64,000 nt of DNA from Hysterangium stoloniferum (Eukaryota > Basidiomycota > Agaricomycetes > Hysterangiales > Hysterangiaceae). The stretch is taken from contig WHVD01000068.1 in NCBI GenBank assembly GCA_015178975.1, forward strand, positions 248,001 to 312,000, read 5' to 3'. The position numbers were made by a program, and so were the translations under genes. The notes beneath the pieces were generated by a model that saw nothing but the letters and a program-made list of their open reading frames with translations, made no database searches and had not been told where the DNA came from. Within the stretch, counting starts at the first letter, position 1. Each line of letters starts with the position of its first letter. Positions 1 through 64,000 of this stretch are shown here, piece after piece.

Positions 1-598
1 AGAGGATAATGCGAGTGGAAGTGTAAGGGGTAGATGCAGAGGACTCAGAGAGATCTCGTGTGATCAAGGAGCATAAATGGGGAAAATCCCCAAGGGAGTT
101 CAATAAGGCGATGCACTTAAAAAGGTCCTCAGTGAGCTGGCCCATCTCGAACGCACGGGAGATGGCATGGCATATTTGGGAGGCGGTAGTAGAGAGAGAG
201 ATCGATTTGGAACACTGGAGAGTGAGGGCCTCCTGGATCAGTTGCACCTGGTGAATGGGCTCCTCGTTCCGATGGCGAAGCAGAAGGGCGTCCCAACAGG
301 CCTTCGCACCCTGAATGGGCTCGGCGAAGTCCCACTCAGCCCTGGAGAGGGTCGAGAGGATCAAGGCATGGGCGAGGCCATCATTCGCAGCCCAGTTCTG
401 CATAGCAAGAGGATTGGAAGATACCGGGGAGGGGGCGGTGCCAAGGGCATAGGAAATGAGGCCAGTGACCGTGAGGTAGTGCCGAGCACTGCGGTACCAT
501 TCAGAGTAGTTTCCCAAATCCTTATCGAGCTTAGCATCTGCATAAACAACAGATGTGCACAAGAGAGGGATGGACGGGGTAGAGGCCGGCATAGACAT
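1..598 (-). CDS. Ty1/Copia Gag, N-terminal part (runs off window edge)
   Basis: An open frame starts at the ATG at 598 (context GCCGCCATG) and runs leftward through base 1 without a stop, about 199 codons. The translation reads YSEWYRSARHYL, then WAANDGLAHALILSTLSRAE, then CWDALLLRHRNEEPIHQVQL, which has the character of UBN2/Copia Gag proteins. In that family this segment forms the capsid-like part of the cytoplasmic particle that packages element RNA. It lies directly downstream (minus sense) of an LTR at 653-1,015, as expected for the 5' end of a Copia element. The zinc knuckle and pol would lie beyond the window. No disabling mutation is seen in the visible part. The plus-strand ORF over the same bases is its antisense shadow. 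Family call by eye from motif character. Confidence 0.75.
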   Translation of the reverse strand, partial: MSMPASTPSIPLLCTSVVYADAKLDKDLGNYSEWYRSARHYLTVTGLISYALGTAPSPVSSNPLAMQNWAANDGLAHALILSTLSRAEWDFAEPIQGAKACWDALLLRHRNEEPIHQVQLIQEALTLQCSKSISLSTTASQICHAISRAFEMGQLTEDLFKCIALLNSLGDFPHLCSLITRDLSESSASTPYTSTRIIL

Positions 599-652
599 GG
601 CGGCGGAAAAAAAATTGGGTAAGTGTCTCAGTAGGGACAAAGGCCCATAAAC

Positions 653-1015
653 TGTTGTAATATATAGTCCCTAAGAAGAGCTCAGTCTCGTATAAGTATA
701 ACGGACTCTATATAATGTGTACCTAAGAAGAGCTATTGTATACAGTAAGCGCATATACTATGAGAAAAAAGGATTGTTCTGTGCTCACCTCAGTCTCGTA
801 TAAGTATAACGGACTGAGGTTAAGCTATGTTGGTTATCCCTTTATATATTCTACACGAACAAAGGTACCATGTGCTCATATGTGAGACGTATGGATGAGT
901 GGAGCCTGATCGTGACGACCGGTCATGTTGTCACCACACCGGTATCACCGTTATTCAGACAGTCCCCAAATATGTTGACCCTGCCACATATATGCGGTGC
1001 CTTTTGTCTTCAACA
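653..1015 (-). repeat. 5' LTR of the Copia element
   Basis: On the minus strand the segment starts TGTTGAAGAC (at 1,015) and ends ATTACAACA (at 653), 55 bp before the Gag ATG. It contains the same pair of stem-loops in the same order and spacing as the solo LTR at 17,772-18,155, whose TSD is exact. At 1,016 the repeat-unit sequence (CAATGCTGG) resumes, which fixes the right border. The other LTR and the second TSD copy lie outside the window. The right border is inferred from comparison with the other array units. Confidence 0.7.
681..819 (-). repeat. Paired stem-loops in the Copia LTR
   Basis: There are two imperfect palindromes. The one at 788-819 is CCTCAGTC-(16 nt)-GACTGAGG, with the stem extended by CGT/ACG; the one at 681-707 is a shorter version of the same sequence. 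Equivalent pairs about 110 bp apart occur at 5,621-5,768, at 17,990-18,129 (opposite strand) and near 27,423-27,570. All lie in the 3' half of LTR-like segments, so they probably fall in R/U5. Confidence 0.7.
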
Positions 1016-2900
1016 CAATGCTGGCTCTTTGATCACATCAGGTTCGGCCCAAGATATAAAATAAATATACGAACAAATATAACTACATTATAGAGTGTGG
1101 AAATGGAGCCGAGAAGGTGAAGAGGAGGGTCAGTGAAAATTGAAAGTGAAGGTAAAGGTAAGGGGCAGGGGCAAAGACAAGGTAGTCGAAGTACGAGGGT
1201 GACTCAAATGCAAAGTTGAAGGTGAAGGTGAGGGCGTGAAGACAGGACAACTTATAAGTTTTATGTGACTCCAATGTTACTTTGGCTAATTGAGACAGCA
1301 AATGTCACGCTTCGTCCAGCTCAAAACTATGGGTATCCTGTCTCGCGCTCGTGGATGTGGTCCGTAAAGGCGTACGCGTGAATGCCGCCGCCAACAATTA
1401 AGACGTAACTTTGGCCACGTTGCCGGGTGCCCACTCCACCGTTCCTCGAAACGCAGAATCCCATAGACAGTGCAGCGGGTTCAAGCAAGGACAGCAGGGA
1501 CAGCAGGGCGTGATCAAGAGCTGGGAAGAGGTGGCCTAGGAGTGTGGGTTGGATATGCGTGTTGCAGCCATGAGCGACGTTCGTCTATAGAGCTCTACAT
1601 TATGCATGATATTCCAAGGACAAAAAAGATACGTTCAATTTGTGGGATGATGGTATATATGGCTGAGCGAGACTCACCAGGGACCCAATACATCCACCCA
1701 GCCGGTCTCTCGAACCTAGATCCAGACTTAAATCTAGTTCCACGCCCCTCTGTCATTTCTCTTTCCGCCACGGTCAATCGCATCCACGAAGACGCCGTTC
1801 GAAACCGCGATTATCCGGCGTCGGCCTCTCCGTTCTATTACCGGCAATGTTTCAACAAATCGCGAAAAATCAGCAAGTGTGTGAGCAAAAGTAGCCGGAA
1901 CTGATGGATGTGCAGTCGCAGAAGATCCTACGGCAGCCAGCGGGGCCGCAGCATTGCGTCGAGACTTAATGGTGGCAGGGTGGGGGGCGGGATGAAAGGC
2001 TGTAGAGAAGTGTGGGAGACGCTCCATGATGCTGGTGATAGTCCTGGCACTGTCGTGATACTTGAAAGAGAATCAGTGTAGTTTTTGATCATAAATCCTA
2101 AAGCAACAGCGCGGCTGGCTTTGGTTGTATGGCAGCGATATGTTGTGTAAAGGTGCCGTACGGACTGCATGGGCAATGGATGATGTGAGAGCCGGTTATC
2201 AATGCATCAAAGCACACCTAAAACTTCCAGCCATGCCTGTTTCAATGAACAATCGTCTAATCACAGAGAGAAAGCAACGAAGAAGAAGGCGTCACGAATG
2301 ACGAGGTGATTAGGAAGGATGTTTGGTCAGCCCGCGGCGATCTCGGATTGCTTGCAGGTGGAGTGTGCTCTTAGGAGTGATGGTGGAAGGTAAATTCCTA
2401 GTAATATAATGCAAAGTGTGAGAATGCATAAACGGAGAGATAGTGTAACGTGCCGACTAATGAATCAACGAGTGATGCATGTGAACTGCTTCCATTCGAT
2501 AAGAGGGCTACCCAAGGAGAAGAGCACTGTGACGAGAATCGCGTTGAAATAACATACCGAAAGATGTATGAGGGCGGGATGACGGGATGACAGATGGAAG
2601 GGGCTGATAGGATGCAATATGATGAAGAAGCGCGGCTTGAGTGGGCGTTGGGTAATTATGTGAGATGGATGAAGTAAAAACACTTACGAAACACAAACAG
2701 AACTTTCCACCTGCGCTATAAATGTTAATAGATGCCATATGAACCATGAGAGTAGATAGCTACATGGAAGAGTAAAGTGTAGTAAGCATAGCGACCAAGA
2801 TGAGGAAAAGAGGATACCAGAATAGCCCCAGTCAAGAAGGGTTGGAGATAGTGGTCATGGAAAATAGATGCCTGGTTGTCTGACACAGATTTTAGTGCCC
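1016..2900. repeat. Array unit A, block X
   Basis: First copy of a roughly 2-kb block that recurs in the same orientation at 8,375-9,890, 12,421-14,418 (internally duplicated), 18,731-20,900 and 24,600-26,497, with a 5' fragment at about 37,041-37,275. Shared landmarks are a purine-rich stretch of GAAGGTGAAGG-type repeats, the phrase GACAACTTATAAGTTTTA, and the ORF at 1,734-2,027. This copy is closest to the one at 24,600. No transposon termini were found at its borders, so it is best read as part of a larger duplicated segment. Confidence 0.8.
1734..2027 (-). CDS. Hypothetical protein X1 (97-codon ORF, possible exon)
   Basis: Not recognised. The ORF starts MERLPHFSTAFHP and contains LADFSRFVETLPVIERRGRR followed by IIAVSNGVFVDAID. 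This core is kept in frame in the other block X copies: 25,340-25,633 is nearly identical, 19,365-19,883 has the upstream frame fused to it, and the copies near 13,400-13,700 and 9,050-9,330 are more diverged. Retention of the same frame across diverged copies argues for past coding. The upstream overlapping ORF at 1,928-2,176 (ending at its stop) is also conserved, and in copy C the two are one frame, so the true gene is probably spliced or frameshifted here. No signal peptide, membrane helix or known domain was seen. Confidence 0.35.
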   Translation of the reverse strand: MERLPHFSTAFHPAPHPATIKSRRNAAAPLAAVGSSATAHPSVPATFAHTLADFSRFVETLPVIERRGRRRIIAVSNGVFVDAIDRGGKRNDRGAWN

Positions 2901-3651
2901 AGAGACCTTGGATGGCTACGATTATCCACTTTTAAACTGAAAACTTAGCGAAGGAGTATTGGGCATGAACTTTGCCATGATATTCTCATCAAGGAGAAAT
3001 ATATACACTCTCTGATTTACCTTACAGAGCGAAACCTTCAGTATTCCATGTTCACTAAGGAGTCCAGTAAGGCCGCAATATGTATTGTATTGCATTAGTG
3101 TGCACCATGGCCGGAGGGTTCCTCACCCCTCTGCGGAATGATGAGGGAGTTCTCCTTCAGGTGGACCCAGAATAAAATCTCATGTATAATATGCATCTCC
3201 GACGTCCTCAACCAAAGAATTTCCAGTACCGCGGTAGTGACCACGAAATTGTTCGTTGGATTGATCACCTCACATGACGGGATACAAATATATCAAAAAA
3301 AAAAAGATCACGTCACATGACGAGTTTAATTCTCAGGGTGGATATATATATACATTTGATTTCGATCCCGGGTATACAAATTCATAGCCGATCAAGTTCA
3401 GGATTGCCACTACAATGAAATTCCCCGGACTGCCGATCCGATCAAGATAAGATTAGATAATTAAAGGTTCGTATTTTTTGTGTTTTCTCAAGTATCTCGT
3501 AAAGAGGGTGTAAAATTTCTTGCACTAACATATGAAATAAATTGCCCGTGAGATTGGTTTCCCAACTTTCAATAAAATTGTTGGTATTTATGTCCATGCC
3601 AGAAGGAAAATAATTAGCAGCACGACACCTAATGGTAAATGAAATGTTCGC
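2901..3651. other. Spacer between X and Y of unit A
   Basis: No gene is recognised. Parts, such as the GGATATATAT and TACAAATTCATAGCCGATCA segments near 3,345-3,400, recur before the Y copies at about 14,975 and 21,310, so the spacer belongs to the repeating unit. It contains the tail-only retroposon at 3,263-3,322. Confidence 0.5.
3263..3322 (+). mobile_element. Tail-only SINE-like retroposon with 17-bp target duplication
   Basis: A 26-bp insert (3,280-3,305: GGATACAAATATATC then A11) is flanked by GATCACCTCACATGACG (3,263-3,279) and GATCACGTCACATGACG (3,306-3,322), one mismatch in 17. The insert equals the 3' tail of the longer copy at 14,433-14,578, read on the opposite strand. Long target duplications, an A-tail and extreme 5' truncation are hallmarks of target-primed reverse transcription by a LINE machinery. 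Confidence 0.8.
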
Positions 3652-5542
3652 TTAATTGGACGCAGAAAGAGCGCGTTGGACCCATCCATTGTCCTCCAGT
3701 ATCGACATGCAATGCGGGTAAGATAGGACCGGATGACAAGTGGACGAATTGGTGATGAGTAAGATGGAGTGCGAGTCACCTTTCAAACGTGAAAAGTATA
3801 CGAAAATGTCGGGGCCGCGAAAATCATATGGATCTGAATGTGCGAACAAATCGACGAAAGTGTTCATTAGATCTTCTCTCTGTATTTCCCTACAGGAAAA
3901 TTCTGGATCGGGAGAAGCTGCTATGAGGGGCGAGAGGCTTGCTGTTATGCCAGTAAGACAATAGAACATGCACGACCATTGGCGGGGTTGAATCGAAATA
4001 TGACTAGAAGGGAAAGGTAAGTTAAGATATCAGTTGACACCAGTGCATGTTCAACGTGCCGTAGATAGAAAGCAATAAACGAGGCAGCCCGATCAATCTT
4101 CTTGGCGTGGTCTATCAGCAATACCCTGTCGAACAATGTATTCACAGTACGTCTTTTGCCTAGGAGGAACTGGTCAAGACTCGGATATAGCGATGTAGCC
4201 TCAATTTTAGTATCTAGGGTGATATTTAATAATGCCTTAGAGAGGATATGAAACCGGGGATCCTGTCGAGAACATAGTATGGAGGCTTCCATTTGGCAGT
4301 CTATCAAGAAAGTATCTCTGTTATAGGACCATCTTGTGTTGGATCTAGCATGGTTTGAGTCAGCTGTGAAGAATGCTGACAACAAATCTTACTGTTGTTG
4401 CAGCCAGGATTCCAAGTAATCATGAACAGCATTCAGCTCCTGGAATGATAGCTCACGTAAACAACAAAGGTTAAACACGATGTGTGTAAACACCCAGGGA
4501 AGGGAATCATAGTCCCGTTCCCAGGAGCTGAGATATCGAGCGAGAATTACGATGAAATTGGATAGAACCTCGTTATAATGAACATGCAAGGGTGCACTCG
4601 TCAGATTTCGATATAGTGCTGACATAATTTCAGGCGACACATGATCCTCCCCGGAACGACGGAATACATGACCTAACCATTCTAAAATAATTTGGATGTA
4701 GTCATCGTCTCGGTATCCATCAGGGATCCAAGTCCTCCCGCCAAAAACATTGGATGCTCGTTTTCGAATATAAAGTGGGTAGGATGGCCTGCGAAGGTGT
4801 TGAATGTTCAAAGGGTCGGTGATAAATTCTTGTAATAGATGGTAACTCATACCGCATTAGATCGGCTGTCTCTTGCAAAATTATTCCAAGGTGTTGCGCA
4901 GACGGACGTTTGTAACGTCTTCCAGTATTTCCATAAATCGACCAATGATTCACAATTTTCCCATAAAGCGATAGCTTGGCTAACAACAGCGAAACCTTTG
5001 AGCAATAAAGGATTGTACTGCCGACTCGTTCCAGAGCGAGTCCACAAAAATACCCCATGCCAATCTCAACTTCTGGGTCAGTATTCGTTTCGCTAGCGCC
5101 CCAGTCAAAGTTTGGGTTCCTATTGGGCTTAGAGCCGTCTGGGATAATAAACACCTCTAGAGGATGGTGGCATGTAGCCTGACCTCGGCACTGCGGATAT
5201 CAGGTATTGGATGAGTGAATAATGATAATGATGAATTTCAATGAATAGATGACCCACAATTTCGTCGATCCAAATGGAAATCTGCTCTTGAGACAGCTGG
5301 ATATGAGCAATATAATGATTCCCCTGTAGGCATAAGTCATGGCCTGGTTCGTCGCAACCCCATTGTTCACGGAGCATTTTGTAAGCCTTCACTGCTCTCT
5401 TCCTTTCATCACTCAGCTGAGAGTCGGGAATGGTTACTGCTGCTGAAGGGGTAACCGTAGGGGGTAACCCCGCAACGTCGGCCATACGAGTTATCCCGTC
5501 CACCTCGTTGGCATTTGGCAGGGATTCGGTTGCGATGGGCAT
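3652..5542 (-). CDS. Hypothetical protein Y1, five-exon gene, apparently intact
   Basis: Best gene model in the array. Exons are 5542-5258, 5190-4853, 4788-4393, 4332-3977 and 3902-3652, with introns of 67, 64, 60 and 74 bp. All start GT and end AG, all intron phases agree, and the open frame is about 541 codons. The fourth intron has a weak donor (GTCGTG). The start is the ATG of MPIATESLPN at 5,542; the frame stays open upstream into the LTR at 5,589, so an earlier start is possible. Visible motifs are CDEPGHDLCLQGNHYIAH, ISIWIDEI followed across intron 1 by CRGQATCHHPLEVFIIPDG, then IIPDGSKPNRNPNFDWG, MSALYRNLTSAPLHVHY and FHILSKALLNITLDTKI. I recall similar uncharacterised proteins in Agaricomycetes, but name no family or function. 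No signal peptide or membrane segment was seen. Copies Y2-Y4 are damaged. Confidence 0.65.
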
Positions 5543-5588
5543 CAGTGCTTGGTTATCAATAAATGAAAAGTGATATGCTTCTGTTATA

Positions 5589-5860
5589 TGTTGGGATACG
5601 AAGTAATCTATAACAATATACTCAGTCTCGTATAAAGTAAACAAAGACTATATTCTATAGTTGCTAACCTATAACACTATACTAATAAGAAATCAGGATC
5701 AGTTATAAAGCATTATTTCTAGAATATCTACTAACCTCAGTCTCGTATAAAGTAAACGAAGACTGAGGAAAACTTTTCTAACTCAGACTAATAGCATATA
5801 TAGTCTATTTTGACATCGCATACACAAATGTATGCGTAGGTTGTGGACCGTAGGGGACCA
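5589..5860 (-). repeat. Small Copia-type LTR with paired stem-loops (unit A)
   Basis: A 272-bp insert relative to units B and C, where GTTATA joins AGCAATTGGG directly. On the minus strand it begins TGGTCCCC and ends TCCCAACA, and it contains the stem-loop pair at 5,621-5,768 (full stem CCTCAGTCTCGT / ACGAAGACTGAGG). The flanks do not form a clean 5-bp duplication (only ATA is shared), so its borders or flanks have mutated. The same insert, with identical length, is at 27,391-27,662. It sits just upstream of the Y coding region and could have altered the Y promoter. Confidence 0.6.
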
Positions 5861-6174
5861 TAAGCAATTGGGGTAACGTGTGCATCGCATCGCATTGCGA
5901 TGAAAAATATTCCGGCTGTGTTGCTATGCTAGGCAAGCCAGACATAATCCGAAGCACTTCTCATGTACACATATTGTCTGCACCAGAAAGACCTCGTCAT
6001 ATCCTATCCTATATCCACCATGCCAACTCAAGATGATTCTCCTTTATATTTCCGGTTAGAAGAGCAAGCACATTTCTGATAGTGAGACCGAGGATACGCA
6101 CTTCAAACAAAGCATGCATCAAATTGGGAAATGTGTACATACCCTAGCTAGCTAGTATAACAGGCTAAGCCCAG

Positions 6175-6390
6175 TGTAATCCTGGTGCCCCCAGTCTTAC
6201 GCACGGACCCTTTAGTTTTACGTGATTACATAATCACTGCGTTTTATGGTATAAGTAGCCGGGAAGTTTTCAGGACCTTAGATCTTACCGTACGCTGCAC
6301 TTGCCTGTATCTTGTTCTGCTCTGGACAATACACCGTGGTCCTGTCAACTTGTGTGACCGCCAGTGATCCCAATTGACGACGGGATTACA
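6175..6390. repeat. 216-bp solo LTR, TSD CCCAG
   Basis: Begins TGTAATCCTGG and ends GACGGGATTACA, so TGTAATCC and GGGATTACA form inverted ends. It is flanked by exact CCCAG duplications at 6,170-6,174 and 6,391-6,395. The empty site is visible in unit C. A near-identical copy with a different TSD is at 14,036-14,251. A GGTATAAGTAG stretch is a possible plus-sense TATA box. Coding parent element not in the window. Confidence 0.88.
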
Positions 6391-6520
6391 CCCAGCTATG
6401 TATTGAGTGGTATCTTTCTTACAACGAGTTGGTGTATACTAGCTATTTCAGGTGTCTACTAGCAAGTAAACAATAATATATAAGGTAACTACAAATCAAA
6501 GTAACAGGCATACTATGGTA

Positions 6521-6775
6521 TTATAGAAAACCTGACCTACATCCTGACAGTGCTGCGGTGTCACTGACAACATCATAGCCCCTGAACTCCTTGAAAACAG
6601 AGTCCTCCATGGGGCCGACACCACCCACCATCCATTCCATGCCATCCATCCCCTGACTCTTTTGAGAAGTAAGAATATAAAAATATGTAATGACGATCAC
6701 ACTACAAGCAACGAGACTGACTACCAGGTATAGTTGGCAATCCGGAATACTCATACTATTCCTGTTCAACCCCAC
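6521..6775 (-). CDS. Hypothetical small membrane-anchored protein S1 (84 codons)
   Basis: Not recognised. The ORF contains MSIPDCQLYLVVSLVACSV followed by VIVITYFYIL, giving one hydrophobic stretch of about 20 residues near the N-terminus, then a Met/Gly-rich segment (MDGMEWMV), VGPMEDSVFKEF and VVSDTAALSGC. The C-terminal part keeps its frame in units B (18,407-18,664) and C (24,224-24,535) although the DNA has diverged and carries indels; the unit 5 copy near 36,780-37,010 is frameshifted. Conservation suggests coding, with a type II or signal-anchor topology as an inference. The 3' end and any introns are unresolved. Confidence 0.4.
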   Translation of the reverse strand: MGLNRNSMSIPDCQLYLVVSLVACSVIVITYFYILTSQKSQGMDGMEWMVGGVGPMEDSVFKEFRGYDVVSDTAALSGCRSGFL

Positions 6776-6780
6776 ACACT

Positions 6781-8374
6781 CTAGGTGTTGCCATGCCTTT
6801 GCGGATTAGTGTGTATTTGTGTTCTCACCAAGACTATGAAATTAATATATTTCTTGTTGTCGTTGTTATTGGCACATAAATCATTATGAGAAAACCTTTC
6901 CCACTGCTGTTGATTCGAATAGTGCTCCAAGCTTTGAGCTGGATGAGGCATATCAATCGGCAAAGCTGTGTCCTGCCGTCCAGACAAATACATTGCATAC
7001 CTCCTGCTCTCTTTCTCACATACTGATGTTCGTATACTATTATATTAGGAACCTATCAGAGAGCTTTTGCAAGGGGAATCCAAAGTAGTTTTACAATAGG
7101 GTATCATGCGGGCTGTGAATCCTGAGATTGAGGGCAACACCGATCTCACCCGTATAATGGAATTATTCATCTTGGCACTGCGGCACCCCTCATGACTTAA
7201 TCTATGCTATTCGCGGTAAGGCTGCATTAGTTTCCCCATATTTTGGTTCCTGAAAGCCAATTATAGTGTTAGTTCACCAAAGCTGGCCGCAGCCAACTAT
7301 CCTAATGGCATCTAACACTTGCCAATACCTCAGGAAATCATCCGCTACTTTTAACTCCAAAGCACTATGCACGATTCCTAGATTGATAGATATCGCAAGA
7401 AACCGCTTCCTTTGGACGACAGAATGCTTTTCCGTGGTATTCCCGTCGGCGTGGGTGTTTGTAATATTAGTTCAATGGTGCTGGAGCCATGTTCAAGTCT
7501 GCCGCTTATTGATGAGGCTCTTCCTGCATGGTTATTCCCTTTCTCACGAACCTGGAATGTGATGTTGCTAACAAGGTATGGCCAGGAGCGATTTACAATT
7601 AGCAATTCTGGACTCCAAGGCGACATATTCTCATCTCCGTTCATCGTGACGAACGGCCTCAAATTCACGTGTCCAGCCAATACTACTGCTTCGTCTCCTT
7701 TCCTGCGGACTTCAATGTGTTGTATTTTGAACATCATACAAGTTCGTATTCTTTTGTTCCCTCCCATTTGTCCCATTGTTTCACATTCCCATTCCCTCTC
7801 TCTTTAGGATTCTATTGTTCTTATTGTTTATATATATATGTAGCTACATGTGAATAGAGCACCGTGCGCTCTTCCAGACTCAGCCACCACATGAACAGCT
7901 TGTCAAACCTCTGATTGCCGCACCTCTGTTTTTTTGCTGCCACACTTCTCTGTTGGCAATGGTCAATACTGTGGAGTGGGCATTATATAATAGAGGGAAG
8001 GGATGTCATGGAACAGCGGGACGATGGGCTATAAAATTTGTATCAGGTAATAGAGAGCCGGGAAGTGGGCAAACAGCTGTAAGAGGGTAGGCTTTTGCTG
8101 CAGACTATGTAACAATATATTACCGAACATACTGTACATGGAGATACCCTTAGAAGACGTGCATTCTGATATCATTGATGTGAACGTAATAATGCCACCA
8201 CCTCACTTAAAGCGTAAATTTTCACAAGACAAACGTCCGCTTTCAACTCACTCTGAAGGCAGTACCTCCAAGGAAACTGCGCGGTTCTCGAAGGAATGCT
8301 GCTCTCAAAAAGGGATGGAAAGGATGCTGAACTTAAAACCCCAAAACCTATTATGCTGGACAATCCGGAAGTTC
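6781..8374. other. Unit-specific unassigned DNA
   Basis: This 1.6 kb is absent from the corresponding position of the other units. Overlapping ORFs of about 131 codons lie on opposite strands at 7,378-7,807, and a 79-codon plus ORF lies at 8,138-8,377, but none shows a recognisable domain. I see no LTR pair, TSD or TIR. It may be an old insertion or a segment lost from the other units. Confidence 0.4.
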
Positions 8375-9890
8375 TAACGCAGTGGAAATGGAGCCGAAGG
8401 GGAGGGTGGAGATAACATGACAATAAGGGCGATGATGAAGATAAGGTGAAGGCGAGGTCAGTCAAGGCGAAAGTGAAAGTAAAGGTAAAAAGCAAAGACA
8501 AGGTAGTTGAAACATTGAAAGCGAAGTTGAATGTGAAGGCGAGATGAAGGTGAGGGAGGCATGAAGACAGGACAACTTATAAGTTTTATGCGACTCCAAC
8601 GTTACTATGGTTAATCGAGTCAGCAACTGTCACGCTTCGTCCAGCTCAAAACTGTGGCGCCGTGCCTCGCGCTCGTGAATGTGGTCCCCAAAGGCGTACG
8701 CGCGAATGCCGCCGCCAAATAATTCGGACGTAACTTTGTCGACATCGTCAGGTGCCCACTCCGCTGTACCTTGACACGCAGAATAACACAGACGGCGCAG
8801 CGGGATCAAGGAGGGAGAGGAGGGATAGCAGGGGGTGTGACCTAGCAGTGTGGGTTGGATATACGTGTTGTAGCCATGACGTGCGTTCGTCCATAGAGCC
8901 CAACATTTTGCATGATATTCCAAGAACGAAAAGGATACCTTCAATTTGTGGAATAATGATATATAGCTGAGCGAGACTCACCAGGAAGCCAATACCTCCA
9001 CCAGCCTCTCTCTCGAACCTAAATCCGCACTTAAATGTTCTTCCACGCCCCCTGTCATTTCTCTTTCCCCCACGGTCAATCGCATCTGCGAAGACTTGCA
9101 GACGCCGTTGGAACCGCCATTATCCAGCATCGGTCTCCCCGTTCTTTTACCGGTAATGTTTCTACAAATCGCGAAAAATCGGCAAGTGCGCGAGCAAAAG
9201 CAGGCTGATGGCTGTGCAGTCGCATAAGGTCTTACGGTGGGCAGCAGTTTTACACCGAGACTTAAGGGTGGTGGGCTGGCGGGCTGCAGGACGAAGGCTG
9301 TAGAGATGTGTGGAGACGGTCCATGATGCCGGTGGTAGTCATGGCACTGTCGTGATACTTGGAAGCGAATCGGTGTAGTGTTTGACCATAAGTGCTAAAG
9401 CAAAAGCGCTGCTGGCTGAGATTCGGTTGCGTGGTAGCGATGTTGCGTAAAGGTGCCGTACGGACTGCGTGGGCTATGGATGATGCTTAAGTGTGGGAGA
9501 TGGTTATCAATGCATAAAAGGACACTTAAACCTTCCAGCCCTGCTTGTTGCAATGAGCAGTCGTCCAACCAGAGAGAGAAAGCAGAGAAGATGAAGGCGT
9601 GACGAACGACGAGGTGATTATGAAGGATATTTGACAGCCCCGGCGATCTCAAATTTCTTGCAGGTTGAGTGTGCTTTTAGGAGTGATGGTGGAAGGTGAA
9701 TTCCTAGTAATCTAATGCACGATGTGAGAATGCATAAACGGAGAGATAATGCAGTGCTGACTAATGAACCAACAAGTGATGGATGTGAGCAGCTCCCATT
9801 CGATGAGAGGGCTACCTAAGGAGAAGAGCAGGGCAGAGTGAGCACTCTGACGAAATAACATACCAGGACAGGACGAGGTGATCCGTCACG
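8375..9890. repeat. Array block X copy 2 (isolated, no Y gene after it)
   Basis: Homologous to 1,080-2,600 in the same orientation, more diverged and with small deletions. The minus-strand ORF 8,630-8,944 carries the phrase FGGGIRAYAF, also readable in the copy at 12,621-12,863, so this 5' part of X may be a second exon of the X gene. The VETLPV core near 9,050-9,330 is still readable but degraded. The block is cut off near 9,890 by retroposon and Copia debris. Confidence 0.65.
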
Positions 9891-9930
9891 TGATGCAGTG
9901 TCCCACGAAAACTGTTATCGATCAGCCCTA

Positions 9931-10110
9931 ACACGTGCGATATCTTTTTTTTTGATTTTTTTTTAATACATTTATATACCGCGTCGCATAACTAAGATAC
10001 ATAGCGGTTGGGAAAAAAGTACCCTAATGGTAGGTGGGGGCGGCAGGATGTGTATGTAGCTGGTTGGTATGGGCAAGAGGGTCGAATGTAGGGCGACACG
10101 TGCGATATCT
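9931..10110 (-). mobile_element. SINE-like retroposon, 15-bp TSD
   Basis: A 150-bp insert (9,946-10,095) begins with a poly-T/T-rich run on the plus strand, which is a poly-A tail on the minus strand. It is flanked by exact ACACGTGCGATATCT duplications at 9,931-9,945 and 10,096-10,110. Its minus-strand 3' end (CGCGGTATATAAATGTATT then A-rich) resembles the tail of the element at 14,433-14,578, so the two are related. Confidence 0.8.
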
Positions 10111-10154
10111 CCCGAGTTTTCTAACCTGAGTTTATTATCTTTTGTAACATTGAA

Positions 10155-10327
10155 ATTATGTGGACACGTCATTTCTTGGAAGAACTTAACATCATATATG
10201 AAGAAGCGACGGCAATCTTCGAAGACAATCAAGGGACAATAGCATTTGCTGAAAATCAACGCGCCATGCGAAGATTGAAGCACATTGATGTTAAATATCA
10301 CTTCAAAACGTCTTTACTACAGCACAA
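10155..10327 (+). pseudogene. Ty1/Copia RNase H C-terminal fragment
   Basis: The translation reads MWTRHFLEELNI, then ATAIFEDNQGTIAFAENQR and RRLKHIDVKYHF, the conserved end of Copia RNase H (family motif EDNQGAI and KHIDVKYHF). The domain degrades the RNA strand of RNA:DNA hybrids in particles. Homology stops abruptly near 10,327 before the usual C-terminal residues, and the 5' part of pol is missing. It is a fragment of about 58 codons, not a functional gene. Confidence 0.85.
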
Positions 10328-10330
10328 AAC

Positions 10331-12420
10331 TAGTGCGAGACTGTCGCAACCCGCTGCGCCCAGATTCACGAGAGCACCATGATCAACAGTGAGGGGTCTG
10401 CGAGTGAACCTCCTCCGGCGACGGCTAGGTTGTGTCAGAATTGCTAGTACATATGAAAGGGTGTGCAAGAGAATGATGACACTAGTGTGCTCTGTTAGTG
10501 TCACAATCTCATCCATTGCGTTGATCCAATGTGGCTCCCAGGAACAACGACTCAGCCAAAGGCTTCAGCGATTGTAAGATTCAGTCATAGGTGATCTCAA
10601 GTATCAATCAGACACGGTTGAAGGTACATGGCATTGGAATATATCCTTGATTTTATAGGTCTTTAATCACACTCATGTCTCTCCAGATATATTTACACTT
10701 CCGTCTCAAAGACAAGAAGGAAATCCAAGACTGTACTCATGGTCAAGCTATTTGGAAAGTTGGCACATGGCATGCCACAATTCCCAAACAACGATGCCAG
10801 GTTAGAATGAGATATTGGGCATGGAATCACAGCGCTTAGTCTGGCTCTCGAGAAACAATCCCCATGCAGGAGTTGATGGACAATACTCGAGTAATATCAC
10901 TCAAGCGGTGAAGAAAACAACAAAAGCGACTCATGCTTCATTTGGGGCTCCAGTTTGTCCTCTTTGAAACGGGATGTTAAATTTGGAACCAGCCAACGCG
11001 ACCACTAGCGTTCCCTCATCTATGGATTTGTTGCGATGTCGGCTTTTTACACTGTCCGCACTTTTCCGAGTGTCCCTATGAGTGGATAATATATACGATC
11101 AATGGCTCTAGAAATAAGTATAACCGGCTAACTATTGGAAATGGACTGCTGTAAAATGCACCACGTTCTGGGAGCCCTGAGCATTAAAGTTAGAGTAAAA
11201 ATGTTGGAGTCTGCGACCTATGATGCATAACTACCAATTTGACCAGATTATAAGGATTATAAGGATTAAGGAAAAGAACCAGTATAGACGCCAACTGCAA
11301 CCTAATCCCAATCATCATGGTCGCATGCATAGACGTGAAACCAAACGAAATAACTATATGACACATGGCTCAGTAGGGGAGTCAAAATGAAGAAATTGGG
11401 TACTTACTGATTGATGGCACAGGCAAGGTGAGTGACAAAAAGTTGAGCGATGGTTAAAGATACATAGATAAATGACCATGCGTGCTCCCTACACTGAAAT
11501 TCATATCCCAGTGTTGTCCACATGCCGTTGCAGTCAAACTCATTAGACGACGAAATGTTGACGATCAATTTGGTTTGTAGAAGGTTGAAAGTGAAATGGA
11601 CGGGTCCTGAGAATAGCACAGACAAGTGAAATCAGCATACCTGCCCCTTGATGATAACCTAGCGAATGTTGACGGTAATAACGACAACATTGGCCTGCTC
11701 TGCCAATATATTTGTCAACACACTTTTTAACGTCCCTCCTGAGGTCTGCGGCCTCCTCTGGATCCTTTTACAAGACCCAAAACGACAACCGAGTCTGCGT
11801 GAGATTATGGCTCTTCTGTGGTGCCTTGCGACCTGCGTGTTATCAGTCCATCGAACCCCTGGAGCTTGAGAAGGTTGCAATGGAGCAACAGAAGAACAAA
11901 CAGGCGTATCAGCGCCAATGCGCACCGATGCTAAGCAGCCAACTGCGCATTTTCTTCTCCAGCACTGTCTTGATTCTTCGGTTCTTCAGCTGCTCCTGAC
12001 CAGACCTGAGCCGGCATGGGGCACTCTTGCCTCGCTCCCTACCCTATCCATTTGACTGGACCATCACTGAGCTCAAGAAGGTTGCGATGAAGTAACAAGG
12101 AAAGTGATAAAGAACAGTGTAGATGCACGCTGATGCCGACGAGCAGCTCAGAGCGCACCTATGCTGGTCTCTTTTGATTTCTTCTATTGCTCACACTATC
12201 TATGTCTACACCTTGCTGGACCATCGCAAGTGTGATTGTCATTGGATCTTTGGCTCAGTTCAAGATTTTCATCAACGCCCCTGGACTTGACCGGACGCCA
12301 ACGGAGCGGCCGGTTGATCAGAGTCCAACAGGGTTCGCAAAGAAATACACTCTGTCTGCAATTTTGCTGCATGCCTACGTACCTCCCGGCGGACTTGAAT
12401 CTAATTCTACACCCTCGAAG
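10331..12420. other. Unassigned single-copy stretch
   Basis: No ORF over about 95 codons and no recognisable domain. A 73-codon minus ORF at 11,404-11,625 is moderately hydrophobic, and overlapping ORFs at 11,659-11,999 look like random frames. No second copy of this stretch was noticed in the window, and no LTR or TIR borders. It may be old host DNA between array units. Confidence 0.4.
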
Positions 12421-14418
12421 GGGAGGGTAGAGATAATATGACGATGAGAACGGCGATGAGGATAAGTTGAAGGTGAAGACGAGGGTCAGTCAAAAGTGAA
12501 AGTGAAAGTAAAGGCAGAGACAGAGAAAAGGTAGTCGAAGTATGAAGGTGACTCAAAAATGAAGTTGAAGTTGAAGGTGAGACGAAGGTGAGGCCGTGAA
12601 GACAGGTCAACTTATAAGTTTTACGTGACTCCAACGTTACTATGGTTAATCGAGACAGCAAATGTCACGCCTCGTCCAATGTAGCTCGTAAAGGCGTACG
12701 CGCGAATGCCGCCGCCAAACAATTTGGACGGAACTTTGGCGACGTTGTCAGGTGTCCACTCCACTGTACCTGGACACGCAGAATACCATAGGCGGTGCAG
12801 CGGTTTTAAGCAGGGAGAGGAGGAATAGCAGGGCCGTGACCAAGAGCTGGGAAGAGGTGGCATAGTAGTGTGGATTGGATATACGTGTTGCAGCCATGAG
12901 GTGCATTCGTCTACATTATGGATGATATTCCAAGGACAAAAAAGATACGTTCAATTTGTGGTATGATGGTATATATGGCTGAGCGAGACTCACCAGGAAC
13001 TCAATACATCTACCCAGCCGGTCTCTGAATGTGGTCCGTAAAGGCGTACGCGCGAATGCCGCCGCCAAACAATTCGGACATAACTTTATCGACAATCGTC
13101 AGGCGCCCACTCCGCTGTACCTTGACACGCAAAATACCATTGGCGGTAAAGCGGGATCAAGGAGGGAGAGCAGGGGGAAGAGGTGGCCTAGGAGTGTGGG
13201 TTGGATATGGGTGTTGCAGCCATGAGGTGCGTTCCTCCATATGGCTCTACAATTTGCATGATATTCCAAGAACATAAAAGGTACGTTCAATTTGTGGTAT
13301 AATGTTACATGGCTGAGGGAGACTCACCAGGAAATCAATACATCCACCCAGCCTCTCTCTTTGAACCTAAATCCGTATTTAAATATACCTCCATGCCCCC
13401 CTTGTCATTTCTCTTTCCGCCACGGTCAATCGCATCCACGAAGACTTGTAGACGCCGTTCAGAACCGCGATTATCCAGCATCGGCCTCCCTGTTCTTTTA
13501 CCGGCAATGTTTCTACAAATCGCGAAAAATAGGCAAGTGCGTGAGCAAAAGCAACTGGAGCTGATGGCTGTGCAATTGTAGAACGTTCCAGCCGGGCAGC
13601 AGCATTACGCCGAGACTAAAGCGTGGCAGGGTGGGCGGCGGGATGAAAGGCAATAGAGATGTGTAGGAGACGCTCCATGATGCTGGTAGCACTGTCGTGA
13701 TACTTGAAAGAGAATCGGTGTAGTTCTTGACCACAAGTGCTAAAGCAACAGTGCGGCTGGCTGGGATTTGGTTCCATGGCAGCGATATGTTGTGTAAAGG
13801 TACGGACTGCGTGGGGTATGGATGATGTTTAAGTATGAGAGATGGTTATCGATGCATCAAGACACACCTCAAACTTCCACCCATGCTTGTTGCAATGAGC
13901 AGTCGTCCAAACGCAGAGAGAAAGCAGCGAAGATGAAGGCGTCACGAACAACGAGGTGATTATGAAGGATGTTTGGTCAGCCCGCGGCGATCTCGGATTT
14001 CTTGCAGGTTGAGTGTGCTCTTATGAGTGATGGGGTGTAATCCTGGTGCCCCCAGTCTTATGCACGGACCCTTTAGTTTTACGTGATTACATAATCATCG
14101 TGTTGTAGGTATAAGTAGCCGGGAAGTTTTCAGGACCCTTAGATCTTACCGTACGCTGCACTTGCCTGTATCTTGTTCTGCTCTGGACAATACACCGTGG
14201 TCCTGTCAACTTGTGTGACCGCCAGTGATCCCAATTGACGACGGGATTACATGGGGAGAGATAATGCAACATGCAGACTAATGAACCACCAAGTGATGAG
14301 TGTGAATAGCTCCCATTCGATAAGAGAGCTGTAATACCCAAGGAGAAGGGCAGGGGCAGAGTGAGCACTCTGACGAAATAACATACCAGGACAAAGGACG
14401 AGAGGACGAGGTGATCCG
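12421..14418. repeat. Array unit B, block X with internal tandem duplication
   Basis: Block X starts at 12,421 and restarts at about 13,029. The phrase GTAAAGGCGTACGCGCGAAT occurs near 12,690 and again near 13,037, so about 340-600 bp is duplicated head to tail. The later part contains the degraded VETLPV core ORF on the minus strand (about 13,400-13,700). A solo LTR is inserted at 14,036-14,251. Confidence 0.65.
14036..14251. repeat. 216-bp solo LTR, TSD TGGGG
   Basis: Second copy of the TGTAATCC...GGATTACA LTR, the same length as the copy at 6,175-6,390. It is flanked by exact TGGGG duplications at 14,031-14,035 and 14,252-14,256. Only a handful of differences from the first copy are visible by eye, so both are fairly recent. 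Confidence 0.88.
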
Positions 14419-14592
14419 TCACGTGATGCAGCTTTTTTTTTTTTGATATATTTGTATCCCGCTTCAAGTAACAAGGACTAACTGCGGCCAGGGGCATGGT
14501 GTCCCCACTAAACTATGCTACGGAATTACGAAGTGCCGAGTGAGCTACATGGGTATGAGGGATTTTGGTGGGAGGGAATCACGTGATGCAGC
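14419..14592 (-). mobile_element. SINE-like retroposon, 14-bp TSD
   Basis: A 146-bp insert (14,433-14,578) is flanked by exact TCACGTGATGCAGC duplications at 14,419-14,432 and 14,579-14,592. On the minus strand it ends GCGGGATACAAATATATC then A12. The GCATAGTTTAGTGG stretch inside is reminiscent of a pol III A box, but no convincing B box was seen. Its last 26 bases are identical to the insert at 3,280-3,305. Confidence 0.82.
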
Positions 14593-15307
14593 AGCCAGCC
14601 CTTTGTACTCTGCAATCCCCAAGTGTCCGTGGCTACCAACACCCGTTATATTAGCTGGAGATAAGAGAGGCTCCATTGAGAAGTGTCAGCGAAATGGAAA
14701 ATAGTTAGCGAGTATAGCTAGGATGTCTAGCAACGCGATCGTGGATAATGTCGTTGAGGTAGGATATTGCAATAGCCAAGGTAAGCTGAATAAAATTTCT
14801 TAGTGCTAGTTAGCATCTGTAGGGCCAGCTAGCGGTGGTGCCTTCGAGCTCGACTATAAATAAAAATATCTGCGCCTAGAAGGTGCCATCAATGCTGAAG
14901 TACTTGGATAGATAGGGTTTAGGGTGAGATAGACAACCACATGTTAAAAGTAAAACGGCCTACCTCAGTGTGGGATATATATGGATGATTTATACCATGT
15001 TTCACTGTCATTTTATTTATTCTCGATTCCGGGTCCCAGACAAATGCATAGCCGATCAATTTCAGGATTGCCGCTACAATGAAATTCACCGGACTGCTGA
15101 TCCCTTCAATATAAGATTAGATAATCAAAGGTTCGTATTCTTGTGTTTTCTCAAGTATTTAGTAAAGAGGGTATAAAATTTTCGTGCACTAATATATGAA
15201 ATAAATTGCGATTGAGATTGGAATGCCAATTTTCCATAAAACTGTTGCCATCTATACTATAATGTGCATGCTAATTCTCAAGGTAAATGAGGGGAGGAAA
15301 TGTCCGC
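14593..15307. other. Spacer between X and Y of unit B
   Basis: No gene recognised. From about 14,975 it matches the pre-Y spacer of units A and C (GGATATATATGGATGAT and the GCATAGCCGATCAATTTCAG segment). The first part is unassigned and AT-rich. Confidence 0.45.
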
Positions 15308-17596
15308 CTAATTGGACGGAGAAAGAGCGTTTTCGACCCATCCATTGTCCTTCAGTATCGACATGCAATGCGAGCTAGATAGGACCGAAGGACCGGTGAA
15401 TGGATTGGCGATGAGGAGTAAGAGGGAGTGCGAGTCACTTTTCAAACGTGAAAAGGCTTCAAAATTGTGGGGGTGATGGCGAAAATCAAGTGGATCGGAA
15501 TGTAAGAAAAAATCCACGAAAGCGTTTACTACATTTTCTGCTTGTATTTCACCACAGGAGAATTCTGGATCGGGAGAAGTTGATATGAGGGAGATGATGG
15601 TTTTGATTGTGCTAGCAGGACAATGGAACTCGTACCATTGGCGGGGTTGAATCGAAATATGACTAGAAGGGGAAGGTAAGTTAATTTATCAGTTGATAAG
15701 AGCGCATGTGCAACGTGCCGTAGATAGAAAGCAATTAACGAGGCAATTCGATTAATCTTCTTGGCATGCTCTATCAGCAATACCCTGTCCTCGAAGTAGC
15801 TATTCACAGCACATGCTTGAAACCAGAGGAAGTAGTCACTCCCAATATCTCGCGATATAGCGCCAATCGTGGTATCTAGGGCGATATCCAGTAACGCCTC
15901 AGAGATGATATTATTAAAAATAGTATGAGTTGACTCTATTGCAATACACAATATACAAGGGTTTAATAAGCTTGTAATAAAAGTACTTTGTGTCTCAATA
16001 TCTTGTGTCAGTTAGTGTAGCACCTCCTGACAATATAGGTTGGATGCTCTGGGAGGTGTATAGTGGTTCTGACACACATTAACCTCCAAATGCATGGTCC
16101 ACAATTAGCATCTTCATATGAAAAGTTGCAATAATTGGTGGACTCCCCCTATAAAAAGGTGTGTTTCATCATCAAATTTAACAGATATGAAACCGTGCAT
16201 CCTGTCGAGAACATAGTATGGAGGTGTCCATGTGGGAGGATATACAGTTAGGCTCTCTGCTGTAGGACCATCTTGGGGGGTGGGATCTGGCATGGCTTAA
16301 ATCAGTTCGGTGAAGAATGCTGACAACATATCATACTCTGGTTGCAGCCAGGATTCCAAGTAATCATGAATAGCATTCAGCTCATAGAATGATAGCTTAC
16401 GTAAACCGCGAGATATCGCATGAGATGCGCAAGGTCAAAAGGACGGACAATATGGTCCCGTTCCCACGAGCCAGTGTGATATCGAGCGAGAATTACAACG
16501 AAATTGGATAGAACCTCCTCATAATGCATATGCAAGGGTGCACTCGTCAGATTTCGATATAGTGCTGACATAATTTCAGGCAACCCTTCATACCCGGAAT
16601 AACGGAATACCCAACCTAACCATTCTAAAACAAGTTGGGTGCCATCATCCCTTCGGTGTGCACCACTGTCATACTCGACCCTGACAAAAACGTTGGATGC
16701 TTGTTCTCGAATATAAGGTGGGTAGGATGGCCTGCGAAGATGTTCAATGTTCAAAGGGTTGTCGATAAATTCGTGTAAGACATTGCAACTCATACCGCAT
16801 TAAATCAACTGTCTCTTGCACTATTATTCCAAGGCTTTGCGCGGACGGACGCGACCAACGATACATAATTTGCCTATAACGCAATAGCTTGGCTAACAAC
16901 AACGAAACCTTTGAGTAATAAAGCATTCTCCTGCCGACTCGTTCCAGAGCCAGTCCACAAAAATACCCCGGTCCAATCTCAGGTTCTGGGCCAATATTCG
17001 TTTCGCTAGCACCCCAATCAAAATCTAGCTTCCTATTGGCTCCAGAGCCGTCTGGGATAATAAGTACCTCTGGCGGATAATGGCATGTCGCCTGGCCTCG
17101 GCACTTTGGAAATCAGGTATTGGATGAGTGAATAATAATGATGATGAATTTCAATGAACAGATGACCCGCAATTTCGTCTATCCAAATGGAAATCTGCTC
17201 TTGAGACAGCTGGATATGACCAATATAGTGACCCCCCTGTAGGCATAAATCATGGCCTGGTTTGTCGCAACCCCATTGCTCATGGAGCATTTTGTTGGCA
17301 TTCAGTACTCTTATGATATTTTGATTGCCCAGCTGGGAGTCGGCAATTGTTATTGCTGCTGAAGGGGACGTAGGGGGTAAACCTGCAGCGTCGACCATAC
17401 GAGTTATCGCGTCCACCCCGTAGGTATTTGGCAGGGAATCGGTAGTGATGGGCATCAGTGCTTGGTTATCGATAAACGAAAAGTGAGATGCCTCTGTTAT
17501 AAGCAATTGGGCAAGGTGTGCATCGCATTGCCATGAAACCTGTTCCGGCTGTGTTGCTGTGCCACGCCTTTGGCATCTCACAGCATACTTTCCCAC
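15308..17596 (-). pseudogene. Hypothetical protein Y2, disrupted copy
   Basis: Diverged copy of the Y gene. Exon 1 is recognisable (CDKPGHDLCLQGGHYIGH, ISIWIDEI), as are exon 2 (YFCGLALERVG), exon 3 (MSALYRNLTSAPLHMHY) and exon 5 (DNGWVENALSPSN). Damage includes a deletion in exon 2 before RPSAQSLGIIVQE, loss of frame after LMRYLAV in exon 3, and a 272-bp solo LTR in exon 4. Unlike Y1, the frame continues 5' of exon 1 for about 45 codons without the LTR at 5,589, and shows an alternative upstream ATG at 17,596. Function unknown. Confidence 0.7.
15912..16183. repeat. 272-bp solo LTR inside Y2, TSD GATAT
   Basis: The insert starts TATTAAAAAT and ends AAATTTAACA, suggesting a canonical TG start mutated to TA. 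It is flanked by exact GATAT duplications at 15,907-15,911 and 16,184-16,188. Units A and C show the empty site. A CCCCTATAAAAAGG stretch lies 45 bp before the right end. It interrupts the fourth exon of Y2. Confidence 0.8.
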
Positions 17597-17771
17597 AAAT
17601 GCTAGGCAAGGCAGAAATAATCCGAAGCACTTCTCATTTGCACATATTGTCTGAACCAGAAGGATTCTGTCATGTCTTATCCTATATCCACCGTGCGGAC
17701 TCGGGGTGGTCCTCCTCCGTATTCCCGGTCAGAAGAAGTAAATTTCTGATAGTGAGACTGAGGATAAGCAC

Positions 17772-18155
17772 TGTTGGATAACACCGTAGAACCTCCCTTA
17801 CTATATTTGGATGAACAAGAGTACGCAGGGTCGAAGTAATAAGAGACCACGTGGACACATAAGGAACCAAGGTGTAGCCGCATGTCTCGTTGCTCTCTTT
17901 ATCTCATATTCCCCTTACTCAATATTTCCTTTGTTCCTATCACTAATTGATATATTCAGTATATATACTGTAGCCAGAACGTATCCACACCTGAGTCCGT
18001 TATACCCATATACGAGACTGAGGTGAGCCGCTTTACTCTTATTTATGCGTTTTGGTATACTTACATGTACTTTAGTTTATTATTAGGTATTTTATATATT
18101 AGTCCGTTATACCCATATACAAGACTGAGTTTATTATTAGTCTTACTTTCTAACA
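17772..18155 (+). repeat. 384-bp Copia-type solo LTR with paired stem-loops, TSD AGCAC
   Basis: Begins TGTTGGATAACACC and ends TTTCTAACA, with exact AGCAC duplications at 17,767-17,771 and 18,156-18,160. The empty site is GATAAGCACTTC in unit C. Stem-loops lie at 17,990-18,022 and 18,101-18,129, in the order long then short on the plus strand. That matches the minus-strand order in the 5' LTR at 653-1,015, so this copy is plus-oriented. Confidence 0.88.
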
Positions 18156-18406
18156 AGCACTTAAAACAAAGCATGCGCACCAGGAAATCGCGAAATGTGT
18201 ACATACCCTGGCTAGGTAGTATAACAGGCGAAGCCCAGCTATTACTAAGTGGAATTTTCTTTTTACAATGAGTTGGTGTAGACTAGCTATCTCAGGTGTC
18301 TGCTACTTAGCCTGGCCTTGTTCTAGGTGGTCTAGACCGCTACATCACATTCTGAATAGTTTTATATTTAATAATTTATTTTTTATATTTACAAGCCATA
18401 TTGCAA

Positions 18407-18664
18407 TTAAACAATAATATATAAAGTAACCAGCACATTACTAATATTATATATAACCTCGCCCTTACACCCCGACAGTGCTGCGGTGTCACTTACCACA
18501 CCACAGCCACTGAACTTCTTGAAAACAATGTCCTCCATCTGGCCGACACTATCGACCATTCGTTCCATCCCCATCCCATCCATCCTGACCCTTTGACCAG
18601 CAAGGATATAAAAATATGTAATGACGTTCACATAAGCAACGAAACTATCACGTATAATTGACAA
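18407..18664 (-). CDS. Hypothetical small protein S2
   Basis: Diverged copy of the S ORF: VNVITYFYIL, then QMEDIVFKKF and VVSDTAALSGCK in the same frame as S1, continuing about 16 codons further. The N-terminal hydrophobic segment is in a different frame (an ORF ending at 18,628), so a splice or frameshift separates the parts. Function unknown. Confidence 0.35.
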   Translation of the reverse strand: MSIIRDSFVAYVNVITYFYILAGQRVRMDGMGMERMVDSVGQMEDIVFKKFSGCGVVSDTAALSGCKGEVIYNISNVLVTLYIIV

Positions 18665-18730
18665 TCCGCAATGCTCATAGTTCTCGCATTACCACATATG
18701 GATATGTTACCCGGTGACAAAAGACACAAC

Positions 18731-20900
18731 AACAATGCTGGTTCTTTCATCACATCAGGTTCGACCCAAGATATAAAATAAACATATGAACAAAATATAA
18801 CTACCTTTATAGAATGTGGAAATGGAGCCGAAGGGGAAGGACATAACATGACGATGAGGGCGGCGATGAGGATAAGCTGAAGGTGAAGAGGAGGGTCAGT
18901 CAAAAGTGAAAGTGAAGATAAAGGTAAGGGGGAGGGGCAAAGACAAGGTAGTCGAAGTACGAGGGTGACTCAAATGCAAAGTTGAAGGTGAAGGTGAGGG
19001 CGTGAAGACAGGACAACTTATAAGTTTTATGTGACTCCAACGTTACTATGGCTAATTGAGACATCAAATGTCACGCTTCGTCCAGCTCAAAACTATGGGT
19101 ACCCTGTCTCGCGCTCGTGGATGTGGTCCGTAAAGGCGTACGCGCGAATGCCGCCGCCAACAATTAGGACGTAACTTTGGCCACGTCGCCGGGTGCCCAC
19201 TCCTGTACCTCAAAATGCAGAATCTCATAGACAGTGCAGCGGGTTCAAGCAGGGACACCAGGGACAGCAGGCGCGTGATCAAGAGCTGGGAAGAGGTGGC
19301 ATAGTAATGTGGGTTGGATATGCGTGTTGCAGCCATGAGGTACGTTCGTCTATAGAGCTCTACATTATGCATGATATTCCAAGGACAGAAAGACACGTTC
19401 AATTTGTGGTATGATGGTATATGGCTGAGCGAGACTCACCAGGAACCCAATACATCTATCCAGCCGGTCTCTCGAACCTAAATCCAGACTTAAATCTAAT
19501 TCCACGCCCCTCTTGTCATTTCTCTTTCCGCCACGGTCGATCGCATTCACGAAGACGCCGTTCGAAACCGCGATTATCCGGCGTCGGCCTCTCCGCTCTA
19601 TTACCGGCAATGTTTCAAGAAATCGCGAAAAATCAGCAAGTGTGTGAGCAAGCTTAGCCGGAAGTGATGGCTGTGCACTCGCAGAAGGTCCTACGGCAGC
19701 CAGCGGGGCAGCAGCATTGCGTCGAGACTTAGTGGTGGCAGGGTGTGGGATGAAAGGCTGTAGAGAAGTGTGGGAGACGCTCCATGATGCTGGTGATAGT
19801 CCTGGCACTGTCGTGATACTTGAAAGAGAATCAGGGTAGGTTTTGATCATAAGTCCTAAAGCAACAGCACGACTGGCTGACATTCGGATATATGGCGGCG
19901 ATATGTTGCGTAAAGGTGCCGTGACTGCGTGGGCTATGGATGATGTTTAAGTGTGAGGGATGATAATCAATGCATCAAAACACACTTAAACCTTCCAGCC
20001 ATCCTAGTTGCAATGAGAAGTCGTCCAACTGCAGGGAGAAAGCAGCGAAGACGAAGGCGTCACGAATGACAAGGTGATTATGAAGGGTGTTTGGTCAGCC
20101 AGCGGTGATCTCGGACTGCTTGCAGGGTGAGTGTGCTCTTAGCAGTGATGGTGGGGGGTAAATTCCTAGTAATACAATGCAAAATGTGAAATGGAGATAA
20201 TGTAACGTGCCGGCTAATGAACCAACGAGTGATGAATGTGAAGAGCTCCCATTTGATAAGAGGGCTGCCCAGGGAGAAGAGCACTGTGACCAGAATCGCG
20301 TTGAAATAATATACCAAAAGATGTATGAGGGCGGGATACCTGGATGACAGATGGAAGGGTGATAGGATGCAATGTCACGAAGAAGCGCGGCTTGAGTGAC
20401 TTGGACATTTGTGCGTCAAGTGAGATGGATAAAGTAAAAACACAAACAAAAAGTTTCCTGCGTCAATTGTGAATGGCCGAGGTGGTTGATGAAGAGTGGA
20501 TAGTTCCACATTGAGTAACAAACGGAAAAATTGCGATCATGAATAAATAACAATGTGACCTCACTAGCCAGTGAGCTTGTGCGCTATAAATGTTAATAGA
20601 TGCCATACAAGCCACGAGAGTAGATAGCTACGGGAGAGTAAAGTATAGTAAGCATAGCGATCAAAATAATGAGGAAAAGAGGATACTAGAATAGTACTAA
20701 GGGTTGGAGATAGTGGTCATGGAAAACAGATGCCTGGTTGTCTGACACAGATTTTAGTGCCAGAGACCTTGCGATGGCTACGATTATCCAGTTTTAAACT
20801 GAAAAATTAGCGAAGGAGTATTGGGCATGAAATTTGCCTGATATTCTCATCAAGGAGAAATATATACACTCTCTAATTTACCTTACAGGGCGAAATCTTG
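18731..20900. repeat. Array unit C, block X
   Basis: Same order of landmarks as unit A: purine-rich repeats, the GACAACTTATAAGTTTTA phrase, the X ORF, and the terminal TCATGGAAAACAGATGCC segment. About 120 bp near 20,472-20,590 is absent from the other units and is flanked by short TGCG repeats; its origin is unclear. Confidence 0.75.
19365..19883 (-). CDS. Hypothetical protein X3 (172-codon ORF)
   Basis: Longest form of the X reading frame. It starts MSASRAVALGLMIKTYPDSL, runs through SWSVSHTSLQPFIPH and on into LADFSRFLETLPVIERRGRR and IIAVSNGVFVNAID. In unit A the same parts lie in two overlapping frames (1,928-2,176 and 1,734-2,027), so indels have either joined or split them. No known domain is seen. 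The 3' part (after about GKRNDKRG) is probably intronic or non-coding because it is not conserved in frame. Confidence 0.35.
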   Translation of the reverse strand: MSASRAVALGLMIKTYPDSLSSITTVPGLSPASWSVSHTSLQPFIPHPATTKSRRNAAAPLAAVGPSASAQPSLPAKLAHTLADFSRFLETLPVIERRGRRRIIAVSNGVFVNAIDRGGKRNDKRGVELDLSLDLGSRDRLDRCIGFLVSLAQPYTIIPQIERVFLSLEYHA

Positions 20901-21676
20901 AGTATTCCATCATTAAAGTCTCCAGTGTGCCAAAGCAAATAAGTAGGCATTTATCGAACCACAACTTTTTCTGGAGGTAGCATGGAAGGGTTTGTTGTTG
21001 TTATTGAATGAGGTCAAATAAGCCAACAGTGATTCCACGTGTAGCTGGTAGCATGATGACTGAATCATCTGTACTTCAGCATCCTGCTCTGCTGTGTGAT
21101 CAATCATAAGCTCATCTACCTTGAGGTGGAACTGTTGGTATGATGAGGAAATCAAAATCAATAGACATATGCACAAAGGGAATGGTACACAATACAGCAG
21201 TAGTAGAGTCAATGATGGATTAATTACAAGAAAAAAATGATTCATCTTACCTGAGTGCATGTATGCATGGACTGAAGCCTGAAGGATAAAATAGTTTTGT
21301 GATGCCTTCAGCCCTGGATATATATGGATGATATATACCATGTTTGACTGTCAATACCGGGTATACAAATGCATAGCCGATCAGTTTCAGTGATTGCCCC
21401 TAAAATGAAATTAACCGGACTGCTGATCAATCAATATAAGATTAGATAATCAAAGGTTCGTAGTGTGTTTTCTCAAATATTTAGTACAGAAGGTATAAAA
21501 TTTTCTTGCACTAATATATGAAATAAATTGCAATTGAGATTGGAATGTCAATTTTCCATTAAATTGTTGGCATGTATACCATAATGTGCATGCTAATTCT
21601 GATGGTAAATGAGTGGAGGAAGTGTCCACCTAATTGGATGCAGAAAGAGCATTTCCGACCCATCCATTGTCCTCCA
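20901..21676. other. Spacer between X and Y of unit C with a private insert
   Basis: About 380 bp (near 20,935-21,315) is absent from units A and B. It holds a 142-codon minus ORF whose second half (FHLKVDELMIDHTAEQDAEV, then ESLLAYLTSF) looks protein-like but is not recognised. No TSD was identified. The rest matches the usual pre-Y spacer. Confidence 0.4.
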
Positions 21677-21916
21677 TGTTGAAACAGTTGAATAACTCTT
21701 GACAAACACCCTGAGGAAAGTAAACACTAAGGAGACTTTCCCACACCCACAGTGGAGTATGCTACAGGGTGCTTACCTAAGCACCTACACATCAGTTACC
21801 TTACTAGGTAACTCACTCAATACTGCACCTACAGTGCTGGGAAAAATACTACAAATATCAGACAAATACAGGGAACATCATAGACTATGTAAGAGCTGTA
21901 ATATCATACTCTAACA
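21677..21916. repeat. 240-bp solo LTR, TSD CTCCA
   Basis: Begins TGTTGAAACAG and ends ACTCTAACA, with exact CTCCA duplications at 21,672-21,676 and 21,917-21,921. The uninterrupted sequence is seen in units A and B (GTCCT-CAGTATCGACATG). It lies in the last exon of Y3. No close second copy was noticed. Confidence 0.85.
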
Positions 21917-23787
21917 CTCCAGTATCAACATGCAATGCAAGCGAGATAGGACCGAAGGACCAGTGAACGGATTGGCGATGAGGAGTAAGAGGGAGTTCGA
22001 GTCACTTTTCAAACGTAAATAGTCTCTGAGATCGGAGTCACGGCGAAAATCAAGTGGATCGAAGTGTAAGAAAAAATCGACGAAAGCGTTTACTACATTT
22101 TCTGCTTGTATTTCCCTACAGGAAAATTCTGGATCGGGAGAAGCTGATATGAGGGAGATGATGGCTTTGATTGTGCTAGCAAGACACTTGAACATGTTCC
22201 ATGGGTGGGGTTGAATCGAAATATGACTAGAAGGGGAAGGTAAGTTAAGATATCAAGTTGACAAGAGCGCATGTGCAACGTGCCATAGATAGAAAGCAAT
22301 GAACGAGGCAATTCGATTGATCTTCTTTGCGTGCTCTATCAGCAATACCCTGTCCTCGAAGAATATATTCACAGCATATACTTGGAACTGGAGGAGGCAG
22401 TGACACTCCCTATGTTGCGATGTTGCCGGAATCGTGGTATCTAGGGCCATATCCAATAACGCCTCAGAGAGGATATGAAACCGTGCATCCTGTCGAGAAC
22501 ATAGTATGGAAACATCCATGTGGGAGTATATACAGCGAGGCTCTCTGGGGTAGGACCATCTTAGGTTGTAAAATCTGGCATGGCTTGAGTTAGCTCGGTG
22601 AGGATTCCAAGTAATCATGAATAGCATTCAGCTCATTGAATGATAGCTTACGTAAACGACAGAGATATCGCATGAGATGCGTAAGCTCAGAAGGAAGGCC
22701 ACTATCGTTCCGTTCCCATGAGCCAGTGTGATATCGAGCGAGAATTACAACGAAATTGGATAGAACCTCGTCATAATGAATATGCAAGGTGCATTCGTCA
22801 GATTTCGATATAGTGCTGACATAATTTCAGGCAGCCCTTCATACCCGGAATAACGGAATACGCAACCTAACCATTCTAAAACAAGTTGGGTGCAATTATC
22901 CCTTCGGCGTGCATCAATGTCATAGTCGAACCTGCCAAAAATGTCGAATGCTCGTTGTCGAATATAAGGTGGGTAGGATGGCCTGCGAAGATGTTCAATG
23001 TTGAATGGGTTGGCGATAAATTCGTGTAAGACATTGCAACTCATACCGCATTAGATCAACTGTCTCTTGCAAGATTATTCCAAGGCGTTGCGCGGACGGA
23101 CATTTGTAAGGTCGTCTAGTACTTCTAAAAGGCCCCCGACGATTCACAACTTGTTCATAAAACGATAGCTTGGCTACCAACAACGAAACCTTTGAGTGAT
23201 AAAGGATTGTCCTGCCAACTCGTTCCAGAGCGAGTCCACAAAAATACCCCGGTCCAATCTCAGGTTCTGGGTCAGTATTCGCTTCGCCAGCACCCCAGTC
23301 AACGTTTGGGTTCATATTGGATCCAGAGCCGTCTGGGACAATAAACACTTCTGGTGGATAGTGGCAAGTCGCCTGGCCTCGGCACTTTGGAAAACAGGTA
23401 TTGGATGAGTGAATAATGATAATGATGAATTTCAATGGATAGATGACCCACAATTTCGTCTATCCAAATGGAAATCTGCTCTTGAGACAGCTGGATATGA
23501 CCAATATAATGACCCCCCTGTAGGCATAAATCATGGCCTGGTTCGTCGCAACCCCATTGCTCATGGAGCATTTTGTTAGCATTCAGTACTCTTATGATAT
23601 TTTGATTTCCCAGCTGAGATTCGGCAATTGTTACTGCTACTGAAGGGGACGTAGGGGGTAACCCTGCAACTTCGGTTATACGAGTTATCGTGTCCACCCC
23701 GTAGGTATTTGGCAGGGAATCGGTAGTGATGGGCATCAGTGCTTGGTTATCGATAAACGAAACGTGATATGCCTCTGTTATAAGCAA
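21917..23787 (-). pseudogene. Hypothetical protein Y3, frameshifted copy
   Basis: Copy of the Y gene close to Y2. Exon 1 (CDEPGHDLCLQGGHYIGH, ISIWIDEI) and exon 2 (CRGQATCHYPPEVFIVPDG, YFCGLALERVG) are open. Exon 3 has a one-base loss near 22,785 that shifts frame within SALYRNLTNAP, and the exon 3 to exon 4 junction near 22,600 is deleted. The donor of intron 4 is changed from GT to GA, and the last exon is interrupted by the LTR at 21,677. Not expected to make the full protein. Confidence 0.72.
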
Positions 23788-24600
23788 TTGGGCAAGGTGT
23801 GCATCGCATTGCCATGAAACCTATTCCGGCTGTGTTGCTGTGCCAGGCTTTTGGCATATCACAGCATACTTTCCCACAAATGCTAGGGAAGCCAGAAATA
23901 ATCCGAAGCACTTCTCATTTGCACATATTGTCTGAACCAGAAGGATTCTGCCATGTCTTATCCTATATCCACCGTGCGGACTCGGGGTGGTCCTCCTCCA
24001 AGAACAAGGAAATTTCTGAAGGTGAGTCTGAGGATAAGCACTTCAAACAAAGCATGCGCACCAGGAAATCGCGAAATGTACATACCCTGGCTAGGTAGTA
24101 TAACGGGCAAAGCACAGCTATTACTAAGTGGAATTTTCTTTTACAATGAGTTGGTGTAGACTAGCTATCTCAGGTGTCTGCTACTTAGCCTGGCCTTGTT
24201 CTAGGTGCTCTAGGACCGCTATATCACATTCTGAATAGTTCTATATTTAATAATTTATTTTTTATATTTACGAGCCATATTGCAAGTAAACAATAATAAT
24301 ATAAAGTAACCAGCACATTATTGGTATTATATATAACCTCACCCTTACACCCCGACAGTGCTGCGTTGTCACTTACAACACCACAGCCACTGAACTTCTT
24401 GAAAACAAAGTCCTCCATCTGGCCGACACTGTCCATCATCCATTCCATCCCATCCATCCTGACCCTTTGACCAGCAAGGATATAAAAATATGTAACGACG
24501 TTCACACTATAAGCAACGAAACTACACCGTATCATTGGTAATTCGGAATACTCATAATTCTCGCATTACCACATATGGATATGTTACCAGTGACAAAAGA
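23788..24600. repeat. Array unit C, spacer R
   Basis: R block without LTR insertions, so it serves as the empty-site reference for the insertions at 5,589, 6,175 and 17,772. It is the simplest view of the R block: GCATCGCATTG, TGCTAGG, ATAATCCGAAGCACTTCTC, an AT-rich tract and the S ORF. Confidence 0.7.
24224..24535 (-). CDS. Hypothetical small protein S3
   Basis: Third copy of the S ORF: VNVVTYFYILAGQRVRMDGM, then QMEDFVFKKF and VVSDNAALSGCK. It has a single hydrophobic N-terminal segment and extends at the C-terminus into AT-rich sequence, which is probably not real coding. Function unknown. Confidence 0.35.
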   Translation of the reverse strand: MIRCSFVAYSVNVVTYFYILAGQRVRMDGMEWMMDSVGQMEDFVFKKFSGCGVVSDNAALSGCKGEVIYNTNNVLVTLYYYCLLAIWLVNIKNKLLNIELFRM

Positions 24601-26497
24601 TACAGCAACAATGCTGGCTCTTTCATCACATCAGGTTCGGCCCAAGATATAAAATAAATATATGAACAAAGTATAACTACCTTGATAGTGTGGAAATGGA
24701 GCCGAAGGGGAAGGACATAACATGACGATGAGGGCGGGAAGTTGAAGGTGAGGGTCAGTCAAAAGTGAAAGTGAAGGTAAAGGTAAAGGGCAGAAGCAGA
24801 GACAAGGTAGTCGAAGTACGAGTGTGACTCAAATGCGAAGTTGAAGGTGAAGGTGAGGGCGTGAAGACAGGACAACTTATAAGTTTTATGTGACTCCAAC
24901 GTTACTATGGCTAATTGAGACAGCAAATGTCCAGCTCAAAACTATGGGTACCCTGTCTCGCGCTCGTGGATGTGGTCCGTAAAGGCGTACGCGCGAATAC
25001 CGCCGCCAACAATTAGGACGTAACTTTGGCCACGTCGCCGGGTGCCCACTCCACTGTACCTCGAAACGCAGAATCCCATAGACAGTGCAGCGGGTCCAAG
25101 CAGGGACAGCAGGGACAGCAGGGCGTGATCAAGAGCTGGGAAGAGGTGGCGTAGGAGTGTGGGTTGGATATGCGTGTTGCAGCCATGAGGTACGTTCGTC
25201 TATAGAGCTCTACATTATGCATGATATTCCAAGGACAAAAAAGATACGTTCAATTTGTGGGATGATGGTATATATGGCTGAGCGAGACTCACCAGGGACC
25301 CAATACATCCACCTCTTGAACCTAAATCCAGACTTAAATCTAGTTCCACGCCCCTCTGTCATTTCTCTTTCCGCGACGGTCAATCTCATCCACGAAGACG
25401 CCGTTCGAAACCGCGATTATCCGGCGTCGGCCTCTCCGTTCTATTACCGGCAATGTTTCAAGAAATCGCGAAAAATCAGCAAGTGTGTGAGCAAAAGTAA
25501 CCGGAACTGATGGCTGTGCAGTCACAGAAGATCCTACGGCAGCCAGCGGGGTAGCAGCATTACGTCCAGACTTAAGGGTGGCAGGGTGGGGGGCGGGATG
25601 AAAGGCTGTAGAGAAGTGTGGGAGACGCTCCATGATGCTGGTGATAGTCCTGGCACTGTCGTGATACTTGAAAGAGAATCAGTGTAGTTTTTGATCATAA
25701 ATCCTAACGCAACAGCGCGGCTGGCTTTGGTTGTATGGCAGCGATATGTTGCGTAAAGGTGCCGTGCGGACTGCATGGGCGATGGATGATGTGAGAGACG
25801 GTTATCAATGCATCAAAGCACACCTACAACTTCCAGCCATGCTGTTTCAATGAACAATCGTCTAACCACAGAGAGAAAGCAACGGAGAAGAAGGCGTCAC
25901 GAATGACGAGGTGATGTTTGGTCAGCCCGCGGTGATCTCGGATTGCTTTCAGGTTGAGTGTGCTCTTAGGAGTGATGGTGGAAGGTAAATTCCGAGTAAT
26001 ATCATGCAAAATGTGAGAATGCATAAACGGAGAGATAATGTAACGTGCCGACTAATGAACCAAAGAGTGATGCATGTGAACTGCTTCCATTCAATAAACG
26101 GGCTACCCAAGGAGAAGAGCACTGTGACGAGAATCGCGTTGAAATAACATACCGAAAGATGTATGAGGGCGGGATGACGGGATGACAGATGGAAGGGGCT
26201 GATATGATGCAATATCACGAAGAAGCGCGGCTTGAGTGACTTGGACATTGGTTAATCAAGTGAGATGGATGAAGTAAAAACACTTACGAAACACAAACAG
26301 AACTTTTCCTCCGGCGCTATAAATGTTAATAGATGCCATATGAACCACGAGAGTGGATAGCTACATGGAAGAGTAATGTATAGTAAGCATAGCGATCAAT
26401 GATGAGGAAAAGAGGATACCAGAACAGTACCAGTCAAGAAAGGTTGGAGATAGTGGTCATGAAAAATAGATGCCTGGTTGTCTGACATAGATTTTAT
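24601..26497. repeat. Array unit A', block X
   Basis: Nearly collinear with 1,016-2,900 and visibly closer to it than to the unit C copy. It ends at about 26,497, where the terminal X phrase joins directly to the middle of the Y gene (matching about 4,698 of unit A), so about 1.8 kb has been deleted. Confidence 0.78.
25340..25633 (-). CDS. Hypothetical protein X4 (97-codon ORF)
   Basis: Nearly identical to X1: MERLPHFSTAFHPAPHPAT, then LADFSRFLETLPVIERRGRR and IIAVSNGVFVDEID. The same length and frame as X1 despite several substitutions fit a recent duplication with the frame retained. Domain unknown. Confidence 0.35.
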   Translation of the reverse strand: MERLPHFSTAFHPAPHPATLKSGRNAATPLAAVGSSVTAQPSVPVTFAHTLADFSRFLETLPVIERRGRRRIIAVSNGVFVDEIDRRGKRNDRGAWN

Positions 26498-27390
26498 TTC
26501 TAGTCATCGTCTCGGTATCCATCAGGGATCCAAGTCCTCCCGCCAAAAACGTTGGATGCTCGTTTTCGAATATAAAGTGGGTAGGATGGCCTGCGAAGGT
26601 GTTGAATGTTCAAAAGGTCGGCGATAACTTCTTGTAATAGATGGTAACTCATACCGCATTAGATCGGCTGTCTCTTGCAAAATTATTCCAAGGCGTTGCG
26701 CAGACGGACGTTTGTAACGTCTTCCAGTATTTCCATAAATCGACCAATGATTCACAATTTGCCCATAAAGCGATAGCTTGGCTAACAACAGCGAAACCTT
26801 TGAGCAATAAAGGATTGTACTGCCGACTCGTTCCAGAACGAGTCCACAAAAATACCCCGTGCCAATCTCAACTTCTGGGTCAGTATTCGTTTCGCTAGCG
26901 CCCCAGTCAAAGTTTAGGTTCCTATTGGGCCTAGAGCCGTCTAGGATAATAAACATCTCTGGAGGATGGTGGCATGTCGCCTGACCTCGGCACTGCGGAT
27001 ATCAGGTATTGGATGAGTGAATAATGATAATGATGAATTTCAATGAATAGATGACCCACAATTTCGTCGATCCAAATGGAAATCTGCTCTTGAGACAGCT
27101 GGATATGAGCAATATAATGATTCCCCTGTAGGCATAAGTCATGGCCTGGTTCGTCGCAACCCCATTGTTCACGGAGCCTTTTGTAAGCCTTCACTGCTCT
27201 CTTCCTTTCATCACTCAGCTGAGAGTCGGGAATGGTTACTGCTGCTGAAGGGGTAACCGTAGGGGGTAACCCCGCAACGTCGGCCATACGAGTTATCCCG
27301 TCCACCCCGTTGGCATTTGGCAGGGATTCAGTTGCGATGGGCATCAGTGCTTGGTTATCAATAAACGAAAAGTGATATGCTTCTGTTATA
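26498..27390 (-). pseudogene. Hypothetical protein Y4, 3'-truncated copy
   Basis: Retains Y exons 1 and 2 and the start of exon 3 (RASNVFGGRTWIPDGYRD), almost identical to Y1. The gene is cut at 26,498 by the X/Y deletion, removing most of exon 3 and exons 4 and 5. The start region (MPIATESLPNANGVDG) and splice sites match Y1. Confidence 0.78.
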
Positions 27391-27662
27391 TGTTGGGATA
27401 CGGAGTAATCTATAACAATATACTCAGTCTCGTATAAAGTAAACAAAGACTATATTCTATAGTTGCTAATCTATAACACTATACTAATAAGAAATCAGTA
27501 TCAGTGATAAAGCATTATTTCTAGAATATCTACTAACCTCAGTCTCGTATAAAGTAAACGAAGACTGAGGAAAACTTTTCTAACTCAGACTAATAGCATA
27601 TATAGTCCATTTTGACATCACATACACAAATGTATGTGTAGGTTGTGGACCGTAGGGGACCA
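27391..27662 (-). repeat. Small Copia-type LTR with paired stem-loops (unit A')
   Basis: The same 272-bp insert as 5,589-5,860, at the same position relative to Y, with stem-loops at about 27,423-27,570. Presence in A and A' but not in B and C shows that A and A' derive from one duplicated ancestor. Confidence 0.65.
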
Positions 27663-27748
27663 TAAGCAATTGGGTAATGTGTGCACCGCATTGCGATGAA
27701 AACTATTCTGGCTGTGTTGCTATGCTAGGCAAGCCAGACATAATCCGA
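27663..27748. repeat. Array unit A', truncated spacer R
   Basis: Only the first 86 bp of R remain, ending at ATAATCCGA. The last 27 bp (27,722-27,748) recur, with one mismatch, at 36,277-36,303, where R resumes on the far side of the Gypsy B1 region. Confidence 0.7.
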
Positions 27749-27859
27749 TGTTGAATAAACAAATACATCGTAAGCCCCATAAATTAGTTAATTAGTTATT
27801 TTTTAGAAGAAATTCCCAAAAAATGCATAGCCGATTGCGAAGAACCATTTAATAAGGCG

Positions 27860-28480
27860 ACTCGTAAGGGAATTGGGATGCAATGGGAATTTGAGGCAAA
27901 ATTGGAGAATTCGTAATTTTTTGGTTTTGTTGAATTTTTGTTGAATTTTGCTAATTTGTTTTTTCCAGTTGCACCATGTGTTTTAACACAAATTTCATGT
28001 GCAAGAAAACTAATGTGTCGTCAAATTGCGATTGGTGCAATCGATTGCATCAGGCTTGTTACTGGACCGTAAATAGGCCAGTCAGAAAACCATGTTGAAA
28101 CCGAAAAAAGAGTCGAAAGGTGATTGAAGAATCAGAAAATGAAAGCGAAGGTGGTAGTCCCAGGATTCACAAACTTGGCCAAAGGAAGAATGTCAAATTT
28201 TTCTAGATGGTCGAGAAGGTCAGAAAATTAGTTGGATAATCACTTGGAGAAAGAAATAAAATCGATTGGTGAAAGAATGTCGAAATTAGAGGAAACTATG
28301 GAAAATTTGATCAGTGACGTCAAAGCATTCAGAAAGGATTTTTCGGTTTTGTCAAAGAAATTGGTTGAAAGTGGCGATTTTAGTGAGGAGACTGACATTA
28401 GCATTAATAGTGGAAGATTTAGGGGGGCATGGTTTGATAAAATGGTGGAACTGAGAGAGGAAGGAATTGAGGATTTGTAG
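27860..28480 (+). pseudogene. Accessory Zn2Cys6-like ORF of Gypsy B1 (decayed)
   Basis: On the strand opposite gag-pol, after a likely acceptor (TTTTTTCCAG), bases 27,970-28,059 encode CTMCFNTNFMC, KKTNVSSN and CDWCNRLHQAC, that is CX2CX6CX8CX2CX6C. A probable upstream exon ends at LENS before GTAATT (about 27,921). Downstream comes an acidic/basic segment with in-frame stops, then an 82-codon coiled coil at 28,232-28,480 (IKSIGERMSKLEETMENLI, then DVKAFRKDF). The N-terminal coiled-coil exon of the intact E3 gene is missing, because the element is truncated. Zinc binding is inferred from spacing alone. Confidence 0.6.
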
Positions 28481-28649
28481 ATACTTTAAAATTTTGATAT
28501 AATTGATGTTTTGGCGTTTTTGATTTGTTTTTTGATTTTGTCAAATAGATGTCGAAATAAGTGTCAAAAGATAGTTGAATGAAATTTTTAGTGTCATGGA
28601 AGATTTGGATATTTTTGATGAAATTCTTTGATAAGGTCGAAAGCATGTT

Positions 28650-31600
28650 CGAGATCTTGAGATCCTAACCATGAAGTTTCTTCATCTGTTCCTTTGTAAC
28701 CTAACCAAGCAACTAAATATCATAATGAATCTTTATATCTTTTATCGAATTTTGAATCCAAAATTTCTCGAATTTCATATTCTGGTTCTTCTTCAACATA
28801 AATTGGTGGAGGAGGAGGTTGTTTTCGATTTGGGAAAGTATTGGGATAAAATGGTTCTAACATTGAGACATGAAAGACAGGATGAATTCCTTTGAGATGA
28901 TTGGGGAGTTTTAATGTATATGAATGAGATCCTGGTCGAGTGATGATTTTGAATGGGCCTAATAATTTTTCCGATAATTTCTTTGATGGTTGAGTCGTTT
29001 GAATGAAGTCGGATTGTACAAAGACTTGAGAATGGATTGGAAAGTCGAATGACTCTTTTTGATGTATGTCAGAATATTTTTGATAACGTATTTGCGCTTT
29101 CTGGATATTTGATTTGAGATGTTTATGTAGGGCTTCGAGATCTGTCGTATAATCATGAGCTAGAGTGGAAGCTAGATCTTTTTCAGGGTGAATTTCCAAC
29201 AATGGATGATAACCTTTATTAGCAAAAAATGGCATTTCACCAGTTGTTTTGGAAGGTGCATTGTTGTAAGTGAATTCGGCTAAAGGAAGTAATTCAGCCC
29301 AATTGTCTTGTTGATAATTGGAATATATTTGTAAATATTGTTTGAGAGTTTGACTGACTTGTTCGGTTTGTCCATCGCCTTCAGGATGATATCCCAAAGT
29401 GAAATGTAGTTTCATATCGAGTGCTGTTCCAAGAGATTGAAAAAAATGCGATACAAATTCAGATCCTCGATTGGAGGTTACATGACTTGGAACTCCATGT
29501 TTTGAAAAGACATGTAATACGAGAAGTCGAGCGAGTTCGGGGGCATTGATCGTAGTATAAGTTGGAATGAATATTGCTTGTTTTGAAAGTCGATCAATGA
29601 TTATGAGTATTGAGTCATAACCATTTGAGGTCGGTAATTGTTCAATGAAATCCATCAAGATCAAATGCCATGGTCGAAGAGGGATCAGAAGTTGCTTAAG
29701 TAATCCAACGGGTTGACATTGTGGAGTTTTTGATTTTGTACATGTTACACATGATCGAATAAAATCTTGAATATCTTGTCAGAGTTGTGGCCAAAAGAAA
29801 TCTCAATATATTGTTCGATATGTTTTCATTTGATCAAAATGGCCTGCAGTAATATGATCATGTCATGATTGAAGAATTCAAAGTTGGAGAGTTTGATAAT
29901 CGGGAATGTAAATTCTGTTTCGGAAACATAAAAAGTCTTGTTCGTTCTTCTGCCAATCTTCTTTGGTACCATCGGAAATCTGTCAAACTTTGTTGAGAGT
30001 AAATTGATCTTATTTTTGAGCTTTGAATATATCTTTCAATAGTTGATCCGTATCCATGATGAGAGTGTGTCACGAACGTACAGACTCAAATTTCGATAAT
30101 ATTCAATTTAATATTTCTTCGACATTTCTTCGACATTCCTTCGACATTCCAACTCGACTTCCGACTCGACTATTCTTCGACAATATCTTCGACAATATTG
30201 AATATCTTCGACTTGTCTCAGGTTGATGTCATTGATGATTTCACTTTGATATCATATTATCATCATAGGTAAATGATATATAGTATATAAGGGCAATGAT
30301 AGGAATGAAGGAAGTCAGTCAGAAAACCTGTATTATATTATATTATTACTGTATTACATAATCATCGAACTTTTCCAAGTCCTTCTTTAACCTAATTATT
30401 CGTGAGCCTCTATGTCTTATCTTTGCCTCATGCTTTATCAACAGGATGAATTAATACTTCGTTGAATGAGGCATCTTTATTCGATATTGTTGAATATTCT
30501 TCGATTGTTTATTCGACTTTATTGAGTAAAATTCGATTCGTGACAGAGTGGCTTTTCTGGCTATTGGAAGATAATCTGTTGCATGTAAGGAAGCTTGAAT
30601 TTGCTCATTCGTAAATACCAGTTGAAGATTAGTTGGATTCTTTTTTGAGTAGTCGGGTTCATTCGGATAAACATCATTTCTTCTTGAAAGAATATCTGTT
30701 TTCAAATTTTGTTTTCCTGGCCAAAATTGAATAATCAAATTAAAGGTCGATAAATATTCTGCCCATCGAGCTTGTTGTCAGGACAAAATTTGAGTTGTTG
30801 CAAAATATTTGAGATTCTTGTGATCCGTTAAAACTTCAATTGGTTCTTTTGTTCCTTTGAAATAATGTCGCCAAATTTTGAAAGATTTGAATATTGCTAA
30901 TAATTCTTTATCGTAAGTGCCGTAATTGATTTCAGAGGTCGAAAGAGTTCTTGAATGATAAGCGACTGGATGAATCTCATTATCGGGAGTCTGCATAGAA
31001 AATATTGAAGCTATGGCATGATCAGAAGTGTCAGTTTCGAGTATAGGTTTATAGTCTGGATTCCAATGAATTAAAATCGGAGCTGTAGTAAATTCTTTTT
31101 TCAAATAGTTAAATGCATGTCGACATTTTTCATCGAAATGCCATTGAACCCTTTTCAAGTAAGTCAAGTCAACAGTAAAACAATTTCAGAATAACTTGAA
31201 ATAAATCTTCAATAGAAATTCACAAATCCTAAAAATGATTGAATGTCGTGGACTTTTTGTGGTTTGGGCCAGTCTTGAATAATTTTGATTTTTCCTTTGT
31301 CCATATATATGTACACCTTGAGGGGAAATAACATATCCTAAAAACTCGACACTGGTGTTGTGAAATTTACATTTTTCAGGTTTTCCAAATAATCAGTTTT
31401 GTCAAAGCTGTTGTAGAACTTCTTGAACATGTTGTAAATGTTCTTCGAGATTGCCAGAAAATATTAGTATGTTGTCGAGATAGATAATTACCCAAATATC
31501 AAGTAAATCTGAAAATATTTCATTCATTAATTGTTGAAAGGTTGCTGGAGTGTTGCATAGTCCAAAAGGCATAACCAAATATTCGAAAGATCCATATTGA

Positions 31601-33849
31601 GTCCAAAAGGCTGTTTTCCACTCATCACCTGGAGCAATCCTAACTAAGTTATAGGCGCCTCGGAGATTGATTTTTGTAAACTATTTTGCCGTTCGAAGTT
31701 GGTCCAAAAGATCTGGAATTAAAGGAAGTGGATATTGGTTTTTTCATGTGATTTTTATTAAGTCCTTGATAGTCGATGCAAAGTCGTAAGCTTTCATCTT
31801 TCTTCTTAATGAATAAAATCAGTGCACCAGTGGGAGATTGCGACGATCAAATAAACTTCTTCGAAAGGTTCTCTTGGAGATATTCTTGTAACACTTGAAG
31901 TTCTGTCTCAGATAACGAATAGATCAGACCCATAGGTGGAATAGTTCCTTCTTCTAATGGGATAGTGTGATCATAACTTCAATGTTGAGGTAAAGCTTCA
32001 GCTTCATTTTTGTCAAAAACATCTGAGAAGTTGGAATATTTGGTCAGAATGTTCGGTATGTCGAATGAAGTCGAAGTCGTAGTTTTTGCACCAGAGGCCT
32101 TACAAGTCTTGAAAGATTCATTGTGAATAAAGACCACAAAAGTTTGAGAGTCTTTTGCTTTCGCAGCTCGTAAGAAAGTCTTCTGATTGACTATATTGAT
32201 ATTCGGATTGACAGTCTCAGATTTTGATTCTTCACGGATTTTCTCAGATGTCGATGAATGACTCGCTGAGGTCAAAGCATGCTTCTCTTCTGATAACGTT
32301 TTGATTGACAGTTGAATTGGATTTGGATTTGTCGAAGGTGTCAAAGTAGGTTCGAATGATATACATATGGCCAGATTGCCAGTCAATCGCAGGATTGTAT
32401 TGCTTCAGCCAGTTGAATACCACTTGACAAGACGAGTCAAGATTGGTTAAAAAGAATTGTAATTCTTGAATTTGCCCAGATGGAAAGTAAACTTGTAATG
32501 TAGTCGTATATGTGATTTGTCCTGATGTCAGAGTCAATCTGTCAATTAATTTTAATGATAACAAATTTTTCAATTGGTCGAAAGATAGATTATTTTGTCA
32601 TGCAAACGTTTTGTCCATTAAAAGATGACTAGATCCTGAATCAATTAATGCTTTCATTTTTGGAATTTTCTTCGATTTAAGTTCAATAATTAAAGAATCA
32701 GAAACTGTTACCACTTGTAATATTACATAGCAATCTTTTTTGGTATGATCAAGTTTTCTTTGATATTCTTCACACACCTAAAGAGATTCGACTGGTCGGA
32801 TTGAGCTGTCGAATCTTGGACTTCAACAATTCGTCCTTTTGCAATTTGACAAGTTTTTCTTTTTGGGCAATCCCTCGCTGAATGGCCTTTTTCTCTACAT
32901 AATATACATAACCCTTCTTTAAATCTTCTGTCTCGTTTGGCAGGAAGTAATCATCCATCAGGTCCTAAAATTGTCGAAGATGGTTTCACTTGAGTTGAAG
33001 GCCTAAATGTTCTTGAAGTGGAAGTTGTCAGTTTTGAAGTTGAAGGTGTTCGTGATGTCGAAGGATAAGTCATAGGTGTTGTCAATTGTCTTCTTTCAAA
33101 TCTTCGCAGAGTCAAACTTGATTCTGTTTCACGTTGTTGTTCATTCTCTCGCATCCAATAGTAAGAATCGAGTCGAAGGGCTGCCATTCACAGTTCAGCA
33201 AAACCTTCAGACTGAACTTGAAGCTTCACTATTTCATCCTTAATTTAATTCAGAAGTCCTTTATAAAATCGTCATCGTACAGTGAATTCGTCATATCGAG
33301 TTTGAGCAGTGAGACTTGTAAATTGAATTGAATACTTCGCAACATGATGATGAGCTTTCATTCGAAGGTTATCGAGTTTTTCTTCAGCTTCTCCTTCTGT
33401 GTCAATTTCTCCAAACTGAGCATATAATTCAACTAGAAAATCGAGATAATCCACAAGGAAAGATGGCGGAGGAATTGGGGGATTTAATAGAAAAGGTTGC
33501 CACCACTCTTGAGCCATTTTCCAGAAATACGAAGTTACCATCATAATTTTTGATTGATCAGATTCAAATGATTTTGGTCGAGATCGAAAGACCATTTCAC
33601 ATTGAGTGATAAAATTCTTCAACATCGAAGGTTCTTCTCCAGTAAACTCTTTGGGCTCCTTCCAAGACATCTGATCCTTCAATACTTTTCTGAGCGCATC
33701 TCTGAAATGTTGAAACATTGTTTCATCCTCAGATGTAACAGGTTCAGGAGGTGGAGATTCGGGCAAAGGTGTTAAAGGGGATTCGGATTCTTGAATTGGT
33801 AAGATCGGCTCTTCTTGAACTTCTTCGGGTTCTCAAACTGAAGACATCT
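28650..33849 (-). pseudogene. Gypsy B1 gag-pol, degenerate
   Basis: Segments in order: Gag core at 33,272-33,766 (FITQCEMVFRSRPKSFESDQ, GEAEEKLDNLRMKAHHHVAK). A CCHC knuckle lies near 32,880 (CILCREKGHSARDC). Protease with DSGS is near 32,640, with the remainder at 32,244-32,573. RT lies at about 31,250-31,900 with frameshifts. RNase H is at 30,778-31,167 (TDTSDHAIASI, YDKELLAIFKSFKIW). Integrase core is at 28,720-29,664 (MDFIEQLP, HVTSNRGSEF where the Asp motif SDRG has become SNRG, GDGQTEQVSQTL), followed by a partial chromodomain (EYEIREILDSKFD). The first Gag codons carry a TGA four codons after the ATG. Many stops make it non-functional. Confidence 0.85.
30068..30545 (+). repeat. 478-bp solo LTR of the Gypsy B family, TSD GAGTG
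   Basis: Begins TGTCACGAACG and ends GATTCGTGACA, with exact GAGTG duplications at 30,063-30,067 and 30,546-30,550. A TATATAAGGGC box on the plus strand sets its sense. It resembles the B1 5' LTR read on the minus strand (GAATGAGGC, TTCGACTTTATTGA, GATTC-TGACA end), so it is a family member inserted head-on into B1 pol. It contains a run of TTCTTCGACA-type repeats near 30,115-30,150. Confidence 0.9.
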
Positions 33850-34012
33850 TAGCTCATCGAGTTTTGGTCAAAGGAGAAACTGGAATTTGTGATGGCCGGA
33901 TTACTCTCAGTGATGGAGTGGGAGCCACGGATTGGAGGGCTGTAGAACTCAATGCTTTGGTAGTCTAGGATCACATCCTGGGCTTCATCAACAGTTGATA
34001 GTCGAAATATAC

Positions 34013-34443
34013 TGTCATGAATCGATTATTCTTCAATAAAGTCGAATAATATTCTACTAATTGAACTCGGAAGCCTCATTCGACGAAGTATATATTCACC
34101 CTGTTGATGAAGTAAGAGGCTATTACCAGTTGCGAGAACTCACGGAAGTACTTGTCAAAGGGGTTATGACAAGATAGATTACTAATATCACTAATATACA
34201 GATATTTTGACTGACTTCCCTTGCTCCTTTCCTAGCCCTTTTATGCTTTTCTTCATATCGTTATGACTATGTTATGAACTAATAATGAAATCATACATGA
34301 CGTCGAAATGAGACATGTCAAAAGAGATTCAATGTTGTTGAATAATGTTCAGGTTTGTCGAGTCAAGTTTGATGCATCGAAGAGTTGTTGAATATTACCT
34401 TTGATTGTTTGTGACGATTTTGTGACTTGTGATGGTTGTGACA
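34013..34443 (-). repeat. 5' LTR of Gypsy B1
   Basis: On the minus strand it runs from TGTCACAACC (34,443) to GATTCATGACA (34,013). A CATAAAAGGGC box followed by a GTCAGTCA motif marks the promoter side. The next five bases on the right are CATTT; the partner TSD cannot be found because the 3' end of the element is lost. Downstream (minus) of the LTR comes GTATATTTCGAC with no classical TGG-type primer-binding site. Confidence 0.8.
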
Positions 34444-36276
34444 CATTTGCACCATACAATACTACTTGTCCCCATTAATTTGCGAAGACCCAACCTATTC
34501 GATTTTGTGGCCGTCTAGGCTTACTTTAGGACACAATGTGACAGGAGGAGTAGAGCAGTGAGGAGGAGCATTGGGAATTGGCACACCACACAAATGAAAG
34601 GGGGTGGCCCACATATTTACATTCGGTGGACTTTCCACATTCATGTCTACCATCCTTTCAACATCTCTTTCCCCCTCTCTGACACAGAAGCCAAGGCACC
34701 AGGTTGTACCCACACCAATTTCCATAGGGTACATCAGTATGGCATCTGAGCGAAGCAGCGGGGTGCTCCTCATCCTTTCAATTAACAATGGAAAGCACAA
34801 GCGGGATTCCCAAGGTTCAGTGGACCTACAGCTTATTTCATCCCCAGTCAAAAGAAGATCATTTTAGCTCCCTCACAGTAATGCTGTCCCACTTGCTACA
34901 TACTGTTACACTCATCCAAAGATGAGAACAACAGCAACTTATTGAGAAATCTATCTTCCTCACATTGTTACATTTTATTTTATTTTCCTGACTCATGGTG
35001 GACCCAGACACAGAAGCCAGCGGCCGCCTTATCATGACATCTAGACTCTCTGTTCCACTTCTCCAGACATTGTTGTCATATATTGAGAACAAGCTGGACA
35101 AGAACATTGTCTGTCAATATGCACCGTCATCTTACTATTGCTGTGAGTGAACTGTCACAGATGCCCCATGGTGCATTTTATTGCCTCTGAGTGAACTGTC
35201 ACATGTACCCCATGGTGCATTTTATTGCCTCTGAGCGAACTGTCATATGTACCCTATGATATGTTTTATCGCCTCTGAGCGAACTGTCACATGTGCCCCA
35301 TGGTGCATTTTATCGTCTCTGAGTGAACTGTCATATGTACCCCATAGTACATTTTATCGCCTCTGAGTGACCCATCATCATTGCTCCATGGCACATTTTA
35401 TTGCTTCTGAGCAAACTGTTCCGCCATCATTTCTCTGTCAGCTATTTTTTTTTTGGGGATCACCTCTTTCCAATGTCTGCTGTTGGCGACAAAAATATTG
35501 GCACATTTATAAGTCTACCTTTTAGGGACAAAATTTATGGTAGAAGATTACCTTTTTTTTTCTGGAATCGCCTGTTCCAAGTTGACTGCGACCACCCCTG
35601 TCTGGCTGGTGATGAAACTTATGGCAATATATCGAGCAAAACAAAAAACTCGAATTTTATGGAACCGCTTGTTCCAAGTCCACCACACCACCTCTGAGTG
35701 GCCAATTCAGCAACAAATTTATAGCACAATTTTTTTCTGACCAAAGCTATGCGAGTCGAGGAGGAGAATCTCAGTCCTGTCTCACACAGCTTCATTCCAG
35801 TTGACCCTGGCGGATCAGTATTTCAATTTCTCGAAGCTCCACATCATCTTTGTTCGACTTTGCCTGTTTCTTCATCACCCCCACTTCATTATCAATTCCC
35901 CATCTATTCATATCAAATTCATACTGGATTTTCGCATCTAGGTTCTTATATCCAGACATAAGACTCTTATCTTGTGGCCCATTATTCAAGGCATCCTGCC
36001 ACCTTCATTGGCAAAAGTTGCGAAACCCACATCTCCTGAAGAGGAATCCACCATTTCCATCAGTTCTACAACCCAGCAAGCTTTATTTTGGACCTACATT
36101 ATATGACCGAAAAATCTATCTCACTTTCACCTTGTGGCTACTGACTTTTGTCCAACTTCATGGTTTCCTCAATCACCAGTAGTGAAGACTCAGTTGTTCA
36201 TGCTGAGGAGGAGTGTTGGAATATATACATCATGAATACTCGGGTATAGACATCTGACACACATACTTTGGCACCA
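34444..36276. other. Unassigned DNA ending in a Copia-like PPT/LTR start
   Basis: No recognisable gene. A 118-codon minus ORF (34,495-34,851) and a 65-codon minus ORF (35,792-35,989, ending NKDDVELREIEILIRQGQLE) show no known domain. At 36,212-36,229 the sequence CTGAGGAGGAG followed by TGTTGGAATATATAC looks like a plus-strand Copia polypurine tract and LTR start, cut off at 36,276 where array block R begins. The stretch may therefore be a Copia 3' end or a non-autonomous relative. Confidence 0.4.
35144..35424. repeat. 44-bp minisatellite, about 6.4 units
   Basis: Units start at 35,144, 35,188, 35,232, 35,276, 35,320, 35,364 and 35,408, exactly 44 bp apart. Each begins TGAGTGAACTGTCACATG or a variant and continues through CCCATGGTGCATTTTAT to TGCCTC. 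Units differ by several transitions but no indels, which is unusual for a neutral minisatellite of this length. Confidence 0.9.
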
Positions 36277-37275
36277 ATGCTAGGCAAGCCAGAAATAATC
36301 CGAAGCACTTCTCCTTCACATGTATTGTCTGAACCGGGAATATTCTGTGATGTCTTATCCTATATCCACCATGCCGACTCAAGATGATCCTCCTCTATAT
36401 TTTCAGTTAGAAGAACCAGGAAATTTCTGCTAGTGAGGTTCAGGATAAGCACTTCAAACAAAGCTTACACGAGGAAATTGTGAAATGTCTACATACTCCT
36501 AGCTAGCTAGTATAACAGACCAAGGCTATGTACTGAGTGGTAATTTTTTTACAATGAGTTGATGTATATACTGGCTATTTCATGTCCACTAGCTAGCCTA
36601 ACAACCTCGACCCAGGTGCTCTAGGATCACTATATCACATTTTGAAAAGTTTTTATATTTAGTAGTCTATTTTTTATATTTACAAGCCATATTGCAAGTA
36701 AACAATAATATATAACTTGACTACCCAAATAAAAGTAACAAGCACACTATGGTATTATAGAAAACCTCACCTACATCCTGACAGTGCTGGGGTATCACTG
36801 ACAACATGACAGTCCCTGAACTCCTTGAAAGCAGTGTCCTCTATCTGGCCAACACTATCCACCATCCATTCCATGCCATCCATCCCCTGACCCTTTGACC
36901 AGTAAGAATATAAAAATATGTAGTGACATTCATACTATAAGCAATGAGACTACCACATATAGTTGGCAATCCGGAATACTCGTAGTTCTCGCATTACCAT
37001 ATATGCATATGTTACCCAGTGGCAAAAGACACAGCAACAATGTGGGCTCTTTCATCACATCAGGTTCGGCACAAGATATAAAATGAATAAATGAAGAAAT
37101 TATAACTACCTTCATAGAGAATGTGGAAATGGAGCTGGGGGGGGGAGGGTGGAGATACTACAACGATGAGAACAGCAATTGAGGATAAATTGAAGGTGAA
37201 GACGAGGGTCAGTCAAAAGTGGAAGTGAAAGTAAAGGCAAAGGCAGAGACCAGGTAGTCGAAGCATCAGGATGAC
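36277..37275. repeat. Array unit 5: spacer R and start of block X
   Basis: R resumes at TGCTAGGCAAGCC (36,278) and runs through the AT-rich tract and a frameshifted S ORF (about 36,780-37,010, minus; ITYFYIL-like and VVSDT-like parts in different frames) into the purine-rich start of block X. It is cut at about 37,275 by Gypsy B2. It lacks the insertions seen in units A and B. Confidence 0.7.
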
Positions 37276-40200
37276 TCATTTCTTCTTGAAAGAACATCTG
37301 TTTTCAAATTTAGTTTTCCTGGTTGAAATTGAATAATTAAGTTGAAAGCTGATAAATATTCTGCCCATTGAGCTTGTCATTGGGACAAAATTTGAGTTGT
37401 TGCAAAATATTCAAGATTCTTGTGATCTGTTAAAACTTCAATTGGTTTTTTTGTTCCTTCAAATCTTAAAAGATTTGAATATTGCCAATAATTCTTTGTC
37501 GTAAGTGTCATAATTAATTTTGGAAGTTGAAAGGGTTCTTGAATGATAAGTGACTGGATGAATTTCATTATCGGGGGTTTGCATAGAAAATATTGAAGCT
37601 ATAGCATGATCAGAAGCATCAGTTTTGAGTATAGGTTTATGTGAGGTATCAGCATTATCTCATAATGTTCTCTTAATTTTCTTTGAATTACTTAATATTT
37701 CCTCAAATTTTTATTGTATTTTTACTATATTTATTGTGAAAAATAGGCCTTATTCCTTTTAACTTCGCATAAATAATAGCATATATGGACTCATATTATG
37801 CTATTATTACTTAATTAAATTATTATAATTTTTAACTAATTATTTATATTTTATTTACTTAGTTATTACTGCCTGGCACATTGCCTTGCTTGTATGTGTG
37901 CATTTGGGCATCACATGACACATTACCTAATCTGGCTCATACAGTCACACTAGTGACTAGCATTAGTCACACGAGTGACTGTAACACTAGTCATGGGACT
38001 TATTAGATAAGCCTCCAGTGGAAGCACAGGAACACATTATATCATTATTTGTGCCTGGCCCTTCAAATTTGGGATTGAGGGAATGATTTGTCAGCAGGTG
38101 ACAATTACAACATGTCACACAAGTCACAGTCCAGTGTTGGGATGTCACACAGGTCATGGATATGACTACCCGAGTCATTAATTGATTCCGCTGACTCATC
38201 ATTTGCTTCCATCCTGGGCCGCGGCCTTGAACCTTCATGTTCAAGCCAAAGGTTGGAACCCTTGTCTCAGAGAGGGGAATCATGTGATAAATAAAGGGTA
38301 AATAATGAGTAGAATATGAGGTCATTATGATCTAACTAGTGACCTCATAAACTAAATAATTAGCTAATCATTTAGTTATTAAAATGTATATAAGGAGGGC
38401 CAAGTTTCTAATAAAATCATCTATCTCACACATTTTACTGCACAGCTCAGAAGCTTATCTAATCATCCTAAGGACAATAATAGCCTTAGTCTGATACACT
38501 AACTGCAAGCACCTACACTTGCAGCATCTTGAATCTTTGTCAGCAACTCTTGAACTTAGCTAATCATCTAAGTTCCCCCAGCCTCACAGCTACCCTTAGG
38601 CTTATTAATTACATAATAAACCTAATAAGTATCCTTACTGAAATCCTTGCCAATACTAGATTATTCAAGGCCCAGCCCTAAGTTTATTGAATTAATCAAG
38701 TACAAGCACTCAGATAATCCAATACATATTATTTTCTCTATTAATAAATTATTTAACATTTTGTTAAATAACTATTAATAGTTACAAATAAGCATACAAG
38801 AATCTGAAGCTCTTATATCAAGTCTCAGCCAAGTTACTGCACATATATTCAGCTTCCAGCCCCTATTCTCAAGGAATAGTTCTTTTATTTGCTAAAAGAG
38901 TCATATATTGTTCTTTTGAACCTTTCAATAATCAAAATAAGCATTGATTTGAGTTGTAATAGCACAGCTCATTAATCTATCAGTATTTAAATTACTGGAC
39001 CTTTGCTTATTTTATTGTTGAAGCTCTGTGACACTAGCATATATTGAGCTATCTAAGAGAATCCCCGAATACATTACAGTTTATAGTCTGGATTCCAATA
39101 AATTAAAATCGGAGCTGTAGTAAATTCTTTTTTCAAATAGTTAAATGCATGTCAACATTTTTTGTCGAAATGCCATTGAACCTTTTTTCAAGTAAGTCGA
39201 GTCAATGGTAAAACAATTTCAGAATAACTTGGAATAAATCTTCAATAGAAATTCGTGAATCCTAAAAATGATTGAATGTCATGGACTTTTTGTGGTTTGG
39301 GCCAATCTTGAATAACTTTGATTTTTTCTTCATCCATATATACACCTTGAGGAGAAATAACATATCCTAAAAATTTGACACTGGTTTTGTGAAATTCACA
39401 TTTTTCAGGTTTTGCAAATAATCAATTTTGTTGAAGCCATCAAAGAACTTCTCAAACATGTTGTAAATGTTCTTCGAGATTGTCAGAAAATATTAATATG
39501 TTGTTGAGATAAATAATTACCCAAATATCAAGTAAATCTGAAAATATTTCATTCATTAATTGTTAAAAAGTTGCTGGAGTGTTGCATAGTCCAAAAGGCA
39601 TAACCAAATATTCAAAAGATCCATATCAAGCCCAAAAGGCTGTTTTCCATTTGTCACCCGGAGCAATCCTAACTAAATTATAGGTGCCTTGGAGATTGAT
39701 TTTCATAAAATATTTCACCATTCAAAGTCGATCCAAAAGATCAGGAATTAAAGAAAGTGGATATCAATTTTTTCGCATAATTTTATTAAGTCCTCGATAA
39801 TTGATGCAAAGTCATAGGCTTCTGTCTTTCTTCTTGATGAATAAAATTGGTGTGCCGGTGGGAGATTGTGACAATTGAATAAACTTCTTCAAAAGATTTT
39901 CTTGGAGATATTCTTGTAGCACTTTGAAGTTCTGTCTCGGATGATGAGTAGATCAGACCCATAGGTGGAGTAATTCCTTCTTCTAATGGGATAGCATGAT
40001 CATAACTTTGATGTTGAGGTAAAGCTTAAGTTCTTTTTTGTCGAAGATGTCCAAGAAATTGGAATATTCAGTTGGAATGTTCAGTATGTCGAATGAAGTT
40101 GAAGTTGTAGTTTTTGCACCAGAGGCCTTACAAGTCTTGAAAGATTTGTCATGAATAAAGACTACAAAGGTTTGAGAATCTTTTGCTTTCACAGCTCGTA

Positions 40201-41103
40201 AGAATGTCTTCTGATTGACTATATTGATATTCAGATTAATAGTCTCAGATTTTGATTCTTCAAAGATTTTCTCAGATATAGATGAATGACTTGCCAAGGT
40301 CAAATCATGCTTCTCTTCCAATAACATTTTGATTGTCAGTTGAATCAGATTTGGATTTGTTGAAGGTGTCGAAGTAGGTTCGAACAATATACATATGGCC
40401 AGATCACCAGTCAATCGCAGGATTGTATTGCTTCAACCAGTTGAGTCCTAATACCACTTGACAAGATGAGTTGAGATTGGTTAAAAAGAATTGTAATTCT
40501 TGAGTTTTGCCTGGATGGAAAGTAAACTTGTAATGTAGTCATATACGTAATTTGTCCTGATGTTGGAACTGATCTGTTGATTAATTTCAATGATAACAAA
40601 TTTTTCAATTGGTCAAAAGGTAGTTATTTTGTCGTGCAAATGTTTTGTCCATACAAATGTGACTAGATCCTGAATCAATTAATGCTTTTATTTTTGGAAT
40701 TTTCTTCGATTTAAGTTTGATAATTAAAGAATCAGAAATTGTTACTGCTTGTAATATTACATAGGAATCTTTTTCAGCGTGATTGAGTTTTCTTCGATAC
40801 TCTTCACATGCCTGAAGAGTATCTCTTTCAATCTTCCAATTTAACATTCAATGTTTGATTCGACTGATTGGATTGAGCTGTCAAATCTTGGACTTCAACG
40901 ATTCATCCTTTTGCAATTTGACAAGTTTTTCTTTTTGGGCAATCTCTTGCTGAATGGCCTTTTTCTCCACATAATATACATACATAATCCTTCTTTACAT
41001 CTTCTGTCTCGTTCAGCAGGAAGTAATCATCCATCAGGTCCTAAAGTTGTTGAAGATGGTTTCACTTGAGTCAAAGGCCTAAATGTTCTTGAAGTGGAAG
41101 TTG
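37276..41103 (-). pseudogene. Gypsy B2: truncated, CpG-depleted gag-pol copy
   Basis: Homologous to B1 from RNase H (37,276, matching about 30,675) through RT (about 39,230-39,960) and protease (DSGSSH at 40,605-40,847) to the Gag zinc knuckle and just beyond (41,103, matching about 33,025). It is cut at both ends with no LTRs. Compared with B1, many CG dinucleotides are now TG or CA (for example TTTCGAG becomes TTTTGAG). A 1,439-bp solo LTR is nested in the RNase H part. Many stops; non-functional. Confidence 0.85.
37640..39078 (+). repeat. 1,439-bp solo LTR, TSD GTTTA
   Basis: Begins TGTGAGGTATC and ends GAATACATTACA, with exact GTTTA duplications at 37,635-37,639 and 39,079-39,083. The empty site is seen in B1. 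A plus-sense TATA region (AAAATGTATATAAGGAG) is near 38,380. It shares its end (ATACATTACA), TATA phrase and GTCAC/GTGAC-rich block with the longer solo LTR at 53,651-55,629, so both belong to one family of very long LTRs. Confidence 0.9.
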
Positions 41104-42733
41104 TCCTTCTTGTGACTGTCCCTTTCCATTGGCTTGTTTCAGCCAGAATCTGATGATGGATCCCCCTGGCTGATGCTTATATCTGATCCTTGACCCGCAT
41201 TAGCCATAGCATCATCAGCCCCACACCCACTACCTGTACCAGCAAACATGACCTCTGGCGAGTGTGAACTTGTTAAGTTTGATATATTCAACATCGAGGG
41301 ACTCCCTGGCAGATTGGGTTGCAAGTGCAGACATCCTGGCTTTGGGCTTGAAGTGGCCACAAATAACAACACTTTCTGAACCTGATTCTGTGTTGTTGCC
41401 CTCATAAGCGATGATAGAACAGCCCACACATCTTGTATCTGAAACTGACTCAGATCAATAGCAAACAGCACCTGGGACTCCAGTCTCCACTCCGACCCTG
41501 ATTTACCTCCATGTCCACCCACATCCACCTCCATATGCATGACACCACCACCACCACCACTGTCATCTTCACTCTCAGTGCCACTCCCACTCCCACTCAT
41601 AAGCTGTTACTCCACCACATCCACACTCGAATCAGGGCCAATCTCAAATGACATCTCTGCATCATGCCAATGCGTGCAGCCATCAATGGCACTTGCACAC
41701 CCACCCGACAGACATCCAACAGGCGCAGCCATGTCACACACCCAGCTAGCATGTGAGGAAGGTGATGGATGTGCAGGTGAGCCTGTGGGGTGTTGGCTGT
41801 GCTGTATGAGCATGGCAGTTCCGGGGCTTGCAGGGGTGCAAGAGGGTGCAGAGGGAGGTGTCGGCCTGCAGAGGGCCTCAAAGGTCAGAGGTGCTGTGTG
41901 CTGTGAACAGAGGGCCGACATGGCTATCTGAGAGGACTGTAATTGTGGCTATAGTATGGAAGGTTTTGTTTGGGACATGCACTCTGACTGAAATATGAAG
42001 GAGGGTGGGTGTGACAACACGAACCCATCCCCCACTCCCTTTGAATTGGACACGGCTGACTTCAACACCATCGCAGCATACTATTTGGCATTGGAGGCAT
42101 CACATGCATTGCTCCTGATGTCGATGGTATGGTGGCTCCATCATCCATCATAACCCCCTGATCAACCTTGTCCCTCTCTCAACTTGCCTCCTCCTCCATG
42201 CTGGGTATACAGTGATTGGGATGACTGCAAATCAAGCCACACATGTGGCATCATTGAGTCTACTAGCACAGTGCACCATAGCATTACCAATACACAATCT
42301 ACAGGTGACATGTAAGGCACTAATTAATTTGAATCAGAAGTTAGAAAGCATAATTACTTTACTTACTTTTAACAGATTGAATGACATCCACTGCCACTGA
42401 CTGTCTTCAATCTCTTCAGCCTCATCAATAATGGTGGCTATCCACTGTGGAATTGGGTAGGTGAGACTGTTAAATACAAACAAAATACTATAACTTACAA
42501 ACATCATTAGAGAAATTGAACAGAGCTGTTAGCTGTGCCAGTGTCATAGAGATGTGAGGTCATGATATCATTTGTCAGACATGAATATCTTCTATTCAGT
42601 GATGCACTTTTGCAACCAATGAGATACAGTTATGGAAAGCAGTGCCCAAACTCGGTGTGGTATAGATAATGGGTTGATGCGATGAAAATGCAAGGTGAGT
42701 GTGACAGATCAGTCACACTGCTTTGAGCGAATT
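41104..42733. other. Unassigned DNA with possible minus-strand exons
   Basis: A 153-codon minus ORF (41,139-41,600) is Ser/Gly-rich and of low complexity, and overlapping frames at 41,597-41,931 look like chance ORFs. A better candidate is a minus-strand exon at about 42,365-42,462 (YPIPQWIATIIDEAEEIED, then QWQWMSFNLLK), bounded by an AACAG acceptor and a GTAAGTAAAG donor, with possible exons on either side. No family was recognised; it may be a broken host gene or transposase. Confidence 0.35.
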
Positions 42734-43471
42734 TGTTAAGAACTGAAAAATGACTAATGTCAGTGGCCAACAGGGACCGATTGGAAGGACTTGGCTTCAG
42801 CTTATGTGCTGTGCCCTCGCAAATATCCATAGGGTGTCCTTAAATTTTGGACGGGCAAAGACTAATCCTAAAGAGTTCTTTTCGGTGAGATACTGATCGG
42901 GACCGAAGGACAAGTTGAGTGTTGGGCCAAGGGGTCAGGGCTGGGAGTGGGCAAGCACACGCGAAGGCAGATGAGGGGATCCTTAGTATGAGACTGTTAC
43001 AGATGTATGAGGGTATCCTGAGTCGATATTCTGATTGCCTAGTAACTACAACTACAGTGGGTTTATATACAAGTAGCAGGCATCTAGAAAATACTAATGG
43101 GGAGAAAGGCAGAAAACGGTATTAACAATAAGCTTGACTAGGAACGGGAAGTTTATGATTAGTTTTGAGGCTGATGATAACCGAGAGCAGAATTACAGTA
43201 AAAGGAAATAGTTTGAGGACTACAAATATAGATAGACATATGTGAAACATAGGATAGAATGGATCAACATAATAAAAGGGACGTATCACAAGTTTAACCA
43301 GATAATACAAGTATATTTTGATGTGGGTGTAAATGGAGTTTGATCACTGTGAAAGCATACGTCAGCATCAGGGGCCAATGGTTTCTGATGTGGTGACTTG
43401 AATAGTAACTTGAATTGTCGATAAGTGGCGATAACTTTGGGGGCCAATAGGGTTGCAACACGGTCGTAACA
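42734..43471 (-). repeat. 738-bp solo LTR related to the E2/E3 LTRs, TSD GAATT
   Basis: Plus-strand ends are TGTTAAGAAC and GGTCGTAACA, with exact GAATT duplications at 42,729-42,733 and 43,472-43,476. It contains the stem-loop at 42,793-42,815 (GGCTTCAGC, TTATGT, GCTGTGCC) found in the E2 and E3 LTRs, and a minus-sense TATATAAACCC near 43,050. A diverged family member that has lost its interior by LTR recombination. Confidence 0.9.
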
Positions 43472-43476
43472 GAATT

Positions 43477-44218
43477 GTCGAACAATATATGCAGGTAGAA
43501 ATTCATTCTCAAGGGATGATGGCAGTGAAATATATAATATGATTTAACAATAACCTCTACTTCTTCGATGACCAGGAACTTCATTAAAAGTTGGTGTAGG
43601 TAATGTCAAAGCTTCACAATATCTTTGTAATAGCTTCATATGCAGCATCATACCTATCACCTCACCCAACGAAGCTATCTTATGTGTAGAAAAAGAAATT
43701 TAATTGAGCTATTCAGGACTTAAAATTTGCATGTTGCCATTAGGAGGCACTTACTGTAGTAGGTATATATTATAAGTCTGAATGATTTGGACAATATGGA
43801 TGGGTTTAGATGATTTAGACTGATTAAGGATTTGAAGTTTGTATATACAAGAGCATCATATTTATTGTTCTCACTTCTGTGAAATAATTTTTAATTTTTA
43901 TCTAGGAAATAATTTGGAAAAGTTTGGTCCATCCAGACTGCAAACATTCTGTGAAATGGTTGAACAAGGTACATACTGTATCTATATGTATGTATAACAG
44001 GAATCTGAAGATCTGAAGAAGGTCAATTTGCAGTGTTACATGATGGCAGGGATCTGATATACATACATATTTTAGTTCATTTCTGGGATTATCCATATAT
44101 GAGATTTTTTAGAGACTTCTACAAGAGCTTTTCTCATCTTTGGACTTGGAAGTTCTTCCCTGTCTCAAACACACTGATTCAATACTCTTTACAAAGCTTT
44201 ACAAATATTTATTTATTT
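43477..44218. other. Unassigned AT-rich DNA
   Basis: No ORF longer than about 96 codons and no domain. At its right end it supplies the stop of the minus-strand ORF interrupted by E2: after the TSD the frame reads K then TAA. Confidence 0.4.
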
Positions 44219-44223
44219 GTCCT

Positions 44224-44767
44224 TGTTAAGTGCCGTGTCAGAAACTTATTCTGGAACTATCGGAAAGTCACTGAGTAGTCAGGAACTATCAGATAGGGTC
44301 AGGACGTTGGCCTCAGCTTATGTGCTGTGCCTCTACACAAACGCTCAAAGTCCTTAATTTCAGAGGTGAGACTTACGATGGAAGATACGGATATTCAGAG
44401 TTCCAAAGAGTTCCGAATATTGAGCGTACAGAAAGACAGAAGAAGGAATAAGAAACTAAGTCAATATCAGATCTAAGGTAAAGTACAAATTCACGGAAAC
44501 TAATATAAGTCTTCTCGTTATTGTACCACAAACTGAGACCATAATAAGACAGAAAAGGAAGTATTCTTAAAATGGGAATACAATAAGACATATCGGAGAG
44601 ACAATATTCTGAAACGGGAATATAATAGACAAACGAGTGAATACTTGTCAATGGACAAATTGCCAAATGTGGAACAAGGGAAGAATGTGGAAGATACAGT
44701 AACTATTATGTTCCCTAGTCAGAGATTGGAAGTCGGATATTGAAACATCTGGGAACAGCTTGTAACA
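44224..44767 (-). repeat. 3' LTR of E2
   Basis: 544 bp. It contains the stem-loop at 44,309-44,331. It pairs with 50,892-51,434 with about 8% difference by hand count. Confidence 0.92.
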
Positions 44768-44895
44768 GTACCCCCCTGTTAGGCCGAAGTCCCATAGAGG
44801 TGATTAGGTACTGAGTGATTGAAGCGATGGCTGATTATTATGTGTTGTGAAATTTACGCAATTATGGAGGTGAGAGTTTCGGCTGTTGTTCTGAG

Positions 44896-44903
44896 TATAA
44901 AAA
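44896..44903 (+). promoter_or_regulatory. TATA box of the E2 accessory ORF
   Basis: TATAAAAA lies 56 bp upstream of the first ATG (44,952) of the opposite-strand ORF. The intact E3 gene has TATATAAAAA 60 bp upstream of its ATG, so the arrangement is conserved between two diverged elements. Confidence 0.5.
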
Positions 44904-44951
44904 CCTCCAAATATTTGAATTAATGTTTTTGTTTCTTTATCTACAACGTGC

Positions 44952-46086
44952 ATGTTGATTCGTCAGCCATTGTTTATCAGTACCCTGGAAGATTCAGATG
45001 CCGAAATTTCCATTCGTCAAAAAAATGTCAAAGGTTGCAGAACTTCAACAAAAATGGCAGAGGATGGAGGAGATGAGGCAGTGACAAGAGGAGGAGGAAA
45101 AGGTTTTGATGCGGGAGTTGAAAGAGGTGGAAGAGGTGGAAAAATGGGAGTTGGAGTGAGGAAGGCGGAAAAGGAAGTGTGGTTACAGAAAACAGCGGAG
45201 GTTCAGAAAAAGAAGGAAGAGACAGAAAGATTACAGTGAGAGTCAGAGGTGGTGGAAAAACGTAAAGAGATAAGGGAAGGAAAGGTGAGTTTGATCCATA
45301 AATTTCCGTGGTTCCAACTGTTAACTATTGGGTACAGCGAAAAGCTGTGGAGGTGGAGGTAGAGGGAGAAGCTGGGCCTTCGAGTCCTAAAGTAAGTGTG
45401 ACTGCAAAAGGTCGGTAATTGAATAAACTTCCGAAACAGAAGCAAAAAGTCAAAGCTCCAGAACGGATGGAAGTCGTCCACAACACTCCATGTTATTGAT
45501 GTTCCATACAGAGTATGACATGTTGGAAACAGAAGGTATCATGGGGTGGAACCTGTTATCCCTGTGTGGTTCTCAAACTTCCATGCACTCTCACCTCAAA
45601 AGGGTTCCAAAAGGTGAGAAGGCTCAGAAAACTAATGACACAGAAAATTCAGGAGTGGCCAAAGCTGTGGAAACTGAGGTACTGAACATGGATAGAATGT
45701 GCATCGAGCTCCTCAAGGACACCATCAACACGTTGGTCTTTATTGGGAGGGAAGTCATGAAAATGCGGGATACACTGGATCGCCATAATGATATCCAGGA
45801 AAAGGGTTTCCATTCATTGATCTGGAATTTCCGGAGGTGAAATGGATTTCTGGAGAAGGTAATGGTTAGCATCAGTGTTATCGCAGTTTCTGAGAGGTTT
45901 TCCAATAAGGCATGGGAGCAGCCTAATGATCCGTTGGTGGAATGTGTTGAGAAAAGGTGGGAATCAGGAAAGGGGCCGGAAAGTGAGGATGAAGAGGTAC
46001 AGGATATGGTGGAAGGTGTGGAGATTGCAGATGATACGGGAGTAGAATTGGAAGGAGGATTTGGGGTGTCAGAAACATTAAAATAG
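44952..46086 (+). pseudogene. Accessory Zn2Cys6-like ORF of E2 (frameshifted)
   Basis: Charged coiled-coil segments lie near 45,025-45,240, for example VAELQQKWQRMEEMRQ and EEEEKVLMRELKEVEEVEKW, interrupted by stops. At 45,491-45,586 one frame reads CY-stop-C, SIQSMT, C, ten residues, CYPC, VVLKLP, C: CX2CX6CX10CX2CX6C with a TGA at 45,497-45,499. After a frameshift comes LLKDTINTLVFIGREVMKMR and DTLDRHNDIQEK, then a Glu-rich tail to 46,086. The layout matches E3: coiled coil, Cys cluster, coiled coil. Non-functional here. Confidence 0.6.
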
Positions 46087-46177
46087 TTGCAATAATATTT
46101 TTTTTGACTTGCATGATTTTGAAGAATGAGTGTGATATCGGAAGTATCGGAAGCTGAACAGAAAGAAAACGGAAGGG

Positions 46178-49100
46178 TCAGAGTGATGATAAAGGTCCAG
46201 GTTTACTCAGATAAGCTGTGTGGAAGTCAGTGACAATTTCCATAGCGTGTCCAAGTTCTGTGGCCAATATCCATGAAGTTTCCTTGTCAGTACCTTCATA
46301 ACCTGCCCATTTGACTAAATAGAGCAATTTACAAGTACATTGGCGATTGTTGATTTTAGAATCCAAAAATTTGGAAACTTCAAATTTGGGTTCTCCGTCA
46401 ATGATGACCAGAGGGGGCGGAGGTTGAATACATTCCGGGATTTTGTTAGGAACACAGGGTTCTAACATGGAAGCATGGAAAATGGGGTGAACTGCTCACA
46501 TACTGTCGGGAAGTCGGAGAGTCCATGAAAGTGAACTGGCTTGTGCTATAATTTCAAAAGGGCCTAAGAATTTCTCAGTGAGTTTTTTAGAAGGTCGGGT
46601 AGTACGGAAAAATTGAGCTTTTACAAAAACCTGATCACCAATTTTAAAATTAGGAGGTGGGATCCTGTTTTTGTCCACGGAACATTGGTAATATTCCTAT
46701 GTGGGAGAAATAGCTTTCTGAAGTTCTTGATGTAATTTGTCGAGGTTGGTAATAAATTCTTGAGCACGAACAGAAGCCAAATCATGTTTGGAATGTACTG
46801 TGAGATTCGGATTATAGCCTTTGTTGGTGAAAAAAGGAGAGATGCCAGTAGTAGCATTTGGAGAGTTATTGTAGGTGAATTCTGCAATCGGAAGAAGGGA
46901 TTTCCAGTTGTCCTGTTGATAATTGCAATAAATGTGGAGATATTGTTCCAATGTTTGATTAACGTGTTCCGTTTGTCCATCACCCTCTGGGTGATATCCC
47001 GAGGTGAAGTGTAGTTTCATGTTGAGGGCTTTTCTGAGGGCCTGGAAGAAATGGGAGATGAACTTGGAGCCTCAATCGGAAGTTACATGAGATGGAACTC
47101 CATGTTTGGAAAATATGTGAATAATGAAAAGTTCCGCTAATTGTAAGGATGTGATTGTATCATGGGTGGGTATGAAAATGCCTTGTTTCGAGAATCGATC
47201 CACAACAACTAGAATAGATGTAAAGCCTTCAGAAGTCGGAAGTTGTTCAATAAAATCCATGGAAATTGAGTTCCAGGGTTTTTCCAGTATCGGAAGTTGT
47301 TTGAGAAGGCTGTATGGCTTATGCCTCTGGGTCTTAGAGTGTAAGCAGGTGGTGCATGACTTACAGAACTGGGTTATGAAATCTCGGAGGTTGGGCCAAG
47401 TATATTTTCTTCAGATTAGACCAAAAGAGTATTGTTAATGCCATAATGTCTGGAGATTGGATGATTGTGTTTGTACTGAAGTACGTGGAGTTGGAGATTA
47501 TTGGAATCTGGAACATAGATGCATCCATCAAGACAGATAAAACCTTGAGAGTCTTGTGACCATCGGGGTTGGTTGGGATTATTGGGAACTTCTAGGTGTG
47601 GCTTGAGGGCTGGGTCGGAAGTGAGTGCAGAAAGGATATCTTGATGTAATTGCTCAATGTCCATAATCATAACACTACACATAATTGGATAGTAGAGGGA
47701 AGTTGCTCCAATAGATGCGGAAAGTTGTTGCATTGTAAAAACTGGTTTCAAGTTATGTGGATTAACAACGGCATAGTTACTTTCCCCCTCTTTAGGATAG
47801 ACATCCCAACGTCAAGTCATGGCATCTGGTTTTCCACCAAGATGTCTGGGTTGGAAATGGATAATCATGTTGAAAGCAGAAAGAAATTCAGACCAGCGGG
47901 CTTGCTGGTAGATTAAAAGTTTAGTGGTAGAAAAATATTCGAGAATTTTGTGATCGGTAACAACATCAATGGGAGTTGCGGAACCTTTGAGATAATGATG
48001 CCAATGTTTGAAAGCCTCAAAAATCGCCAAAACCCATGGTTGAGTTTTATGGGTAAGATGAGTAAGTGGTATTGTAATATCCGAGTAGTTCCAAATAAAA
48101 CGATGGTAAAAGTTGGTGAAACCCAAAAATGACTGAATGGCCTTGACTTTCCGTGGTTCGGGCCAATCACAGACAACTTGAACCTTGGTTTCATCCATAT
48201 GGAGACCCTCAGGTCTGGTAATGAAACCTAAGTATTCAATAGAATCCATGTCAAAGTAACATGTTTTACCATTGTCGAAAAGACCATTTTTACGGAGTCT
48301 TCGGAAGACTTCATGGACCTGTTCATCGTGAAGTGCGGGATCCTCGGAAAATACCAAAATGTCATCCAAATAGACTATAACACATACGTCAAGCATGTCA
48401 GAAAATATATTGTTAACAAAATGTAGAAAAGTGGAAGGGGCGTTGGTAAGGCTGAACGGCATAACCAACCATTCAAAGGATCCATAGCAAGTCTGAAAAG
48501 CAGTTTTCCATTCATCACCCTCAGCAATTGAAACCAAATGATAAGCATGTTTGAGGTCTATTTTGGTATAAATTCGAGCTTCCCGTGGGGTGTCGAGTAA
48601 ATCAGTAACAGGTGGAAGTGGATACTTATCTTTCTGTGTGATGGAATTTAATCCTCTGAAATCAGCAGAGTCAAAGGGAGCCATCCTTCTTTCTGATGAA
48701 AAGGACGGGTGCTCCATAGGGAGACTTTGAGGGATGGATAAAACCTATCGACAGATGTTCATCCAGGAACTCCCGAATAGATGAAAGTTCTGATTGGGAT
48801 AATGGGTAAATAGGTCCTAACAGAGGGTTTGAACCAGGCTCAATATCGATTTTTAAGTTGTAGGGCCTATATGGTGCAAGCCTGTCAGCTTTTTGCTTAC
48901 TGAAAATGTCTGTGAAATCATGGTATTTTTCAGGAACTCCTTCCAGATTGGCTTTTAGCTCAGATAATTCTGGAGTCGCAAAACATCCAGATGCTTCATT
49001 AACTTTTAAGCTGATTGAAAAGCACTGCAAACCATCCAGTTTACTCACCCTAACAAATGCCGAAGCATTAATGAGAGAGATTTTTGGAGGCATGGAGGTT

Positions 49101-49636
49101 TTGGTAGAAGCTGGAGTCATTGATGCCAAAAAGGCGTTGGCCGGAAAAGACATTACAGGAGGAACTGAAGTGTCGGGAATTCGGAAATTAATACTGCCCA
49201 ATACCCAGTCAATCAACGGATTATATCAGGTGAGCCAGTTGTATCCAAGAACTACTGAACAGCTAGAGTCCAACTGTGTTACAAAAAAGGTAACCATCTG
49301 GGATGTTCCACAAGGGAACCGGATAGACATGTCGCAGGCTTGGGTAATTGCCGTATTGCTAGTGCCGTCAAACAAGCACAAGGAAATTGTGGGAACAGAA
49401 TGGAGTTTCAGATTATGTTTTGTGGCAAAGGTGGTATCTACAAAACAGTGTGTGGAGCCAGAATCTATCAGAGCTCGGAACACTAAATTTCCAAGAAGGT
49501 CAGAGACGAGTTTTACAAATAATGAATCAGGGTTAGAGAGAGCGGACGCATTGAGACGGATAACTTCAGAAACACGGAGAGAGTCAACACAACCCTCTGT
49601 CCATGCTGATTCCAGAGGGTTGCTTACTCTTTTTTT
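46178..49636 (-). pseudogene. E2 pol, degenerate
   Basis: Protease at 49,226-49,560 (ALIDSGSTHCFVD, DSSCSVVLGYNWLT). The linker and RT start are at 48,671-49,216. RT lies at 47,812-48,717 (DFRGLNSITQKDKYPLPPV, YTKIDLKHAYHLV, VIVYLDDILVFSED). The RNase H N-terminal half is deleted: THKTQPWVLAIFEAFKHW joins positions about 85 residues apart in E3. Integrase pieces are at 47,072-47,260 and 46,697-47,020 (GDGQTEHVNQTLEQYL), and the chromodomain at 46,178-46,468 (LLYLVKWAGYEGTDKETSW). At 49,630-49,636 an A7 run (minus) puts gag and pol in one frame. Confidence 0.88.
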
Positions 49637-50846
49637 GAACTCCGTGGCAGGTTTTTCCTTAGACGTTGTAGTCATGGTGGAAGTTGCCATGTGGGCCTTG
49701 GAAGAGTTAGATTTAACAGTACAGTCAGAAACCTTGTGTCTGCCTTTCCCACAGAAAAGGCAGAGGTCATTGTCCATACATCGTTGTTTCTCCTTCAGGG
49801 GGGGTGAGTTTACCGTCAGTACCCAACAAATGGGAAATGTCGGGTTTGTCGGAAGTTGACTGTTTATTCTTATTGGATTTCTTGTCTTTCTTCTGGTCAG
49901 AGTTTGATTTCCCAGTATTAGTGCCAGAGTTGCCAGTGTTATTGCCTGAGTTGTTGCTGGAAGACTTGCTAGTTGATGCCTTGTTATTCTGAGAATGTTC
50001 TGTCGGGTTCTCTTGAGAGACCTCGGCTTTTCACTTCCAATAATGGGCATCGGATGTCTGAGCTTTAATCCACATAAGTTGGAGAGTTTTTGGCTTCCCA
50101 TCTTTGCAGATTTCGTCTTTAAGGCATGACAGAAGTCCCATATAGAAATGGTGCCTGAGGGTGGAATCGTCCCATCCACATTGTGTGGTGAGGGTATTGA
50201 ACTTGACAAGGTAATTGGAAACTTGTTGATTGTCCTTCATCTTAAGTGTCATTAATTCATTTTCTGCTTCGCCAGATTGATCGTATGGTCCGAAATTAGT
50301 TTCCAGTTTTTCCACAAATGCATCCCAGTTGTCGAGCCTTATGGGTGTCTTGTCGGATATTCCAGATAGTCTGGGTTCAAACCAATCCTGAGCAGTATCC
50401 TTGAGATAAGAGAGCGTAAAATTAACTTTTTGACTGTCAGATTTAAATGCAGCAGGTCGATCACGGAAACTGAAATGGCATTGGAGAAGGAAATTCTTCA
50501 ATTTTTTCAGATCCTTGCCAGTAAATGGTTCAGGTTCTTTGACTCCGGTGCAGGATGATTATTTACTATCCTCAGTGGATTTCAAATAGTCAGTGAATTT
50601 CACAATGGAGTTGATAAACAACATTTCAGTCGGTTCATCGGAAGATTTCTTTTTCGATGATTCTGGCTGATCTTCTGCTTCATTGTTGGAAGTGTGGGCA
50701 ATATTGGGATCCTTCGTTACCTCGGTAACTTCCTCAGTAACTTCTTCAACTGAAGCTGATGTTGTCGGCTGAATTGGGGTTTCAGGTTGGGTTGTATAAA
50801 GTTGCAATGGGATTGAAGTTGGGATGGTCCTTCGGCAGCTTTGCAT
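49637..50846 (-). pseudogene. E2 gag, degenerate
   Basis: N-terminal part at 50,559-50,846 (Glu-rich), capsid-like core at 50,031-50,501 (FSFRDRPAAFKSDSQKVNF, LENWDAF-like NWDAFVEKLETNFGPYDQSG), and zinc knuckle near 49,760 (CLFCGKGRHKVSDC, CX2CX4HX4C). A stop at 50,031 and a break near 50,540 separate the parts. Long plus-strand ORFs over this region (48,906-49,859) are antisense shadows. Confidence 0.85.
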
Positions 50847-50891
50847 TTGGGACCCATGATGAGCGAGTTGCAGAGTTGAGATCTGATATAC

Positions 50892-51434
50892 TGTTAAGTG
50901 CCATGTTGGAAACTTATTCCGGAACTATCAGAAAGTCACCAGGTAGTCAGGAACTATTGGATAGGGTCAGGACATTGCTTCAGCTTATGTGCTGCGCCTC
51001 TACGCAAACGCTCAAAGTCCTTAATTTCAGAGGTGAGACTTACAATGGAAGATACAGATATTCAGAGTTCCTAAGAGTTCCAAATATCAAGCGTACAGAA
51101 AGACGGAAGAAGGAATAAGAAACTAAGTCGATATCAGATCTAAGGTAAATTACAAATTCGCAGAAACTAATATAAGTCTTCTCATTATTGTACTACAAAC
51201 TGAGACCATAATAAGACAGAAAAGGAAGTATTCTTAAAATGGGAATAAAATAAGACATATCAGAGAGACAATATTCCAAAACAGGAATATAATAGACAAA
51301 CGAGTGAATACTTGTCAACGGACAAATTGCCAAATGTGGAACAAGGGAAGAATGCAGAAGATATAGTAACTATGATGTTCCATAGTTGGAGATTGGAAGT
51401 CAGATATTGAAACATCTGGGAATGGGTTGTAACA
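50892..51434 (-). repeat. 5' LTR of E2
   Basis: 543 bp, stem-loop at about 50,977-50,998. The bases just inside (minus GTATATCAGATC) contain no TGG-type primer-binding site. Confidence 0.92.
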
Positions 51435-51439
51435 GTCCT

Positions 51440-51725
51440 GTAATGTAATTTGTGCCATTGCTTTGTATAATTGATCTACATGCTGCAATTCCTCATCTTC
51501 AGAGGAATAATTACAGTCTGACTTCTCACCCTCCACCATCCTTGTGCATAGTTCTTGGCCAGGAATACAAAGAACAAGTTTATCAACCTTCCTCCCTATT
51601 TCAGTGTTACCAGAAAATCCTTCCAGCATGTATATCTTGTGAAGAGTCAACCTGATATGATTATTAACTCTCTCTTGCTGTAATGCATTCTCTTTCACTG
51701 TACCAAATAGCAGGATATCTGTATG
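51440..51725 (-). pseudogene. C-terminal part of an older ORF split by E2 and E3
   Basis: The minus frame reads TDILLFGTVKENALQQERVN, then HIRLTLHKIYMLEGFSGN, a Glu/Asp-rich segment (SSEDEELQHVDQLYKAMAQ), and ends ITLQD, with K and stop beyond E2. The 5' continuation lies at 61,805-62,010 on the far side of E3. The mix of basic and acidic helices with an H-x-L-x-x-I-x-x-L-x-GF motif reminds me of C-terminal ends of KDZ-type transposases or related basidiomycete hypotheticals; this assignment is weak. The reconstruction across both TSDs is firm. Confidence 0.55.
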
Positions 51726-52536
51726 TGTTAGGATACACACACAGGGCGGGTCTCGTGAGAAACCCGCGGGATATCCGGTAGGACTTGGCTTCAGCTTATA
51801 GGCTGCGCCCTCGCTAGATCGTGTTGTCCAATTTCGAACAGGCGGACGGGAATCCCGGGGAGTCCGGGCGGGGTTCGTAAGTCGTAGGTCGTAGGTCGTG
51901 AGGTCGTGGGTCGTGAGTCGAGATAGTCAGGAGAGGTAGATACGCCGGAGCCCGTGGGCTCCGACTAGTGCGAGCGGTGTGATTTAGAGTAGGGAAAATA
52001 TATAGATTAAAGGGGGGAATAAACTACTAATTTTCTGACTGGATTGTATGTACAACATCTGCCAGTTTAAATAGACCATGGAGTGAATGAACATACTAAT
52101 CCGGTAATAATGAAAACGAAACTAACAAAACATAAACGGGAAATGTAAACACCAAATTTGGTGTTAGGAACGGGACGGAACGGAGCGGAGTCCGAATCGT
52201 GACAAAGCATAACCCATAACGGGAAACGGAGCGGGAGTGGAGTCCTAATCGTGACAGGTCGTTTGACTAAAACGGGAACGGGGCTCGAATAGAGCGGTGA
52301 CGGGATTCTGAGCAGGGTCCGGTGACTGATGCGTGGGACGAAGACGGACATAGACAGAGACGGAGTCCGGGGGAGGTCCGGTTACTGATATGTGTCGTAC
52401 TGAGGTCGAACGTAACGAGTCTTGACGTAACGGAGTCCGGGCGGGAAATCCTATAAACAGACGATTGGTGCTTGTAGCGCGTGGGGGCGTACGGGTTAGT
52501 GCCCGGAGTCCGGCGGGATTTGTCCGGGTCGTAACA
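51726..52536 (-). repeat. 3' LTR of E3
   Basis: 811 bp. Contains the stem-loop at 51,787-51,809 (GGCTTCAGC, TTATAG, GCTGCGCC), a GTCGTAGG/GTCGTGAG microsatellite near 51,880-51,920, and a minus-sense TATTTAAAC box near 52,070. All differences from the 5' LTR fall to the right of about 52,190. Confidence 0.93.
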
Positions 52537-52554
52537 GTATCCTCCCTTTATGCC
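52537..52554 (-). promoter_or_regulatory. Polypurine tract of E3
   Basis: Minus strand AAAGGGAGGATAC abuts the 3' LTR start (TGTTACGACC), the usual place for plus-strand DNA priming. The adjoining GCCGAAGTCCC phrase is shared with E2. Confidence 0.75.
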
Positions 52555-52686
52555 GAAGTCCCAAAGAGGCTCTAGACCTAGATAAGGTTCTTGTCGGCTA
52601 CGCGCATGTGTCAAAAGTCATGTCGGTTACACGTATGTGTCAAAGAGTCATGTGATCTGGAAGGTAAGGTTCAAACGCGACGAGCC

Positions 52687-52696
52687 TATATAAAAA
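52687..52696 (+). promoter_or_regulatory. TATA box of the E3 accessory gene
   Basis: TATATAAAAA lies 60 bp upstream of the ATG at 52,747, on the strand opposite gag-pol. This implies transcription independent of the LTR promoter. Confidence 0.55.
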
Positions 52697-52746
52697 TTTG
52701 AAAAAATAGAAATTTCTTCTTCTTCATTACCCCCATCATCGTCACC

Positions 52747-55700
52747 ATGGGACCAAAACCGACACCACGCAAGCCAATGCCGACAGCAGGGCCCTCCACG
52801 GGCACTCCGTATCGGGCACCATGGAGTGCGGCCCAATTGTTGGCGCGGCGAGAAGAGCAGCGCCAACTGCGTGAAGCAGCAGAGAGAGAGGCAAGGGAGG
52901 CCGAGGAGGCCCTGGACAAAGAGTATCGGGAAGCATTGGCCGCGGAGGAAGAGGCCGCGAAGGAGAGGGAACGTGAGGCGGAGGAGGCTGCGCGAGTGGC
53001 CGCGGAGAACGCCCGGGTGGCTGCAGAGAAGGCCCGGGTGGCCGCGGAGAGGGCCGCCGTTGTTGCGGGAAAGGTAAGTCCCAATGCTCAACTTGTCGAA
53101 CTTTTCACTGACTGGTGATTTTCAGCGCAAAGCGACAGAGGTGGAGTCGGAGTCCGAGGGGGAGCCGGAGAGCCCCCAAAAGGTAAGTCTCATGTCCGTG
53201 GGATAACCGATAAAACTGATCATATCAACAGAGGGCAAGGAAGGCGGCACCAGTCCGACTGCCGACGCGGAACGAGCCGCGGTGCTCCGGTTGTAGTGAC
53301 CGGAACACGGAGTGTAACAGGAAGTCCGGCCGGGGGCCGGGCTGCTATCAATGCGCGCACCTCAAGGCGAGGTGTTCGCTTGTACATGAGCAAGCCGCGG
53401 GGTCCGGGGCACGGGACATTAGCGGGACGGATGGGTTTACCGGGTTGGACGAGGTCCTCGGGCGGATCGCTGAGGGCATCGAGGCCCAAAACGTGTTGCT
53501 CCAGAAGAGCAACAAAGTCCAAATGAAGGTGGCGAAGGAGCTGTCCGGACTCCGCGGGGAGTTTTGGAAGTTCCTGGCAGAGTATGGCGGCTATGTGTAT
53601 GAGGAGCCGCAGATCGGAAGTTCCGAGGATGCCGGGTCGGATGAGGAAGGTGTTATGTATTTATAGGTTTTTTCCGATTTTTAACCAATCTCCCCCTAAC
53701 AAATTGTGAAAACGAAGTTTAAATGTACTTATATTGCGACGACAAAATTGTACAATATTTTCTTAATTTATCTTGAATTTTTACAATTTATTTTGTATTT
53801 TTATCTGATAAATTGAGCAAGATATTGAATTTCTAACGTTTATTCTTTTTTGATTAATATGTCGGGGACTCGGCGCTTAGTCACAACGCGCGAGGTTATA
53901 ATCATGTGACATTCACATGACATTTCAAACTCCGAGGCCGACAAAACGCGATGTGAAATAATCGCGCATAAACAAGACAATATATATATTTTTTTTATAT
54001 TATTATAATAAAATATTATATTTATAACTAACTAAAAATAAATATAATAAATATATAATAATATAAAACCGGCCACTGTGATTATTACACGGTGCGCGGG
54101 AAAATCGTCACAACGAGTGACAACCGTCACAACAGGTGACAGTTGTCACAAGGGCGCGCGACGGTCACAGAGGCGCGCGACTGTCACAAAGGCGCGCGAC
54201 TGTCACAAAGGCGCGCGACTGTCACAAAGGCGCGCGACTGTCACAAAGGCACGCGACGGTCACACAGGCGCGCGACGGTCACAACGCGTGACAGTCACAA
54301 GACGCGAAGGATATCATACGCGCGCACAGGCGCGAGAGCATTATGTCAGCATATATGCTACTACAGCAAAAACCGGAAATGTCTGGAACATTCCAGTGAC
54401 TGCCAAAGGAATAGTAGTTAATAGGTACTAATAATAGATAGAATATTGTAGAATATTCTGTAAGTTTCCAGAATGTTCTATTATGCCAAGAATATTCTAT
54501 AGTGTCTTAGAAAGTAGTTAGAACCTCCCACAATGCTCTAGAAAATTCTAGAAAATTCTAAATGACATCATTCCTTCCAGAATGACATCATTCAATCTTC
54601 TAGAATCTTCTATATGTCTCAGAATAAAATGTATATAAGGAGCTCAGCTCCAGCCCCAAAATAATAATCAATTTTATCAACCCATTTATCAACACATCAG
54701 TGTGTCACTGCAGCTAGCAGTTTATTGCCACCTCTTAGTTGAGCGTCTGGCACCTAGGATTCCCTGTCACCTCTTGTTGAGTAATTTGACAGTAATTCTA
54801 CCAATCAGGATTCCCTGCCACCTCTTGTTGAGTAATTTGGCATTAATCCTTTGTACTACAGTCACCTCTTGTTGAGTAATTTGACTGCTTGTTACATATT
54901 TGTTATTTGTAGTTTAAGACTTCAGTCACCTCTTGTTGAGTAATTTGACTGATTATTACATTGCAAATAATCTTTGTTACATTTCTTGTTATTTGTAGTT
55001 TAAGACTTCAGTCACCTCTTGTTGAGTAATTTGACTGATTATTACATTACAAATAATCCCTGTTCCCTTGCTCATTTATTGTGAATCAGTAAAGCATATT
55101 CACAAAACATCTTAAAGTGTTTGAGCATAAATCAATACTGAGAATATCCTTGCAAGATCCTAAAACTACATTAAGATCCTGATAAGTTAATATCACAGTA
55201 GACCCTGTAGGTTAGTGTAAATAAAGCATATATTAGCCAAATAGTGTTTTATTCTATATCTAATCTTTTGACCTGTTTATAAATATTTTTACTGTTTGAC
55301 AAATAGTATAAAATATATATAAACTAGCTAGCATTGAAGTTAAATCTAGCTTCGGAATCAGTAAATTGTTATTCTTATTTTAGTAGTTGTTATCACAGAA
55401 AAAGAACAAGCTTGCACAAGCAGCTCTCAAAACCTTCTTTGCGAAGTAGGGTGCATATATTCAAGTAAACTCTTGACTTCAGGGGTTCTAAGTCTATTTA
55501 GGCTGCCACTGATTAATATCAAATACTTAAATTATTTTACCTTGCAGTGAATTGAGTATTTGCACATTTTGATAGAGCATTGGACTCCTTTTTCGGAAAA
55601 TAATATTAAAATAAGCCTAATACATTACAGAAGGGGTTGCCGCGGAGATCGCGGAGCTTCCTGGGGAAATGGCTGAGGCGGGAAAACAGGAGGCGGGAAA

Positions 55701-55758
55701 ACAGGAGGCGGGAAAACAGGAGGCGGGGAAAAAAGACAGTCCCATAAATGTAGACTGA
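52747..55758 (+). CDS. Opposite-strand accessory Zn2Cys6-like protein of Gypsy E3
   Basis: Exons 52,747-53,073, 53,126-53,182 and 53,232 onward; introns of 52 and 49 bp, GTAAGT donors and CAG acceptors, all phase 0. Start context CACCATGG. Exon 1 (109 codons) is a Pro-rich start then a Glu/Ala/Arg coiled coil (ARREEQRQLREAAEREAREA). Exon 2 is acidic (VESESEGEPESPQK). Exon 3 has CSGCSDRNTEC, nine residues, CYQCAHLKARC at 53,283-53,375, that is CX2CX6CX9CX2CX6C, the fungal Zn(II)2Cys6 spacing, then a second coiled coil (IAEGIEAQNVLLQKSNKVQM). A solo LTR (53,651-55,629) splits exon 3; beyond it the frame continues (VAAEIAELPGEMAEAGKQE, then EAGKQ repeats) to TGA at 55,756. Ancestral length about 308 residues. 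DNA binding is inferred; role in the element unknown. Confidence 0.75.
53651..55629 (+). repeat. 1,979-bp solo LTR nested in the accessory gene, TSD GAAGG
   Basis: Begins TGTTATGTATT and ends CTAATACATTACA, with exact GAAGG duplications at 53,646-53,650 and 55,630-55,634. It has a plus-sense TATA phrase (AAAATGTATATAAGGAG) near 54,628. Internal repeats are a 19-bp GGCGCGCGACTGTCACAAA array near 54,152-54,285, and TCACCTCTTGTTGAGTAATT copies between about 54,768 and 55,035. It adds a stop five codons after the junction in the accessory gene. Confidence 0.92.
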
Positions 55759-55964
55759 AAGTAATATAGAATAAAAAACAATTTGAACATAATAAAAGTA
55801 AAGTATGAAAAACATAAGAATAAAAGTCAAAGTCAAAGTCCATGGGAATTCCACTTAAAGACTTGAAAAAGACGTGTCAGAACCTGTAAAAGCAAAGAGA
55901 GACATAGGGCGACAGGGAATAGTGAAAATGAGTCCAAACGTAACACGGGGTCCGCGGAGTGCGG

Positions 55965-58900
55965 TCAGAGAGACGATAATGGTCCAGGTTTGAGCGGGTA
56001 AGCTGTATGAAAGTCAGTAACGATTTCCGTGGCATTACCGAGTTCCGTGGCCAAAATCCATGAAGTCTCTTCATCGGTGCCCTCGTAACCCGCCCACTTG
56101 ACCAAGTAAAGCAGTTTACAAGTGCGTCGACGCTTGTCAATTTTTGAATCTAAAATCTGCGCGATTTCAAACTCGGGTTCTCCGTCAATGACGACAGGAG
56201 GAGGCGGAGATTGCACGCGATCCGGGATAGTGTTAGCAGTACAAGGTTCTAACATAGAAACATGAAATACCGGGTGTACCGTGTGCATGCTATCCGGAAG
56301 CCGTAGAGTCCAAGAAACTGAACCTACTTGTGCGATAATTTCAAACGGACCTAAATATTTTTCAGCAAGCTTCTTTGATGGACGGGTAGTCCGGAAGAAT
56401 TGAGCTTTGACATAAACGCGGTCGCCAATCTTGAAGTTGGGTGGCGGGATCCGGTGTTTGTCCGCTGAATGTTGATATTGCTCTTGGGCGGACTTTATTG
56501 CAGTCCGGAGTTCCTCGTGGAGCTCGTGGAGGTCCGTGGTGAACTCTTGAGCGCGAGCAGAGGCGAGATTTCGTTCTGGATGTACTGTAATATTTGGATT
56601 ATATCCTTTATTTGCAAAGAACGGGGAAACACCAGTAGTGGCCGAAGGTGCATTGTTGTAAGCGAACTCTGCAAGTGGTAACAAGGATTTCCAATTGTCC
56701 TGTTGATAATTGCAATATACGCGGAGGTATTGTTCCAATGTCTGGTTGACGCGTTCGGTTTGTCCGTCGCCTTCCGGGTGATGTCCGGACGTGAAATGTA
56801 AGGTCATGTCCAAGGATTTTCCAAGGGATCTAAAGAAGTGAGACACGAACTCTGATCCTCTATCGGAAGTCACGTGGGACGGAACTCCGTGCTTGGAAAA
56901 TACGTGGATAATGAAAAGTTCCGCTAGCTGCACGGACGTAATTGTATCATATGTAGGGATGAATATACCTTGTTTTGAGAATCTGTCAACAACGACTAGA
57001 ATGGCGGAAAAGCCTTCGGAGTCCGGTAGGTGTTCAATGAAATCCATAGAGATAGAATTCCACGGGTGATCCGGTACCGGGAGTTGTTTCAAAAGGCCGT
57101 ATGGCTTGTGTCGCTGAGATTTCGAGCGGGGACAAGTAGTGCAAGATTTACAATAGTGCTTAACGAATCCACGGAGTCCGGGCTAAGTATATTCTCTTCT
57201 TATTAATGATAGAGTTTTGTTGTACCCGAAATGTCCTGCGAGTGGATGATCGTGTTTGTATTGAAGGATCCTGAGGCGGAGGCCATCGGAATCCGGTACA
57301 TAGATCCTATCGTCAAGTCTAATGAAACCATGCTGATCAAGAGACCACCGAGGTTGATCGGGGTCCACGGGATTATCTAGATGAGCTTTAGTAATTGGGT
57401 CTAGGGGAATTGCCGATAGAATATCTTGATGTAACTTCTCGATATCCATAATGATAATTCCACGGACAATGGGATTGATGAGGAAAGTTGCATGGACCGA
57501 TGCGGTAAGTTGTTGATTTGTGAAAATAGGTTTCAGGTTGTGCGGATTTACCATGGCATAGTCGTTGCTCCCCTCTTTAGGGTAGACGTCCCATCGTCTA
57601 GTTAAAGCGTCGGGTTTGCCGCCGAGGCGGCCGGGTCGGAAACGGATAATCATGTTGAAAGCAGATAGATATTCAGACCAGCGGGCCTGCCGGCGGGTCA
57701 AAAGTTTTGTGGTAGAAAAGTATTCCAGGTTTTTGTGATCTGTTACAACGTCAATAGGAGCTCCTGAACCTTCCAAGTAGTGTCGCCACGCTTTGAAAGC
57801 TGAAAAAATTGCCAGAAGTTCTTTATCATGAACGTCGTAGTTGAGCTCTGCTCCGGTAAAAGTCCGGGACAGAAAAGCCACAGGGTGGACTTCTCCGTCG
57901 GAGTCCTGGATAGACAGAATGGCTCCAAGTGCATAATCCGAGGCGTCCGTTTCAACAATGAGCGGGAAGTCCGGTTTCCAATGCGATAGAATAGGAGCTG
58001 TAGAAAAAGAATTTTTTAAAAGATTGAAAGCTTTTTGACACTTATCGTTGAAATTCCACGGAGTACCCTTACGCATAAGACGGGTAAGGGGTACCGTGAT
58101 GTCGGAATATCCACGGATAAAACGTCGGTAAAAATTGGCAAAGCTGAGGAAGGATTGTATATCTTTAACTTTTCGGGGTTCGGGCCAATCTTTGATGACT
58201 TGCACTTTAGTTTCGTCCATGCGGAGTCCGTCGGGTCCCATCATGAAACCTAGGTATTCCACGGAGTCCGTGTCAAAAGTACATTTTTTACCATTTGCGA
58301 ATAAACCATGTTTTCGAAGTCTCCGGAGAACTTCGCGGACTTGTTTGTCGTGTTCCGCGGGATTCTCGGAGTAGATAAGAATGTCGTCCAAGTAAACAAT
58401 GACACATACATCGAGCATGTCAGAGAAAATGTCGTTGATAAAACGCTGAAAAACAGAAGGAGCATTGGTGAGACCAAAAGGGATCACCAACCACTCAAAG
58501 GCCCCATAACGGGTTCTAAAAGTGGTTTTCCATTCGTCGCCCGCGGCAATCCGGACCAAATGATAGGCATGTTTAAGATCAATTTTGGTGTAAATCCGGG
58601 CATTCCGCGGAGCATCGAGCAGATCAGGTATAAGTGGGAGTGGATATTTATCCTTCTTGGTGACAGCATTGAGTCCTCTAAAATCAACACATAGTCGAAG
58701 GGATCCATCCTTTTTTCTGACAAACAGAACAGGTGCTCCAAAAGGAGATTTTGAGGGTCGAATAAAACCTATGGACAAGTGTTCATCCAGGAAATCGCGG
58801 ATTGCGGAGAGTTCCGTGGACGAGAGCGGGTAAATATGTCCTAGGGGTGGCTGGGCGCCATCTTCAAGATCGATTTTTAAGTCGTATTCTCTGTGAGGCG

Positions 58901-59701
58901 GAAGCCGGTCAGCTTTTCGCTTGCTAAAAACATCCGTGAAGTCATGATATTTCTCCGGGACGCCTTCTAGGTCAGCGGCTTGCTCAGATTCAGATACCGG
59001 GGTTGAAAAATGTCCAGTTGCTTCATCAATTTTTAAGTTGATAGTGAACGCCTGGGACCCATCCATTTTTGAAGCCCTAATAAAAGCTGCAGCATTAATC
59101 AGAGAAATGGACGGAGGTGCCGTGGGTTCTGGGGAAGCTGTAGGTGCCGTAGGGATCACAGGAGTCCTCGAGACTGCAGGTGCCGGGAAGGCCATGGGTG
59201 CCGTGGAGGCCGAGACAGGCGCAGTTTCCTCGGCTGCCACGGGGGTCCGGAAAGTTATACTGTTAGCTATCCAGTCAATCAACGGATTGTAGCGGGTAAG
59301 CCAGTTATGTCCTAGAACCACCGAGCAACTTGAGTCTAACTGGGTCACATAGAAAGTGACCAATTGAGGTGTTCCACACGGGAACGTGATGGATAAATCA
59401 CAAGCTTGGGTAACAACCGAATTACTTGTGCCATCAAAGAGGCGGAGACCGACGGGATTTATCGAATAGGTTGACAAAGAATTTTTTTGCGTGAATTTTG
59501 TATCTAAAAAACAATGAGTCGAGCCAGAATCTATGAGAGCTGAAAAAACGAATTTCGGGATCATATTAGACATAAGTTTAACGAAAAATGAATCAGAATG
59601 TGAGAGAGCGGATGCGTTGAGGCGAGTGAACTCTTGAATGCGTGGAGAGGCAACGCAACCCCCAACCCGCGCGGAGTCCGCGGGGTTGCTTACTCTTTTT
59701 T
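55965..59701 (-). CDS. E3 Pol polyprotein (one in-frame TAG)
   Basis: Enters by a -1 shift at the A6 run (59,701-59,696), then is open. Protease near 59,540 (ALIDSGSTHCFLD). RT contains DGSLRLCVDFRGLN, YTKIDLKHAYHLVRI and VIVYLDDILIYSE with the catalytic YLDD. RNase H contains VETDASDYALGAIL and HDKELLAIFSAFKAWRHYL. The integrase zinc region has HPLAGHFGYNKTL and, past the stop, CKSCTTC. The catalytic core has SMDFIEHLP, TSDRGSEF and GDGQTERVNQTLEQYL (D,D,E), and the C-terminal chromodomain has LLYLVKWAGYEGTDEETSW. The TAG at 57,185-57,183 replaces a codon that by position was probably Trp; the next ORF (57,092-55,965) is in the same frame. It copies RNA to DNA and integrates it; chromodomains target heterochromatin in known chromoviruses. 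Confidence 0.93.
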
Positions 59702-60961
59702 CGAGTCGGAAGCCGGTTTGTCCTTCGACGGGGTATCCGTGGAGGCCTTGGCTGTTCGTCCCTTAGAAGAGTTTGCTTTTGCCAGCGGACATTCCGGGAC
59801 TCGATGACCGGGTTTCCCGCACAGTAGACAGAGGTTGTTGTCCATACGACGTTGTCTTTCCTGTGGGGTCAATTTGCCATCGGGTCCGAGTTTGCCTGAG
59901 AGATCGGGTTTTCCGGCTTGCTTGCCGGACTGTTGACTTTTGTTGTCCTTGTTGTCCTTGTTGTTGTTGTTGTTTGAAGACTTTTTATCGTTCTTCTTGT
60001 CGGATTGCGTGGAGTTGCCGGTAGATGAATTATTGGTATTGTTTTTATTGTCCTTGGACTTGTTTACTTTGTCCGCGGACGTCTCGCGGGCAACTTCCGC
60101 GCGACGTTCCCAATAACGTGCGTCCGCGTTTTGAGCCTTAAGGCGCATACAGGACAGGGTTTTTGGCTTGCCATCTTCTCCTTTTGAGACTTCGTCTTTA
60201 AGGTGGGACGGCAGACCGGCGTAGAATTGGTGGCAGAGAGCGGAATCGCCCCACTGACAACGAGCTGCAAGATTATTGAAATGGACGATATAGTCCGTGA
60301 TGCACTGCGTGTCCTTCATGCGAAGATTTGTGAGACTGTTTTCGGCTTCTCCTGTCGGGTCATACGGGCCAAAGTTGGTTTCAAGCTCCTCGACAAAAGC
60401 ATCCCAATTTTCAAGCCAGAGCGGCTCTTCCTCGGAAATCCCGCTAAAAGCCGGTTCGAACCATTTCAACGCGGATCCCGACAAGTACGAAAGTGCGTAG
60501 TTGACTTTTCGGGAGTCCGTGGAGAATGCAGCGGCACGATCACGGAAATTGAAGCGACATTGCATGAGGAAAGTGGAAGGTTTGTTTGGGTTGGAACCCG
60601 TGAAGGGTTCCGGAGCATTGACTTTTGACCGTGGAGGTTCTTGTTCCTTTTTCTTTCGTTCTTCAAGCAGGTGCGTCATAAATTTATCTATAGTTCCTGC
60701 TAAAACCTCAGAAGTAGGATCCTCTACGTGCGGTCGTTGACTAGGCGGAGGATTTTCGACACCTTTTCCTTTGTCGGGTGCCACGGAATTGTCCTCGTGC
60801 TCGGATTCGTCCTGGTTTTCCGGGACTTCTTCGATACGGGTTTCTTCCATGGGTTCCGGTTGGTCCAAGGATGTCTGGCTGGTATACAGAGATAACGGGG
60901 AATGAAGAGTTGACGGTCCAGGTAATGATGCCTGAGCACGTGTATTTCTTTTTGGTGGCAT
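59690..60961 (-). CDS. E3 Gag
   Basis: 423 codons, open. N-terminal Pro/Glu-rich part (MPPKRNTRAQ), capsid-like Retrotrans_gag core (FLMQCRFNFRDRAAAFSTDS, LENWDAFVEELETNFGPYDP, HQFYAGLPSHLKDEV), a Lys/Asn/Ser-rich linker (DKKNDKKSSNNNNNKDNKD) and a CCHC zinc knuckle near residue 390 (CLLCGKPGHRVPEC). Gag assembles the particle and packages RNA. It ends SKKE-stop at 59,690, and the AAAAAA just before the stop overlaps the pol frame. The ATG lies 36 bp inside the 5' LTR. Confidence 0.93.
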   Translation of the reverse strand: MPPKRNTRAQASLPGPSTLHSPLSLYTSQTSLDQPEPMEETRIEEVPENQDESEHEDNSVAPDKGKGVENPPPSQRPHVEDPTSEVLAGTIDKFMTHLLEERKKKEQEPPRSKVNAPEPFTGSNPNKPSTFLMQCRFNFRDRAAAFSTDSRKVNYALSYLSGSALKWFEPAFSGISEEEPLWLENWDAFVEELETNFGPYDPTGEAENSLTNLRMKDTQCITDYIVHFNNLAARCQWGDSALCHQFYAGLPSHLKDEVSKGEDGKPKTLSCMRLKAQNADARYWERRAEVARETSADKVNKSKDNKNNTNNSSTGNSTQSDKKNDKKSSNNNNNKDNKDNKSQQSGKQAGKPDLSGKLGPDGKLTPQERQRRMDNNLCLLCGKPGHRVPECPLAKANSSKGRTAKASTDTPSKDKPASDSKKE

Positions 60962-60996
60962 AATGAAACAATCTGCGAGTATCAGTCAGAAAATAC

Positions 60997-61804
60997 TGTT
61001 AGGATACACACACAGGGCGGGTCTCGTGAGAAACCCGCGGGATATCCGGTAGGACTTGGCTTCAGCTTATAGGCTGCGCCCTCGCTAGATCGTGTTGTCC
61101 AATTTCGAACAGGCGGACGGGAATCCCGGGGAGTCCGGGCGGGGTTCGTAAGTCGTAGGTCGTAGGTCGTGAGGTCGTGGGTCGTGAGTCGAGATAGTCA
61201 GGAGAGGTAGATACGCCGGAGCCCGTGGGCTCCGACTAGTGCGAGCGGTGTGATTTAGAGTAGGGAAAATATATAGATTAAAGGGGGGAATAAACTACTA
61301 ATTTTCTGACTGGATTGTATGTACAACATCTGCCAGTTTAAATAGACCATGGAGTGAATGAACATACTAATCCGGTAATAATGAAAACGAAACTAACAAA
61401 ACATAAACGGGAAATGTAAACACCAAATTTGGTGTTAGGAACGGGACGGAACGGAGCGGAGTCCGAATCGTGACAAAGCATAACCCATAATGGGAAACGG
61501 AGCGGGAGCGGAGTCCTAATCGTGACAGGTCATTTGACTAAAACGGGAACGGGGTTCGAATAGAGCGGTGACGGGATTCTGAGCGGGGTCCGGTGACTGA
61601 TGCGTGGGATGAAGACGGACATAGACAGAGACGGAGTCCGGGGGAGGTCCGGTTACTGATATGTGTCGTACTGAGGTCGAACATAACGAGTCTTGACGTA
61701 ACGGAGTCCGGGCGGGAAATCCTATAAACAGACGATTGCTTGTAGCGCGTGGGGGTGTACGGGTTAGTGCCCGGAGTCCGGCGGGATTTGTCCGGGTCGT
61801 AACA
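60997..61804 (-). repeat. 5' LTR of E3
   Basis: 808 bp, stem-loop at 61,058-61,080. The first about 460 bp (plus coordinates) are identical to the 3' LTR. Immediately inside is minus GTATTTTCTGACTG, with no TGG-type primer-binding site. Confidence 0.93.
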
Positions 61805-61809
61805 GTATG

Positions 61810-62010
61810 TTTGAGTTGTTCCAGAGTGGAGGAAAATAACCCAATCTCATCATCAATCCATGTGGCAAGACATCTGACCTTGATATCAAGTCGTTGTATT
61901 TCCTCTTTTGCATGGAGGATCTTGAGACAGCATCTTGTTGCCTCACAATTCTAGGCCTTTGCCCATTCCAAGTTCTGAATATCCTCATTCATCAATTTCT
62001 CCATACATAA
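61810..62010 (-). pseudogene. Upstream part of the ORF split by E3
   Basis: The minus frame reads MEKLMNEDIQNLEWAKA, stop (TAG), NCEATRCCLKILHAKEEIQR, then LDIKVRCLATWIDDEIGLFS, and joins in frame across the GTATG site to the part at 51,725. The helical pattern with TWIDDE is typical of uncharacterised basidiomycete proteins linked to large DNA transposons; this family call is from memory and weak. It begins close to a degenerate LTR end (62,011-62,049) that resembles the E3 LTR terminus. Confidence 0.5.
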
Positions 62011-62049
62011 GTTAGTGCCTGGAGTCTGGTGGGAATTCCAGTTGTAACA

Positions 62050-63411
62050 CCTTGTTAGTGTTGCCTTAACAGAAGATTGAAACTCTTTCAAAACAAGGCT
62101 ACCAAAGACAAGACAGAATATAGAAATATGAAGTGAGGAGGGGACAGCTCAATGACAGGGAGATCACACTTGTTTTAGTGGGATTCCTAAGAGATTGAAC
62201 CTAAAGAAATGAGTATGTACAGGTCTACTATTTATAATATTTATTAGAAAATTGAGAAGAATACTAAAAATGGATTGTATGCACCCTACAGTGCATAGCC
62301 ATGTTTTCAGCACTTATGTAAGCCCACCTGGCACTGTGTAGGCCCACATGGCATGTCAGCACTTGTGTAGGTGCCAACTGCAGTTGCAGTGCTGGGGCAC
62401 AAGGAGGCCTCAATGGGCATGTGCAAAGCACTGTGTTTCCATTGGGGTGTAGGTGGCAGCATTGGCCTTATGTCAGTGGCATCATTTGGCCATGCCATGC
62501 TGTGTTGCATTGTGGTGTCACTGTGTGACTGCTCCGATGTGTCTGTCATAGGTGATGGCATCAGCCTTATGAAGGTTGTCCATAATCATTATAATATCAG
62601 ATGTTTACTGGTAAAATTTATATTTCTACAAAACTCCATCTTTAAATAGTGATATATCCTCTGAGACTATTATATTGTTAACCACCAACTATAAGAAACA
62701 ATTCTCCATATTACCTGCTAAACAATTCAGAGTCAATTAATAGAACCTATTGTATATGGTTTTCCAAGTTATGTAAATACTTGCTAATACTTTTGTTGTT
62801 AATTTGTTTTTTAAAAGTTGTAATGTAGTTATTTCCATGTAAAATATGTAAAATATTATTGGAAATTTTTCATATTACAGCTGTCTTTATTAAGTAAAAC
62901 CCCCTATATATTCTGGGTATGTTGAATGAAGTAGAAATCTGTTCAGATTGACAGATCCATTCCAAAGTAATACATAGGTATTTAGAGGTGCTAATGATAT
63001 ACATATGCATGGAATGGACTATCTAAAGGTATCTATTTTTTAAAAGTATTACATAGTGTTTCAAACTACTAATTTTTTTTATTGTCTACTCATGTCCAGA
63101 AAGATTCTTTAGTTTGTAATGTACAAGAGAGTTTAAAACTTTCAAAAAGTTTTAAAAACCAAATTATGTTTGAATCACATCCCAGATGTTTAAATGACCT
63201 TTAGAGTATATTAGAATTTGGTATACTTAATAGTTTTCAGATATCCTCCTATGTTGGTGCCATTGTTTGGCCATGCCCCCACTGTGTTGTGTCGCAGTGT
63301 TGCTGCTTTTTGTGCAGGTGGCAGTTCAATTACATAATCATGCTTGCACCTCTGCCTGTACTGTTTGTAGGTGCATAAAATAAAATAAAATAAAATAAAA
63401 TAAAATAAAAT
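62050..63411. other. Unassigned low-complexity DNA
   Basis: No gene recognised. Two related segments (about 62,463-62,530 and 63,240-63,310; TTTGGCCATGCC and CTGTGTTG in common) point to duplicated debris. A perfect pentanucleotide tract (ATAAA) lies at 63,375-63,411. Confidence 0.45.
63375..63411. repeat. (ATAAA)n microsatellite
   Basis: About seven perfect ATAAA units at the downstream (3') end of the minus-strand Copia remnant. Confidence 0.9.
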
Positions 63412-63790
63412 CAATACCTTGACAGTGATGGTCAGTTGGTATTGTGTTCCCTATGCTGTTGGTTCCTCCCACCTAGATGAACACATGCCCAGAGCATGAA
63501 CATTGGTTGTCAAGATTGCCCCCATAATCTGCATCAATGTATCCTACTGGCTTGAGGTCTTTGAAGTTGCCACCATATGTTATGCTGTAATCTAGTGTCC
63601 CTTGGATGTAATGGAGAATGTGGGTGAGTGCATCCCAGTGTTCTCACCCAGGATTTGATGTATGATAGGATAAGTTGGGACATGTTGCTATTTGTGCATA
63701 CATGATAGATCCCAGTAATTCACAGTAGGGTTTATTGGCAATGAAAATTTGGTCTTCTATGGTTTTTGGTGCCATATTGCATGTTAGGGT
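63412..63790 (-). pseudogene. Ty1/Copia RT/RNase H fragment
   Basis: The minus translation reads KPYCELLGSIMYAQIATCPN, then EHWDALTHILHYIQGTLDYS and LKPVGYIDADYGGN, and CSCSGHVFI, which follows the RT-connection/RNase H part of Copia Pol (family: YRELLGSLMYAQ, GYVDADYGG). In-frame stops occur after SNPG and after HVFI, and homology is lost near 63,412. A dead fragment of about 120 codons. Confidence 0.85.
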
Positions 63791-63799
63791 CACCCTGGT

Positions 63800-64000
63800 A
63801 ATGGTGTTCCCTGTACACTTGATATCCAGAACTCCCCAGACTCCAGACATCCAAAGCCCCTGGGAACTCCAAGTATCTGTAAACACTCTGGATATATGGA
63901 CACATGAGTAAGTGCATGAGGGTGCAGCACATAAGCTGAAGCCAAGTCTATCTGTACTCTGGTAATATTCCAATACTCCCCAAACTAATCCCTGGAAACT
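63800..64000 (+). repeat. Fragment of an E2/E3-type LTR, reversed
   Basis: Contains the LTR stem-loop motif on the minus strand at 63,921-63,943 (GGTGCAGCAC, ATAAGCTGAAGCC on plus), so its orientation is opposite to E2 and E3. Borders lie outside the window or are degraded. Confidence 0.5.

Follow-up and report, generated by a model that had tools for sequence, protein, structure and literature searches.

A spliced opposite-strand gene with a Zn2Cys6-like cysteine layout in three families of Gypsy elements from Hysterangium stoloniferum

Three families of Gypsy elements (E3, E2 and B1), found in a 64,000-nt stretch of the genome of the truffle-like forest fungus Hysterangium stoloniferum (hereafter the window), carry a three-exon accessory gene on the strand opposite to gag-pol, in the region that separates the chromodomain end of pol from the 3' LTR. 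The third exon of this repeated gene is under purifying selection and encodes a cluster of six cysteines, followed by a helix. With a probability of about 0.5, the gene encodes a Zn2Cys6-like, probably dimeric regulator that binds the DNA of its own element. In plants and in Botrytis, LTR retrotransposons are known to carry antisense accessory genes, whose proteins are uncharacterised. Here, a spliced and selected gene occupies at least hundreds of candidate places in one fungal genome and belongs to three families, and its six-Cys layout suggests the fold with which fungal regulators mainly bind DNA. This suggests that such jumping genes make their own regulator and makes an old question testable, namely whether retrotransposons code transcription factors for themselves.

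The E3 element is a chromovirus according to Pfam (PF00385 at 30.0 bits vs a cut-off of 25.1, plus rve, RVT_1 and SH3_Tf2-1), and its two LTRs are 98.65% identical over 815 aligned positions. The element and its antisense gene are organised as follows:

51726..61804, minus strand: complete chromovirus from LTR to LTR, gag-pol on the minus strand, flanked by GTATG duplications
51726..52536, minus strand: 3' LTR, from LTR alignment
60997..61804, minus strand: 5' LTR, from LTR alignment
55965..60985, minus strand: gag-protease-RT-RNase H-integrase-chromodomain frames, from Pfam
52687..52696, plus strand: TATA-like box 5' of the antisense gene, from the sequence
52747..53073, plus strand: antisense exon 1, highly charged, helical; 327 nt in 16/18 other open copies
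53126..53182, plus strand: antisense exon 2, acidic then basic; 57 nt in 18/18 other open copies
53232..53650, plus strand: antisense exon 3 until the insertion, with a basic stretch, the six-Cys cluster and a helix
53283..53375, plus strand: six-Cys cluster, CX2CX6CX9CX2CX6C, from the six-frame pattern search
53651..55629, strand not given: 1,979-bp insertion in exon 3, solo-LTR-like, with LTR-like ends
55630..55758, plus strand: displaced end of exon 3, original stop at 55756-55758

The original prediction placed the gene at 52747..55758. The end of this span holds, while most of 53651-55629 is the insertion and not the gene. The insertion is bordered by a 5-bp duplication (GAAGG at 53646-53650 and 55630-55634) and, judging from its ends only, is probably a solo LTR acquired later; in other E3 copies, exon 3 continues directly into the tail found here at 55630..55758. 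The introns of the window copy are GT-AG, and this exon map and the pattern search agree on the cluster lying in a three-exon antisense gene, as had been proposed. The splice sites are conserved among copies and the whole spliced frame is open in 19 of the 26 distinct E3 loci, a count that includes the window copy although its stop sits in the insertion. The 18 other open copies have exon lengths that are multiples of three, introns of 47–58 nt (GT-AG in 18/18) and variable columns that fall mostly on the third codon position (18, 21 and 46 in exon 3).

The antisense genes of the two other families were delimited as follows:

44224..51436, minus strand: E2 element between its LTRs
44952..45284, plus strand: E2 antisense exon 1, with open relatives elsewhere in the genome
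45338..45391, plus strand: E2 antisense exon 2
45440..46086, plus strand: E2 antisense exon 3, broken in the window copy, end approximate
45491..45586, plus strand: E2 six-Cys cluster with an X10 loop and a TGA in the first CX2C, from the pattern search
27807..28480, plus strand: what is left of the B1 antisense gene (exons 2 and 3), broken, with approximate ends
27970..28059, plus strand: B1 six-Cys cluster with an X8 loop, from the pattern search

The E2 LTRs (44224-44769 and 50892-51436) share 91.8% identity, and a TATA-like box also precedes the E2 antisense gene. Both window copies are broken and some of their relatives in the genome are open. In the B1 copy, a TGA follows the cluster, and exon 1 and the 3' LTR are missing to the left of about 27800; Pfam detected no Chromo in the B1 frame scanned, only SH3_Tf2-1 and an rve match below the cut-off. 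Exons measure 327/57/about 500 nt in E3, about 340/54/about 640 nt in E2 and 85/106/535 nt in B1, and the charged N-terminal exon is not found in B1.

In the 111 Mb of genome searched, matches to the antisense gene amount to at least 150 for E3, at least 150 for E2 and 124 scored for B1, and all three families have three exons of near-constant lengths separated by short introns. Less than 4 kb from at least 113 of the 150 E3 chromodomain matches lies an opposite-strand cluster, 112 of these clusters being 660–800 bp away, and no same-strand cluster occurs near any of the 150. The gene is therefore present in most of the E3 elements examined, and its proposed constant place on the opposite strand, past the chromodomain and before the 3' LTR, is verified in bulk for E3; for E2 and B1, this place was read in the window.

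Exon 3 has a median dN/dS of 0.163 in E3 (26 copies, 324 pairs), 0.259 in E2 (24 copies, 276 pairs) and 0.152 in B1 (17 copies, 136 pairs). These values, well under 1, bear out the proposal that the shared gene is selected and rule out a degenerate passenger gene. It could be argued that antisense transcription itself matters, through double-stranded RNA or interference with gag-pol, and that the reading frame is incidental. Antisense RNA regulates other elements, according to excerpts of PMC7264820, and the TATA-like box is present in 24 of 26 distinct aligned E3 loci, but the dN/dS of 0.15–0.26, the conserved splice sites and the in-frame exon lengths make this highly improbable. Values of 0.35 and 0.32 obtained for pol were set aside as unreliable, since the alignment may contain a frameshift.

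The pattern CX2CX6CX5-14CX2CX6C, which is the spacing rule of the fungal Zn2Cys6 domain PF00172, occurs three times in the six-frame translation of the window. These occurrences are the E3, E2 and B1 sites, which all satisfy the rule (the E2 window copy having a stop in its first CX2C), and the E2 and B1 layouts were recovered exactly where they had been reported. No occurrence was found in 60 order-3 Markov shuffles of the window, which rules out a chance origin of the pattern. An annotated RNA feature was likewise rejected as an explanation, Rfam giving no match in the window.

The likeness to Zn2Cys6 domains beyond this spacing is uneven. With Pfam, E3 exon 3 scores 10.8 bits against PF00172 (cut-off 21), PF00172 appears at E≤1 in 7 of 23 members (best E 0.11), and the spliced E3 protein until residue 268 matches no family at E≤1. 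A PDB search yielded 22 weak matches including PPR1 (E 0.13, aligned with the cluster in register), LEU3 (E 1.6) and LAC9 (E 2.2), the rest being mostly helical proteins. Profiles were compared with 9 of 15 host Zn2Cys6 domains, using 60 column shuffles with fixed Cys as control: the score was reached by 1/60 shuffles for E3, but by 16/60 and 19/60 for E2 and B1, which thus show no clear likeness to the host domains beyond the Cys. Membership of the clusters in the Zn2Cys6 family is therefore putative: it is suggested for E3 by the host domains and by the weak PPR1 match, but not by Pfam, where it stays below the cut-off, nor by AlphaFold models from shallow alignments, in which the E3 and B1 clusters have a pLDDT <60.

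In Gal4-type proteins, CGG is contacted by a basic loop that lies between Cys2 and Cys3. This loop reads SDRNTE in E3, SIRNMT in E2 and FNTNFV in B1, with at most one Arg, so that the basic loop of the Zn2Cys6 type is mostly missing in all three. The antisense proteins resemble PPR1, LEU3 and LAC9 in their six-Cys spacing and in the helix after the cluster, but differ from them by a score below the Pfam cut-off, a reduced basic loop and their coding by a retroelement.

A host Zn2Cys6-type gene might have been captured in reverse orientation by a common ancestor of the elements, and might now regulate host genes or persist as a residually selected passenger. The fungus does have 42 genuine Zn2Cys6 matches above the Pfam cut-off, and the three-exon structure resembles that of an ordinary fungal gene. 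Nevertheless, no close host relative was found among the 15 domains examined of these 42 matches, and a passenger is disfavoured because it would not show selection across families at a synonymous divergence of 0.4–0.5; such a capture is quite improbable.

Similarity between the E3 and E2 clusters extends beyond their Cys (score reached by 0/60 shuffles), which, as far as sequence comparison goes, establishes their common descent. Sequence does not support kinship of the B1 cluster to them, the score being reached by 10/60 shuffles against E3 and 40/60 against E2. It is thus conceivable that one gene is common to E3 and E2 and that B1 gained a different Cys-rich gene at the same place, a convergence also favoured by the dissimilar exon lengths of B1 and its lack of a charged N-terminal exon. 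As position, strand, three-exon plan, location of the cluster in exon 3, and the six Cys plus an invariant Lys are common to the three families, this convergence appears somewhat unlikely.

Charged coiled coils had been predicted downstream of the cluster in all three families and upstream in E2 and E3. AlphaFold models, built from shallow alignments and mostly of low confidence (mean pLDDT 61.8 and 53.6), contain a confident helix after the cluster at residues about 71–119 of E3 exon 3 and about 101–140 of B1. A home-made heptad score compared with 200 shuffles singles out B1 alone: the downstream score is reached by 0/200 shuffles for B1, 22/200 for E3 and 28/200 for E2. The downstream claim thus stands as a helix for E3 and B1, and as a heptad pattern for B1. 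The upstream coiled coil is unconfirmed, since the highly charged stretches do not stand out in the heptad score (reached by 140/200 shuffles for E3 and 128/200 for E2).

Taken together, these data are compatible with the following scenario. Two zinc ions are most likely bound by the six-Cys cluster in the manner of fungal Zn2Cys6 domains, the long helix probably makes dimers, and the basic stretch that precedes the cluster in E3 and E2 could direct the protein into the nucleus. This layout would be that of a small DNA binder of the Gal4/PPR1 type without recognised effector domain, whose most likely job would be to bind CGG-type sites in the LTR and internal sequence of its own element. Binding would then set the transcription of the element or keep silencing off, the latter amounting to the putative anti-silencing role.

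Alternatively, the protein may be a zinc-stabilised accessory factor that does not read DNA sequence and acts by contacting other proteins (gag, integrase or host chromatin), with a role, for example, in nuclear import or in the choice of integration sites. The largely absent basic recognition loop, the fact that E2 and B1 resemble host Zn2Cys6 domains only weakly, the long helix and charged stretches, and the chromodomain additionally encoded by these elements are all in line with such a factor. It is nonetheless rather unlikely, given the likeness of the E3 cluster to host domains beyond the Cys and the excess of CGG-N3-CCG in E3 (see below); moreover, no contact partner is known.

Several antisense accessory genes can be compared with the one proposed here to encode a DNA-binding regulator. 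Boty-like elements of Botrytis cinerea carry an additional antisense gene, brtn (excerpts of PMC4227169 and PMC8365987). As in E3, this gene belongs to a fungal Ty3/Gypsy element with a chromodomain (excerpts of PMC4227169), but in another phylum; the likeness is one of description, and the excerpts mention no Cys cluster, introns or selection. Plant Retand elements have antisense ORFs with a TRP28 domain (excerpts of PMC11963269); they belong to a non-chromovirus lineage, Pfam finds no TRP28 (PF04195) in the E3 protein up to residue 268, and the main text of PMC11963269 does not contain the word zinc. Antisense ORFs are also described for Grande (gene23), RIRE2 and PvRetro13, with no clear similarity to other proteins in the excerpts available, and nuclear localisation and an upstream promoter are reported for gene23 (PMC7264820). 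In the literature searched, no antisense Zn2Cys6-type gene was found in a retrotransposon. HBZ is a bZIP protein and an antisense nuclear regulator. Like the protein studied here, HBZ and APH-2, the antisense products of HTLV (excerpts of PMC11963269), are encoded by a retroelement, but they have no six-Cys cluster and no relation is claimed. The Zn2Cys6-like protein is thus best read as a new kind among known antisense accessory genes such as those of Retand (TRP28) and Boty-like elements (brtn).

A search among 5.8 billion proteins matched only P0001, P0002 and P0003, all from H. stoloniferum. This does not imply absence from other species, because only proteins with identical 5-residue words in common are found in this way and annotations frequently omit transposon genes. 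One run scored only the top 8,000 word-sharing candidates, which were probably crowded by charged low-complexity words.

Regarding possible binding sites, CGG-N3-CCG occurs 12 times in E3 pol vs 2.0 expected from synonymous-codon shuffles (maximum 7 in 500) and 5 times in the LTR plus promoter vs 0.5 expected, and is a candidate target of the E3 protein. However, CGG-N5-CCG is enriched as well in E3 pol (15 vs 2.5), which speaks against this target since a dimer of a single fixed spacing would not be expected to favour both. In a sister element (L106), CGG-N3-CCG is kept at 9/12 sites vs 187/221 single CGG/CCG triplets, without excess; another element (L104) keeps 2/12 and has generally lost CG-bearing triplets (91/221 kept). 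CpG spacing alone was considered as a cause and does not explain the E3 excess. The genome contains 5,297 occurrences of the E3 form of the site, CGGAGTCCG, vs 543 for a reversed control, a difference that is uninformative because repetition of an element makes all of its words over-represented.

In a more specific version of the regulator reading, each antisense protein would bind CpG-bearing sites peculiar to its family and shield its copies from methylation or silencing, cluster and site diverging together. The site would be spread through LTR and coding sequence, with CGGAGTCCG in E3 and weaker candidates, TCGGAA and GTCGAA, in E2 and B1. If true, this would be a retroelement counterpart of VANC from VANDAL transposons, a model of a transposable element protein acting on sequences of its own family (excerpts of PMC5735166); VANC comes from DNA transposons of Arabidopsis and is compared here by role, not by sequence. 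Should site and cluster prove to match, the two systems would be comparable; this version as a whole is improbable. Words were hand-picked from LTR regions and compared with 400 shuffles: the count was reached by 0/400 for the E3 words, by 9/400 (TCGGAA), 7/400 (GGAAGT) and 184/400 (ACGGAA) for E2, and by 4/400 (GTCGAA) and 86/400 (TGTCGA) for B1, TGTCGA scoring 14/400 in E2. Across all 6-mers, the rank correlation between LTR and pol of the same family is about zero (E3 -0.004, E2 0.045, B1 0.038). The spread of an own motif over the element is clear for E3; in E2 and B1 it is marginal and not upheld by the unbiased word test. Only in E3 does pol show an enrichment of the top 15 words of the same family's LTR (0.89 vs -0.26 and -0.11). 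With its repeated copies and over-represented candidate sites, E3 would be a convenient test case.

The window corresponds to G000:C520:248001-312000 of the 111 Mb, 554-contig genome of Hysterangium stoloniferum (Hysterangiales, Phallomycetidae). A six-frame scan of the window for the pattern CX2CX6CX5-14CX2CX6C retrieved three occurrences (27970-28059, 45491-45586 and 53283-53375), exactly where a common six-Cys layout had been noted in B1, E2 and E3, three families of Gypsy chromovirus-type elements, and the count in 60 order-3 Markov windows was zero. The minus strand of E3 encodes gag, protease, RT, RNase H, integrase and chromodomain; its antisense gene lies between the end of the chromodomain and the 3' LTR. 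The following E3 features were delimited in the window:

51726-61804, gag-pol on the minus strand: complete E3 element flanked by a GTATG duplication, whose LTRs share 98.65% identity
52687: TATA-like box of the E3 antisense gene, shared by 24 of the 26 distinct E3 loci
53651-55629: later solo-LTR-like insertion of 1,979 bp with short inverted ends, flanked by a GAAGG duplication and splitting the E3 antisense gene within its third exon

The antisense genes of E2 and B1 are both broken in the window. The window also harbors a 331-codon stop-free plus-strand frame opposite E2 gag-pol (48864-49859), a tandem array with a period of 44 bp (35097-35448) and a second B-type pol stretch (39079-41105, 86.8% identity to 31047-33029).

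The antisense frame is a gene and not a stray frame. The antisense protein pieces were searched against the whole genome, the best 150 of 1,118 candidates being scored as matches for E3, the best 150 of 840 for E2, and 124 of the 140 scored for B1. From the 88 loci collected around these matches, nine duplicates and one B1 locus devoid of the six-Cys pattern were removed. Nineteen of the 26 distinct E3 loci are open through three exons (including the window copy, up to its insertion), the seven others showing a missing ATG (two), frameshifts (three) or stops (two). In the 18 open copies other than that of the window, exon 1 is 327 nt long (16/18), exon 2 is 57 nt long (18/18) and exon 3 measures either 498 or 510 nt, all exon lengths being multiples of three; the introns (47-58 nt) begin with GT and end with AG in all 18. 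E2 follows the same three-exon plan and is open in 7 of 26 distinct loci, the remaining ones being broken or unparsed by the script used. For B1, whose splice sites were picked to minimise stops, most open copies have exons of 85, 106 and 535 nt; an open frame that includes the complete 535-nt exon 3 is present at 8 of the 26 distinct loci.

Most of the E3 elements examined also carry the gene. Among the best 150 of 3,133 candidates retrieved with the E3 chromodomain, at least 113, including 44 of the top 50, have an opposite-strand match to the antisense cluster no more than 4 kb away, a lower bound since the cluster side was scored for the best 150 of 1,118 candidates. The distance is 660-800 bp in 112 cases and 2,710 bp in one; within 4 kb of these 150 chromodomain matches, no cluster was found on the same strand.

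The selection originally proposed for the antisense ORF is borne out by pairwise Nei-Gojobori comparisons of exon 3, with median dN/dS of 0.163 for E3 (26 copies), 0.259 for E2 (24 copies, L009 and L018 excluded) and 0.152 for B1 (17 copies, nine with early stops excluded). The E2 set retains two loci with late frameshifts, L061 and L066, which raise its value. As copies were selected for having the six-Cys pattern, and mostly also for having no stop, the full conservation of the Cys is partly built in; the low dN/dS at median dS of 0.42-0.52 is no product of this choice of copies. The window E3 copy compared with locus L033 gives 0.108 for exon 3 (nine-fold fewer pairs). When equally long open E3 copies are compared, pN/pS is 0.25, 0.16 and 0.27 for exons 1, 2 and 3, respectively. 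For one pair of elements, the window E3 and its sister L106/L033, dS is 0.43 for antisense exon 3 vs 0.22 for pol, whose alignment may contain a frameshift; the antisense module could have been swapped between lineages.

The Zn2Cys6-like nature of the protein, as initially put forward, holds for its layout. Near the cluster, the invariant residues of A2, the alignment of antisense-gene clusters used for profile searches, are all six Cys plus a Lys that follows Cys3. PPR1 ranks second of 22 weak matches in a PDB profile search (E 0.13) and is aligned in register; LEU3 and LAC9 appear lower down, most of the others being helical proteins. Against nine host Zn2Cys6 domains (15 fetched, six with an incomplete pattern or a stop), the E3 profile beats 59/60 fixed-Cys column shuffles, E2 44/60 and B1 41/60. 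However, the Pfam Zn_clus score is 10.8 bits, below the cut-off of 21 (7/23 members listed, best E 0.11), and AlphaFold models the helix that follows the cluster with confidence but assigns the cluster itself a pLDDT below 60. The Cys2-Cys3 loop contains few basic residues. Membership in Zn_clus is thus not established; judging from the layout, it is fair to infer that the protein works like a Zn2Cys6 protein. The E3 and E2 clusters are homologous according to their sequence comparison (score reached by 0/60 shuffles), and B1 is not tied by sequence to E3 (10/60) or E2 (40/60). A literature search, with most subscription journals outside its coverage, found no retrotransposon antisense gene with a Zn2Cys6-like cluster. 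Antisense accessory genes as such are already known in retroelements.

Zn2Cys6 proteins read CGG half-sites, and CGG-type sites may offer a lead to the target of the E3 antisense protein. In pol, whose sequence is constrained by the gag-pol protein, CGG-N3-CCG occurs 12 times, over all three frames, vs 2.0 in synonymous shuffles (maximum 7 in 500), and CGG-N5-CCG 15 times vs 2.5 (maximum 8), although one fixed dimer spacing would not predict enrichment of both. In the LTR, antisense gene, pol and LTR of E3 joined together, CGGAGTCCG occurs 14 times vs 0.06 expected. However, throughout the element (51726-61804), it nearly always has one orientation (GGAGTCC 21 times, GGACTCC once, in the antisense gene), whereas a palindromic site should be indifferent to the orientation of its centre. 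Furthermore, the sites show no special conservation in L106, and the analogues in E2 and B1 are marginal, hand-picked and not upheld by an unbiased test. L104, a CG-poor E3 copy, keeps 91 of the 221 CGG/CCG triplets of the window E3 pol, and CpG observed/expected is 0.50 in E2 (coding frames 46621-50236) vs 1.11 in E3; this loss of CG-bearing words in L104 and E2 likely results from methylation-driven decay.
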